NCBI GenBank assembly: GCA_963402885.1
Contig: OY727096.1
Span: 7,573,501 to 7,637,500 of the forward strand
Direction: 5' to 3'
DNA: 64,000 bases
Origin: Antedon bifida
Lineage: Eukaryota; Echinodermata; Crinoidea; Comatulida; Antedonidae
Made by a program: the position numbers and the translations under genes. Below, piece after piece: positions 1 through 64,000 of the stretch; within the stretch, counting starts at the first letter, position 1, and each line of letters opens with the position of its first letter. Under the pieces are notes generated by a model. The model ran no database searches. It saw only the letters and a list, made by a program, of their open reading frames with translations, and was not told the origin of the DNA.

Positions 1-3000
1 GCAGCTCTCGCTATGGGGAGGCGACCTGGTACTGAACCACCTAGATCTACGTTTGGACACCCTAGAAAAAGAGCTAAACCTGCCTTTAACATTTGTCAGT
101 GGACACATCCATGAGCTGCGTATTCATGTGCCATGGTCGCGACTTGGTTCAGAACCAGTGGTAGTTTCAATCAACACGATAGATATCAGCTTAAAGTTAC
201 GAGATTCTGAATTGTCCGATCATGACAGTGACACATCTAGCAGTACGTCAAAGTCAAAAGCAGTATCTGAAGTCAAATCACCCAAACGTCAGTCACATGG
301 TAGCGAGGAAATGCCACCTGGTTACGTACAGTCGTTGATGAATCGCATAATTAATAACGTTCAAATTGTCGTCAACAACCTCATTTTAAAGTACACAGAG
401 GGAGATATTGTGTTATCTATTAATATTAAGTCTTTAGAATCTTTTGGTGCAAATCAACACTGGGAGCAACAATTTGTAGACGTAGCGTTACCAGATTTAG
501 TCTTGCGAAGAATTGTTCAAGTGTCCGATTTAACAGTATGTCTTGACAAACGTAACGCAAGCGGAAAGATTGAGAACTATCAAGAACCAGTAGTTTATCG
601 CTGTCAATTGGACATCCGAATACTTTCGACGTATGCGCACTTGAACTCGAAGCGTGCGACTGCTGTCAAGTTGAGTTTAAAATGTGATGAACTGAACATG
701 TCGTTGAATGATACGCAGCTTCCAATGTTCATACGTATTGTTCAGTTGGTGTTGGCGCTTTATTACGGTGATATTGACTTACCTGGTGATGAGGACAATG
801 AAGGTTTGATAAATGAAAACAGTACAACAGATGCAGTGGCTAATGTTGGTTAGTTAACCAAATTAATTCATAGTATGTTTGTATTTTTTAATAGTGGCAG
901 TATCAGGTGCTGTATAGACAAACAGAGCAGGAGCATTTTTCAAAACAAATTTGTATCTATTACGGCCATTGAAACACTGGTTCTCGTCAGATTACCGAAG
1001 TTAAGCAATGTTCAGCCCGGTTGCATTCTGGATGGGAGACCATCTGGAGTCGTGACTAAATACCTTTACCTTTATATATTATTAGTAAAATACTAGATTA
1101 CAGATAAAGTGTATCTGTACCATTTATGATTTGATTGGTGGTTGATTTTATATCATACATAATCTGACCACCACATTTAGAAGTGTATTCATTTGAATAA
1201 ATTATTATCTGATATATTTAAAAACCTAATACACTTCAGATGCAGGTTCCTCAGATGATGATCAAAGTCAGCACCAACCTGGATGGATGGCATGGGCCTG
1301 GTCATATGTTCCAGAGATAATTTCTTATGAGGATGATGAAGAGCTTGAAGGTGATGCTGGAACCTCTAGAAAACCAGCTAATACCACCCTCTCGGTTGGC
1401 ATGTACTGTTCTACGGCTTCCATCACATTTAAGGTATTGAATTAAAATAGCATAAATGCTTACTTTCACAATCTAACAAAAGGATGCTGAGCTTGTCTTG
1501 CCAAGATAGGAACTCGTAACAGACCTCAGATCTTATGTCTGGCTGCAACAAATACCAACAGTACTATTTACATATTATTCTTCGCAGCGCCAAACAGTTA
1601 AGGAAGCCAATTGGCCAATCCAAAAGTTTTAAGGGACGTAGAATTGATCGTGTCGCAGCCACAGATAAACCCTTTAATCTCCGGAGCTCAGTATCCTGAG
1701 TATTACCATGGTTTACTTATTTTCCTCCAAGACCACAGCCAAAAGGGAAGGGGATTCTTTTTCTCACAGAAAAGGAGAAATCATGACATACTAATTGGGC
1801 CTATTCACCATCACTTTCACTGGTCTCTACTTTTAGGAAGTTTCAGGAATATGGTTCGTCAAACTTTAGGGTGTTTTCTTTTAATACATGCAGACAATTG
1901 AACTTGTATAATATAATATTGTAATGAATTTTTTTTATCTTCTACAGTATTTTTTTATGCCAGTTTTGAATGGACAAATAAAGAATAAACAGTATAAAAT
2001 AAGTTTTTATTCCCAAACATGCATTACTTTTACCTTAAAAGGAATATATAAGTATTAGTATAAATAATTATATTTCAGATGACAGAATATACTGCAAACA
2101 GATCATTTTATGGACCATGTAAACCAACGTTTAAACCATACTTAAAATTACACTTAAATGGTGCAACTCTGCAAGTCCTTTTGCATGGCCTGTTGTTCTT
2201 CAATGTACAAATAGCATTTAGTGAGATACAATTGAATGGTATTGGAGACTGCACATGTGGAGTCGATGAAGCGTTTCAAGATTATATTGAGACTCATAGC
2301 ATTAAACCACAGGTAGATGTTTTTGTTTAGTATGCGAGGACTGAGAGCAAGTTATTGTCATTTGGACAGGCTTCCAGAAAAATGAACTACTGTAATAATA
2401 AGCTTAGGACAGACCTCCCAGCTTGGAAAAATGAAATAATAGTTTCATAAAAGAGAGTTTTATGAAACTATAGAGGGTGCTATAATAATGAATTAAACCA
2501 TAGGAGGCGCTGTGAAAAAACCTAAAGATAATTATTGGGATTTTACTTTATAATTGTAAACAAAGGCAGGAAATGTGGTGCCAACTCATTATTTTATCGA
2601 TTAAAGTTTAAGTTCCCTTTATACCCACAAAGCAATATCCATAAAAGTATGATACAATAAACATTAATGGTAAACAGTTTTTCCATTGTGTCTGTAGAGA
2701 CCAATAAGCTCAAAGACTTCAACATCTGGTTCAACCAAGAAAAATAAAATGTGGATCAACCAAAGCATGAACAAAACAAAAAATTAAATTAAATGTTTTG
2801 TATTCATCGAATGAGGAGAATATTTTCAGTCTGCACCCCATACCTTAACTTTTTCAACTCGTGGTCCATGGGCTATTATTATTGTATTGTTTTATTATGT
2901 AATTATGTTTATTAGTTAAGAGCTTTGCATCTGTAATACTGTATATGTACATTTGAATACGAAATAAAGAATAAATAAATGAAATGAAATAAGTATATTT

Positions 3001-5190
3001 CTCAAGCTGTATTTCATACAGCTCTTTCAACTCAAGCTGTTCAGAACCCTATCCAAGAATAACAAAATGTTTAATTAGTAGTAATAATTATATCAATAAT
3101 CCAATATTTGTTTTCTATCAACTATAGGCCCATTTTATCAGTATCGGTGACAAAGACTACGAGACGAAGCTACCAAACTACACATACAACTCACTGTTTG
3201 ACCCAATGAGTGCTGAGAACAATTTGTCACGTACACTGTACATCTTGGACACTGAACATCACCAGCAAAAGTACACTGAGAGCTGGGCAAAGACCCGATG
3301 GGGAGCCTTCTGGGTTGACTACCTGTACACCATGGAGGAACAAAATGAGGAGCAAACTGATGGTATAAACTCATTTTTTTAGTTGGGGGCGTACGAAGAG
3401 GGGAGGGAGTCTTGACCTTATTTTTAGTACGGGGAATTATTCGGTGAGGTGGGTTGAGAATTTGAAAATTTAAAATTAATACGGTAAATGTTTACTGCTA
3501 GACATTTTTGTCTTGTTCTCCTGCCAGAACTAATGGTACTGTACATAACAAATAGGACATTTTACAGAAACTACAAACAAATGGTAAAAAACTATCCTAC
3601 ATATGCTTTGTCTTTGTAAGGTATAATGGTTTCGTCCTAACAAGCAGTGCAGTATTATACCTTAATAGATACATGCCATTTTCTGAAATTTTCTTTTGAG
3701 AACAAAATGTTTTCTGAATGCAGATATGTGAATACACGTACCTTCATCTTTGATTAATGATAATAACTATTTCTTTTTCATCAGCTTCAGAAAGCTCAAG
3801 TCAGCACTCACATCATAGTACTAAAGAGGCAGTCTTTGAGGCCAAGGAAGTCTCCAACAAACGTATTGTGTTTTTTCCCGGAAAAGTGGACATCACCAGT
3901 AGCATGGTTCATCGGGTTCAGAAGGCGATTACGTTTGCCAATGACCATGACTACGAACCATACAGCCAAGTTAAACCAGGTATTTTATTAGTTGTATTAA
4001 AGTTGAAGTTTTAGAGAGATTGCTTTAGTGGGTGTTGCACATTTTTGAGAAATTTAAGAGAAATAATTTATATTTGATTTTTTGAAAATTTTGGTTTGGG
4101 AGAAAGTCTTTGGTAGTGTCTTTTAGTATTCACCAGAACAAGATCGTATTGACATTTAAATAAGAAGACTTTATATGGCATTATATGACTGTGGTGTGTC
4201 TATTGTGTTTTCAGCAGACAGTATTTGACGTCTTCACTATGTAAACTATGGTGTATTTTACCAGTTCTAAAGCTCTGTCTACACTAAAACAAAACAAAAA
4301 TGTGTGATGTGCCCAAAATGGTAGTGATATGATGTCATCATGTCCATATAAGAGCACATTTTTTTGTCACATAAAATTTCATAGATATTGCTATTCATGA
4401 CAAACATGTAAGAATATGGAAAGTATTTTCTCATTTCTTTTTTCATTCCTTCCAGAAATCGTGGATGAATCACGCCCAACTCCTACTTCTGATCAAATCG
4501 AACAGCTTGAAGACTTTGTACCGAGTCGCAGCACACATATCACCATCCTGGGATTAAACTTAACTGTAAATGCGGCAGAGCACCCACGTTATGATGAAAA
4601 GCAACCTGCAAAAATGGTAGTTAAAATGAAATGATTTATAAAATTCATGAACTACCCACTTTTGTTTTGTTAGATGATTGTAGTAATTGGTGGTAAATTT
4701 TTAAACTAGCACTACTAGGTTTTGTAAATAGATTTCAATTTACATTGACCTACAACCTGTGTATCTTGTATCATTGGTTGTTGCCTTAGAATCAACCAAA
4801 ATTATGATGTCAAAGTTTCAAGAGAGGAAGCACATCTCAATGTTATCAACTACGAAACTAGTTCTTAACTCCATATTATCAAATGGTGCCATGACATCTC
4901 CCTCCAGTTAAAATAAGTCCATTTTTTTCTGTAACACCTACATAAATAATATACAAACACAAACTCTTTCTTGAAAAATAAATAGTTGCACAATTTGTAC
5001 ATAGGATTTAAAAGATGGAGATTTTGGAACCAAGGCCTCACTTCTACCGGCGCTTGCAGTTCAGATTGATCGAATTGACATTCAGTCAAATCTTCCAATG
5101 TACACTAGAAAGTTGATCAAAGCAGTCAGCAAAGTTCAACGACCTACAGATAATCTGCTACATTATTGTTATTCTCACAACTATTATAAG
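1..5190 (+). CDS. VPS13B: VPS13B exons 1-7 of window: chorein/N-terminal region
   Basis: Exons: 1-848, 1240-1433, 2079-2312, 3128-3362, 3785-3979, 4456-4616, 5005-5190. The first exon carries the chorein-type entry of the lipid groove, with [11 protein letters not shown] and LGSEPVV nearly identical to human, then NNLILKY and [11 protein letters not shown]. Exon 2 has [18 protein letters not shown], exon 4 [13 protein letters not shown], exon 5 HDYEPYS and exon 7 [10 protein letters not shown], all recognisable VPS13B signatures. Exon 1 ends at donor GTTAGT (849) in phase 1; without the splice the frame stops four bases later. Exon 5 has a second possible acceptor 6 bases downstream (CAG at 3,788-3,790) that would drop two residues. 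Confidence 0.95.
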
Positions 5191-8100
5191 GTATATATAC
5201 TATGACTGAATGGATTTAAAGCTATATCTACACTATTTTATGTGACAAATATTGTGATGTACATGATGGACATGATGACATCATGTAACTACCATATTTG
5301 GGCACATCACACTGTTTTTGTCAAGCTAGTTTGAAGTGTAGACAGATCTTTAGATATAGAACTACCTGTCAAATATGTTTGATTGAAATGGATATAGAAC
5401 TTCCATCAAAGATCTGTGATCAAAATAGAATTCAGATCTGAAATTTGTCATCTGAATCGGAATTAAGATACTGAACTTTCTGCCAAAATGTGTTGGAATT
5501 AGCAAAATGAAACTTACCAGACATCAGAATGTAATTGAGATTATGTTTATCATTTCCTGAGTTTGTGTATGCTTTTCTTTGGTATATAACTTAGTACAGG
5601 ACCATAATCATGTTCCTTTGTACACATTCGTGGGGATCCAAAAGGGCTTTTACTGGCACTGTCTTTCCATTTCTGGCTGTCTTGTGCATCAAGTTCCTCC
5701 AAACTGATCATGACAGGCCTTCTTTACCATATCATTCTATATTAACCATCCTCCTTTCTCCCTCCATCATGTGATTTCACGTGTACAGCACAAGTATCGT
5801 ATTTTTATTATTAAACAGTTGTTTGGCGTTCAAGTTGGACTTACTCAGGTTGACTACAAGGAGATCAACTCTTCTATAATTCTTAACCTCCTGCCATCAT
5901 TCAGTGCTGCTGCATACCAAAAGAAATTACTTTTACCTATGTATTGGTGAGTGTTTATTGGAATATTGATTATAATTGTCTTTGTCAAGCCCATAGCCGG
6001 GGGATGGTAGGCTCAAAGATTTGAACCCTATTTTTACTGAAGTTCTAGTTTTTAAACTAATGTAATAATTTTGGTTCTCCAGGACAAACCCCAGGATAGT
6101 TAACTCTGAGATGTTAGTTGAGCTTCCAAGTATTGCAGCTAATGCCACCAAAGCTCAGTTGCTACTCTTACAAGAATTGTACAAGACCTGGTCAGAAGAT
6201 GTGCCAATGCTGGCCAGGTTTGATGAAGACACTCTTCAACAAGATATTTTTAAACCATCAGGTAATTATTTGAATTTGTACAAGGTTGGACAATGGTTTT
6301 ATCCCATGCACTAACTCCTTTATCAATTGGTAATACAAACGGTTTTTGAATTAGTTCTAATACAATTACTCTATATAATATTCTTTCTAAAAGGAATAAA
6401 TATGATGACTGCAGTCAATATATATACTAATAAATCACTAATATTAATATAAATATAACTCGCTTGACTGAATTTTAAACATTTTGTTTATGGCAGTGAA
6501 AGCTTTCCCATCTGGACAACCAATGCTGGAGATGTCATTATCAGACATTGAGATCAAGATTAGTGAAAGCTGTCGTGTGAAAGCAATGTCAGGAACTCTA
6601 GGTGGCGCCACTCTTTGTATGCAGTCACTAGGTTTGTATGAAATTCTTTTTAAGTATAATTGGAGAAATCAAATTTGGATTGATATTACATTTATTATTT
6701 AGGATGAAAACACCTGATTCTCTGAATTATGTCACAACATATGTCATTATATTATTTGTCCAGTATCATAAGCATATTTTGTATTTTGTACAGTGTATCA
6801 TATCATATGTGGCATCTGTATTATGCATTATGTTATGAACTTATATGAATAGATTCCTCCATAACTTCCTATCTGCCATTGTGACAGCCAGTTCCTCTCT
6901 CTGCATACCAGTATCCGTCTCTAGTACATCAATGTGTGTGAGTGCTGGTCTTCCTTGGTTTGCAAGCCCATGTTTTGGGTGCCACAGCTGCTGCAATGAT
7001 TTCTTCTGCAAATGTCAGTCTTCTTATTTTTCTGTTATTTTTGGTACGGCCAAAGAGCCATATAGTACTTCGTTACTGATTCTTTGTTGCCATTTTATTC
7101 CCAAAGCAGCACGAAGTAGTAGTGATCAATTGCTTTTCTTTGTAATGGTCCAACTTTCTGATCCATAATACAGTAGAAATACTGATTCAACAGTACACTT
7201 GAAGAGCTGTAGTTTAAGGTTTTGACTCATAATACAGACAACACTGATCACACATGTCATTATGTGACACAGTATTACAGAATTTGCCTATAATGCTGTA
7301 AAAATGATATAGATACTGTACATATATATATATTACCAGTCTTTGTGTGTCAATAGGTGATCAGAAGCTCAACCAATGGGAGGCATGACATTTAAAGTTC
7401 ATATAACATGTTTTGCAAACACCATACTGTAGAAATTAAATGTAATTTACTTTTTATATCAGAAAATGGAAAAGTAGTAGCGACACCACTTTTTCAAGCA
7501 CCTGTAGAAACAGGTAAAGTGCATTCAGTGGAATACTACAAGAAGACAGACAAGTCAGACAACGTTACCGGAGTCTACCAGCAAGACGCCATTACATTCA
7601 CAGTGCAAATACCAAAGACAGCCGATAGTGCTACAATGCATGGTAGATTTTTACTGACTTTAGAAGATTTTTTGTAGTTGTCTGTTTTGTAACTTTAAAA
7701 TATTCTTTGATATCACTTTTTATTATTGACAAGATGTAGAAGAACAGTTTTGTTTTTAAAGCTTTATTATGTTTTGAATAATTATCATCAATTTTTGTTT
7801 AACTAGAACCTTTTTTTCTATTGTCACACTTTTTAAATTTTTATTACATGCTTGTGAAAATCTGCCAACAGCTAAGCATTTCTTTCTAAAGTAATAGCTT
7901 ATCCAACATAAATTATATTTCTTTTATGATTTAATCAAACTTTAGTGTAGGCCTATTCTTTTATTAAACTAGGCTTTCAAGAATGCAACTTTTTTCCCGT
8001 TTTAAGTCCAGATAGACTTCTTATCAAATAAACTTTATTCCTATTAAAGTATTATTCTCACTGACTTGGAAATATAAAAGAAAATTTAAATTTTCTTTCA

Positions 8101-11100
8101 GATGAAGTGGGCTTTATATTAATTGACATTCAAGGCATGGCATTCTGTGTTGATCCGCTTCTCTACCAATGGTTAACCTACTCACCTCGTCCTGTGAGCA
8201 TACTGAAGCAAGCTGCAAGAGATTCCGCAAAGTTAAGCAAGACAACTGTGTTTCCGACAAAACCAGCTAAAGGTATACTTTTTGTATTGTGCACTGATCT
8301 TGACTGTATGACATTTTCTTGTGCTATATATGCCCATCTTATTTCCCCATCTCTCGTGCACTGAGGGACCATAGTATGTCAATCGATCAAATAAAACTTT
8401 AATGCAATCAGTATAATATACAAGAGATAAAATACAAATTGATATTTAACATACAAGGATCTACAATAAAAAATCTGCAATCTTTGTATGCATGTGTGTT
8501 AAAGAGTTATTTTAATTAATTATGCGGTTTGCAAGCCTTTGTATTGTTTTTTTAAATATTTTCCAAGACATTGTTTATTGTTCTTGTTATTATTGCATCT
8601 TCTGGATTGCAATCTGTGTAAATGTTTTATGAAAATTATTGAATTTCAAAGCCTTTGATTGAGAACTCAATTTTTTAAGCTGTACACTCTACTTTTGAAA
8701 TTGAACAGTTTATGTCATTTTTTGTTCAATTCCAAAGGATCAAGTAACAAATCCATAACAAAGGAAGAAGTGACAAAGCTTAGCGCTACGAAAGCTCAAA
8801 CTCAACAGCCTAATGTGGACGCTAAGAAGAAAGATAGCAAGAATGAAGATTCAAATGCTATAGTCCAAGAATACCTTGACAAACTAAAGAAATTCAGCAT
8901 ACAGGTATATATAGATTTTGTTAACTTTTTCGAACATTACAGCATGGTTTAAAATGACTATAGCGAGGCATTTAATGAAAACTGCCTTAAAATGTGACAT
9001 GTTTCTAGAAACTATTCTCATCATCAGAAGAACAGAAAACAACGCCTAGAGTACTTATATACCAATAGGACAGGTTGTATGTAAATAAGAGAGTAATTAG
9101 CATGATAAAGCAACAATGAACGTAGGCAACAAACAATCATATGGCAAGCGTGACGCCTAAGTTATAGCATGTTTAAATTAAGTTTGCAATTCAACGTCAG
9201 TGACAAAACCCTTTTTTCCTATAAGTAATGTTAACCAAATGATTGGTTATTGTAAAGCGCTTTCATCATTGTAAAAGCGCTATATAACTGATGTTATGTT
9301 ATGTTGCTTGTTAAACAATCCCTGAATTCTGGGTTCAATTCCCGGATTCTATGCATTACTAGTGTTTTTCTCAAACAGAAAATAGTGACAGCATTTTAGC
9401 TTCATAAATAATATCGTTCTTGACAGATGTTTTTAAGGCATTTAATTATAGGCACCATCTTTGACACTGATTATACTATACATTTATGGTATTTATGTTA
9501 CAGTATGTCTTTTCATTTTGTTTCTTCAGGTTGATTTTCAATGCTGTTCCATCTATCTACCTTCCACCCATCTTCATTTAACAAGAGATACACCAAAGAT
9601 TATCCCACAAGTATTTAGGCATTTGGCTCTTCCAGGAAACAATGTGCCTCCAACTGCTGTCATTTGTTTGCCAACTTTAACAATCAACAGTGTTGGTCAT
9701 AGGAAGATTGCAGCTTTACAAGACATACCTTTAAACCCAAACATCCTGGCTAAAGAAACAGGTATTTTGTATAAAAATTATAACATTTGTAAGATTTTGA
9801 GATGTAGGATTTGAAGAAAATTAGATGGTGTAAACATGGGGGAGAGAATTGAAAATGCAAAAACCTCAAAAAAGGTCAAATGAACAGAAGCATATTTGGG
9901 AAAAGATTGGTAAGAGGAATGAAGTGTTAAAGCAAGTAATTAAAAAAAAATTGAAAGCCAAAAAAAATCGATATCTATAGATATTTTTGACATGTGAAGT
10001 TGACAGACTCTAACAGCAGATAGACAACTGGAGGGAAAGCATGCAGATTACTATATTGAAGTGGTAAAGTTAGGTGTTCGGTACATCATGTGCTTACAAA
10101 ATAAAGGTGAAACTAATGGTGTACCACAAACCTAACATTAGCCTTGTATTAAAACCATATTATATTTAGGTGATATATTAAAGAAATGGTAAAAAAATAC
10201 CTGACAGTGTATTTATTGGCTTTAATACACGCCCATTGTATTTTAAATAGTAGAAAGGAAAGGTCGGTTTTGAGAGAGTTGATTGTACACATTTTCTTTT
10301 TTAGGTCAAAAGTTTCCCTGGTCTATATCAGCAACATCATTCAGCTTGTATACTCTACATCCACAATCTACTGCCCTCTATCTTCTTGAACCAATGAGTA
10401 TTAATTCAACGCTGGCCGTCACTAGTAGTGCTGGAACGCTCTCCCCTAAAAATGTTTTTGGATTTTGTCTTCATTCGGATATGAAGACTGTTAAAGTGAA
10501 CTGCTCAAAACCACAGGTATATATTTATAGATATACAGCTGCCTTGGTGTATAATTATTGTAAGATAGGCCCTGTTATTGATGGCCTACATCGGTCTGGA
10601 TTAACTATATAACTCATACTAATCATTTGTGTCTTAAGTCTTAATTCATTTCTGCTTAATGTTTAAAAGGACTAGATTTTACTCCTTTATTGAATTGTTT
10701 TTGTAAAGAATGCAATTGATGATTTTTTAGGTGACTCTTCTTGTGGCCGTTACATGTGCTGCATTAGATGCAGTAAAACAAGCAGCATCTCAGCCCAAAG
10801 AAAGACTAAAGCTCACATTGAGAAGCCAAGGTGCTAAACCGGCAACTCGGCAGTCCCCTGTTAAGACGCTAAGTAGCCTGTCATCATCTGGACAGCCTGA
10901 GAAACTTCACCCTCAGGATACATCCACCAGCATGTCATCAACACTTGATGTTTCATCAACACCTGATAGTGATGAGTATGAGGGCGGTGTAGGCGGTATA
11001 AAGTTGTCACTTTGGCTACAACTAACGCTGAATAAATTTTCGGTCAACTTGTTTGCAACTGAGGATTGCAATGGTAAAACTCAAGGTGAATATTTTTGTT

Positions 11101-14100
11101 GTTAAAAAATTCCCGAACCTCTTAAAGTCAATTTACACAGACGATAACGGTAAAGCAGAACATGTAGCTTGTCCCACGTAGAATATTATCTATCCTGACC
11201 AGGTTTCTGATCAACCGCTGGAGAAGAACATAGATTCTATTATTTGTTTTCCGTTTACTGCTTACCATTACAGCTGAGCTGTCTGTGTAAATTGGCTTTA
11301 ATTAAGTAAAAATAATAATTCCAAGATTTTGAATGCTGGCAATAGTTTGTAGTTTAGACATTTTAGAGAATAGTATTTGTACTGAAGAGGTCATCCAATA
11401 TGTAGAAGAAATAAATTGTGATATATTATTAAACCAATATATAAGCTCTGTCCGCACTATCATTACCAAATTTGTGCATATCACACTTTTTTGTCACATA
11501 AAGTTTGATAGTTTAGACAGAGCTTTACAAGTCCAGGTTTTAATTGACATTTCAATGAGTTTACAAGCTCCACAAAAAACTACTATCTTTTCTTCTGTTC
11601 GTCTTCAAAGATTTGAATCTGCAGTCAGATTTAGAAGATCTGACGTTTTCTCTTGATATTCAAGAAGTTTATTCCAAGCTCAAATGTAAGATTGGAGGGC
11701 TGAATGTTAAGCATTACATCAAACGGTAAGCTTTGTTGAATATGCCATTTTAATGTCACATAATAGTTAGTCACTTCAACCAAAAAACATGTAGGATAAA
11801 TCTGACCCTTGACCCTCCTTATTTCTATATGCAGGAACAAATCATGGACTACTGGTCCATACAAAGGTGTCATACTTTCCTGTACAGACACCATTACAAA
11901 ACAACTGCCGCTAGTCACCAAAGTCACTTCTCAGAAATCATCTACTTCGTACGGACTCTATAGTCAGCGTTCTCCGGCAAAATCCCGCGATTCAAAGGCA
12001 CATGGTTTTCTGACACTTACATTTACACGTGCCTTAAGCAAATCCGTCAAAAAGAGATTGTATCGGTCGAAAAGTAAACCACAAGAACCAATCGCAAAAA
12101 TGAACCAGTATGTCAACGAGGTCGTCTTGTCTACGCAGCCTTGTGACATCGTTGTCTGGTGTCCAGTTTTAGCTTCCATGTTAAATATCTTCATGATCGA
12201 TTTATCACCAAGTTCTTCTATAAAATCAGAAGCAACTCCGAACATATTCAGTCGTCATGACAGATTTAGGCGGTCTTTGCGGGGAGCACCCTCAGTAGCT
12301 AGCTCAGTGAGTGCGTCCGAGATTACCAAAACGAGCATCAGTAAGAAGTCTACCAATGAGGAGATAATCTCAACTAGAAAGCTCCCTCTATTGTACATTG
12401 ATTGTCAAGAGTTTAGGCTCTTTGTTCCAGGCTGCGATTCAAATACACCAATATTGTCTGGAGAAATCAACCAAGATTGTTTCTTGACCCATGTCAAGTC
12501 CATTTCTCTGACTCCGAATGTAGACAACCCGCTACAAAGAATGGTTCTCAAACAAGAAATATACAGGTTAGACATGATACTGTTCTATGCCTACATTTTT
12601 CTAAAATTGCATCGAAAACCATGAAACATACAGTAGGTTAAGTTGAGCCCTTCATTCATTAAAAAAATAATTTATTCTTCAGAAAAGCAATGCATGCTGG
12701 GATAACACAGCAACCTGGGTCAGAGGTCGAAGATAGGCAATATCAACTAGATATTAATGCAGTGAGCCTATGTACTATTCTGTGGGATGACTTAGCCAAG
12801 GCCAGCGAACAAGGCATTCAAGAGTTAGGTTCAGCTGATGATGGTAGTGTAACACTGACTCAGAATCCAGCATTGGAGTGGAACATGGCCAAAGCAAGGT
12901 GGGCAGACATTAGATATTTTGGTTTTACTTTTTAAATCTGACATCTGATGCTATAAATGCATGGTTCAGAAAAGTTGTTAAACATACATACTGAATTCCT
13001 GTAATTTGCTACTCTTAATTATAAATAGTATATTTCTTTTAATTGATACAATTGAATAAGTGGAGTTTGTATTCATTCAAGAACTTAGAGCAGTTAAATT
13101 GAAAATAAAAAAAATTGTTTCTTACTTTTTTTTATTATAGGCAAAGCCCTCAACAAATCAGTGTTAGCCCGATAATGCATAGCTTTGACCTAAGGGTTGT
13201 TGCAGCACCAGCAATAATCATGGACAAGCCTTCTACAGATACAAATAGTAAAAAGGTATTTTTGATACTGTATAAATGTATTATTTAGACTCTACCTTTT
13301 CAGCCTTTCGAAGGTGTTTGGCATATTTATTTTTTTATTCAACTTTGTTTTACAAGGGTAGCTCTAACAGCTGACTTGAAGATGCCCTCTTTCCATTTGT
13401 TTATTATAAATGCAGATGTCAAGGTTGTTTTGTTGATAGCTCTTTAGTTATTAATTCTTTCATAAATTCTACTGATATTTAGATTAAGGAAAATTATTTT
13501 TTAACTTTTCTGTTTAAGCGGATTACTGTCTGTGGACATTCACTGGAGTTTAACATCACAAGTGACATTGACTTATATCTGAGTGCTGGACAAGTCTTAT
13601 TGGCACAGATGGTATTACAAACGAACATCGGTGCCTTTGCTAAGTTGTCCCCTTCATCAAAAACCAAAGCTAAATCATTTAGTACTAAAGAGTATGAGGA
13701 CAAACCACTTTTGAGGGTACGGCCAGTGGAGGACAGTGGTCTTGGAAGCGAGACATCATCAGTGAACATTACATCAGCAGGGTTTGAAAGCCAACCTGGT
13801 GAAAGAACTACCAATCTAATCGCAGGAAAAATTGAAAAACCAAAAAAGAAAAGGCCAAAGTTCACACCATTTGATGTTCTGTTAACGGCTGGGAAAATTT
13901 CTTTCATGATATACTCATGTAGACTTGCGTCAGAGAGTTCTCGACATCAAAAAACCGGTAGTGATTCAATAAAGAAGACAGCATCAATACCGAAGCAGAT
14001 GTCAGCGATGTCTCTTGAGCAAGACATCACCAGAAAGAACCGCATGAATACTTGGAATAATGCTGATGGAAGTGCAAGCTCAGTTGCCATTGAGATGGAT

Positions 14101-17100
14101 GCATATGATGCTGATGAAGAAAGCAATGATGACAAGGATTATGAAGAGAATTTAATAAAAGTTATACACCCATTTCTGTATATGGTGCTGTCTCAACCAC
14201 ATGTTATTATATCCATGGAAAAGATCAATCAGAGAGCAGAATTTTCAGTCTATGATTTCTCAATTGATGGAACGTCAATCAATTTTCGTGAAACAGGCAA
14301 GTACATATTACAAATATAGAAATAGCTTTAGTTAACAATTTTCCAGGATTTTGTATTATAATTTTATATTAGTGTATGCTTACTATCTGATTGGTTAATT
14401 TTGTATCACATGCTATTCAATATTAGTTCTACTGTTAATTTAATGGTGATATTTAAATTGTTCTATTGCAAATTTAGCTTTTTGTAAACATTTGAAAAAT
14501 TAAGCAACACAGGGCATGCTCGAAAACCAACCTGTAGTGTGCCGATGGTCTAATCCACAGCCAAAATCGGAGCACGCCGTTTTTGAATGGCCTAGCCTTC
14601 CATCTACCTGTAGCCTTTCGTGTTTGGGTTATGGTTATTTGTACCTTCATTTCAGTACAGATAAAATGTACTAACTGATTCGATGTATGTTTCTTTATTT
14701 GCTAGATCCAACCAAGCAAGTGCCAGACAGTGGTGACTACACAGTGTCATGGCTTGAGACATGCCCTGGTGATCCAGACCCAAAGACTGGTATACTACCA
14801 TCGCTCTTCACTTTTACTGTCAAAGATTTCTTTTCTAGGCCTGGTGAGTTTCGAGTAACTTTCCTGTTATTATCATTGATTGCTATGTAGTTAGCAGTTT
14901 ACTTCATGAATGATTGTTGAAATTTAAAATGGATTTGAATAAAGATTAATAAATCAGACTTTGAATAGGCCATTTTATAGTTTTAACAATATTAATCACT
15001 TTCGAAGAAAAAAAAGCACAGAAAAAAATTATAAAGTAAACAGTTAAATTCAACCAAAAACCATGGCAGTTACTTTTTAGGTAAATAATTTTTTTTTTGA
15101 AGTGAATAACTATTATGTGACATTAAAATGGCATATTCAACAACAAAAATTATTTTTTTTGGGGGGATAATACAGCTTTAATGTTTTGAATTTTTGTTTT
15201 GTGAATTAATAAAGAGATATATTGAATTTTTTATAGAATTATAGACTTTGAACAGCATGAACATTGTTGGCAACCTGCATTTATTTTTCATTGATTCTTT
15301 CTTTTCTTGCCCAAAGCTATCATGAATATGAGTGTTTGCCGACCATTGAGGGCACATCTAAGTCTCACTAAAATGGATCAGTTTTATGACTTTGTACAAA
15401 AACTCACTCTTCCAACATCGTCTGAATTAAATGCTGATGTAATGAAGATGGAATCAAACCAAGCAAGAACACCAACAAATCTTGGCAGTCTCAAAGGTAG
15501 TCAACTGTTTTTTTTTATTTAGCTTCTTTACAACAAGTTTATGAAATTTTATTTCATAATCAATGTGTCACTTTGGTCCTCTCCAGCCATTCTTGTGTTA
15601 ATACGTAACAACAAATGCCTTTACAATATCAACATTAGTTAAAAAATTACAGTATTTTTATATGTACAACTTGGACATATTCTTCTTCAGCGTGTTGTGC
15701 CATGTTAAACATTATAATTACCTTGAGCTAAACATGATAAATTATTGTGATTAACTTGAGTTAAACATAATTAACCATCATGATTAAGTGGGATAAACAT
15801 GACATGATTAAACTTGAGTTACGCATGATAAATTGTCTTGATTAATTTGAGTTAACTTGATCATGATTAACTTATTTAAACATGATAACTATATCATGAT
15901 TAACTTGAGTTAACAGTAAATAATGCTATATTATCAGTTAATTTTTCCTTTTTTTCCATTTGCTATTATTATTTATGCTACATTCTAAATTAGTCCCATG
16001 CAAATAAAAAGCCTGAAAATGTTGTATGACGGTTAGTTCCGCTAAAGAGTGCTTTCCCAGCATCAAGCGATAACCAAACTCTGTCACCCTTTACTAGATG
16101 AAGGATAAGACTGTTACTGGTCGAGTCTGTTGAATCAGAACCATAATCCATGAATGCCAGCTGGTTCTCGTTGTTCTTTATCAGTCTTACTATCGGCCAC
16201 GTATTTGACGATGCTTTGTAAATGTGTCCTATAAAGTAGTATGTACCGTTGATTGCGCACGTGAAAATACCGGTACGTCTATTGAAATGATTACCAAGGT
16301 TGATAAACTCGTGTGAGAACGTGACGATAACGTTTGACGACGTTGGGGCTTTAAGCAATGTTTCACGTGCTACAGAGAAAGCAGACTGTGGAGGTCGTGG
16401 TGGGTCATCTCCACGCTTTCCTTTTAATCCAGTAGTTCCTAAAAGAAATGTTTTATTACGTTAATATACAAATTAGCAATGCATATCCATAAAGGTTAAC
16501 CTTTGACATTGTTTAACCCTGTGTAATATCACTTGAATCTTGTTGTATGAGAATAGTTTTTATTTAAAATTTGTATACATTTTAGTCATGTACTACTAGG
16601 TGATTATTATTTGTGCTTATAAGTTACCAACATTTGAAATGATGGTGTAATTTTGATACAGAAGTCTTGTATGTATGTTATTGACTAGAGAATACTTTTT
16701 ACCTTTTTCTCCTTGAGGTCCTGTTATGCCAGGGGGTCCTGCTTCTCCTTTGATTCCTGGTGGGCCTGGGTCTCCTGCTCCTCTTGGACCTTACATTGGT
16801 TGAAGAAAATATTTAAATTTTAAAGTGAAATATAAGATAAAATAAACAAAATGATTAAATATCTTCAAACCATAAAATGATGTCATCATTACCTGGGAAT
16901 CCCTGCGGTCCTTCTGGTCCAGGAACACCCTGAGGTCCTGGAGGGCCTCCAGGGTTTCCTGGAATACCGCTCGTCCCACGATCTCCTTTTGGCCCATACG
17001 GACCTCGATCACCTTTATCACCTCTTCCACCTGAAAAGAGCAAACACTTGATTGATTTCAGTCATGGTATACAATTTGCAGTGCTTAATTTAAACACATT

Positions 17101-20100
17101 CAATAAAGCAGTATAGACAAAGAACAGCAACATCATCAGCTATCACATATCCATCAATTGTATGACAATTACATTATCATTGCAGATGATGAAAATAACC
17201 TGTGTAACTGGAATACATTCCAGTTGCTTTTCATTAACTTTTGTCACTATATTTGTCAAGAACCAGCTGAGACTTACTGTACATCTGCCTGAAAATATTT
17301 TAATTATTTATATTTTTTTAGATTAAAATGAATTTCACCTTTAGAGCCAATTGGTCCAGGCATGCCATTACTTCCATGGTTACCATGCATTCCTGGTTGT
17401 CCACTTGGACCCTGTTGGCCAGGTATACCAGGCGGTCCTTGTATACCTTGTGGTCCCATATCGCCACGCTCACAGCATGACAGGCAAGTCGTGCCTTGGT
17501 TGCTCTCACTGTATTTGTTGGCTTTTCTCTCTGCTCGCTCTTCAGCTGTCTTAGCTCCCATTGCAATAACAGCCATGCTTACAATAAGACATGTTGAAAA
17601 CATGACTTTGATATCTGTAATTGATTATTTTTATTGTAAGTCCACACTTCCATGTGTAGTTTTGTAGAAATGTTTGCCAATTAAATGTAAGTTAGTTAGG
17701 TATAAGATTTGCCAGTATTTATACAAGGGTGTACTCCTATCATATATTATCATACTGTACTAGTGTATTATAATAGTTATTAGTTTTAAATGTATTTTCG
17801 TAACACAAAATTATTCAAATCAATTTTACTATACAGTATTATAGCAACACCTGAACTCATGGTAATAGATTTTTGCATTGGGTAAATGAATGAAGGTGTC
17901 TTAGTCTACCTAATTTTGTAATACCGACTACTACATATGTACGTAAAAGAAAACAAAATCACAAATTGTGGTTGATCCAAACACATTATTTCCAAATTAC
18001 TAGCCTGGAATCATACCTAAACTTGGATTGGGTAGGAATAAGAAAACTAAATAAAAACTGATGCAGTTTTATTTCTTTAACAGTAATAATACATATATCT
18101 GTTACAAGAGTACACAAACACACTTGTTCAAAATGGAGATAGAAGCAATTACATTAATGTCATGGAGCTTTGGCTATTAGGTCTAAGATACCTTCACACT
18201 AGGGGCTAGGATGTTGTCACAACAGGGCTAGGAAGCTGTCACAACAGGGCCAGGGAGCTGTGACAACAAGGCTATAATTCTGTCACAAAGGCTAAAGTTA
18301 TTTTATCTGATGCTGTGTTTTTGTGTCAAAGATGTCAAAAAATAGACACAGCTATTAAAGAACCTAATTAACATGTTTATAAAGTAATTTCCAGAAATAT
18401 GTATAATGTTTAATGGTGGTATAAGCCTATTAATTTTACATGCAAATATATAAGGCTTTGGGTTATACATTTCTAGTACAAATTCTGGAAGATTTTCTCA
18501 AATCAGTTTGATCATCTAGTGAGTCACATTCAGCCAAAAATCGTAATAGAAAACATGTTGGTGGGATGATGCTATAATCAGAAACATAAAGTAGTTGATA
18601 TATATGAAATAATCTTTTCATAGAATTGTAGTGAAAACTTTATAAACTTTTGTTCTATGTACTAAATTATATACAGTTACTTTGATATATCACACCATAT
18701 GTAATTAATTCATTTTCTTTTGGATTGTGTTGTTGAAAATTTAACACTAAGTGATATTGAAAAATATTAGTATATTATTAAATGTATTTACTTTATGTAA
18801 TTGAATTAAATGTGTGTTTCTATTTCACTTGTAACAAGTTTGACCAAGAAAACCAAATCAAAATTTAATCGCAACCCACAGAGATAATTCTATAAAATTA
18901 GTAGCCAAGCAGAGCTTGGAATGTACCTAATGGGAGCCCAACTGCTCCCGGTCTTGGTTCTCATATAAAAGCCCGCGGGACAGATATCAATTGGGCCAGC
19001 TATCTTTTAGCATAAAGTTTATTTTTTTAGAATGATATTGCAAGGAATACTGAACTCATGTGTATGTTTCATAATAGCTGGGCCTCCTACTTTGTATAAT
19101 AATTATTTAAAATTATTAAATTTATATTTGCACTTTTGTTGTTGTATGTTTTCGATAGTGCTTTAAAAGTTGAATACACTTTTTTTGAAGTTTATTATAT
19201 AAAAAATTGATAACAGACAGATAAAAACATAGGCCTACATTAAATTAATAAGAATAATGTTTAAATGTAGCCTCACTTTCCACTTCTATAAGTTAAGATA
19301 GAGTGTAAAAAACATGAAATATGTTAAAATAATGTTTATGATTCTTTTTAAATCTGTCAACGTACAAGGTAGCAGGGGACTACACTCGGGTCCTCCGCTT
19401 TTTACACTGGAATCATCACAATTGTTTGAATACTAGGACGCAACGCAAAATATTGACGCAAAGTGCTGTATTGCATAATCACAAGTGGGAATCGACGACG
19501 CAATAGTGCTGCAAACATCAATATGAGAAATCAAATCAGTTTTGAACACAGAGAATCATAATATACGTGGGGTGAACCAGGTCAAAGTCTACGGCCAACT
19601 AAAGTTGATGTGGAATCGAGTATGTTTGATTTCACGCAGACGGAGGAAAACACAATTATTAGGAAGGCCTTTTCTTATGTTGCGTAGGTTGCGTTGCATC
19701 GATAGTGGGAACCACGCTTTACTAATCTTACAATCTGGTTTTATTTGACTATAGTATCTACTAAATAACAATATTTTTTCTATTTTTTACTGGTTTGTAT
19801 GACTAATTTAAAATTACTATTTTTAAAGGAAATTTTCTATAAATGAAACTTTTCGAAATATATGAACACTGTTAAATTCTTACCTTAACTGTTTCTTGGT
19901 GGTATAAGGTACTGTAGCAGTGTGTCTTGTGATAACATTTTAGCACTTTACATTCTTTTTATAAGGAAAGATTATTGGAATGTTCCATTTGTTGGTAGGG
20001 TTAGTAGGAAAAGTAGGGAAAGTTCTGAAACCTGAAAATAGTCTTTGAAATGTACAAACAGTACTACAAATTGTATTTGAAATGAATTAATGTTGTATTT

Positions 20101-23100
20101 GAGGATTTTAACATTTTTAGGAAAAAGGAAATTTATGATTTTTTTACTAAATTGCCAAATTTTAAAAATTGGATCGATTATTGAGAATTTCTGTACAAAC
20201 TTTTTAATAAAAGAAATTATTTTTCTTCTCTCCATATAGAATTGGAGGCTGATGAAACTGTAGAGGGTGATGGATCTCAGTATTCTGGTGTGTTGTCATA
20301 CCTTGCTATGATACAACAAGTAACATTGAATATGCATCAAGTAGTGGTTGTCATGACCACAAAGCCACACCCTAAATTACCAATACTGTTGTTTTCATTG
20401 GGCGGTTGCCAAGGAAGTGTTGCAGTAAAGAGTGAGGATGGTAAGTATTTTTGTATGTTTGTTTCTATCAACTTTTTCCACTATGTTATATATTTTCAAT
20501 TCTAATCAATAACTTATAACATTCAAGTGTATTTATTTCTCTTGTTCATTAGGAATGCCAAGCCAGTTGGTCTCAACTTTAGCTTTGAAGGAACTCCTTC
20601 TAAGGACTTCTCTCCAACATGTAACCAAACCATTTATTGGTCCATGTAAAGCAGACATGGGCTTAGATGCCAGGTGGTGTTATCATAGTGGCAATACATT
20701 CAGTGACCTGATTCCCAGGTGTCACTTTGATTTGCATATGGGACACATCCAGGTGTCATTTGGGCAGGAACATCTCAGCTGCTTCCAGCTTATCACAGAA
20801 CAGGTGCAGGAAGCTGGTGAAAAGGTATCAAGTAAAGATTTCAGTTAGATTTTGGATATTAACTAAAATATTTTATATTGAAACTGTGTAGAATTAAGCC
20901 ATGCCAAGAAATTCTATTTAAATGCAATAAATAAACAACAAAAATGTTATGTATGTATGTTTTCTACTTTCAGCCCTTAAAAGAAAATACTACTAAAAAA
21001 AGAAAAAGAAAGTACACACATTCTGAAGAGGTCATATCGAGGTCAACTGATGACTTGCGTGCTGGAGCATTTCGCTATCTAAGTGACATAGGTAGATTTG
21101 CAGCTTTTTAGGCATTCAAGCATGACCCTAAGTATATTAAACTAGAGAGTTTATGAGGCCATACCATGCAACCAACAAATCCTGTACTGGGATAATAATG
21201 TTAAGGGCATTCCACAAACAATGCTGTCAGTCAATGTGCTGGTGGACTTAGATGTTACACTTTTCAAGTTCATGCCTCTCCCCATGGTGGACTTAGATGT
21301 TCATGCCACTCCTCATGGTGGACTTAGATGTTCATGCCTCTCCCCATGGTGGACTTAGATGTTCATGCCTCTCCCCATGGTGGACTTAGATGTTCATGCC
21401 TCTCCCCATGGTGGACTTAGATGTTCATGCCTCTCCCCATGGTGGACTTAGATGTTCATGCCTCTCCTCATGGTGGACTTAGATGTTCATGCCTCTCCCC
21501 ATGGTGGACTTAGATGTTCATGCCTCTCCCTATGGTGGACTTAGATGTTCATGCCTCTCCCCATGGTGGACTTAGATGTTCATGCCTCTTACCTAAGCGT
21601 CACGTCATGTCAGTGCTGCCAACTACGGTGCAATTTGTCTGTCCACAACTGTGGATGTGTAAGCTTACAGCGAGTAACCCTCTACTTGTCTCATAAGATG
21701 TACTAGGTTATAGGCTCACATGAGTATTATGTGTACACTTGACATACAGTGGCTGTGATGTACTACTACACCGGAGTAACCCCCTACTCATCTTGAAAGA
21801 TGTACTAGGTTCTTAAAAGTGCACATGAGCAAGATAAGTGCACTCGACGTACTGTTTATAGTCCTTATCCCAGAAGACTCATTCTACCACCAGAACCATG
21901 GAGCAAGTGATCCCTCAAACCCTTGCCATAAGGCCACTCACTCCCTAATACCTGTGCTAACAAATAAATAACTATAAAGTGCTTTATCTCTTGACAGACG
22001 GCCTTGGTCTTCTACCAAAACCCAATGAGATCATGTTCTGTTCTGAACCTGATGGTAATGTATGGAATCAAGGTGCTATGACTTGGTGTTATCCTGAACC
22101 AAGAGTTCTTACCAAAGTCCTGGTGACACCACTGCCGCTAAATGCTGCTGTGACATCGAGAGAAACAGAGAGAAATACAGAGGTTAACAATCTCCTTATT
22201 CAATATTTCATAAGACATTTAAAAGTGCTCTTTTCAAATATTATGTGATGCATATTTAACAATACATTGTAATTCTAACTTTTCTTTATGGCTCCTGTAA
22301 ACCATAGAATAGTTCCAAGATTCTAGATCATCCAACAGAGAATAACTTCACAATTACAGGATTGATAAACTATTTTATAATTTATCGTGCTTAACTAAGT
22401 CTCATTTGAGAATTATGGAATGGAGTTGAAAGAGTTGTGAGTTACAACCATGACACTACCTGTAGGTCAGGATTGAACCTTGGGATGGGAAGGTAAGCTT
22501 GTTAACCACCAAGCTACAGACCTTCTATTTTGATCATCATATCACATTTTTCATTTTGATCATATTTGTAATTACTTACAGGTTCCATGTTTAATCCAGT
22601 ACTGGGATAACATCCGAAAGTGCTTTACTGCCTTCCGTCTACTGTGTCTATCTGAATCAAGTTCATGCGAGGTCAAATTGCCATCAGTTGAAGATGAACC
22701 TTCTCACCACTTGGTGGCAGCAGAGCTTTGGAGAGTTATTGTTAATTATACCAGTGAAGATCTGTAAGTGTTAACCCATTAATAATTAACTGTTATATTA
22801 TATGTTACATAATTCTATAATACATGACTTTGACAATGTTTTTTTATAGGCCAGAAGGAACAGTTCAAGCTGTCTATCCTCTTCTTTCTCCAATGGCGTT
22901 AGCAGCATCAATGCGTGTTGATTCTTGTTTCTGTCCACGTTTCGTACCAGCATTTACCTCTGCAGTTCATTTTGATATCGTGGAAGTGAAACTTATCAAC
23001 CATTTTAATCAACTTGGAAAAGGTGATCTATTTAATTAAATTTAGATTTCTTTAGCTCTAACTCTTGTATATCTAGGTGCTCAAGGGTTAGAGAAATGAG

Positions 23101-26100
23101 GAAATAAAATATAGAAAAGGATATGGTGGAAGACTTTTATGAACAATATTGTAGAATTCTAATTATAAATGATGGAATAGGTATTTGACTACACAGAGAC
23201 TCATATGAATAAATGATGTACATATAATAATCATGATCTCTAAATTTGTATATAATAATTACTCAAAAATCTTTTTTTTTATGTTAGTCCCATCTGAGAG
23301 ATTCGAACCATTTAAGTTGGACAAGCTAAACCCTAAAGATCAAGAGTTCATGACATTGACAATAGAAGAATCTTTAGTCATGGCAAGCACATGGGGTTCA
23401 GAGCAAGAAAAGATCATACTTCAGGTACGCTTCATGCAAACCTTCAAACAGTATATTAATAGCTTTGTTTATCAGTTTTAAAACCCATGACAATGCAGTT
23501 AATTTCAAAGTTATAGTCTGAGAGGACACATACTGAACAGATTTCCTGAACACTTTTTTCAATGAATACAACCAAATAATAAAGATACCACTCAACTTTG
23601 ACAAAACAGGAAATGCAGGAAATTAAGAAAATCTAGACTTTCTAGAAAATTTATTTAAGCTTTATGGACCAGTGTATTATCAGTTTTCAGTTAAAAGTAA
23701 ATTCTCTTTGATTGATTTAAAATTGATGGAAACTAGTAACTGTACTACTATCCCTAAAGTTGTGGTATGTGTCGTCCAGACCTGTGCGCAATTCAGCCCA
23801 GTAGGCTACAAATCGCAGGTTATTCCCCCATTTACATTTCTTTTATTGGAAATTTTATGTGAAATTATTCAATTAATCTTCTGGTAACATATATTCACAT
23901 TTAATTCAGGCTACTTCAACTTTATCCTGTAAACTGCTGGAATACAGAAATTTGACTGTACAACAATTTCTTGAACCATGCGAGTTAGAAGCATCTCTGG
24001 ATCTGGATTCAGGTGTTGTGTGCGAGATGCAGGCAGACCTTGGACCTATGAATATTAACATTGGTCAGAGCACACTTCATACTTTGAATCTGGCTGTACA
24101 GGCGTGGAATCAGGTAACGTCATTAGTAGACTAATGTTTGATAACTGAAATGGTGAGTTAATTCTGTGGCAAATGTTTATTCATATCAGTATATCACTTA
24201 ATCGTTTTCATATTCTTTTCTTTGTAAAAGCTATCCATAAGCGATATTTCTATGTTTAAAAACTGGATGAAATTGAGTGACACTACCAATGTCTTCCAAG
24301 ACATATGTTCGCAAGATATGGATGTTTTAGTATCATCATTCATTCTTTTCTTAAATTTTTGAGCAATTTATCAAAAATCTGAATTTCCCAAACACATAAT
24401 GCAAGTTAAACTTTGTGACAGATAAGATGTCCTGCAGAGCTTAGGAGAAATGTCTTTATATTAAAAGCAAGTTACTATCAGCACAGTGTACCGTGCGGCT
24501 AGTTCTCTGTTCCGATAAACAGCAATATAAAGGCACATAGTCTGTCTGCCCGAAAAAAAATAAGGCATGATCAACATGCTGATAGGGAACAATGAATTTG
24601 ATGCATAATCAACCATGCCAATAGCCTCCAGACCAAATGATAGCCGATAGCCTCATCAAACATATCTCTATATAAAAAGTGTCTTTAATTAATTCCAAAG
24701 ATCTACTTCATAAAATTGTTTTTCTCTTAACAGTATAAACAGAAAGATAAAGAAGAACTTGTGTTAACTTACTACACAATATGTAATGACACCGTTGAAA
24801 CACTACGATTTGGCCAAGTACACACAGATGAATCAATTGTTTTGAAATGCAGAGAGATGCATGCTTACAGTTGGCGTACACATAAGACTGTGCACTGGGG
24901 ACAGGTGCGTACATTTACAGTAGCATTCATATTGTAGCCAGTGGCTGATTGCAATTTAGGGTCCTATAAGCTTGACGATTTAAACCTGTTAGGAGGAGAA
25001 CCATATGAAGCAACTAGTTGTCAGTAAAAATTGTCAATACTTTTGTGTACAATTGTGTACCACTAACATTATTTATGGTTTTCTAACACTACTTTTGACT
25101 CATCAGACTATTAAAGCATACAATTACCTTTTCATTTGTTTTTCATTCCTACCCCAATCATGAAAATGCTGGTGCCACCTCTGTTAAAAGGTCACCAGTT
25201 AGCTTACTGACAATTATAAGACCATCAGTATCTGTTTACAATACCTTTTACTTTTTGTAGAAAATACATGTGTGCATTGAAGGTTGGCGTAACTGGCGTT
25301 GGTCTGAACCCTTCAGTATAGATGAACGATCAACCATCGTGCGTAAGCTGCAACACAAAGGACATTCTGCCACTTTGTTCATTAACATCAGAAATGTTAC
25401 TCCACTTCAGAAACAGGTGAGTAAGTCTTACATATTATTATTGTACTTGTATGTTTTATGGTTTCTTCTCTTCAAGCAGGTAACTCTGAGCTTAGCTAGC
25501 AGATACAATCAATCAATTCTTTTTAAAGCCCCATTCCATGATTCATTTTTCATAGTAGACTATGTGTGCCGAATAATGAATGTTTTATATTTGTACAGTG
25601 AAACAAATAATTTGATTTAGTGAAAGGTAAAAATTTGTTATATTTTCACCTCATAAAATTATTTGTACCATTGCACTGATAAACATTCATTATTTGTATT
25701 ATAACTTTCTTTCAGGTTGTGTTCTATGGACGACAACTCTTCTCCAGTCGTGTGAACATACCTTTAGAAATACAATTAAATAAAATCGTGCAAGTTGGTG
25801 GCAGCAGTATGGAGTGTAAGCAGACACTCTTGCTACCTGCAGAGGGCGTCCTACCTTCATTGGCATGTGATGACGAATCAATTACAAGTATGCGAATTAA
25901 GGTTGGCAACAGAGATTCAGAATGGTCTGAGCAGATGGCTGTGTGTGGTGAAATGAGTAGAAAGAATGCCGTTATTAAGGTGAGAAAATGTACAGTATGT
26001 TTATCGTGTTTGTATACTTGGAAGCATTTACCAAATACATTACAGTACTTGCTTGTTTTGCTTGATAATGTCCACAATTTTAAATTACCTGAATGTAACA

Positions 26101-29100
26101 ACAGACCATGCCATTTCATGAAAATCGATATTATTGAAATCACAACAATTTGACCAAATGTTATCCTGAATGACTGGCTTATTTGTATTTTTACTTTTCT
26201 AAACTATTACTACTACTTTTTTTCATGTTTTCTTTCTTTATTTTTATATTATTTCACTTCATCTCATATTTACTTGAATTGTACTTATCTCAGGATTTCC
26301 TTTGGGAAATAGAGGCAAAGTAAGTTAGATATGAAATAACATGTCCAATAATTATATAAAATAAACTTTATTTATTCATCTGCAATTTGAAATATTGAAT
26401 CACAAATAGCATGCCTCACTTTTTTTGGAGTTTGTTTTATATTATCATATCGAACTTATTAGTGGACCCTCTGGTTTCATTTAATTATGTTTATAAGATT
26501 TTTTTTCTCAATAGATTTCCTGTAAAGATAGCAGTGTGGTACAGCTGTGGTGTCGTATATACACTGAAGAGCACTGTGGAGAAACACAGAGATTGGTATG
26601 TACTAGCATATTTAGGCAGTTAAAATTTAAATTAATAGGACATTATCACTGGTAATCCATTTTAAATTAATCTATCTTTTGAAAACAGCAAACAATAATA
26701 TGAGGTTAAAAATTACTATTTTGTAGCAGTTAAAGTTGTCTCCATGGTAACTTTCTTTGAAAACTCAATAATCAAATGTTTGCAATCTTATTTTCACAGA
26801 CTGGCACACACAAAAAATAAGTTAGCTAATCAAAGATTGTATTTACTATACATTTCATATAGCTGTGTTTTCTTTTCACATTCTAAAGTTTCTAAATTAG
26901 TCATACAGCAGCCATTGCTTTTTCTCCTTCTAATCACTTTGTAATAAGCATTGTACCTCTTATTTTCTAGATAATTTTTAGCCCGCTGTTTACAGTGCGA
27001 AGCCACCTTCCAAGGCCTTTAGTAATGAGCCTACAAAGTAAAAAGTTTAATTCAGTGCAGGTGTATAATGTCAAAGGTCAGGGTAACAAGCTAGATCTGT
27101 ATAATGTTGTCCCGGCAACATGGCACTCTGCTACCTTTCAACTGAGGTAAATTGTGTACTGGAATTTTTTTTAGGTCAATTCAAATATAATTCAGAAATA
27201 TATGCCAGAAAACTGTTTCTAGAATCATTGTTGTTGTTGTTTATTGATTTTCCACAAATAATACATATATATTCTTAATAAATCATTATTTATAAATGTG
27301 GATGGTGGTCAAAATAAGTCTAGAAATAGACTTTAAGCAGAGGCCACCATTAACAAAATAGAAAAAAATTACAATGAGATTACTTTAAAATAAATATGTA
27401 AATAGAAACAAATAAAGGTAGAATTGTTTATAACCTGTATCTTCTGTCACTGTACATGTCATAATTCAGATTACTACACTGAGAATTGCCATGCTTCCAA
27501 TGATATTACTATTCAAATAATTTGGTCTTACTCTAATGATAGGAAAAATGATTATAAAATGAATATACCTATGGCATGCTAACTATGTTTTATTGGCTTT
27601 TATTTTAGTGAGAATACATCACCTTCAAATCCAGGCATACCAGTATCAACTGAATTACTGGATGACATAGTTCAAAGGAATGAAGAATCAGAAGAAGATG
27701 GTGATGAACCGAAGCTAACAATTCCTATGATGGCATATGACTGGAAGAAAGAGATTGAAGCTAGTTGGCCATATATTGGATCAAGTGGAAAGAGGTATAT
27801 TGTAGTATTGTTAATGAGCTGTTTTTGATAACAACTTATATATTAAACTTTTTTTAGGAAAGACACACACACAAGGTGCAATCTCTACTTCTTTTGTAAA
27901 TAATGCACATTTTAGAGTATTGTAGATCATAGACTAAAAACATCAATGATGAAGATGAATACAATGTGTTTTAGTTTTAAATTTATAATCACCAATTCTA
28001 CAGACACTTTACTATAAGAAGCTATCATCCTAATTTTTCAAAAGTCCTGGAATTTTTACTATAAAGGCATGGAAATACACTTGAATACTCTAAAAGTTGA
28101 ATAAATAAATACTCTAGATTATCCAGTATTGATACAGATACAAACAACACAGAGGAGGCAGAAGATGACATAGATAATATACAACAACCAAATACTGACC
28201 TGAAGGTCAGCCTCCACCAGCATTGGTCAGAGGTCAACACAATCATTATTGATGTAATGCCCTGGTGTCTTATTGTGAATCAATCCAAGTTAGACTTGGT
28301 GATTTTGGAAGAAGGGGAACCAAGCCTAGCACTAAAGCAAGGCAAAGCTGTTGCACCTCAGAAATTTAAGGTAACTAAATTATTCACATATGCCTGTAAA
28401 TAAATGTTATATGGTCTAGTAGTTTAGAACATCTGCATATAATAAATAAAATCATTTGTTAAAAGTTCAGTATTCTCATGTTATGTATGCAAAAACGTTT
28501 TTTTTTTTGTATGGTTGCCCAATCATATATGGTTTAGTTCAAACCTTTCATGTAATTTAAAATATATGTACATTTGTTTGTTTTGTTAATGTTCATAAAT
28601 CCAAAGGCAAATTACTGAAAAATGACAATGCTGTGGGTATCAGTGGCTGGATCTCAATGGAGATGCAAAATAAAAGAAGCAAAAAAACAGCCATAAAAAT
28701 TTGCAGAGCTTTTGGGCAACACTCTAGCCCTTCAATATAAATATATATATTTTTATGTAAATCAATTTTTATATTGTATGGAAATCTTGTATTGGTGTTT
28801 TGACACACTGTAGGATTTTGAATAAATAAATAATACATAAATTTATATCAAGCAGAAAGTTTGAATCACAGTTGGGATAGATTTTTCCTCATTCTCACAG
28901 ATTTCCCCAACTTCATCGTTTATTTATTAACTTTCTGAAAATCAGGGGACGGTTCAGTATTTATTCTTTATATACATTTTTCATAATATAGAGCCACATA
29001 AACTTGGTATTTGATGGCATTGCACAAGATGGTATTTCTGCAGATCCAATTTTTGTACTTGCTGATAAACCACCAGCATGGCATGAAATCGGGCCCAATG

Positions 29101-32100
29101 AACTCTCTCCAGAGGGCAGTATATTCTACGCGATGACAAAGAAGGAAGATGCAGAGGTATTTAAATCTGATTTGGTTTTGTATTTTTCAATTGCATACAC
29201 ATCTTGCTATAGATTAAGTGTCATATGATAGTGTGGTAGGTTTACAGCAGTCGTGAGTTACAACCCTGGCACTAGTATCAAATTAAAACCATGACTATCA
29301 AAACATTATAAATTATACATATTGAAATCATGTTTAGCAGGTAGTTTATAAATTGCCAACATACAGTAGACCATGTTCAGGATTGAGAGATTTGATTGTT
29401 GTACTGTATATCTCAAGACACATGCAGTAAATTTGTGTTGTAGTGGCACTACAATTAACATATGGCATAATGTTGTCTACTGGTGAAATACTGTATTCAA
29501 ATTCAACCGTCTGCAATCAATTTTATTAAGGATTTGTTTAAATATTCAATTATTGTATTGTATCTTTGTCTGAAAACTACTTTTTCATTTTCAATCCTTT
29601 TAATGTCAGTAAAAAGTTGAAAAGAAAGAACATAATAATTTTGTACTTTTGTTTTTTCAGAGTGTTTGGCATCTTAACATTACTTCATCCATGAAATATG
29701 GAATGAGAATAATTAGTATTAGAGAGAGGGCGCTGTTGATTAACAACAGCAAGCACAATCTTATGCTGCGGCTTGTTGATACAAGTAGATGTAAACAAAT
29801 GGTAAAATATTTTTGTTTAACCTATTTTTATTATTATCATCTTTGTGAACTTTATAATCAACACTACTATCTAATTATTAATCAATATTATTATCATCTT
29901 CTTCATTCTCCATATGAAGAACTTTAAAAAGATCTCCTTTAAGTAACCCAACACCACTATTGTAATCATCATCATTGTAATCACCCTAATTGACATAATT
30001 ATAATAATATGCCATTCTTTTAATGATTCTTTGTTTGGCCACATCATTAATGACTTTCCTCGACTAGTACAGTAACCAAGCAGGACCTTAGACAGTTTGA
30101 GAAACTTAACAAGAAGGTCGCAAAAGCAGACGCGGATATCAATTTCTTAAAGAATTGTAAAACATTCGGCGTTTTTCCCAGATTCATGCATAATTATATG
30201 CACATTATTACCCCAGTCATTTTTTGATCAAAAACTAAACAGAAACATACTCCCATAATGCAGCCTAGCATAGTGTTGTCCTTTTGACCTATTTCTACTT
30301 ATCCCCAACCTATATCATTCTTCATCCTTATTTACCTCCATTCCATCCTTCCTCTTCCATCCTTTTTTCTCTCCATTATATTCCTCTTTTTTTCATTTAA
30401 TTCATTTAAAGAAAAAAATAAAATAAAATATTTTTTTTAATTTTTTTGTTGAATATGTTATTTTAATGTCACATAATAGTTATTCACTCTCACAAAAAAT
30501 TGGGTCTGAAAAAAATTTATTTACCTGAGAAAAATGTAATTTAAAGCAAAAAATGGTCAAATTGTCTGGAAGACAATGAGTTTTTGGGTAATTTAACTGT
30601 TTATTTTGTCTTTTTATAGGTGAAATAATTTTTTTCCCCCGTTTTTTTTCTTATGGAAGTGAACAACTTCATTAAAACTGCAAAATGGCCTATTCAAAGT
30701 CCGATTTTAAAAATCTTTATTTTTTTTATGATTTTGGGGGACAATACATCTTTAAAGACCACTACTATTATCATTTTTACTAATTTCCGATTTGTGTTCT
30801 ATTTACAGTATTTATCTATTGTTTCCTCAGATTCCAGTAAAGAATCAATATTCAATACGTGCAATACCAATTCCCTTTTGTAACAATAAAGTTCACCCCA
30901 TATCTGAATGGAATTTCCCAAACAGTACTGAACACTTATCGATCTCATCAAGACAGTTCTACATATCAGTTGCTATCAGTGATTCAGCAAGCCTAGTTCA
31001 GGACGGCTGGGAGAGCTGGAGTAAATGGGTTAAACTGGATAATTCACGGCCTAGACAGGCTATAGCAGTTCCAGTAAGTTCAGTTTACATCCAACATATT
31101 TGAAAATACTAATAATAGTTAAGTGTCTTGTCTCCAGAAAGCTGACGCAGAGAAATCTGGACAAATGAGATGAGTAATCTCCCAGTCAATCAATTGTAAC
31201 TCAACTTTGAAAGCAAATATTATACAAAAATTATGAATTTTGGATTGACTTTTTTTGTTTATATCACTCCACTTAAATAATACTACTTTCTTGCTCTATA
31301 CTTAGTACTCTCAAGCAACCTCTCAACTTGAAACAGAACCACTGCTGGTCATTTACCATGAACACGAGGGCGTACTTTACATAACTGTGGATGTCGATCC
31401 GACTCCTCGAACTGTTATTAAAAACAAATGCCGTACAGGTTTAAGATTTGCACAAACCTTCTTGGAAAGTGAATTTAGAGGTAATTTTACTATTTGGAAT
31501 AATAAATAATAAAATATGATGTCATCTGACTAAACAAATGTTGATTCAAAATTAGAGCAGCTCAATCTGATACACATTTTCTGTATCAAATTTTGATAGT
31601 TTGTACTAAATATCAAACAAATTATCTTGTCTGATTTTTAGACAATGGATATATTTTGGAAAATGATGAACGTCTTCAAAGTATATCTTTCATCCATGGT
31701 CAATCAACAAGGCATTTCGACATCCAGCAGAAACCAAACCTTCAAACAGAAAGTCAGCATGCCACTCCTGCTCTAAAATTTGCTCACTGTACATCACCTC
31801 AGAACAGCCTTCGAGCAGAGCCTAGGCTAGAAACAACTGTTATGGAAGATCAAAATGGTTCAGGAAGGGTGGGTGAGGAGCAGCTTGATGTGGAAGAAGT
31901 TGATGTGGATGAACCAACTGCTTTTGGTAGATGGAGTAAAGAATCTACAATGGAAGCACAAGATGTGGATGAATTGCCTGCTTTGAGCAGGTGGAGTGAA
32001 GCTGTAGCATTGGCATCCAGTAGTGATCTTAAATCAGAGATTCTTACGATTCCTGGTGTTGGATATATTCTAGTCAGCAGTTACTGCATTGCATCCTGCC

Positions 32101-35100
32101 TTCAGGTAATTGTGGAACCATTAAGTATGCATGAAAAAGAAGATGATAGACAAAAGATTGAATGTCAGGAGCTCATAGAAGAAGTAGAAGACATTACAGA
32201 TAGTATCGGAGCAGCAACAGAAATGAAAATTGGCCTCTTTTTCTCAGAGCTATCTATGAAGATTCTTGATCAAGCCTCACAGCCAGTGCAGGTTACAGAG
32301 TTGCTCTGTCTGTTCCTTGAGGACATGTGTCTGCTGTACTATCCATCAAGTAATGCTAACTCAGAAGTCATTCAGCAGAATCTTCATATTGCAATTGGAC
32401 ATGTACAGCTAGACAATCAATCATTCAACAATGGCGTCTTCAACTTCCCTGTTATCTTGGTCTCGTGTGATGAAGCTACTAAGAAAACTGTTGTTAAAAG
32501 TGTTCAGAAGATTTCAATAGAGGAACAAGCTGAACTCAGTCATGCTGAAGATACTTTAGTAGTGCATGTCATTCTGGAGAAAGAAAGGTTAAACGGTTCT
32601 GGGGGTGTGCAATCTGTAAATGTAAAAGTCAGGCCTTTAGCAGTATACCTTGAAGATCAGCTTATCTTTCAGCTGATGACAAAATACAAGAGCTTCATTC
32701 CGGGTAAACTAGTAGAATCTGTTCAAAAAGTCCATGACATACCGTTAGTTGTTAGAGCTGTGAATCAGAGCTTGAAGTTACCAATCTGCATGCAGCATTT
32801 AACTATTCAACCAATCACGGTACAGGCAAGTGTTCATGCTTCACTGAAGATGTTTATCTCGTTAGACAGCACACCGTTATCTTTCAGAAAGTTTGACTGT
32901 CGCCCGGTGTTTACTACAAGCCGGCAACTTATTCAGGCTTTAACAATGCATTACACGTCAGGAGCACTTTTCAAAGCAGGTAAGACAAATACTTCACAGT
33001 ATGCAACACTAAAAAGAAATAGAACTATACAGTCTGCACACCCTTATACAGTAAGTTGTCCAACATGTTTTGTGTTTCTATCATGCAGACCTACTTGCAA
33101 ACACATAATTTGCTACTTTCAGTTTCATATTTAGTCAGAAATGTATGGTGAGAACTTGTGAATTTATATGTATGCTATGACATCATATGGCAGCATTCTT
33201 AACAGCTATGATATTTCCAACAACAGATTAAAAGTTATTTCATGGAACATTTAAGTTATTTAAATTTAGTATTTTTATTTTCTCAGGTTGGGCTATTGGA
33301 TCACTAGAGATATTAGGTAATCCAGCAGGACTTGTTCGGAATATTCGTAGTGGCATTGCAGATTCAATCTACCTTCCATATGAGGGCCTAACCAGAGGTC
33401 CAGCAGCATTTATATCTGGTGTTACTGGAGGAGTGTCATCACTCATCAAACATGTGTCCGCAGGTAAAGAATGCACATATTTTTTTCTTCTTAATGCTTG
33501 ATCGCTTTTGTTTTTTTGTATTCTTAACTAATTTTATAAGCATGTGATTGTTTAATTTTCATCAATTTCATTCACTCTATTTTCTAGGTACACTCTCTTC
33601 TGTTACCAATTTTGCATCTAGTGTTTCAAGAAATCTTGATCGTTTGACACTTGATCCAGACCATATTGCAATGCAAGAACAACAGAGAAGAATGGTGCCA
33701 GACAGAATGTCAGCTGGTCTAATGAATGGTCTCAGTAGCTTTGGAATCAGTGTTTTAGGTATGTTTGCCATGTATTTATCTACTGATCGTTTTCCTATCG
33801 AATCCACAAACTAGATGATGTTCATGATATCTAGTTGCTGTGGTGTTAGGATTAGTTTGCTACAAATAGGGTGAAGTCAGCTACACTATTATAGTCACTA
33901 TTACAGTAATATAGGGACTGTGATTCAGGGCCGCATGTAAATATATTTATGTGACATTGTATTGTAAACTCCGCTTAATGATGGTTATAATAACAGTAAC
34001 ATTATGTCTTTTTGTAGGTGCAATAGCTGGCATAGCTGACCAGCCAATCAGAGGATTTCAACAAGCATATAATGAAACGCTAGCTCAACAAGCAACATGT
34101 GTTATATCAGGAGTAGGACGTGGAGTAATGGGGGTTGTCATCAAACCATTAGGTGGAGCAGCTCAGTTAGTGTCTCAAACTGGCAAAGGTAAGAATATAC
34201 TGTATGTGTGGTGCTTTTTCACAAGTTCCCTGGTCCTGAGATCGAATCTTGTATGATGCCAATACTTTTTTGCAACTCCACAAAGAACGAGAGTTTTTTT
34301 GGAAGATTGGAAGACACTTGCAAGGGAATAGGGAAGAGAGTATTAATGTTGAAAGCCCTGTCTTTATTATCATAGCCAAAAGACAGCAGCATCACCTAAG
34401 CTTAATAGAAGATTTAGTTTAGAAAAATTGTGTTTATCAATCCTATCATTGTAAAAAAAATGTAAAAAAGAAAAGAAGAACCACTTGAGCTTTGGATCTT
34501 CACTGTTAGGTCTGATTAAATTGATCTATGTTATATCATGATTCAAGATATATTGTACACAATAATAATTTATTATTAAGGAATCTTGCATAGTACTGGA
34601 CTCTCACCCACACTGAAGCAAAGGAACCCAGCCAGTAACCAACTTGCTGCAATGGCCGTCAACGGACAAGTAAAATATATGTGGTAAGATAAAAGATTTA
34701 TTTCAAAATGTAAATTTTTTTAACTGGTTATAATGATAAGAATTTACATATAGACACGATGCAACAATGTAGGCACAACTAAAGTGAGTCGACCAATCCA
34801 TCGCATTATGATTGGTCAAATTACTTCAGGCTCCATGTGGGAACCAAGCTTTAATATAAGAATTGAAATGTTGTAGAATCACAGATTAGAAGGAAAACTC
34901 TTATAATAGATGTAGAACATTCTGTTAAGACCACAGAGATAATTGAATATCTTCTTGGTTTTGACATATAAGATTTTACGCTCAGTCTTTTTGCAATTAA
35001 GTGTAGCAATTGGTGGCTGAGAAAAGGGAGGTTCTTCAAACTAAAATCTGATTGGCTGATTTGTAGAAGCCATTGTGTGGGAATGTTCCTCAGATTTGAC

Positions 35101-37691
35101 ACGTTTTGAGCTTAAGATCAGTTGTACAAACAAATAAAGCATAAACTGGATTCATATTTTGCAGGAAGATGCTGCATACACTACGCAACCCAACAATCCT
35201 TATGTGCCTTGATGCAGTGTCTGTGACATACCACGGCCTTCACCATAGTGGGGTGCTCCTGCTCACGCCTGAGATTTTGTTTATTGTTAGCAGTAGCGAG
35301 GACACCCAGCAGCAGGCATTTCCAGTGTCAGAGATTGACTGTCACTCCAAGCCTCATCAAGAGGACATGTTGTATCTGTGTATTAAACAAGCTGCAACAC
35401 CTTCAAACCAGGATGTAAGCTTTCACTCAAAATCTGTTTTTAGCAGTTTTTTGCTACATTTTGTTTTAATTTCTAAAATCTTTTTATAAGACATTAATTG
35501 CTTTGAATGTGGCTGCAGACACTTTAGAGACATAATATCCAGATAGAATTAAGATTCTTCATGGCGGTGATGTTTTGTAGTTGTGGCGATGGTTTGTAGT
35601 GGTTTGATGGTTTGTAGTGGTTATGATGGTTTTCAGTGCCGGTGATGTTTTGTAGTTTTGCTGATGTTTTGTAGTTGTGGCGATGGTTTGTAGTGGTTTG
35701 ATGGTTTGTAGTGGTTATGATGGTTTTCAGTGGTGGTGATGTTTTGTAGTTATGGTGATGTTTTGTAGTTGTGGTGATGTTTTGTAGTTGTGGTGATGGT
35801 TTGTAGTGGTTTTATGGTTTGAGGTGGTTGTGATGGTTTGCAATGGTGGTGATGATTTGTAGTGGTGGTGATGGTTTGAAGTGGTATGATGGTTTGAAGT
35901 GGTGGTGTTGGGTTGCAGTGGTGGTTATGGTTTGCAATGGTGGTGATGATTTGCAGTGGTCGTGATGATTTGCAGTGGTGGTGATGTTTTGTAGTTGTGG
36001 TGATGGTTTGTAGTGGTATGATGGTTTGAGGTGGTGGTGTTGGGTTGCAGTGGTGGTTATGGTTTGCAATGGTGGTGATGATTTGCAGTGGTCGTGATGA
36101 TTTGCAGTGGTGGTGATGTTTTGTAGTTGTGGTGATGGTTTGTAGTGGTATGATGGTTTGAGGTGGTGGTGTTGGGTTGCAGTGGTGGTTATGGTTTGCA
36201 ATGGTGGTGATGATTTGCAGTGGTCGTGATGGTTTGTAGTTGTGATGGTTTGTAGTGGTGGTGATGGTTTGTAGTGGTATACTGGTTTTTGTAATGGTGG
36301 TGATGGTTTGTAGTTGTGGTGATGGTTTGTAGTGTTGGTGATGGTTTGTAGTGGTGGTTCTGGTTTGCAGTGGTGGTGATGGTTTGCAGTGCTGATAATG
36401 ATAGTTTGCAGTGGTGGTGGTGATGGTTTGCAGTGGTGGTAATGATGGTTTGCAGTGGTGGTGGTGATGGTTTGCAGTGGTGATAATGATGGTTTGCAGT
36501 GGTGGTGGTGATGGTTTTCAGTGGTGGTAATGATGGTTTGCAGTTTTGGTGATGATTTGCAGTGGTGGTTTTGATGATCGGTTATGTGTTGTGTGTTGGT
36601 TATATATTTTTTCATGGAGTGATATTTTGTAGTGGTATGATGGTTTGTAGTTGTAACAATTATCGTTTTGGTAATTATTGCTGTTTTGTTAATGATTGTT
36701 GTGTTGGTGATGGTTTACAGTGGTGATAATTGATTGTGGTAGTGGTGTGTGGGTTTTGATGGCAGTGGACGGTACCTATAAAAGAGAGGTGTTGTTCCTG
36801 AGTTAAATAATAGTGATAATGATTTTGTTTTTTTTAATGTAACAGAAAGACACCACTGCTAGTCGAGTAGCTGATTTTGTTGACGCAACATCAGGTTTCA
36901 TTCCCGAGAGTGACAGCCGATCAGAAAGCTCAAACACTGCCGAATCCAATCCAAATTATTGTTATGAAGTTGATTCAAGGATGCGTGACACGTTCATCGC
37001 CATTTTTCAACAAGCCAAAAATCGTTTGTTAGGGAAGGGTTTTCACGGTGATGATGCTCAGAGCTCAACATTAAGTAAATTTAAAGTTTGGCATCTGTCA
37101 GCAAAAAAATCATTGGATTTATGATTGTAGAAATGTACAGGGAGAGGATTTAACTCTTCTGTGGTGGCACAGGATAATCTGAAGAGTTATTTCTGCTTAC
37201 TTACCATCCAAAATATAAATTCACGATGGCACTTTATTTTATAACATCTCATCAGATGTAAGCCACAACAAGAGCAACATGCAGGATTATGGGATGTGGT
37301 CATGCATTTATTTAGCACACCAGGATAATCTAAAGGACGAGTTCATAATAATTTGTTTGATAGTGTATTATGTTATTTCGGCTTTTACTTCCCATCCAAA
37401 AGGACAATGGCATATTTTTCAATCTTTATTGCTTAATTAACAAAAAAAAAAAATCATAATTAATCTCCTTTTGTTGAAAGAAATTGTAAAAGTTGCCACC
37501 ATTTATGGACCAATGATACACATTTTCAATTTCCAGACGATGACTAAACTCACTAAACCTTTTTAGACATGCATTCATTAGAACTCAAAAAAGCAAATAC
37601 ATCGATCGCAAAATTAATGACAGACCATCAGACCACCGAAAGAGAGTCATGGAAACGATTAGCGTACGCAATGTCTACCCAAGACGAATAG
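1..37691 (+). CDS. VPS13B: VPS13B (COH1), bridge-type lipid transfer protein; 50 exons, 5' end outside window
   Basis: In humans VPS13B is a Golgi/endosome-associated VPS13 protein thought to move lipids in bulk along a long hydrophobic groove; its loss causes Cohen syndrome. The reading frame opens at base 2 (QLSLWGGD), matching human VPS13B from about residue 27, so roughly 26 codons lie off the left edge. I placed 50 exons; phases agree at every junction and they sum to about 4,043 codons, close to the human ~4,000 residues. Seen in order: chorein-type N-terminus, long middle region, four VAB-type repeats, ATG2_C-like region and a PH-like C-terminus. All introns are GT-AG except 14,297-14,705 (GC-AG). 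The coding end is the one uncertain point: splicing to 37,567-37,691 (stop 37,689-37,691) or read-through to a stop at 37,122-37,124. No canonical AATAAA was seen after either. Identity is very secure. Confidence 0.97.
957..1080 (+). mobile_element. 5S-rRNA-derived SINE (SINE3-like) in VPS13B intron 1
   Basis: Bases 957-1058 match the body of 5S rRNA: TACGGCCA near the start, TTCTCGTC, then CCGAAGTTAAGCAA (the A-box region), GCCCGGTT, and GGATGGGAGACC (the C-box region). The sequence is followed by CCTTTACC-type short repeats at 1,059-1,080, as in the tails of 5S-headed SINEs. Mismatches and the tail argue against a working 5S gene. The short + strand frame through it is not a protein gene. 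Confidence 0.75.
4269..4385. mobile_element. MITE family 1, half copy
   Basis: Starts with AAAGCTCTGTCTACACTA, the terminal motif of a family repeated at least nine times here, then GATGTGCCC and a TGATGTCATCA core. The right terminal inverted repeat is degraded. In a VPS13B intron. Confidence 0.7.
5218..5352. mobile_element. MITE family 1, full copy
   Basis: Palindromic element of about 135 bp. The left end AAAGCTATATCTACAC is mirrored by GTGTAGACAGATCTTT on the right. The core holds GACATGATGACATCATG and TTTGGGCACATCAC. In a VPS13B intron. Confidence 0.75.
5819..9761 (+). CDS. VPS13B: VPS13B exons 8-14 of window
   Basis: Exons: 5819-5946, 6083-6261, 6497-6631, 7463-7642, 8102-8272, 8738-8904, 9530-9761. 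Each is flanked by AG and GT and keeps frame (phases 2,1,1,1,1,0,1). Exon 8 carries [10 protein letters not shown], exon 9 the [15 protein letters not shown] stretch that aligns with human RAQTLLLQAIYQSW, exon 12 [11 protein letters not shown]. Exon 13 is low-complexity and charged (KKKDSKNED), probably a disordered loop outside the groove. This middle part diverges most between phyla; confidence rests on frame continuity and exon 8, 9 and 12 similarity. Confidence 0.9.
6850..7180 (-). mobile_element. LINE remnant (RTE-type reverse transcriptase C-terminal end)
   Basis: Read on the minus strand, this intron segment gives broken pieces typical of the end of RTE-type non-LTR retrotransposon ORFs: [38 protein letters not shown] and [12 protein letters not shown], with stops and frameshifts between them. 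The + strand frame at 6,845-7,168 is its antisense shadow. The element lies in the VPS13B intron 6,632-7,462 and is inactive. Confidence 0.7.
9225..9350 (+). mobile_element. SINE-like fragment with tRNA B-box and AAGCGCTATATAA tail
   Basis: AAAGCGCTATATAACTG at about 9,275 is a common tail motif of invertebrate SINEs and LINEs, and GGGTTCAATTCCCGG at about 9,332 resembles a tRNA B-box with its T-arm. The two parts may be different insertions. In the VPS13B intron before exon 14. Confidence 0.4.
10305..15496 (+). CDS. VPS13B: VPS13B exons 15-23 of window, including the GC-AG intron
   Basis: Exons: 10305-10516, 10731-11085, 11611-11725, 11835-12566, 12683-12898, 13141-13255, 13519-14296, 14706-14843, 15317-15496. 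Landmarks: EEFPWTL-like [16 protein letters not shown] and [14 protein letters not shown] (exon 15); [19 protein letters not shown] (exon 17); [10 protein letters not shown] and [13 protein letters not shown] (exon 18); [10 protein letters not shown] (exon 19); VEDSGLGSE and [18 protein letters not shown] (exon 21); [16 protein letters not shown] (exon 22). Exon 21 ends at 14,296 followed by GCAAGT, and exon 22 starts after TGCTAG at 14,706 in matching phase 1, so this intron uses a GC donor. Reading on instead gives a stop within 22 bases. Serine-rich loops in exons 16 and 18 are probably disordered. Confidence 0.93.
11441..11527. mobile_element. MITE family 1, short copy
   Basis: AAGCTCTGTCCGCACTATCA on the left and TTTGATAGTTTAGACAGAGC on the right form the terminal inverted repeats. 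The core is shortened to CACACTTTTTTGTCACATAA. In the intron before VPS13B exon 17. Confidence 0.7.
14930..15182. mobile_element. MITE family 2 (ends in GGGGGACAATAC-type motif)
   Basis: Holds GACTTTGAATAGGCCATTTT, AAATTCAACCAAAAA, TATTATGTGACATTAAAATG and ends in GGGGGGATAATACAGCTTTA. The same blocks in the same order recur at 30,440-30,757 and 50,326-50,535, with shorter pieces at 11,738-11,795, 44,166-44,233 and 54,690-54,725, so this is a dispersed family. In the VPS13B intron after exon 22. Confidence 0.6.
15990..17603 (-). CDS. Secreted collagen-C1q domain protein, nested in a VPS13B intron
   Basis: Four exons on the minus strand (transcript order): 17603-17339, 17030-16893, 16789-16703, 16438-15990; all junctions phase 1, 312 residues. 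The start (ATG 17,603) gives a hydrophobic signal peptide ([16 protein letters not shown]), then a Cys cluster CLSCCERGD that could link chains. About 50 Gly-X-Y triplets follow, with two imperfections: an extra Gly near residue 119 and a triplet missing a residue (GAGDPG) near residue 138. The last ~135 residues are a C1q head: [27 protein letters not shown] and the C-terminal FSGFLFAWD. By family knowledge such proteins form trimers and act as extracellular recognition molecules; the ligand cannot be told. It lies wholly within VPS13B intron 15,497-20,239, opposite strand, so regulation is probably its own. Confidence 0.93.
17716..17723 (-). promoter_or_regulatory. Possible TATA box of the C1q-collagen gene
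   Basis: TATAAATA on the minus strand, about 113 bp upstream of the C1q start codon at 17,603. That spacing would put transcription start near 17,690 with an unspliced leader of about 85 nt. Only the motif and position support this. Confidence 0.35.
17724..20239. other. Intronic stretch without a gene
   Basis: AT-rich remainder of the VPS13B intron after the nested gene. It holds a short array at 18,206-18,300 (about four degenerate copies of a ~25-bp unit with GTCACAACAGGGC), a lone TATAAAAG at about 18,964 on the + strand with no gene after it, and at 19,400-19,725 a repeat with GACGCAA blocks ending GTGGGAACCACGCTTTA. A similar end occurs at about 34,838. Short frames here show no family or coding pattern. 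Confidence 0.5.
20240..23424 (+). CDS. VPS13B: VPS13B exons 24-30 of window
   Basis: Exons: 20240-20440, 20553-20824, 20974-21091, 21998-22182, 22582-22763, 22850-23022, 23288-23424. The reading frame resumes in phase 1 after the 4.7-kb intron that holds the nested C1q gene. Exon 26 has a lysine/arginine patch (KKRKRK) followed by [15 protein letters not shown], matching human SDDLRTGAFQYVND. Exon 27 has [14 protein letters not shown], exon 29 [21 protein letters not shown] and FNQLGK, all clearly VPS13B. A 31-bp minisatellite sits in the intron between exons 26 and 27. Confidence 0.95.
21237..21590. repeat. 31-bp minisatellite, about 11 copies
   Basis: Tandem units built on GGTGGACTTAGATGTTCATG followed by CCTCTCCCCAT. 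Copies are nearly identical, with point differences (CCTCAT, CCCTAT). Lies in the VPS13B intron 21,092-21,997. A diverged ~110-bp duplication with GTAACCC(C)CTACT follows at about 21,670-21,830. Confidence 0.9.
22375..22525 (-). mobile_element. tRNA-derived SINE
   Basis: On the minus strand it reads TAGCTTGGTGGTTAAC (A-box-like) and, about 35 bp on, AAGGTTCAATCCTGACC (B-box), then a body with GTTGTAACTCAC. The same element sits at 54,407-54,550 inside a MITE, and a body fragment at 29,232-29,285. In a VPS13B intron. Confidence 0.75.
23910..31480 (+). CDS. VPS13B: VPS13B exons 31-42 of window: VAB (adaptor-binding) repeats
   Basis: Exons: 23910-24113, 24734-24904, 25261-25416, 25716-25979, 26515-26595, 26971-27146, 27609-27794, 28118-28370, 28992-29156, 29661-29801, 30831-31073, 31306-31480. 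This is the Vps13 adaptor-binding beta-repeat region. Each repeat has a conserved Asn near its start, and these are visible in [14 protein letters not shown] (exon 32), [11 protein letters not shown] (exon 38), [10 protein letters not shown] (exon 40) and [12 protein letters not shown] (exon 42). Exon 33 has [17 protein letters not shown], nearly identical to human. In human VPS13B, changes of such an Asn are linked to Cohen syndrome, so these residues are probably functional here. Confidence 0.95.
29232..29285 (-). mobile_element. Fragment of the tRNA-derived SINE
   Basis: GTCGTGAGTTACAACCCTGG followed by CACTAG matches the body of the SINE at 22,375-22,525; the tRNA-like head is missing. 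In a VPS13B intron. Confidence 0.45.
30060..30229 (+). mobile_element. Probable Penelope-like or related retroelement fragment
   Basis: One frame reads [15 protein letters not shown], then [12 protein letters not shown] and FGVFPRF before a TGA at about 30,227. The pattern of a basic helix, a D..FL..C motif and (V/I)FP(R/K) resembles the segment before the reverse transcriptase of Penelope-like elements. No RT domain remains. In the VPS13B intron before exon 41. The family is a tentative call. Confidence 0.4.
30440..30757. mobile_element. MITE family 2, long copy
   Basis: GTTGAATATGTTATTTTAAT and CACATAATAGTTATTCACT on the left are mirrored by GGCCTATTCAAAGTCC on the right; it ends GGGGGACAATACATCTTTAA. 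Inserted about 75 bp before VPS13B exon 41, next to the acceptor region. Confidence 0.6.
31642..37691 (+). CDS. VPS13B: VPS13B exons 43-50 of window: C-terminal ATG2_C-like and PH-like region
   Basis: Exons: 31642-32979 (1,338 nt, the largest), 33287-33463, 33588-33758, 34018-34188, 34581-34683, 35165-35414, 36846-37074, 37567-37691. Exon 43 ends with [15 protein letters not shown] and [16 protein letters not shown]. Exons 44-47 carry [35 protein letters not shown] (across two exons), [19 protein letters not shown] and GILHSTGL, the membrane-binding helices of the C-terminus. Exon 48 has [16 protein letters not shown], identical to human over most of its length. Exon 49 ends near the human C-terminus (KNRLLGKGF); a donor GTAAAT at 37,075 and strong acceptor CCTTTTTAG at 37,566 join a 42-codon charged tail in frame. 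Without that splice the protein ends at 37,124. Confidence 0.93.
35575..36600. repeat. Minisatellite of TGGTGATGGTTTGTAG-type units in the last large VPS13B intron
   Basis: About 1 kb of short G/T-rich units (GTGGTGATGGTTTGTAGT and variants, mostly 15-18 bp), with larger ~108-bp higher-order units repeated around 35,900-36,200. The strand bias is strong: G and T on +, A and C on -. The array has no stops on the minus strand for 267 codons, which explains the His/Pro/Thr-rich open frame there. Confidence 0.9.
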
Positions 37692-39330
37692 CATAACGGA
37701 TGATGATGATTCATTAGTGACACTGAATTCAACAGCTTTCAAAACATGGTGTTTTAAGTAACAGGATGGTTGTAGTCGACAAACGCTACTTAAGCCTAAA
37801 CAAGACTCGGTTTAAAAAGCATAGGTTCATCACCTTTTTAACAATACCGTGTTATAATTGTAATGTTTATCCCCTTTTTTTTTCTTACCAAACACATAAC
37901 AGGGTTTGGTAGAAATCATAACATCATATGTGGTCCCTGTAGTGTGTAAGGTTAGCATGACGTGTCCCTTAGATTTTTGAACCAAAGTCAAATAACCTGT
38001 CAAAATTGTAATGAGGTATCCTGTTGTGAATTGTTTACACAAACACAGCAGGGTCCTTGCTAAGGGGCTTGTACACGTAATGGATTAAGGGTGAGATTTT
38101 GGTCTAAGACACTAGGTGATGCTGTGTTGCTCAATTTTCCTTTAATACTGGGGACGTTTAATATAAGTAGTGCTAAACTTTTTCTTTTGGCAAAATCAAA
38201 ATATTGTATATATCTTCTCAATGTGTTTATCGGATTATCTTATAATAGCTACTGCTTTCTCGATGAGTTTTGTACATTTTGTATATAATATATATTTCTA
38301 TTTTATTGTCCCAGACTGTAATTGCTATATTATGACTATGAAATTACTGTATTTACAGACTACAGTATACTGTAGGTTTGAATTTAAACTTATTTTATTT
38401 ATTTAATTACTACTGAATTTATGGCAAATGACAAATTTATATTAATGATGTATGTATTTATTAAACTATGGAGGATTTCCTCCATTATTAAACTTAGTAC
38501 AACATTCAGCATCATCATTAAGGCTACCACTCGGAGACGCAATGGCACAGCGGGTTGACCAATGAAAAGTGACAAATACAGTACTATGATGTCGGTCAAT
38601 GATCTTGACAAGTACAAAACAACAATAATCAGCTATTCATCATTCGTATTTTATTAAATACATATCGGGTTTGTTACAATATTAATACACATACCGTATT
38701 CCCGTACTCGCAGTGAACCAATGGTACACATTTTCCTCCCCATTTATGCTAATCTGTGCTTTACGTCAGTCTAGAATTAATCACGCATAACGGATTGTAA
38801 CTGGCGCTTGTGATTGGTCAAATCGTTGTGCTTACGTTCTTGCTTTGCGTCCTTATTAATCTAATCATGGAGGAAATATACATTGATAGCTCCATGCTAT
38901 AATTAATATTATTATTTATGAATGTATAAATTAACATTTATCGGTGGATGCCGAACAGTCTTCAGTCTTCCTCAAAAAATGAAAAAATACTTTTTACAAA
39001 GGTTCTAAGGAAGAAACAAATGCATAACACTTTCTTTTCTATGTAAGAATCGCATGTTAGATGGTGAATCAATTAATATATTAATGTTATATTATAATTT
39101 GTTCTTAAACATGAGGTCTTATGCCATGCTGGCGTATTGGCTGTTTGTGATTATTTAATTAATCAAAACCAGGGAATGGTGATATTCAGGTTATTGTATC
39201 TCTTCATATATGGTCTTCTAAACACCTTAACCCCGATATATAAAATCAAAATAAATTGGCGTTTTTGCGCAGTTTTAACCCCACCCAACAACACAACCCC
39301 TCGCCCCTCCTTCCACCCCCACCCTGATTG
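37692..39330. other. Intergenic, no gene seen
   Basis: AT-rich sequence between the VPS13B end and the tandem array upstream of the lectin gene. It has scattered short frames without family resemblance, and GATTGGTCAAATCG-type repeat ends at about 38,810. No tRNA, promoter or clear poly(A) signal was recognised. Confidence 0.5.
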
Positions 39331-40505
39331 TTAATTAAAAATAACTAAAGCATATGTAACTGTATGTATGTGTTTTATTCGATATCTTAAATTACTTGGT
39401 ATACAATTAATTTTATATATTGAGTTAAAAATTACTGGTCATCAACAATTATTTACGGATTATTGAGGCAGCTTTTTCAACAAAAGAACGGAGTATGATT
39501 AACATGAAATTAATCATTTTGTTAATAATTTGTTACAACAAACATCAGGTAAGAAATTCATTCTTATACTTTTTTGTTTATTTTGTTAAACCTATACCTT
39601 TTTTTTATATTTTCCCCTGTTGATTAATTAAAAGTAACTAAGGCAAATGCATATGTAGCCTATGTATGTATTTTTCGATATCATAAATTACTTCGTATAC
39701 AATTAATTTTATATTATATTGAGGTAAAAATTACCTTGAAAATCAACAATTGGTCATTAACAATAACTTACGGATTATTGAGGCAGCTTTTTTAACGAAA
39801 GAACGGAGTATAATTACATGAAATTAATCATTTTTTAATAATTTGTTACAATGAACATATCAGGTAAGGAATTAATTCATATTTTGTATTGTTTATTTTG
39901 TTAAACCTTTATTTTTGTATACTTTCCCCGATCGATAAATTAAAAGTAACTAAAGCAAATGGTATGTATGTATTTTTTGGATATCATAAATTACTTCGTC
40001 CGTATAAAATTAATTTGATATATTGAGAGGTAAAAATTACCTTGAAAATCAACAGTTGTTCTTAAACAATAACTTACGGATTATTGAGGCTTATTCAACA
40101 AAAGAACGGAGTATAATTAACATGAAATTAACCATTTTTAATAATTTGTTACAATGAAAATATCAGGTAAGGACTTCCTTTTGTTATTGTTTATTTTGTT
40201 AAACGTATACTTTTTTTATATTTTCTCCGATCTATAAATTAAAAGTAACTAATGCATGTATTTTGTTCGATATTTTGAATTACTTGGTATACAATTAATT
40301 TTATATATTTTGAGGTTAAAATTACCTTGAAAATCAACAATTGGTCAATAACAATAACTTACGGATTATTGAGGCAGCTTTTTCAACAAAAGAACGGAGT
40401 ATAATTAACACGAAATTAATCATTTTTTTAATAATTTGTTACAATGAAAATATCAGGAAAGAAATTAATTCATATTTTGTATTGTTTATTTTAATAAACG
40501 TATAC
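39330..40505 (+). repeat. Four tandem ~300-bp units, each containing a leader-exon-like segment
   Basis: Units recur at spacings of about 314, 303 and 290 bp, anchored by GAACGGAGTATAATTAACA at about 39,488, 39,802, 40,104 and 40,395. Each has TTACGGATTATTGAGG, then ATGAAATTAATCATTTT, then a splice-donor-like CAG/GTAAGA (39,549), CAG/GTAAGG (39,864) and CAG/GTAAGG (40,167). In the fourth copy the donor is lost (GGAAAG at 40,456). Copy 1 keeps an 18-codon hydrophobic frame from ATG 39,495; the others have stops. The array lies upstream of the lectin gene, whose first coding exon begins at a splice acceptor. Confidence 0.85.
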
Positions 40506-40689
40506 TTTTCTATACTATTCTTGTGACGTGTAATCGAAAAACCATGGTAACTTGCGGAAAATATAATGGTAAAGACAAATACAAAATTCCTTACTTGCTA
40601 AGTACGTTTGATAGGAGAATGTTTCTTTCAATCAAGTTCGTACCCGTGTATATCATATGATCCATTCATTCAGGTATGAGAAAAATAGT

Positions 40690-42378
40690 TTATACATCGT
40701 ACTATTTCTTTAAAGTGTATAGAGTAATACCAATAGAGTCTACATCGTAATATTTCTTTAAAGTGTATAGAGTAATACCAATAGAGTCTACATCGTAATA
40801 GTTCTTCAAAGTGTATAGAGTAATACTAATAGAGTCTACATCTTAATATTTCTTCAAAGTGTAAGAGTAATACCAATAGAGTCTACATCGTAATATTTCT
40901 TCTAAGTGTAAGAGTAATACTAATAGAGTCTACATCGTAATATTTCTTCAAAGTGTATGAGTAATACCAATAGAGTCTACATCATAATATTTCTTCAAAG
41001 TGTAAGAGTAATACTAATATAGTCTACATCGTAATATTTCTTCAAAGTGTATAGAGTAATACCAATAGAGTCTACATCGTAATATTTCTTAAAAGTGTAA
41101 GAGTAATACCAATAGAGTCTACATCGTAATAGTTCTTCAAAGTGTATAGAGTAATACTAATAGAGTCTACATCTTAATATTTCTTCAAAGTGTAAGAGTA
41201 ATACCAATAGAGTCTACATCGTAATATTTCTTAAAAGTGTAAGAGTAATACTAATAGAGTCTACATCGTAATATTTCTTCAAAGTGTATAGAGTAATACC
41301 AATAGAGTCTACATCGTAATATTTCTTCAAAGTGTAAGAGTAATACCAATAGAGTCTACATCGTAATAGTTCTTCAAAGTGTATAGAGTAATACTAATAG
41401 AGTCTACATCTTAATATTTCTTCAAAGTGTAAGAGTAATACCAATAGAGTCTACATCGTAATATTTCTTCAAAGTTTATAGAGTAATACCAATAGAGTCT
41501 ACATCGTAATATTTCTTCAAAGTGTAAGAGTAATACTAATACAGTCTACATCGTAATATTTCTTCAAAGTGTAAGAGTAATACCAATAAAGTCTATATCG
41601 TAATATTTCTTCAAAGTGTATAGAGTAATACCAATAGAGTCTACATCGTAATATTTCTTCAAAGTGTATAGAGTAATACCAATAGAGTCTACATCGTAAT
41701 ATTTCTTCAAAGTGTATAGAGTAATACCAATAGAGTCTACATCGTAATATTTCTTAAAAGTGTAAGAGTAATACTAATAGAGTCTACATCATAATATTTC
41801 TTCAAAGTGTAAGAGTAATACCAATAGAGTCTACATCGTAATAGTTCTTTAAAGTGTAAGAGTAATACTAATAGAGTCTACATCGTAATATTTCTTCAAA
41901 GTGTATAGAGTAATACCAATAGAGTCTACATCGTAATATTTCTTAAAAGTGTAAGAGTAATACCAATAGAGTCTACATCGTAATATTTCTTCAAAGTGTA
42001 TAGAGTAATACCAATAGAGTCTACATCGTAATATTTCTTCTAAGTGTAAGAGTAATACCAATAGAGTCTACATCGTAATATTTCTTAAAAGTGTAAGAGT
42101 AATACTAATAGAGTCTACATCATAATATTTCTTCAAAGTGTAAGAGTAATACCAATAGAGTTTACATCGTAATATTTCTTTAAAGTGTAAGAGTAATACC
42201 AATAGAGTCTACATCGTAATATTTCTTCAATGTGCATAGAGTAATACCAATAGAGTCTACATCGTAATAGTTCTTCTAAGTGTAAGAGTAATACCAATAG
42301 AGTCTGCATCATAATATTTCTTCAAAGTGTAAGAGCAATAGAGTTTACATCGTAATATTTCTTTGAAGTGTAAGAGTA
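40690..42378. repeat. 47/48-bp minisatellite, about 35 copies
   Basis: Units are TCTACATCGTAATATTTCTT, then CAAAGTGTATAGAGTAATAC (or GTAAGAGTAATAC) and CAATAGAG. Two unit lengths (47 and 48 bp) and fixed variants (GTTCTT, CATCTTAAT, CTAATAGAG) recur in the same order, giving higher-order blocks at about 40,797, 41,127 and 41,364. The array ends about 40 bp before the splice acceptor of the lectin gene's first coding exon. Confidence 0.95.
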
Positions 42379-42417
42379 TTTCTGGTATATCATAACTTTA
42401 ATCAATTTGATTTTTCT

Positions 42418-42419
42418 AG
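42418..42419 (+). promoter_or_regulatory. Splice acceptor of a spliced 5' leader for lectin gene A
   Basis: TTTGATTTTTCTAG, a good pyrimidine tract ending in AG, lies 17 bp before the start codon at 42,437. It implies at least one upstream non-coding exon. The leader-like units at 39,330-40,505 are candidates for that exon. Confidence 0.5.
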
Positions 42420-42436
42420 GCCAAACTGCGTGTAAA

Positions 42437-45400
42437 ATGGGACCACGTACATTACTGTCGATTCTGTTTGTTACATATTACGTCGAATGTGTTGCTGGTG
42501 AGTAGAGAATAATAGGCATGTTGTTTTTAACAGTGGCAGAATACGCTTTTCTAAGATGAAAACAAATAGATTACGTAATTATTTTCTCTCATCATTCTGA
42601 AATTGTTTTTAGGTGAACATATTTTTATCCAATTTTAATATGACACTGTTTTCTAACCATTTTATGATGTTTAATACTTGCAATTTCTTAAGTTGTTTTT
42701 GTATGTGTTGAATTATTATTGTACCCTGGTTTTTATATGTGACAAGCAAGACAAAGTTCGAGCCAGAGTGTTTGACTAAATAAAATAATTGAATCGAATT
42801 GAGTTTCACTAGAGACGTAACTCAAGGACGTAACCGCAACGTATAGTGAGTGATATGGAATGTTCAAACAGTTCATTGGTCAACTCGCTTGCGTTGCGTG
42901 TGCGTCACAGCATTGCGAGTCCATTGGGATTGTATTTTACGGTCTATAAGTGATTTTTGTGCACACTATAACAATGAGTTCACTCTCCATTTTCACAGGA
43001 TAAGAAACTAATTTCATGTTAATTAATCTAATAATATGAACCAGAAATCTGGCATTAGAAATATGATAACCATCTAGGTGCGTATTGTTTATTCGTAGAC
43101 TAAAAATGTCATTAAAAATTGCCAAAATATGCCTGTTTCTTTTGAATTAGGTGCAGCCAAGCCTAGTCGAAATATAGGAATTTATTTTATTTTCAGGGTG
43201 TCCAACTAATGAATGGATTTACAAATTCGAATTTTCAAAATGCTACTGGTTCAGCGAAGTATCTATGAAGTGGGATTCCATGAGAGGGAGATGCCTAAAA
43301 AAAACTGGCGATTTGCTTAGAATTTCAAGTGAAAACGAAAACATGTGGATATTCGAGCAACACTTTTTTAAGTCAGATTCAGCTTGGATTGGCTACAATG
43401 ATAGACAAACAGAAGGCGAATTTGAATGGGTGTCAGGAAGTAGTTCAGGATATACAAGTAGGTTTGCGATTCTATACATTTTCTAAATAGATTTATCGAC
43501 AATGGTAAAATAGCCGTCTCAGTCGAATAACGCCACACAAAACCACGATATTTTACAAACATAATGAATATTTAGGCCTACATATACTACTCGTTCTATT
43601 CTTATCAATATTGTTGTTGTAGTTGTAGTAGTTGATGTTTATTTAAGTTATTTGTTAATCATCTATATGAATGAGTTGGGAATAGAATAGTTGGGCTTTG
43701 ACTATCATTTCTTCAATGCCGATAGTGTCGGCTTGGGTTAGGAAACTTCGAGTTAGTGCGATATTCCTTTCATGTTTAAAATGTACCAGAGAGTGATCTT
43801 TTACATGTCGTCTGTGAATCGTATCTATTATGTTGTGTTTATTGTTTTATGTTTTTTTATGTAAAAGGGTCCTGCGAAAACAGAAGTGTAAGCTTCTCTA
43901 TGCAGGATCCTTGCCATCATTTATGCTATGAAACTTATGCTATGATTGTCATGTTTTGGTAAAAAAATCCGACTACATATAGATGAACAGACAGACATAT
44001 GTTACCAACACTATCCTTTTACCCAAATAAGTAAAAGGTAACATAAAAAAATATGATGATAAATAATACTACTTACTGTACAAACTTAATCGAGATATCA
44101 TCATAATGGCTATTTATTGATGGTACAGTATTTGTATTAGTAAAGTACTATAGGCTTAATCCTTAAAAATGTATTGTCCCCCAGAAATATAAAAAATGAA
44201 GATTAATAAAAGAAAGACTTTGAATAGGCAATTTCACTTTTTTTACATTTATGCTATGAAACTTATGCTATGATTGTCATGTTTTGGTAAAAAAATCCGA
44301 CTACATATAGATGAACAGACAGGCATATGTTACCAACACTATCCTTTTACCCAAATAAGTAAAAGGTAACATAAAAAAATATGATGATAAATAATACTAC
44401 TTACTGTACAAACTTAATCGAGATATCATCATAATGGCTATTTATTGATGGTACAGTATTTGTATTAGTAAAGTACTATAGGCTTAATCCTTAAAAATGT
44501 ATTGTCCCCCAGAAATATAAAAAATGAAGATTAATAAAAAAAAGACTTTGAATAGGCAATTTCACTTTTTTTACACAGTTTAAAATCACTTCCGTATAAA
44601 AAAAAAGAACAAAACCAATGTTTTCACCTATAATAATAAGTATTTCGTTTCTTTAGATTGGAATGCTAGTGAACCCAACGATTTGTCTGGTTGGGAAGAT
44701 TGTGTTTATTTTAATCAATCCTCACATGGTACATGGTTTGACGACTCGTGTGATTTGAATTTGTTTGCTATATGTGAAAAGTGTAAGTAATTAATTACAT
44801 ATTGTACATTTAGACATTGACTGTTGCATTATTTCATATTTTACCCAGTTTACACAGTTATGGTTACAGAACTGAGAAAAATAAGAAAGGTGACCTATAT
44901 CAATAACAATTTCGGTATTAGTGTAATATATTTGTTTGAATAGTAATCAGTAAGCAAGTTGTATAACGTGTATTTATCCAGTAAGGTGCTTTTCTGTTAT
45001 GAAGCATACATACGCCATTGCGAAACCCTCCCGCCCCACACAGAGAAAGAAATATTGGAGACAGTCTAGTTGAACGTACATTTGTTTATCTTAAGTGTGT
45101 TTTTATTTTGGTATGGGTCATGGGTTATGCTTCTATTCAGTTTCTATTTGATTTGTAATTTTACATGCAATTATAACCTAATAAACTATGACTAGTTTAA
45201 ATGTATCTATCATTATGAACGATATAGAAATTAATTGAACATTGTAAATTTGACCATGGTATTCAAAATATCTTCCAGATATCAACTTATCCAATGTTCT
45301 TCGGTGTCCGTCTGATGTGACCGTAGACCTAACTACTACTGCAGCAGCCGGTGCGACCTACGAGATATGGGTAGCCACATCCTTCATTCACTATGTTGTT

Positions 45401-48400
45401 CTTGCACCGGAATTTTATGAAGTAGTTTTTAGTGAGATAGATGTTGGTGTATCTATGTATATTTTACAAGCTTTGGCCATTTACAATAATGTGTTACTGA
45501 ATTGTCAGTTGATCCTACGTGTTGAAGGTTAGTTTATATATATTTTAAATCACAGTGAATACTATGCAATAAGAACGTTATAGCATTATTATTGTTATTT
45601 TTGTCATTGTCGTTGTCGTCGTCGTCTTACGATGGAGATAGGATATTGGCACGATAACTTCGCAACAGTATTACGAATTATTGCGACAGTGCTAAAACGG
45701 CATCAGGATGCTATGGCACACTACGAAAATACTAAGAGTAGGCCTACTATGAAGTAATTTCGTCTTCAATACGATCTTGTCAAGAAGTTTGTACGTCAAT
45801 GTTTTGATCACTCTGATGCTATAACGAATTTGAACATTTTCTAATTCGTGTTCATTCTTTGTGTAGCCAATAGCCGGATAACTGCTTTTTGTTACCGTAT
45901 TACTGCACCTAGTATTTATTTCCTCCACGGCATCGCATAGAGAAAGAGAGAATGCTATAAAAACACAATACTAATTTCGCTGATGACGCTGCCACCACAG
46001 CCCACAGTGTAGAAGCACTCCAGCGCCTCATTGACTGCTTCTCACATGCATGCGAGGAGTTTGGCCTTACCATCAGCCTTAAGACGATGCCGCCAATGCT
46101 CCTGAGATCAAAATTGGCGATTATACCCTTGAGGTGGTGGACAAGTTCACTTACCTTGGTTCCATTGTTTCCAGTAACCTCTCATTGGACGCCGAACTCA
46201 ACATCAGGATCGGAAAAGCGACATCAGCCATGGCTCGCCTAACAGATAAGGTTTGGAAAACCGCAACTGTAGAGAGTCCGCAGGCGATTTTGAAAATGTA
46301 ACACCTCTAGATGGTCGGAAATGGCACTCTCACGTTAAATAAATGTATTCAAAATTGATATTTTAAATATGAAAACTGAGGTTACTGACCTACATTTTTA
46401 AAATGGCTGGTTTTATAATATTATAATGCACTTGGTCCACCTGTAATCCAAAGCAGTTTAAAGCAAATAAAACAAAAATATGTTAACAAATAAAAAGTAG
46501 AAAAAAGAAAAAATGCAGACGTTAGAACAGTGGACATAGAGCAACGTTCTATCAATTCATTGTAAAACATTGATATTGGTATACACAACACAATTAATAA
46601 CCCTTTAATTATTTTTACGGTTATTGAAAGTGTACTCACCTTTAGTTTTGGTTTGTGGTTCAACCGGGCCACAAGTAAAGATAAGTCAGATCTACAACAT
46701 GTCGTTATTACATATCATTGGAATTGAACAGAGCTCTAGAATCCGTTTTTGAAAATCGATTGATTAAGAAAACACATTCTAATAATTGAAAGATTCTACT
46801 CATCCCGTTCATAATGTATTACTTGTTTACTTGTTCCCGGAGCTCATCATCTGCTGGATCGGGGGTCGAGGCTAGGCTATGACTATAAGCCCCTCTTGAA
46901 AATGACATCATATCTCGAATACGGGGCAAATTTTAAAGGGTGATTAGTTGATATTGAAGATATTACATCCTCCGGTAATGCATTCCATAGTATGATTGCT
47001 TTATAACCAAACGAGCCTCTCATCCAATTTGTGCGTGAAAACTTAAATTTTAATTTGAAGAATGACCAAGTGTTCTGACATCTTCATCAAGTTTAAAAAA
47101 AGAATCAGCTGAAACATTATCAACTCCGTAATATGGTGTCATAGTGGTAGACGTTATCGGTCCATCATCTCTCGTACAAATAGGTGTAACAGCTTTTATC
47201 CAGTTGCCGTTCGGGCCGTACTGAATGCTTGTCAGTAAACCGTACGAAAGTGACACTTTGACTTGTATTTGTTTTTGTTGGTTTTTTATTTATCTGTTTT
47301 CTGTATATCTCAGAACAAGCATAATTTTGTATACATATTATTGTATTTAAAAATGACGTAAATGGAAATAATTTTCCACTGATGAAAAAATTGGATCAGA
47401 CAATGAATACAGAGTGGGGAAGCAGTGCAAAATAAAGCATAATCAGAAATAAATAAAGCAAAAAAAAGTAAAATAATCAAATTATAAATATTGCTTCTCA
47501 AGATATGACATCAAAGTTCGGTATTCAGTTTTTTTCTTATTTTGTAATATAATTATTTTTCTCCATAGGCACCATAGGAGGCACAACATCTGATTTGACT
47601 TGTCCGTCTGGAAATTTGAATCTAGTCACTGATTTCGGTAAACCCACGGCCACTGTTGACTATTCAACCAACATAAGTGCAACTGACAACTTAGGCGAAC
47701 CATTGGAAATCTCCCCGAATCCAGAAGATATTTTTCCCGCTGTTATTGGGATTGGAAGTCACTTGTTTGTGTTTGAGGCTACAGATGTGGAGAGTTGCAA
47801 TTTTACAATATTAGTCAAAGGTCAGTGAAATACATTACATTAAATAGGCAGTTTGGGCAATTTCCGTATCCGTATACGTGTGGGAAAGTTGGTGTACTAA
47901 GTCACACATCCTGTGTAGCTTGACATCAGCACCATTGTGCGTTTCGATGTGCGGATTACATGTCACACGTCTATGGCTCGACTGTCTATACACTATCAAA
48001 CTAGTTCGAAGCTAAAAAAAAGTGCGATCTGTCCAAATATGGAAATGATATACACAGATATGGTAGTGATATGACATCATAATGTCCATATATGGACACA
48101 TCACATTTTTGTTGATAGTTCAGACAGAACTTTAAATGAATTCGCTAAAATGTAAGTTGTTACGAATGCGGCACAGATCACATGACTTGCACATAAATTA
48201 ATCAAGACATTTAAGACACAGTTTTAAGTTTAAGAAATGTTTTGAGAAAACGACAAAGAAGTAATCAATAATGATGCGACAATGCTGTGAACCTAGGCTA
48301 GGATCCTTATACGTGTTGTGATACGGATACGGATACGTATGCGTGAGTTTGCCGAAACTCTCTATTTATGTTTTGTACCATACGTAGTTAATCAATGTAA

Positions 48401-51395
48401 ATATTGAATTTAATGAATTAGCACAAATATAATTGCATTCACATACCTTGTATTCCTTAAAAAAGTGCTTTAGTTTGTTTGTAAACCAACACTCGACCCT
48501 GACATAGATACAATATTTCATATAATGCGGTACAATTTATGATAGGTCTAATTAATTATACATTTTAATACAATAGAATAAAAGGTAATACTCTCTAAGG
48601 CTAAAATAAAAAGTCATTGAAAACGCATAAGCCTACCAAACGAATAATACCGTACTAATAATGCACTGTATTATAATACGCGTACGATGTTGGATGTGTA
48701 TTCTTGTTTGAAATTAATATTTGTTAACATTATGAGAGAAATAATATTAAGTACATGTATTGTGGGATAATAATGGACATATACATGTACAATCAGATTA
48801 CTTAACCAATCATCGCTTGAAACACAAAAAATGAAGGTCAAAATATTCTAAATTTAAATTGGCCATATCAAAGTAATATTAAAGTTAAAAGAAAATTCGA
48901 GCCAAAAACAGCAAGTTTACGTAATTAACAGGTAAATTAATTTGATTACATTTCGTCTGGAAAATCGTCGCGAGCGAAGTAAACAAAGATTTCAAACCAC
49001 GAGTATGCATTATGCATGATGCTAATTAGGATTGTTTACAACTCGTCATGGTTGAGAAGGTGTTTTCACACAGATTGCGAGGAAATTTTATGATTATGCA
49101 TACAGAGTAGCCAAACAAGCGCATTGAGATATGTTTTGATCGAAAACTTTGACTGGAAGTCAAAGATATTTTTTGAACAAAAAACGTCTGTATTTCAGTT
49201 AAATTTTTTTTTTCGACTAATTTTTGGTGAAAGTTTATAACTATTATGATACTTCAAAATGACCGACTTTTTTTCGAAATCTTTTTTTTTTTATTTTGTT
49301 TTAAATTAGTCAAAGGGACAATTAAGACATCTTTAAATATTGGTGCAAGTTGGTTACCGTTTTCATATCATTTATTTATATCCAAATAATATTGTGACCT
49401 TTATTGTTACTACGTTACAACTATAAAGTCCTTGGTTCAGCTCAGTAGGGCAAATCCAGAGCAATATAAAGAGTTACGACTTTGAAGATTAGAAGCCATT
49501 TTTGTGTTAAAGAATTCGCACGCATATATATGGCTCTGCTTTGTATAGCGTTTTCCTGTAGTTCATGCAATTTTTTTAATAGATTTTGTTGCCTATGAAA
49601 TAATGCATATACTCCGTTTTTATTTTAGTAATTAATTTTATTAATGGTATTGATTTTGTAACATATATATATTTTTATAATAACAAAAAAATAAATGCTA
49701 GGGCCTACATGCAAGTTAGGATACATCAAAGCATGAACCAATACAAAAAACACGCAAATTCACCCTTCTTTTTATACAGTATATGGCTTTCTGTTTGTTG
49801 TTATTGCATATCACGTGACTTTAATCCAATGTCGTAACTCTTATGGCTCTGGGCAAATCCATCTAATACGACATTTAATATATTTTTCTTGTATGCATAT
49901 GCAAGATAATGTCCACGAGGCTTTTGTTTGTTCATTCATTTTTAAATTATCTCATTAAATTCGAGGACCACCATTAAGCCATCTAGCTCACTAACCGCTC
50001 CCAATGCACTAGATATTTTAACTCTATTTCCAATGCTTGTCCTATCACCTGTGGCGTCCCCAAGACTCCTTACTTGGCCCACTTCTTCTGTCCACCATAT
50101 ACACAATAATGTCTACCGTGCCCCAAACTTAATATTTTATTTATGCAGATGATACTACAGCCAACAAAAATAATAAAACACTTTTTGACACCTTTAATAC
50201 CAACGTTATCACCTTGTTGTCCCAGTACTTTGCTGCTAACAAACTCTCCCTCAATCATCATAACAAAAGTAGCAACTTTTTGGAACCCACAGTTCAAAAA
50301 CAATTATTTTTTCACTTATAAATGACAAAATAAATGGTTAAATTCAACCAAAAATCCATTAGCTGGCAGCCAATTTGTCTATTTTTTGCTTTAAACTACA
50401 GTTTTTTCAGGTAAATACATTTTTTTTCGATCTAATTTTTGGTCAAAGTGGATAAATATTATGTGACATTAAAATGGCATATTCAACAGAAAAATGTTTA
50501 ATATTATTTTTTTCGGGGGGACAATACATCTTTAAAAAAACGTTATCATGATTATATTTTCAACACTGTATTAGATACTCATGTATAACAATTTACCTCC
50601 CTCAATTTCTTGTGCTGCCACGCGAAAATTAAAGATCACTTTTTGTCTCGATATGTTTGATATGGTCGTTGTTTCATGTTCTGTCGCTTGATTAATTTAT
50701 TCTATCGTCAATTTTATCTGCTCATCATTTTTACTTCATGTTTTCTTTACTGGAATAATCTCTATTTTTTATTACTTTATTTTTATTTTATTTATTTCTT
50801 TAATTTTAATTTCAGTGTTTTATATTATTAATTTGTCAAGGCAATTCAATTCCGCCACAAGATGTTCATCTTTTTACGATTCTACCTTCGTCCATTACTT
50901 TTCTTTCAATCTGTCATTACTGGGATTATTTTACTTATTGTCTGTTAGACGAAAATAAATGTCTTTTGAAATTGATTTTGTCCTTCTAATAATACGAGCA
51001 ATCATAGACATAGAGATTTTGACCTGGTATTTGAAGCTTGCTATCAATTTAACATAACTTCCTAATTCATAATGTTTTTTTATTTGTATGACGTATGTAT
51101 ACTTGGGTAATAAATCGAGAATTGTTTTTCACTAGATACCGAAAATCCTGTTTTGACCTGTCCGTCTAACAATTTGACTGTAGGCGTGGATTTCGGTAAA
51201 CGCACGGCCACCGTTGACTATTCTAACGACGTAAATGCAACTGACAACTCAGACGAACCATTGGAAATCTCTCCGAATCCAGCAGATGTATTTCCCGCTG
51301 TTCTTGCGATTGGAAGTCATCTGTTTGTGTTCAATGTTACGGATGCGTATAACAACACAGGGAGCTGTAATTTTGCAATAATAGTTGAATGTTAG
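42437..51395 (+). CDS. Secreted C-type lectin with three HYR domains (lectin gene A)
   Basis: Six coding exons, all junctions phase 1: 42437-42497, 43197-43457, 44657-44782, 45279-45527, 47569-47820, 51136-51395; 402 residues. Exon 1 is a signal peptide (MGPRTLLSILFVTYYVECVA). Exons 2-3 form a long-form CTLD with the six expected Cys (GCP, KCYW, GRC, EDC, DDSC, ICE), the WIGYND core and the Ca2+-site motif EPN; the usual WND is WFD. Exon 4 is a diverged HYR domain (CP near its start, NNVLLNCQLILRVE at its end); exons 5 and 6 are typical HYR domains and closely similar to each other (EPLEISPNP, FPAV, IGSHLFVF). The frame stops at TAG 51,393-51,395, followed by AATAAA at 51,444. An acceptor at 42,418-42,419 shows the leader is spliced. 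Expected role: extracellular glycan recognition. Confidence 0.9.
43921..44576. repeat. 328-bp tandem duplication, two near-identical copies
   Basis: Copies 43,921-44,248 and 44,249-44,576, both starting TTATGCTATGAAACTTATGC. I noticed only about two differences (ACAGACAT/ACAGGCAT; AAAAGAAAG/AAAAAAAAG). Each ends in a MITE family 2 fragment (GTATTGTCCCCC ... GACTTTGAATAGGC). In intron 2 of lectin gene A, within the CTLD-coding region. Confidence 0.9.
45976..46272 (+). mobile_element. LINE reverse-transcriptase fragment (RTE-like)
   Basis: FADDAATTAHSVEALQRLI, with the catalytic (F/Y)ADD box, then HACEEFGLTISLK. A frameshift/deletion follows at about 46,085, and the frame then continues VVDKFTYLGSIVSSNLSLDA and RIGKATSAMARL. 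A truncated, dead copy in intron 4 of lectin gene A. Confidence 0.8.
46880..47256 (-). mobile_element. Decayed LINE 3' coding fragment
   Basis: On the minus strand: KLDEDVRTLGHSSN, stop, then FSRTNWMRGSFGYKAIILWN and ALPEDV. The R-T-N...GSF-Y-A...LWN-LP pattern is the usual end of CR1/L2-like LINE ORFs. In intron 4 of lectin gene A, facing opposite to the fragment at 45,976. Confidence 0.6.
47981..48134. mobile_element. MITE family 1 copy
   Basis: TGTCTATACACTATCAAACT on the left, TTGATAGTTCAGACAGAACT on the right, with TATGGTAGTGATATGACATC in the core. In intron 5 of lectin gene A. Confidence 0.7.
49449..49861. mobile_element. MITE-like element, family 3
   Basis: Inverted ends: CCAGAGCAATATAAAGAGTT with ACGAC on the left, GTCGTAACTCTTATGGCTCT with GG on the right. 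One end of the same type occurs alone at 60,808-60,835. About 400 bp, no coding content. In intron 5 of lectin gene A. Confidence 0.5.
49980..50300 (+). mobile_element. LINE reverse-transcriptase fragment (CR1/L2-like)
   Basis: Around 50,145 the frame reads FYLYADDTTA, the RT catalytic YADD box, followed by LLSQYFAANKLSLNHHNK, the typical (W)FxANKLSLN motif. Upstream is a frameshifted CGVP-type region (TGTGGCGTCCCC at about 50,050). A MITE family 2 copy follows at 50,326. LINE-like 3' sequence may run on to about 50,985. In intron 5 of lectin gene A. Confidence 0.8.
50326..50535. mobile_element. MITE family 2 copy
   Basis: GTTAAATTCAACCAAAAATC, TTTTTTCAGGTAAATACATT, ATTATGTGACATTAAAATGG and the end GGGGGGACAATACATCTTTA, in the same order as at 14,930 and 30,440. 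It appears to have inserted into the LINE remnant just upstream. Confidence 0.65.
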
Positions 51396-51443
51396 TAACA
51401 TAGAAGTACAAATGTTTATACCTATAAAAAAAGTTAAGCTTTT

Positions 51444-51449
51444 AATAAA
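51444..51449 (+). terminator. Poly(A) signal of lectin gene A
   Basis: AATAAA 48 bp after the TAG at 51,393-51,395, with a T/G-rich stretch after it. It supports ending gene A at that stop rather than splicing on at the GTTAGT that overlaps it. Confidence 0.55.
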
Positions 51450-51689
51450 CTCTGGTCTGCTTTTATAAACCATGGTTTGTCTCCCTTGAAAGAAAAACAA
51501 TGGTTTGTAAAAGGAAAACTATGGTATGTTTTTTTTTATCGAGACAAAACATTGTTTTTAAAAGACAAACCGTGTAGAAATGAATGAACATAATTATTTG
51601 TTTTATGTATAAATCACATTGATAGATCTAAAAGCCTAACATCTAAAGACTGACCTCGAAATAATCTTCATCACTCGATAACATAAGAT

Positions 51690-52150
51690 AAAGTTTACTC
51701 ACGCCTAGCATTTTATTTTATTAACGGTAGCCAAGACATATATACGAAAGGAATCCCAGTGTCAGATATCAACTGTTACAAGCAGATTCACTAAAATGGA
51801 AATCTTGATCCACGATGATCCATCAAAGAACCTGCAAGATCTTCAACACAAGAGGTGAGTTTTCAGACCTATGCTTTTTGTATTATTGTTATTATATTTT
51901 TGGAACGTTTTATCTGACAATTTCTTGGAGTTTCATTTAACGTAGTTTGTTAGTTTGGATTATTAGAATAATTACTGATAACTGTATAATTTAATTTTAT
52001 GTTTCAATGTAATAGAAGAACACTGTTTCCCGACGATTAGCTGATTTTGACATCCAGTGATCAAATGTCTGCTTTCATTCCTGACATGACAGTTAGAAAG
52101 GTTGATTGGACAACATTATCACCATGATTTCGACTGCTTGAAAATATTAG
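51690..52150 (+). pseudogene. Decayed copy of the VPS13B 3' end (exons 48-49)
   Basis: Part 1 (about 51,696-51,855) aligns with VPS13B exon 48. CACGCCT matches; from the GGTAGC to CCAGTGTCAG the two run 34 bases without a gap; then ATCAAAGAACCTGCAAG...CTTCAA parallels ATTAAACAAGCTGCAAC...CTTCAA. Even the junction corresponds: GAG/GTGAGT here, GAT/GTAAGC in the gene. Part 2 (about 52,000-52,130) aligns with the intron end and exon 49: CAATGTAATAG/AAGAACAC against TAATGTAACAG/AAAGACAC, then TAGCTGATTTTG, TTCATTCC and GACA..TT.ATC.CCAT. In-frame stops, frameshifts and a deletion destroy the frame. Because intron edges are included, it arose by genomic duplication, not retroposition. The intron is ~150 bp and lacks the minisatellite present in the functional gene. 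Confidence 0.75.
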
Positions 52151-54285
52151 ATTTTGATTTAATAAAAATAAATAGAATAAATAAATAAATTTATTTTCTT
52201 TTTCTCTTTCAATGTAAACAAAAATACAAATTTTAATATAAATTATAAAGAGGCAAAACCCAGGAAGGGTCCTCCAACAAAAAACATGTGAAGGCTAGCC
52301 ATTTAAAAAAAATAAATAAATTGTAATCATATTGATATTTGATTTAACATACAGAAACAAAAGGGGACAGCAAAGCACAAAAAGACAAGATGATTGATAC
52401 CATGGAAGCACAGAAAACCAAAATGTTTTTATTCTGTTTTACTTTTTTCTGATATTGTTAGTGAAGTATAGAGTATTGTATTGTAAGCCTTTATAAAAAA
52501 AGGTAATTAGGCTGTGGTCACACAACAGACATGGCCAATCGAAAGAATGTCCGCATTCTGCACCTGTAAGTTTGTGCTTAATCCTTCATCTGAATAACGA
52601 GCCAAATCACTTTGGATGAGGCAAGATTTTTCTTTCCCTTTCTTCTATATTTAATTTTGTTATTTCTTTTATTCTTTTCTTTTGTTTTCTTTCATTATTC
52701 TCTTTCATCATTTTGTTTTCCTTCATTATTTTCTTTTCTTTCATTATTTTCTTTCTTTCTTTTTTTTTCTTTTTTATCCTCTTTATTCTTTCTTTTTTTC
52801 TTTCTTTCATTCCTTTCTCTTTCATTATTTCAATTTATTTGTTTTCTTTCATTTATTTCTTTCTTTCTCTTCTTTTTTCATTCTTTTATTTCCTTTAATT
52901 TCTATCTTAGTAATCAATGTACGTGGTTCAATTAGGGACATATACATGTGATATGTTTTTATTTTTAGATAGATATTTATCGGGATAAACGTTTACCATG
53001 ATAACAATCTTGTTTAAATCTTATATTAGATAGATAATAGACTAAAGCATACAGTATAATTTGTATGTTCAAAGAAGAATAAGAAATTTGGTTTTACACT
53101 CTATAATGATTATGATTATCATTATTATAGATACTATTTATCAATGTAAATTATGTTAGACTTAACATTTTAAAATCCATATAGGCAAGGCAAGTGTGGT
53201 TTTATTTCGGGATGCTTTTATTAATATTACGTTCAATTCACTTTTGATCAGAACTAGTGGTTTTCGCTAAACAGAATCGCTAACTTACCTTAGATCATTT
53301 TTGCCAGGTTTTTAAATGGATTTATATTTCTAGCACTGTTTCAACCGAATTTTACCTCTGTTATTTTATCAGGGAAGGATATACGGTGGAAAAAACCCGT
53401 TTATCATTTTAACAATCTTTAAAACAATTTGTAATTTAACAACAAAGATTGTAGATAGATTATAGACTAAAACATAATAGTAAAGGTAATATTTTGCACT
53501 CTGTAATGATTATGATTATTATATGATTATGGATACTATTATATCAATGTAAAGTTGTAAAATGTTTGGTTTAATGTTGGAATGCTTTGATATTACGTTC
53601 AAATCACTTCTGATCAGAACTAGTGGTTTTCACTAAACAGAATCGCTAACCTACCTTAGATAATTTGTGCAATGTTATCAAATGGATTTATATTTCCTGC
53701 ACTGTGTCAACTGAATTTTACCACTGTTATTTAAACAATATTTTTGAATTTTATCACTGTTTTAACTGAATTGTATGCACCGGTGACATGATTTTATGAG
53801 GGAAGAGTAAATTTCACACTTCCCTGATTATATAAATATTATAACTGAATTTTATTACTGGATTTCATGCGTAAAAAAGTAGGGGTTTTTTGTTGTAAAA
53901 TCATATGTTTTGCAATTTTGTTCTGTGTTTCAATGCTAAGCGTCATATACTTTATATATAAGTAATGATTTTAACATAAAATACTACAAGAACTGAGATG
54001 TGCCGTACTTACAGTAAAATATACAAACGATACTTGTCCTGTTGGCCTTGTGAAATCCTACTCAGGTCTACTTTAATAATGTTGATCGTTTAAAAATTCA
54101 CTTAAAGTTGAATTGAATTAATCAAATGGATGAAATCATAATTGAATTTAGAAAATGTTATAAGACCCACAGCCAATTGTCGGTTAAGAATGATACGGTA
54201 GAGATTTTCAACAAATATCAATGTATGTTACAAAGTAATCATGCACTCTACTTTTTCAAACATATGAAGATAAATGCAATAGTCT
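52151..54285. other. Intergenic: homopyrimidine tract and a diverged tandem duplication, no gene
   Basis: 52,620-52,900 is an almost pure C/T stretch (TTTCTTTC-type), the sole reason for long frames there. 53,010-53,365 and 53,400-53,760 are diverged copies of one unit; both have CAGAACTAGTGGTTTTC, AAACAGAATCGCTAAC and AAATGGATTTATATTTC. Nothing coding was recognised. Confidence 0.6.
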
Positions 54286-54595
54286 AAAGCTCTGTCTACA
54301 CTATCACATCACAAAAAAAATGTGATGTTCCCAAATATGGAAATGATGTCTTATCACTACCATATTTGGGCATATCACTACCATATTTTGGCACATCACA
54401 TTTTAATAATTTATCGTGCTTATAAACTAAGTCTTATTTGAGGCTTAGGGAGTGAAGTTGAAAGAGTCATGTGACAACCCTGCACTAGGTCAGGATTGAA
54501 CCTTGGGATTGGAAGGCAAGTACGTTAACCACCAAGCTACAGCTCCACTACAAAAATAGTTTGTTGGTAGTTTGATAGTGTAGACATAGCTTTAT
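54286..54595. mobile_element. MITE family 1 copy interrupted by a SINE
   Basis: AAAGCTCTGTCTACACTATC opens the element and TTTGATAGTGTAGACATAGC closes it, but the two halves are separated by a foreign block at about 54,407-54,550. The block is the tRNA-derived SINE, so the SINE is younger than this MITE copy. Confidence 0.75.
54407..54550 (-). mobile_element. tRNA-derived SINE nested in a MITE
   Basis: Same element as at 22,375-22,525: on the minus strand TAGCTTGGTGGTTAACGTAC and AAGGTTCAATCCTGACC (A- and B-box), with the body running to TAATTTATCGTGCTTA on the plus strand. Confidence 0.75.
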
Positions 54596-54984
54596 GATGG
54601 TGTTTTATGAGTGATCAGTTTTAAATTTTAGGTTACAGTTTTTCATCGATATAAAAGTGAATGTCTATATTCAACAAACAAAATTAAATAATATGTTTTC
54701 AGGGGGACAATATACCTTTAAGGGTTTTACTGGTATTTTTAAAACATTTTAACTATTTTAAGTAACGTTTAACATGAACTTTGTTTTTTCTTGTATAGTA
54801 TTTTATCTGCCTTGTACCTTAATAAAAAAGATTTGTTTGACTTGTGCACCAATTATACATAAAATGTCAAATAGCATTAATTGATATCATCAAAAATGTT
54901 TTTGGGGTTTTCTGTGTAATATGTATGTAACAATGATCATTACAAGGTTTTTACACAATTAAAAAAATGTTATTATTTATCTGA

Positions 54985-56287
54985 ATAGCAATTATACCCG
55001 CCCCAGGGCGGGTTTCAAAATTAGTTTACAGCCTTCTCAGTACATAACACTCGACGCCAGTATCTGTCTATACTCACCAACCTCTACCCCTCTTCAATAA
55101 CACCCCATACTCTTTCTTAAAAAACGAATTCTTCCCAGTGATGGACAAATTTAATTCAACCTAAGCTAAATTGAGAGGAGTATACATAGCTATGATGGGT
55201 CTAATAATGGTTGAAGTACGTTGTAAATTGTGTAAATGAATAGGTGTCATATTGGCTGATAATTAAAATATCTAATTTAGATACTGCGGTCTCCAGCCTT
55301 CTTTCTCCTTTCACCACCCCAGCCACCATCAACAAACCTTAATTCCTCCCCTGGACAGTTCAAATATAGTAACTTTTCCTAGTACAATTCCAATCATATA
55401 GGTTACTTCATTACGCTAGTATTTTCGCTCCTCCTCCCCCTACAAACACACCCCAGATACACTGGGTGATGTGTTGAAGATGGTTTCAGTACAAATTATG
55501 TTATTATCACTCCCAACCCATAATCCCTCAGTGGCAAATGTAGTTTAAAACATTCCAAATACAGTTTCGGTGGTGATAGGCCTACATCCCCACCCCAAAC
55601 TCCCAGCCGCTTCCCAGGGATAATTAATTACTTTAACATTTTCCAACCACAATTCTGGTGTAAGCAAAATCCCCACTATCTCCCAACCCCACTCTCCCTC
55701 AATTGACGTTTTTTTCCGTGGAGGAATGGTGATGTAGTTGAACACAGTAACAGATAACAACGTGTGTATTTTCACACAGGAATGGATGTCTGTAATGAGA
55801 CAATCCAAGAGACCGATACATAGCTGGATATGGTTAAAGTACTTTGCTAAATGTGTAATTGAATAGGTGTCATATTGGTTAATGAATAAAATATCTATAT
55901 CTATACTTTTGTAGTACAATTTTACAATTCGATAGCCCCCACCCCCCCCCCCCTTCTACAAAAACCTCAGGAGTGGGGGCATTTTTTAAATGTAGTCTAA
56001 AACCTTCCGGGTACAATTGCCATCATTTTGATACCCCATATGTATGGTTACGTGCAGAAACAGAAATTTGTATAACGAACACACATCGAAAGTGGGGGTT
56101 TTGACCACATTTTGGTTCCTAACTTGGATCCTAGGTGGCGGATGATGTTGAAATATAGCTTAGAACATTCCCGGTACAATTGCGGTCATTTTGATATCCC
56201 ATATGTAAGATTACGTGCAGTAACAAAAATTTGTATAACGAACAAACAGACAGACAGACGTACAAACTCTCTCACTTATAATATAGA
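54985..56287. mobile_element. Non-autonomous transposable element of about 1.3 kb
   Basis: Begins at about ATACCCGCCCCAGGGCGGG and ends ACAGACAGACAGACGTACAA followed by TCACTTATAATATAGATT, an end type common in invertebrate retroelements. Internal blocks repeat: GAATAGGTGTCATATTGG at 55,242 and 55,863, and CGGTACAATTGC.. with TACGTGCAG around 56,000 and 56,190. It splits one copy of a tandem duplication: the flanks 54,850-54,985 and 56,287-56,440 reappear, undivided by the element, at 56,450-56,610 and 56,795-56,950. Confidence 0.6.
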
Positions 56288-57298
56288 TTGTGTCATCAAG
56301 TCGATGGATAACAAGAACCCATTGTAACTTGAGGATAAGCTTTTTGAAATCATTAATGCAGTTAATAATTGCGAAGTTCAAAAATAATTATTATATCATA
56401 AGGTGTCCATTAATCAAATTCTTCGGCGTGTAAATTGTATATAGATTATACATAATGTCAAATAGCATTAATTGTCATCAGAAATGTTTTTGGTGTTTTA
56501 CATAATACAAACCTGTTTACTTACAGTATAATATGTGTAATATGTATGTAACAATGATCATTACAAGGTTTTTACACAACAAAAAAATGGTATTATTCTG
56601 AACTGCAATGTTGTCATTTTTACTTAGACGTTATCTTCAACCAAGTTTGTTTACATGCAACCATTTTAAGTTCGAATGTATTGTCAAACACATCATGTCA
56701 ATTAAAATGTGTATTAGGCAAGGTTAAAAAGTCACGATTAAAATAGTTACAAACAAAAAATTACAGATTCTAGGTCACCGCTAATATTCTGTATTGTGTC
56801 ATCAAGTCGATGGATAACGAGAACCCATTGTAACTTGCGGGTAAGCTTTTTAAAATCATGAATGCAGTTAATAATTGCGAAGTTAAAAAATAATTATTAT
56901 ATCGGAAGCTGTCCATCAATCAAATTCTTCGGCGTGTAAATTGTGATCTTAATCATGTTTTTATTCATTCAGGTAGGGAGCCAGTTTTACACGATAACAT
57001 TAGTAGTTTCTACTTTTTGCGAAGCGACTAATTTTGCAACCAATCAGAGCTCAAGGAATGAGTTGTCATGCCTTCATGAACACTAATGCTTATCGAAAAG
57101 CTCAGGAAACACACCATGGAAATACAAATATTTTAGTAGAGAAACGGAGGTAGTGCGATTGTTTACCTGCAAGACAGGCTTTGAGAGAAATAGTAGCCCT
57201 ACATGTACGATATATATTAAAGAAATTCTGTATTATTGCTGTATTATTTTACTTCATAATCGACAGTAAAACGTTTTGTATTAGTTATATTTCTATAG
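56288..57298. other. Tandem duplication and leader region upstream of lectin gene B
   Basis: 56,288-56,440 and 56,795-56,950 are near-identical (GTGTCATCAAGTCGATGG ... AATTCTTCGGCGTGTAAATT). After that come ATTCATTCAGGTAGGG (56,968-56,983), echoed by ATTCATTCAGGTATGAG (40,664-40,680) upstream of gene A, and an acceptor-like TTATATTTCTATAG ending at 57,298. A non-coding first exon may lie here, but it cannot be fixed. Confidence 0.45.
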
Positions 57299-57320
57299 CG
57301 TTGTGAATTTTATTGTCAAA

Positions 57321-60300
57321 ATGGAACCAAGAGGACGTACAATAGACCTACTGCCACTATTTTTAATTTTTGCACATTGCATCATCTGTGTTGCTGGTGA
57401 GTTATCTATGTATACAGTAGTATAGAAACTAAAGCTCTGTTTACACTATCAAACTTTATGTTAGTGGTAGTGGTATGCCCAAAGAGGGTAGTGATATGAC
57501 ATCATCATGTCCATATATGGGCACATCACAATTTTTGTCACATAAAGTTTGATAGTGTAGACAAGGTTTAAGGACGAGAATTGTGTTTATGGCCTACAGT
57601 TTTGATCATTTTTGCACACATGTGATCTGACCGTGAATTTGTATTCGCCACTTTTTTATGCTTCGTTGTAAATAATAATATGGTAGTGGTATAACCAAAG
57701 AGGGTTGTGATATAACATCATCATGTCCATATATGGGCATATCGCATTTTTTGTCACATTGAGTTTGATAGTGTAGACAAGGTTTAGGACATCTGATCTG
57801 ACCGTGAACTTGTAATCGCCACTTGTTCGATACTTCGTTGTAGATAATAATAGACTAAAGATATTGCATTATACAACTTACTTCATGTTCTCCCAAGTTT
57901 ACTGTACAATACCTTTGAAATGCCATTGCAGTCGTCAAATCAAGTATACATAACGTTTAAATAAATGGGAATTTATTTTATTTCAGGGTGTCCAACTGGA
58001 TGGCATTACAACGCCGCATTTTCAAAATGCTACTGGGTCACCAACGCATCTGGTACGTGGAATTATACAAGAGATATATGCACATATTTTACCGGTGATT
58101 TAATCGAAATTTCAACTGAAGAAGAAAGCTTGTGGATACTTGAACGATTTGCTGAAGATTCCACATCAGATGGAGCTTGGATTGCCTATAATGATATCGC
58201 AATAGAAGGCTATTTTCAGTGGCTGTCTGGGATGAGTGGGAACTATACACGTATGGGTTTATTACAATTTTAATTAGAGAGAACTATCCGTATTAAGATA
58301 ATTTACTGTTATAATAATTTATTATAGATTTAATAAAACAACTTCAATACAGAAATACATTTTCGATAGTTAAATGTTAATCTTAGTATTTTAGCCTACT
58401 TGATTATAATATTTTGATGGTCGATAAAACGTTCGACTAGATACGGCAGACAAACCTACCAAAAGTATCAACTTACACAAATAAAAAGGCGGTAACATTT
58501 AGAACCCCTTAAACGATCGTTGTTGTATCTACATAAAGCTCTGCCTACACTATTAATGTGACCAAAAAATGGGATATTCCCATATTTGGACATACAGTTG
58601 TCATATCACTACAATATTTGGGAATCTTACTTCCATTTTTGGGCACATCACATTTTGTTGTTTGTCAAATTAATTTGATAGTGTAGACAGAGCTTAAGAC
58701 GAAGATAGCAGTATGTAATTGATACAGGGTCAACAAATGCAATTTTAAAAGCAGTGGTATCGGAATGTACCTACATGTCTTGCTAGCGAAGCAAAGACAC
58801 ATGAAAGCAGATTTAATAAAAATATATATATATATTTAAAAAGTTCATTTAATTGCTCAATCGTCCAATCAAATGACAAGAATATATTTAGATTATTTAG
58901 GTCTGTTATAATTATATTTTACGTTTCTTTAGATTGGTATGATGGTGAACCCAATCAATTGGGTAACGAAGATTGTGCTGTTCTGCATAAACCTTCAAAC
59001 GGTGCTTGGCATGACATCTCGTGTGCAGAAACAGCGTGGGTAGCGTTATGTAACAAATGTAAGTAATACAATATGATTATATTACGTTTGGTATATTTAC
59101 ACACAGGCTACTGTAGATATTATTATTAATATTATTTCTTCATTATTACCTCCACCTAAGAGATGTGGTGGTGTGTGTGTGTGTGTGTGTGTGTATGGGC
59201 GAGATGTTAATTGGCATCTTTCCCAAATAATCACAAAACTTTTTAAAACCGAATTAGGTCTTCGCAATATTCTTGACGTATTCTTACGTATGTGATATCT
59301 TTAGGTTACAACTACCGAAACGCCATGCCGTTACCCCCTGCTGCGTCTAGACCGGGGGGACCCCGAAAGGTGGTAAACAATCGGCACCAATTAGATGAGA
59401 TACCACCTAATTTCACCATGGTATCTACAATATCTAAGCCAGGCTAGTTGGGGGAGGGGGTCTCTAGTCGAAATTTAGAGGGGTCTGCCAGGACCAAGGC
59501 AGTGTACAGATAGTCTGTAATAGGTCATTTGGTATTTCTTACAATGTGCTAAATCATATAATATTGGTTGCTGGTGGTATCTACAATATCTAAGCTAGGC
59601 TAGTTGGGCGGAGGGGGTTTCTAGTCGAAATTTAGAGGGGTCTGCCAGGGCCAAGGCAGTGTATAGATAGTCTGTAATAGGTCATTTGGAATTTGTTACA
59701 ATGTGCTAAATTATATAACATTGGTTTCTGGTGGTATCTACAATATCTAATCTAGGCCAGTTGGGTGAAGGGGGATCTCTAGTCAAACTTTAGGGTGTCT
59801 GGCACTTGTGGTGCAGCAGACAATTAGTCTGTCGTTACCTATTTGGTATTGTATGAACACAACTTGTTTATTTGGCATTAATTTTGAGTGGTACCTCACT
59901 CATCTATGCTATCCCCATTTTAAGGCCCTCTCTGGGGGTCTGGTGAGCCTATTGCAGCAGACAAAATGTCTGTCGTTGGTGATATTGGTATAAGGATGCC
60001 AATGGGCATTCCATGGTGGTGAAATTAGGTGGTATCTCTCTTATCTAATTGGTACCGATTTTTTTAGCACCTTTTGGGGTCCCCCCGGTCTCTAGACGTA
60101 TCAAGGGGTACCCGGCAGAATCCCATTTACATTGACTTCAATTGACCCCCAACACACTTAAATAGTCAGATATAGGTACCTAGCTCATCTAAACAAATGT
60201 CTCTGGGCTGTCTGTCTAATTGTCACTACTCTTTAACATAGAAAGCATTAAAAGGTAAATTAATTGAAATACCTTTTCCTTTCAACATTAATATACACTG

Positions 60301-61995
60301 ACGCTTGTTGTTTGCAGCGATATTGTTTATCTTCTGCTTCATATTGCTTCTTTCTTGCTTTATTCAATTCTTTCTTCAAATTCTCCAATTCTTCGTTGAA
60401 AATCTCACTAAATCGACACATTTCTGATTCATTCTACAAAGAAAACTTAGTATTATGCTCTGTCTACACTATCAAACTTTATGTGACAAACAAATGTGAT
60501 GTGCCCATATATTTGAACCCGATGACGTCATATCACTACCTCACATACACCTCACACATTTTTGTCAAACTAGTTTGATAGTGCAGACATAGCATTAGAA
60601 ACAATCTACCCTTTTTTCAAAATTACCTACTACATTATCTTGTACACATGCGCACAATCAAAGATTTGTTACATTCTATATACGTCTTCTTTATTAATCA
60701 ATTGCTCCTTAAGCTTTTTCATTTCTTCTTCATGCTTTTCTTTCCTAGCTAGGCCCTACTAGATGGCCGGTAATGTACCACTTTTAAAAATCCACACAAT
60801 GTCGTAACTCTTTATATATATGGCTAGCTCTGGACTTTATCTAGCTTGGTAGTGGTATCAATGACTATCAAATAAATAAATGTTACGTAGCATAAAAAAT
60901 AAAGCTGAGGTCGGATCTGACAGAAAAAAAGACGGTCGTTTTTAATCACATTTGTTGTAGTTAATACAAAGTATGTACATTTGTATTTATAATCTACTAC
61001 ACGCGTACAGTAATAATATCAAATTCGCCGATTTCCTCTCTATTGTTAATAAATGCCAAACCGGCCATGATTGACAACTTTAATATAGATCGACGTCGTT
61101 GTAATTACCAGGACTTTCAATTTGATAACACAGCAATTTCGTAATTTTTAAGAATCAAATAAGACAGTCAAACAATATGTTAAATTCAAAATTCATTTAT
61201 TAATCCTTTCGGAAATGTAAAAAAATACAAAAGAGGAAGAAAACGTCATAAAATATGAGTACAAATTTAACAATAACCTTATTGCAAATCATCAGTTACG
61301 TTTAAAATTTTATTAAAAATGACTTGTGGAATATGGAACAATGGAATATGATTGACAACTTGAATATAGATCGACGTAGTGGTAATTAGCAGGACTTTAA
61401 ATAACTGCAATTTGATAATACAGCAATTTCGAAATTTTAAAGAATCAAATAAGACAGTCAAACAATATGTTTTAGTAAGTCGAAAACAACGGAATATGAA
61501 TAATTAAGATTAAAAGAAGTAAAGAAGTATGACTTTGCTTCATTTACTTTTTTCGGCCGTACTGAAGAAGTTAGCCATTTTGTCTGTAGTTTGCTGTGCT
61601 TAATCATGGTCAGCGAATTGTAGTTGTATTTATAGAGCATTCCACAAACAATGTCGTCTCAATGCGTTTTGGATGTTTTCAATTACATGCTTTTCCCATT
61701 ACTGTACTATTATATAACATGCTTAGACTAATCATATTTCCAGATATCAACCCGCCCAATATTCAGTGTCCGTCTAACGAGACTTTAGTAACAGAATTAG
61801 GTACTGCAGCATCAGCCAATGTGAACTATTCAATCACAATAGAAGAGGCCTTCATTTCCTGTGTAACAATTGTACCGAACCCAGTTGACATATTCCCTGC
61901 TGATCTACATTTGGGAAAACATCATTTTTACTTCGAAGCTTACGATCGTTACAATAATTCCGTAACGTCGTGTGCATTTACAATAATTGTTGAAG
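57321..61995 (+). CDS. Secreted C-type lectin with HYR domain (lectin gene B), paralogue of gene A
   Basis: Exons 57321-57396, 57987-58250, 58933-59058, 61744-61995, all phase 1 at their ends. Exon 1 is a signal peptide ending CIICVA. Exons 2-3 form a long-form CTLD: GCPTGW, FSKCYWV, IC, WIAYND, EGYFQWLSG, then EPN, EDC, WHDISC and LCNK; six Cys and EPN are kept, while WND is WHD. Exon 4 is an HYR domain (CPSNETLV, IVPNPVDIFPADLHLGKHH, TSCAFTIIVE). Intron positions and phases equal those of gene A exons 1-4, so the two are tandem paralogues. The last exon ends GAA G/GTTAGT: it either splices to an exon not seen here or reads into TAG at 61,998-62,000, giving about 240 residues. No AATAAA is near, so the 3' end is unsettled. 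Expected role: secreted glycan binding. Confidence 0.87.
57431..57570. mobile_element. MITE family 1 copy
   Basis: AAAGCTCTGTTTACACTATC on the left and TTTGATAGTGTAGACAAGGT on the right; core GGTAGTGATATGACATCATC. In intron 1 of lectin gene B. Confidence 0.75.
57681..57786. mobile_element. MITE family 1, partial copy from a local duplication
   Basis: Repeats the right two thirds of the copy at 57,431-57,570, and the flank after each (TGATCTGACCGTGAA, CGCCACTT, CTTCGTTGTA) is also repeated. So a ~225-bp block containing the MITE was duplicated in tandem. In intron 1 of lectin gene B. Confidence 0.65.
58535..58695. mobile_element. MITE family 1 copy
   Basis: AAAGCTCTGCCTACACTATT on the left, TTTGATAGTGTAGACAGAGC on the right, GGGCACATCACATTTT near the right end. 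In intron 2 of lectin gene B. Confidence 0.75.
59165..59196. repeat. (TG)n microsatellite
   Basis: A run of GT dinucleotides (about 12) in intron 3 of lectin gene B. Confidence 0.9.
59318..60122. mobile_element. Foldback element with long inverted ends and internal tandem repeats
   Basis: Left end about 59,321-59,420 and right end about 60,011-60,120 are inverted copies. CTAGACCGGGGGGACCCCGA and CCACCTAATTTCACCATGG on the left answer CCATGGTGGTGAAATTAGG and GGGGTCCCCCCGGTCTCTAG on the right. Inside are three direct copies of a ~155-bp unit (GGTATCTACAATATCTAA..CTAG..AGTTGGG) at about 59,420, 59,573 and 59,731, and CAGACAAT/CAGACAAAATGTCTGTCGTT repeats nearby. No coding frame. In intron 3 of lectin gene B. 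Confidence 0.8.
60260..60744 (-). pseudogene. Coiled-coil coding remnant, two exon-like blocks on the minus strand
   Basis: Block 1 (60744-60684) reads KEKHEEEMKKLKEQLINKED and ends GAC/GTATAT in phase 0. Block 2 (60433-60260) follows an acceptor CTTTGTAG and reads, in phase 0, NESEMCRFSEIFNEELENLK and on through KKELNKARKKQYEAED to a TAA at 60,260-60,262. The amino-acid pattern is strongly coiled-coil and the two phases fit. Against a working gene: block 1's acceptor lacks a pyrimidine tract, no upstream exon was found, and a MITE sits between the blocks. The style recalls the C-terminal coiled coil of GIMAP/AIG1-like GTPases, but no GTPase domain is present. It lies inside intron 3 of lectin gene B, opposite strand. 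Confidence 0.45.
60453..60597. mobile_element. MITE family 1 copy
   Basis: GCTCTGTCTACACTATCAAA on the left, TTTGATAGTGCAGACATAGC on the right, GATGACGTCATATCACTACC in the core. It lies between the two coiled-coil blocks on the other strand. Confidence 0.75.
61066..61470. repeat. Diverged tandem duplication, period about 283 bp
   Basis: ATGATTGACAACTTTAATAT.. at 61,066 recurs at 61,348, and both copies run to AGACAGTCAAACAATATGTT. In intron 3 of lectin gene B, before the HYR exon. The rest of this intron (60,836-61,743) shows nothing else recognisable. Confidence 0.7.
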
Positions 61996-62608
61996 GTTAG
62001 TACGTCGATATGGATGTTGTGATTATTGAAATTAACGTGATTTATCTTACAAATATTGAAAGCCCATGCATAGGTTTTATGTTTGCATGACATTTTTGTT
62101 CAGAACAAAATGCAATCAAACTTAAGAGATTATAGTGGAAAAACACCATCTATAAAAATGTATATGTTTGAAAATATTCAATACAACCCAATCTATATTA
62201 TAAACTCAACATTCAAATGAATATTCCAATGATAATTAATTAGCTTATGTTAAGACGCATTTAGTAAAAATGTGATTTTATAAAAACAAAATAATAATAT
62301 GATGTTTATTTATTGTGGTCAGTGACAGTAATAGTTATATCAACTTATGTAAACTATTTAAACTCAATTATACCAACTTGAAACTTGTACATACTTATTT
62401 TATATTTTTTTATAAACTTTAATCATTGCTTCAATGTGGATTCTTCGAACAGAATTGGTAGGATAATTAATATTTATTACAACATACCAACATTGTCGAT
62501 TTAGAGTAGACTTATTTTAGATAAATTAATAAATGAAAACAAAAGTAACTTAACAATTTGAAGGAATAAAAACAGATCCTTAAATTGTAACTTACTTTTA
62601 ACTAGGCA

Positions 62609-63726
62609 ATGGATTTATTCGTAACTGAATTCCACGAGTTTGAACAAGAAGTTTTATCCGAAATAAAGACCTTACGATCAACGTGGAAAATTTATGAAGA
62701 AGAAAGATATGGCAAGTTTTGTATAATAATACTTGTAGGCATCCTAAAAAATGTTGTCTTTAAATCAATTCATCAAGTTTATCGTGTGAACTCAAAACTA
62801 AATGTATAAGCCATAAATAATTATATGTTTATTCAGGCATCGAACGTGTATGAATCACTGAAAAAAAGACATGATTTCGTCTTTATTTCAGCTAATAATG
62901 TACAGTAAGCAAATTATATATGCAACTCTTTTATTTCTTTTGTTTATTTTATTTTTGTAGTTGGATTAGCCGTCGTTGAGAGCAATAAATCAGTAAATGC
63001 TAGTTTGGAACACGACGATAGCCAAATGGATTTTGATCTGAATATTAAAGTTGAAACTACAGGTTTGATTGCCAGCAATTGCTATGTTTAATAGAGATCT
63101 ATAGACTATGTCATTCTTAAAATTACAATTTCTTTTTATTTAGTAGGACTACGCATAGGCAAGTGTGTTGCAAAGGACACTTCTACTCATACATTAACTC
63201 TTGTAGTTTTAGTATTGTTAGTTATAATTGAGTTATTTTCCTTAAAGATGTCCTTGTTTTACATCTTACAGTAACAATACAATGTCCGCTAAATAGATAA
63301 CATACACTCATTATATTCTTTGTTGCAAATGACACTTCTTCTCGTCCATTCACTTGTTTTTGTTATTGTTATTATTAACTATAATTAATTTATTTTCCAA
63401 CAAGATGATGTCCTTGTAATAGCATGTTACAGTAACAACACACTGGGCGCTAATAAACCTGTTAACGAAAATGTTAATATTTCTAGCTTGTAAGTATCTT
63501 TAATGTTTTTTTTAACAAATGAAAAAGAAATTAATTCATAAAAACTATTCTTTTTGCTTTACCATTATTGGCTTAATTAATTATTATTTGTTGTATTTCT
63601 AACAGGTCAAATGAAAAAATTGACTTTAGATATTTCAATGGAATGGTATTTTCCTGTAGCGTTTACGATTTCAATGACCAAATGCCCTTGAATGCGAAAA
63701 TAGAATTCACCATGACCAAGCGAATT
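62609..63726 (+). CDS. Start of an unrecognised multi-exon gene, incomplete at right edge
   Basis: Exons: 62609-62711 (or -62720), 62961-63062, 63405-63489, 63606-63726, then GTAAGT at 63,727 and no further exon before the window ends. Start ATG 62,609 is in a good context (GCAATGG), just after an AG at 62,604-62,605. The first residues (MDLFVTEFHEFEQEVLSEIK) look helical with no signal peptide; later exons look like a beta-rich domain (FDLNIKVETT, VLVIACYSNN, FNGMVFSCSVYDFND). Exon 1 can end at GCAAGT (62,712) or GTATAA (62,721); both give phase 1, as exon 2 requires. It is not simply the next part of lectin gene B, because gene B ends in phase 1 and a phase-1 join here meets a stop after seven codons. 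I do not recognise the family. Confidence 0.6.
63165..63296 (+). repeat. Decayed duplicate of the third exon region of the unrecognised gene
   Basis: TTGCAA.GGACACTTCT, AGTTATAATTGAGTTATTTT, GATGTCCTTGTTTTA and TTACAGTAACAATACA..GTCCGCTAAATA parallel 63,322-63,460 (TTGCAAATGACACTTCTTCT ... TTACAGTAACAACACACTGG, GCGCTAATAAA). In the upstream copy the exon frame is shifted and reaches TAG/TAA, so it is probably dead. Confidence 0.6.
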
Positions 63727-64000
63727 GTAAGTATGATTGAAAACGTCTCCTCGTTCGGTTGTGTTACAAAACTGTCTATCCACTTCACTGTATTTATTCA
63801 TTATGCTTAGCCATACAATAATACATATACATGCTAAAAGACAATTAACAAAGTTTAGGAACAACAGAAATTTACTTTCTTTCTTTTTGGAAACACATCA
63901 TCAACCTTACGTTACTAGTGTGTATTCACCATGTCATTTAAACAAAAGGTCTTTATAAAACTTATGTTGAAACAATAGTATCGAAGACTTTATTCAAGAT

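Follow-up and report, generated by a model that had tools for sequence, protein, structure and literature searches.

Two CTLD-HYR genes at the locus

We identified two neighbouring genes on the forward strand of the window, a stretch of 64,000 nucleotides of the Antedon bifida genome (C9:7573501-7637500, where C9 is contig OY727096.1; the genome comprises 315.6 Mb in 27 contigs). Both genes begin with a signal peptide, followed by a C-type lectin domain (CTLD) spread over two exons that are split alike and by HYR exons, with AG/GT splice sites and phase-1 introns, as proposed in the initial annotation. The exons of gene 1 and of the CTLD-HYR head of gene 2 are the following.

Gene 1, 42437-42497, forward strand: exon 1, signal peptide (ATG...GCTG|GTGAGT, leaving in phase 1; similar signal exons precede other genes of the array described below)
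Gene 1, 43197-43457, forward strand: exon 2, first half of the CTLD (Lectin_C, 63.2 bits in the spliced protein)
Gene 1, 44657-44782, forward strand: exon 3, second half of the CTLD, with EPN and WFD (Lectin_C profile, motif reading)
Gene 1, 45279-45527, forward strand: HYR1, very divergent (leave-one-out profile, 32.6 bits against a shuffle maximum of 7.4)
Gene 1, 47569-47820, forward strand: HYR2 (leave-one-out profile, 95.7 bits against a shuffle maximum of 10.6)
Gene 1, 51136-51395, forward strand: HYR3 and the stop codon TAG (Pfam HYR, 36.4 bits)
Gene 2, 57321-57396, forward strand: exon 1, signal peptide (splice sites, open frame)
Gene 2, 57987-58250, forward strand: exon 2, first half of the CTLD (Lectin_C, 44.9 bits in the spliced protein)
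Gene 2, 58933-59058, forward strand: exon 3, second half of the CTLD, with EPN and WHD (Lectin_C profile, motif reading)
Gene 2, 61744-61995, forward strand: HYR exon (Pfam HYR, 23.7 bits when given alone; a TAG at 61998-62000 lies inside the GTTAGT donor)

Spliced, gene 1 encodes 402 amino acids with three HYRs, using AG/GT sites and phase-1 introns throughout. The domain search bore out Lectin_C in both proteins (63.2 bits for gene 1 and 44.9 bits for gene 2; Pfam cut-off 22.6), and the two CTLDs share 48% identity. It also supported HYR in gene 1, where the best stretch (36.4 bits) is HYR3 and neither HYR1 nor HYR2 has a Pfam HYR match; gene 2, if ended at the TAG at 62000, is a protein of 240 amino acids with one HYR, which reaches 20.3 bits in that protein and 23.7 bits as an exon alone, against a cut-off of 21.7. 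We also used a profile of 11 other HYR exons (from the array and a second cluster, HYR3 of gene 1 included), from which HYR1 and HYR2 of gene 1 and the HYR of gene 2 had been left out; the held-out exons scored 32.6, 95.7 and 99.5 bits, respectively, and 300 shuffles of each gave at most 10.6 bits.

A tandem array of CTLD genes

The two genes are not simply a tandem pair, as first described, but belong to a series of 13 CTLD genes arranged head to tail on one strand over about 160 kb (numbered G1-G13; G1 is gene 1 and G2 is gene 2). A genome search with the CTLD exon of gene 1, in which the best 150 of 179 candidates were scored, returned the query and at least 15 close relatives with 42-56% identity. 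Twelve of these share its strand and lie within C9:7.63-7.78 Mb, two lie at 8.87-8.90 Mb, and a single one at 6.27 Mb; among those scored, the following match falls to 44.6 bits. Profile searches over 264 kb (the window and its flank) found 13 first-half CTLD exons plus one weak match, 13 second-half exons, and 22 HYR matches, two of which are pieces of a frameshifted HYR in G4 and one of which is an incomplete copy in G7. The HYR counts are three in G1, one in G2, five in G3, one in G4, three in G5, six in G6, and two in G7; no HYR was found by profile in G8-G13. The initial annotation is borne out in that the family has expanded and in that the HYR number varies (three in gene 1, and one, five and six in the intact receptors G2, G3 and G6 described below). 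According to a tree built from 26 HYR rows, different genes carry matching exon types at corresponding places; the deep joins of this tree are unsure, since 3 of 23 inner branches have top support, the bootstrap is unsettled, and HYR1 of G1 forms an extreme branch.

Receptor exons behind the HYRs

Comparison with the stretch 3′ of the last HYR of G3 revealed conserved blocks behind G2, G4, G5, and G6; there were none behind G1, and behind G7 the comparison found just the signal exon of the next gene. Translated, the open frames in these blocks give a GPS and a seven-helix domain, and the first peptide joined from them matched Pfam 7tm_2 (160.8 bits) and GPS (27.2 bits). Alignment of G2, G3, and G6 resolved twelve exons (X1-X12). 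Gene 2 as a complete gene ending at 62000 was accordingly set aside after this paralogue comparison; it very likely continues into the following exons, eight of its 17 modelled exons falling beyond the window.

Gene 2, 62453-62457, forward strand: putative micro-exon AATTG, 5 bases, phase 1 to 0 (conserved block)
Gene 2, 62606-62711, forward strand: X1, start of the GAIN region, GC donor (G2/G3/G6 alignment)
Gene 2, 62961-63062, forward strand: X2, GAIN region (G2/G3/G6 alignment)
Gene 2, 63405-63489, forward strand: X3, GAIN region (G2/G3/G6 alignment)
Gene 2, 63606-63726, forward strand: X4, GAIN region (G2/G3/G6 alignment)
Gene 2, C9:7637666-7641458, forward strand: X5-X12, GPS and TM1-TM7 (beyond the window)

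The spliced models up to TM7 comprise 17 exons and 694 amino acids in G2, 21 exons and 1029 amino acids in G3, and 22 exons and 1113 amino acids in G6; their frames contain no stop, they use AG acceptors and GT donors (GC at X1), and their phases fit. Pfam scores for the full-length G2, G3, and G6 proteins are 152.6, 158.2, and 155.1 bits for 7tm_2; 33.0, 35.2, and 35.4 bits for GPS; 42.2, 55.8, and 53.5 bits for Lectin_C; and 17.9, 88.2, and 117.3 bits for HYR (one, four and six stretches, counted at an E-value limit of 1), so that the single HYR of G2 lies under the cut-off of 21.7 in the full receptor. The consensus of the GPS cleavage site is HL|S/T, and all three proteins share HLT at this place; an alignment with ADGRD1 shows that two of the usual four GPS cysteines are missing. 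None of the Pfam GAIN models gave a match in the three proteins, and PDB matches to ADGRD1 and ADGRL3, the best solved relatives of the receptor part, begin about 50-60 residues N-terminal of HLT.

Gene 2 is thus most likely an adhesion GPCR with the order CTLD-HYR-GAIN/GPS-7TM. The small soluble CTLD-HYR protein of the initial annotation probably does not apply to it; as the N-terminus of an adhesion GPCR it comes close to the refuting condition set in that annotation, namely exons that form part of one large known protein. Gene 1 shows no receptor half and is compatible with the soluble form. Phase-1 introns throughout hold for the CTLD-HYR head; the introns of the 3′ part of gene 2 (the X exons) are of all phases.

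The junction between HYR and X1

Because the last HYR exits in phase 1 and X1 is entered in phase 0, the two can be joined through an intervening exon whose length is 2 mod 3. The HYR-X1 intron of G2, G3, G4, and G6 contains one conserved block (31 of 36 columns invariant in the four copies) that ends in AG, five bases and GT, and the 26 bases at its core are found without mismatch at four places in the 315.6 Mb genome, namely at these four genes; the reverse strand and a backwards control over the whole genome gave zero matches. We infer that the AATTG micro-exon bridges HYR and X1, although an AG-five bases-GT pattern is common by chance, and a start exon is another possible reading of the block (ATGTGGATTCTT...).

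The latter possibility belongs to an arrangement in which each unit consists of two jointly duplicated genes, one for a secreted CTLD-HYR lectin and, behind it, one for an independent adhesion GPCR. Besides an ATG of the conserved block that might serve as a start, an in-frame ATG adjoins the start of X1 in G2, G3, and G6, and the phases of HYR and X1 allow no direct join. The X1-X12 model, however, holds a GPS and a 7TM domain with no signal peptide of its own, so that the X exons need an upstream one, and a separate gene would leave the 7TM part without it. Two relatives on the same contig also speak for one gene: at C9:6.05 Mb an HYR, an ordinary 107-base exon and X1 form one open frame with AG/GT sites, the bridging exon taking the place of the micro-exon (likewise phase 1 to 0) and a GPS and 7TM following; and at C9:1.99 Mb X1, likewise entered in phase 0, lacks a Met at the position of the ATG in X1 of G2, so it is not a start exon there. 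These relatives favour one gene and weaken X1 as the first exon of a separate gene, a rival that we retain as improbable.

HYR exons also lie upstream of 7TM loci elsewhere in the genome, which again speaks against two separate genes. We merged 7TM matches (best 150 of 231 candidates) into at least 91 loci, 86 of them outside the array, and compared them with 241 HYR places (150 scored of 1376 candidates, and 91 of 149 rows of another search). At 13 of the 86 loci an HYR exon precedes the 7TM on its own strand by no more than 30 kb, compared to two of 86 downstream, none of 86 on the other strand, and a mean of 0.25 (maximum 2) in 1000 trials of random placement; since the lists cover part of the candidates, these are minimum values from a sample that is not free of bias. 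It therefore appears that adhesion GPCRs headed by HYRs occur repeatedly in this genome. Search matches at C9:1.557-1.590 Mb show a CTLD, many HYRs and a 7TM, in that order.

Selection and integrity of the array

We compared dN/dS among the copies as simple pairwise counts, which carry no confidence limits. For the 7TM part the values are 0.22 (G2-G3), 0.22 (G2-G6), and 0.27 (G3-G6), for the GAIN region 0.40, 0.37, and 0.54, and for the CTLD 0.55, 0.56, and 0.57 (same order of pairs). The CTLD of gene 1 gives 0.80, 0.77, and 0.69 against G2, G3, and G6; its HYR1 gives 1.20 and 1.29 against the matching HYRs of G2 and G3, which give 0.24 against each other, and its HYR3 gives 0.32-0.60 against four relatives. 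By these pairwise values the receptor half is the conserved part, variation is greater in the head, and HYR1 of gene 1 looks unconstrained. Values of 0.22-0.27 place the 7TM part under purifying selection.

A complete receptor frame is present in three of the seven HYR-bearing array genes. We considered it very improbable that the array is mostly a cluster of pseudogenes, none of them expressed. G4 is indeed damaged (its HYR is frameshifted, and comparison with G3 found no match to X4-X7 and X11-X12), and the apparent lack of constraint on HYR1 of gene 1 points the same way; against this stand the three full-length open frames and the low dN/dS of their 7TM parts. In G5 only X9-X12 are seen, but a 200-N assembly gap (C9:7677620-7677819) lies just before them, exactly where X1-X8 would be; a deletion of X1-X8 was dropped for this reason, and the missing exons are no evidence of decay.

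EPN or QPD together with WND are the calcium-site and sugar-binding motifs of C-type lectin domains. Genes 1 and 2 both keep EPN, with WND replaced by WFD and WHD, respectively, which leaves them with an imperfect sugar site. Among the 15 genes examined, two (G5 and G7) have EPN together with WND, and G9, G11, and G12 have none of the EPN, QPD, and WND motifs; G8 and G10 have QPD at the aligned place, the EPN given there by a simple pattern having come from a neighbouring stretch. Across the copies the sugar-site motif varies (EPN, EPS and, for two distal CTLD genes, QPD at the aligned place), as does the number of HYRs, from one to six of recurring exon types.

Gene 1 and the question of secreted forms

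No receptor exons were found for G1 and G7, nor was there a 7TM match for the distal six genes (G8-G13, 7.735-7.777 Mb) among the best 150 of 231 candidates. Gene 1 ends at a TAG (51393-51395) with an AATAAA at 51444, 49 bases past the stop. A remnant of the 7TM part 3′ of gene 1 was looked for and rejected: a nucleotide search found none, and a search with 10 of the 12 receptor-exon peptides gave no match in the following 5.9 kb.

These features of gene 1 fit a secreted lectin, and gene 1 would then be a soluble protein with a CTLD and three HYRs, while gene 2 would also give a soluble form of 240 amino acids through intron retention after its HYR. We regard this as a tenable reading toward which we lean slightly less than away; it is compatible with the receptor interpretation, since receptor and soluble forms would coexist. 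An in-frame TAG occurs at the donor of the gene 2 HYR, of HYR1 of gene 1, and of two HYR exons of G3, and an AATAAA follows the gene 2 HYR at 62528; yet such a TAG is a trivial outcome of phase-1 G|GTTAGT donors. Two genes at C9:8.86-8.90 Mb encode a CTLD with four and five HYR exons, with no 7TM among the best 150 of 231 candidates and no receptor exon in 31 kb, and some known HYR proteins are secreted, such as Sfp5 of sea-star footprints, which has three hyalin repeats (PMC9382459). On the other side, the dN/dS values of HYR1 (1.20-1.29) and of the CTLD (0.69-0.80) of gene 1 weigh against this reading, as does its last exon, which has T before GTTAGT where G is usual. Gene 1 may be a secreted lectin or, because HYR1 shows no purifying selection, a decaying remnant.

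Taken together, the sequence evidence makes it highly probable that the region forms the left end of a tandem array made up of adhesion GPCR genes and of relatives lacking the receptor half, in which gene 2 is a receptor with one HYR and gene 1 a paralogue without the GAIN-7TM half. Echinoderm origin is well supported by a mitochondrial piece that reads as ND1, with AAA as Asn at a conserved motif and ND1 on the opposite strand from COX1 (a tRNA scan of this piece found nothing); 11 contigs of chromosome size, carrying about 314.7 of the 315.6 Mb by the lengths of 21 of the 27 contigs, would fit a crinoid, for which n = 11.

Discussion

Behind its signal peptide, a complete member of the array would carry a C-type lectin head, between one and six HYRs, a GAIN/GPS region, and a secretin-type seven-helix bundle. 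The lectin head would bind a glycan-bearing ligand in a calcium-dependent manner, and the HYR array would act as a stalk, longer or shorter according to the number of exons. GAIN would cleave itself at HL|T; when the head is pulled or lost, the tethered agonist TSFSVLMKV would be exposed and trigger G-protein signalling, and the released head could itself be a soluble lectin. In adhesion GPCRs, ligand binding can free the N-terminal fragment and expose the tethered agonist, as described in PMC12716839. An immune or cell-recognition role, suggested by the expansion of the array, would be a guess.

The receptors share with human ADGRD1 and ADGRL3 the secretin-type 7TM, a GPS with HL|T, a tethered-agonist-like TSFSVLMKV, and a long modular N-terminus, but differ in an ectodomain of CTLD and HYR array, in the two missing GPS cysteines, and in having no Pfam GAIN match. 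Mannose-receptor proteins (PLA2R and MRC2 are among the best CTLD matches) have the same long-form CTLD with an EPN-type motif; that family, however, consists of single-pass receptors with many CTLDs, whereas here one CTLD is set on HYRs and a 7TM. Hyalin is an HYR protein. HYR is a repeated extracellular module also in Polydom/SVEP1 and Polydom-like proteins (PMC12549020) and in Sfp5 (PMC9382459); these HYR proteins are matrix or secreted adhesive proteins, while here the HYRs stand between a lectin head and a 7TM. A parallel may also be drawn with amphioxus, whose adhesion GPCRs include N-terminal Lectin C-type domains (Nordstrom et al., 2008; PMC2246102): both cases involve a C-type lectin in the N-terminus of an adhesion GPCR, an invertebrate deuterostome, and a lineage expansion, but the term HYR is absent from the accessible text of that article, and its passages on these domains describe no tandem array with variable HYR number.

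Searches of open-access papers turned up none recognisable as describing CTLD-HYR adhesion GPCRs. PMC12716839, on choanoflagellate GPCRs, may already name HYR for adhesion GPCRs of that group: it is indexed with HYR twice and hyalin repeat once, although its accessible main text shows neither. Lectin domains on adhesion GPCRs are thus known from amphioxus, and their combination with HYR is apparently new, as far as the accessible text of the open-access literature goes.

The locus also calls for caution, as a raw-sequence reading of HYR and CTLD genes can take receptor N-termini for secreted proteins; this misreading is possible because the donor after an HYR exon can mimic an in-frame stop.

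A wider reading, which we offer tentatively and consider rather unlikely, is that these are diversifying lectin-headed adhesion GPCRs whose copies differ in sugar-site motif, in stalk length, and in form (membrane-bound or possibly soluble), and which would equip an echinoderm with a set of different glycan sensors feeding directly into G-protein signalling. In the boldest form of this reading, the phase-1 exons of gene 1 would also splice onto the receptor of gene 2 as an alternative head. An immune or cell-recognition role, suggested by the expansion of the array, would be a guess.

To our knowledge, most adhesion GPCRs are orphans. The CTLD at the start of the ectodomain suggests a testable class of ligand for this family, namely glycans, and the copies that naturally carry one, five or six HYRs may serve as a series in which stalk length can be set against the tuning of a force- or ligand-triggered receptor.

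Repeats and neighboring genes

Around the first two genes of the lectin array, G1 and G2, both carrying a C-type lectin domain (CTLD) and HYR repeats, we recorded the following features (window positions):

2-853, probably extending to about 35000: VPS13-like gene (VPS13_N match)
15990-17624, minus strand: collagen-C1q gene (Pfam matches in neighboring ORFs)
40693-42378: 47-base tandem repeat, about 36 copies
43918-44575: 328-base unit, two tandem copies
46083-46301: LINE-like ORF
About 57434-57570, 58540-58700 and 60456-60600: short inverted-end elements

The 47-base repeat stops shortly before G1, and the two 328-base copies, which lie within a G1 intron and are 99% alike, probably reflect a very recent duplication. 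The three short elements, recognized by eye, have inverted ends (GTCTACACTATCAAACT... / ...AGTTTGATAGTGTAGAC) and resemble a small non-autonomous transposon. The LINE-like ORF, similar to part of a LINE reverse-transcriptase protein, had no match in a Pfam search.

A collagen-C1q gene adjoins the lectin array, its C1q domain (106.6 bits) and collagen stretch (37.3 bits) falling in adjacent ORFs. The first ORF of the VPS13-like gene matched VPS13_N (160.1 bits); two later ORFs of the presumed gene had no Pfam match.

Distal array and related loci

Further features lie elsewhere on the same contig, C9:

C9:7677620-7677819: 200-N assembly gap inside G5
C9:7735146-7776763: six more CTLD genes (CTLD profile matches)
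C9:8862169-8896677, minus strand: second CTLD-HYR cluster, two CTLD genes
C9:1557353-1590579, all one strand: CTLD exon, long HYR array, 7TM exon (genome search matches)

The gap in G5, an array gene, coincides precisely with the expected position of the gene's GAIN and TM1-TM2 exons. The six distal genes showed neither the family HYR nor a 7TM match (among the best 150 of 231 7TM candidates), and two of them have QPD at the position of EPN in G1 and G2. In the second cluster, one CTLD gene has four HYR exons and the other five, of the types found in the array; no 7TM was found (best 150 of 231 candidates; 31 kb read there). At C9:1557353-1590579, the order of CTLD, HYR array and 7TM on one strand suggests that the locus may encode a very large adhesion GPCR of the CTLD-HYR type.
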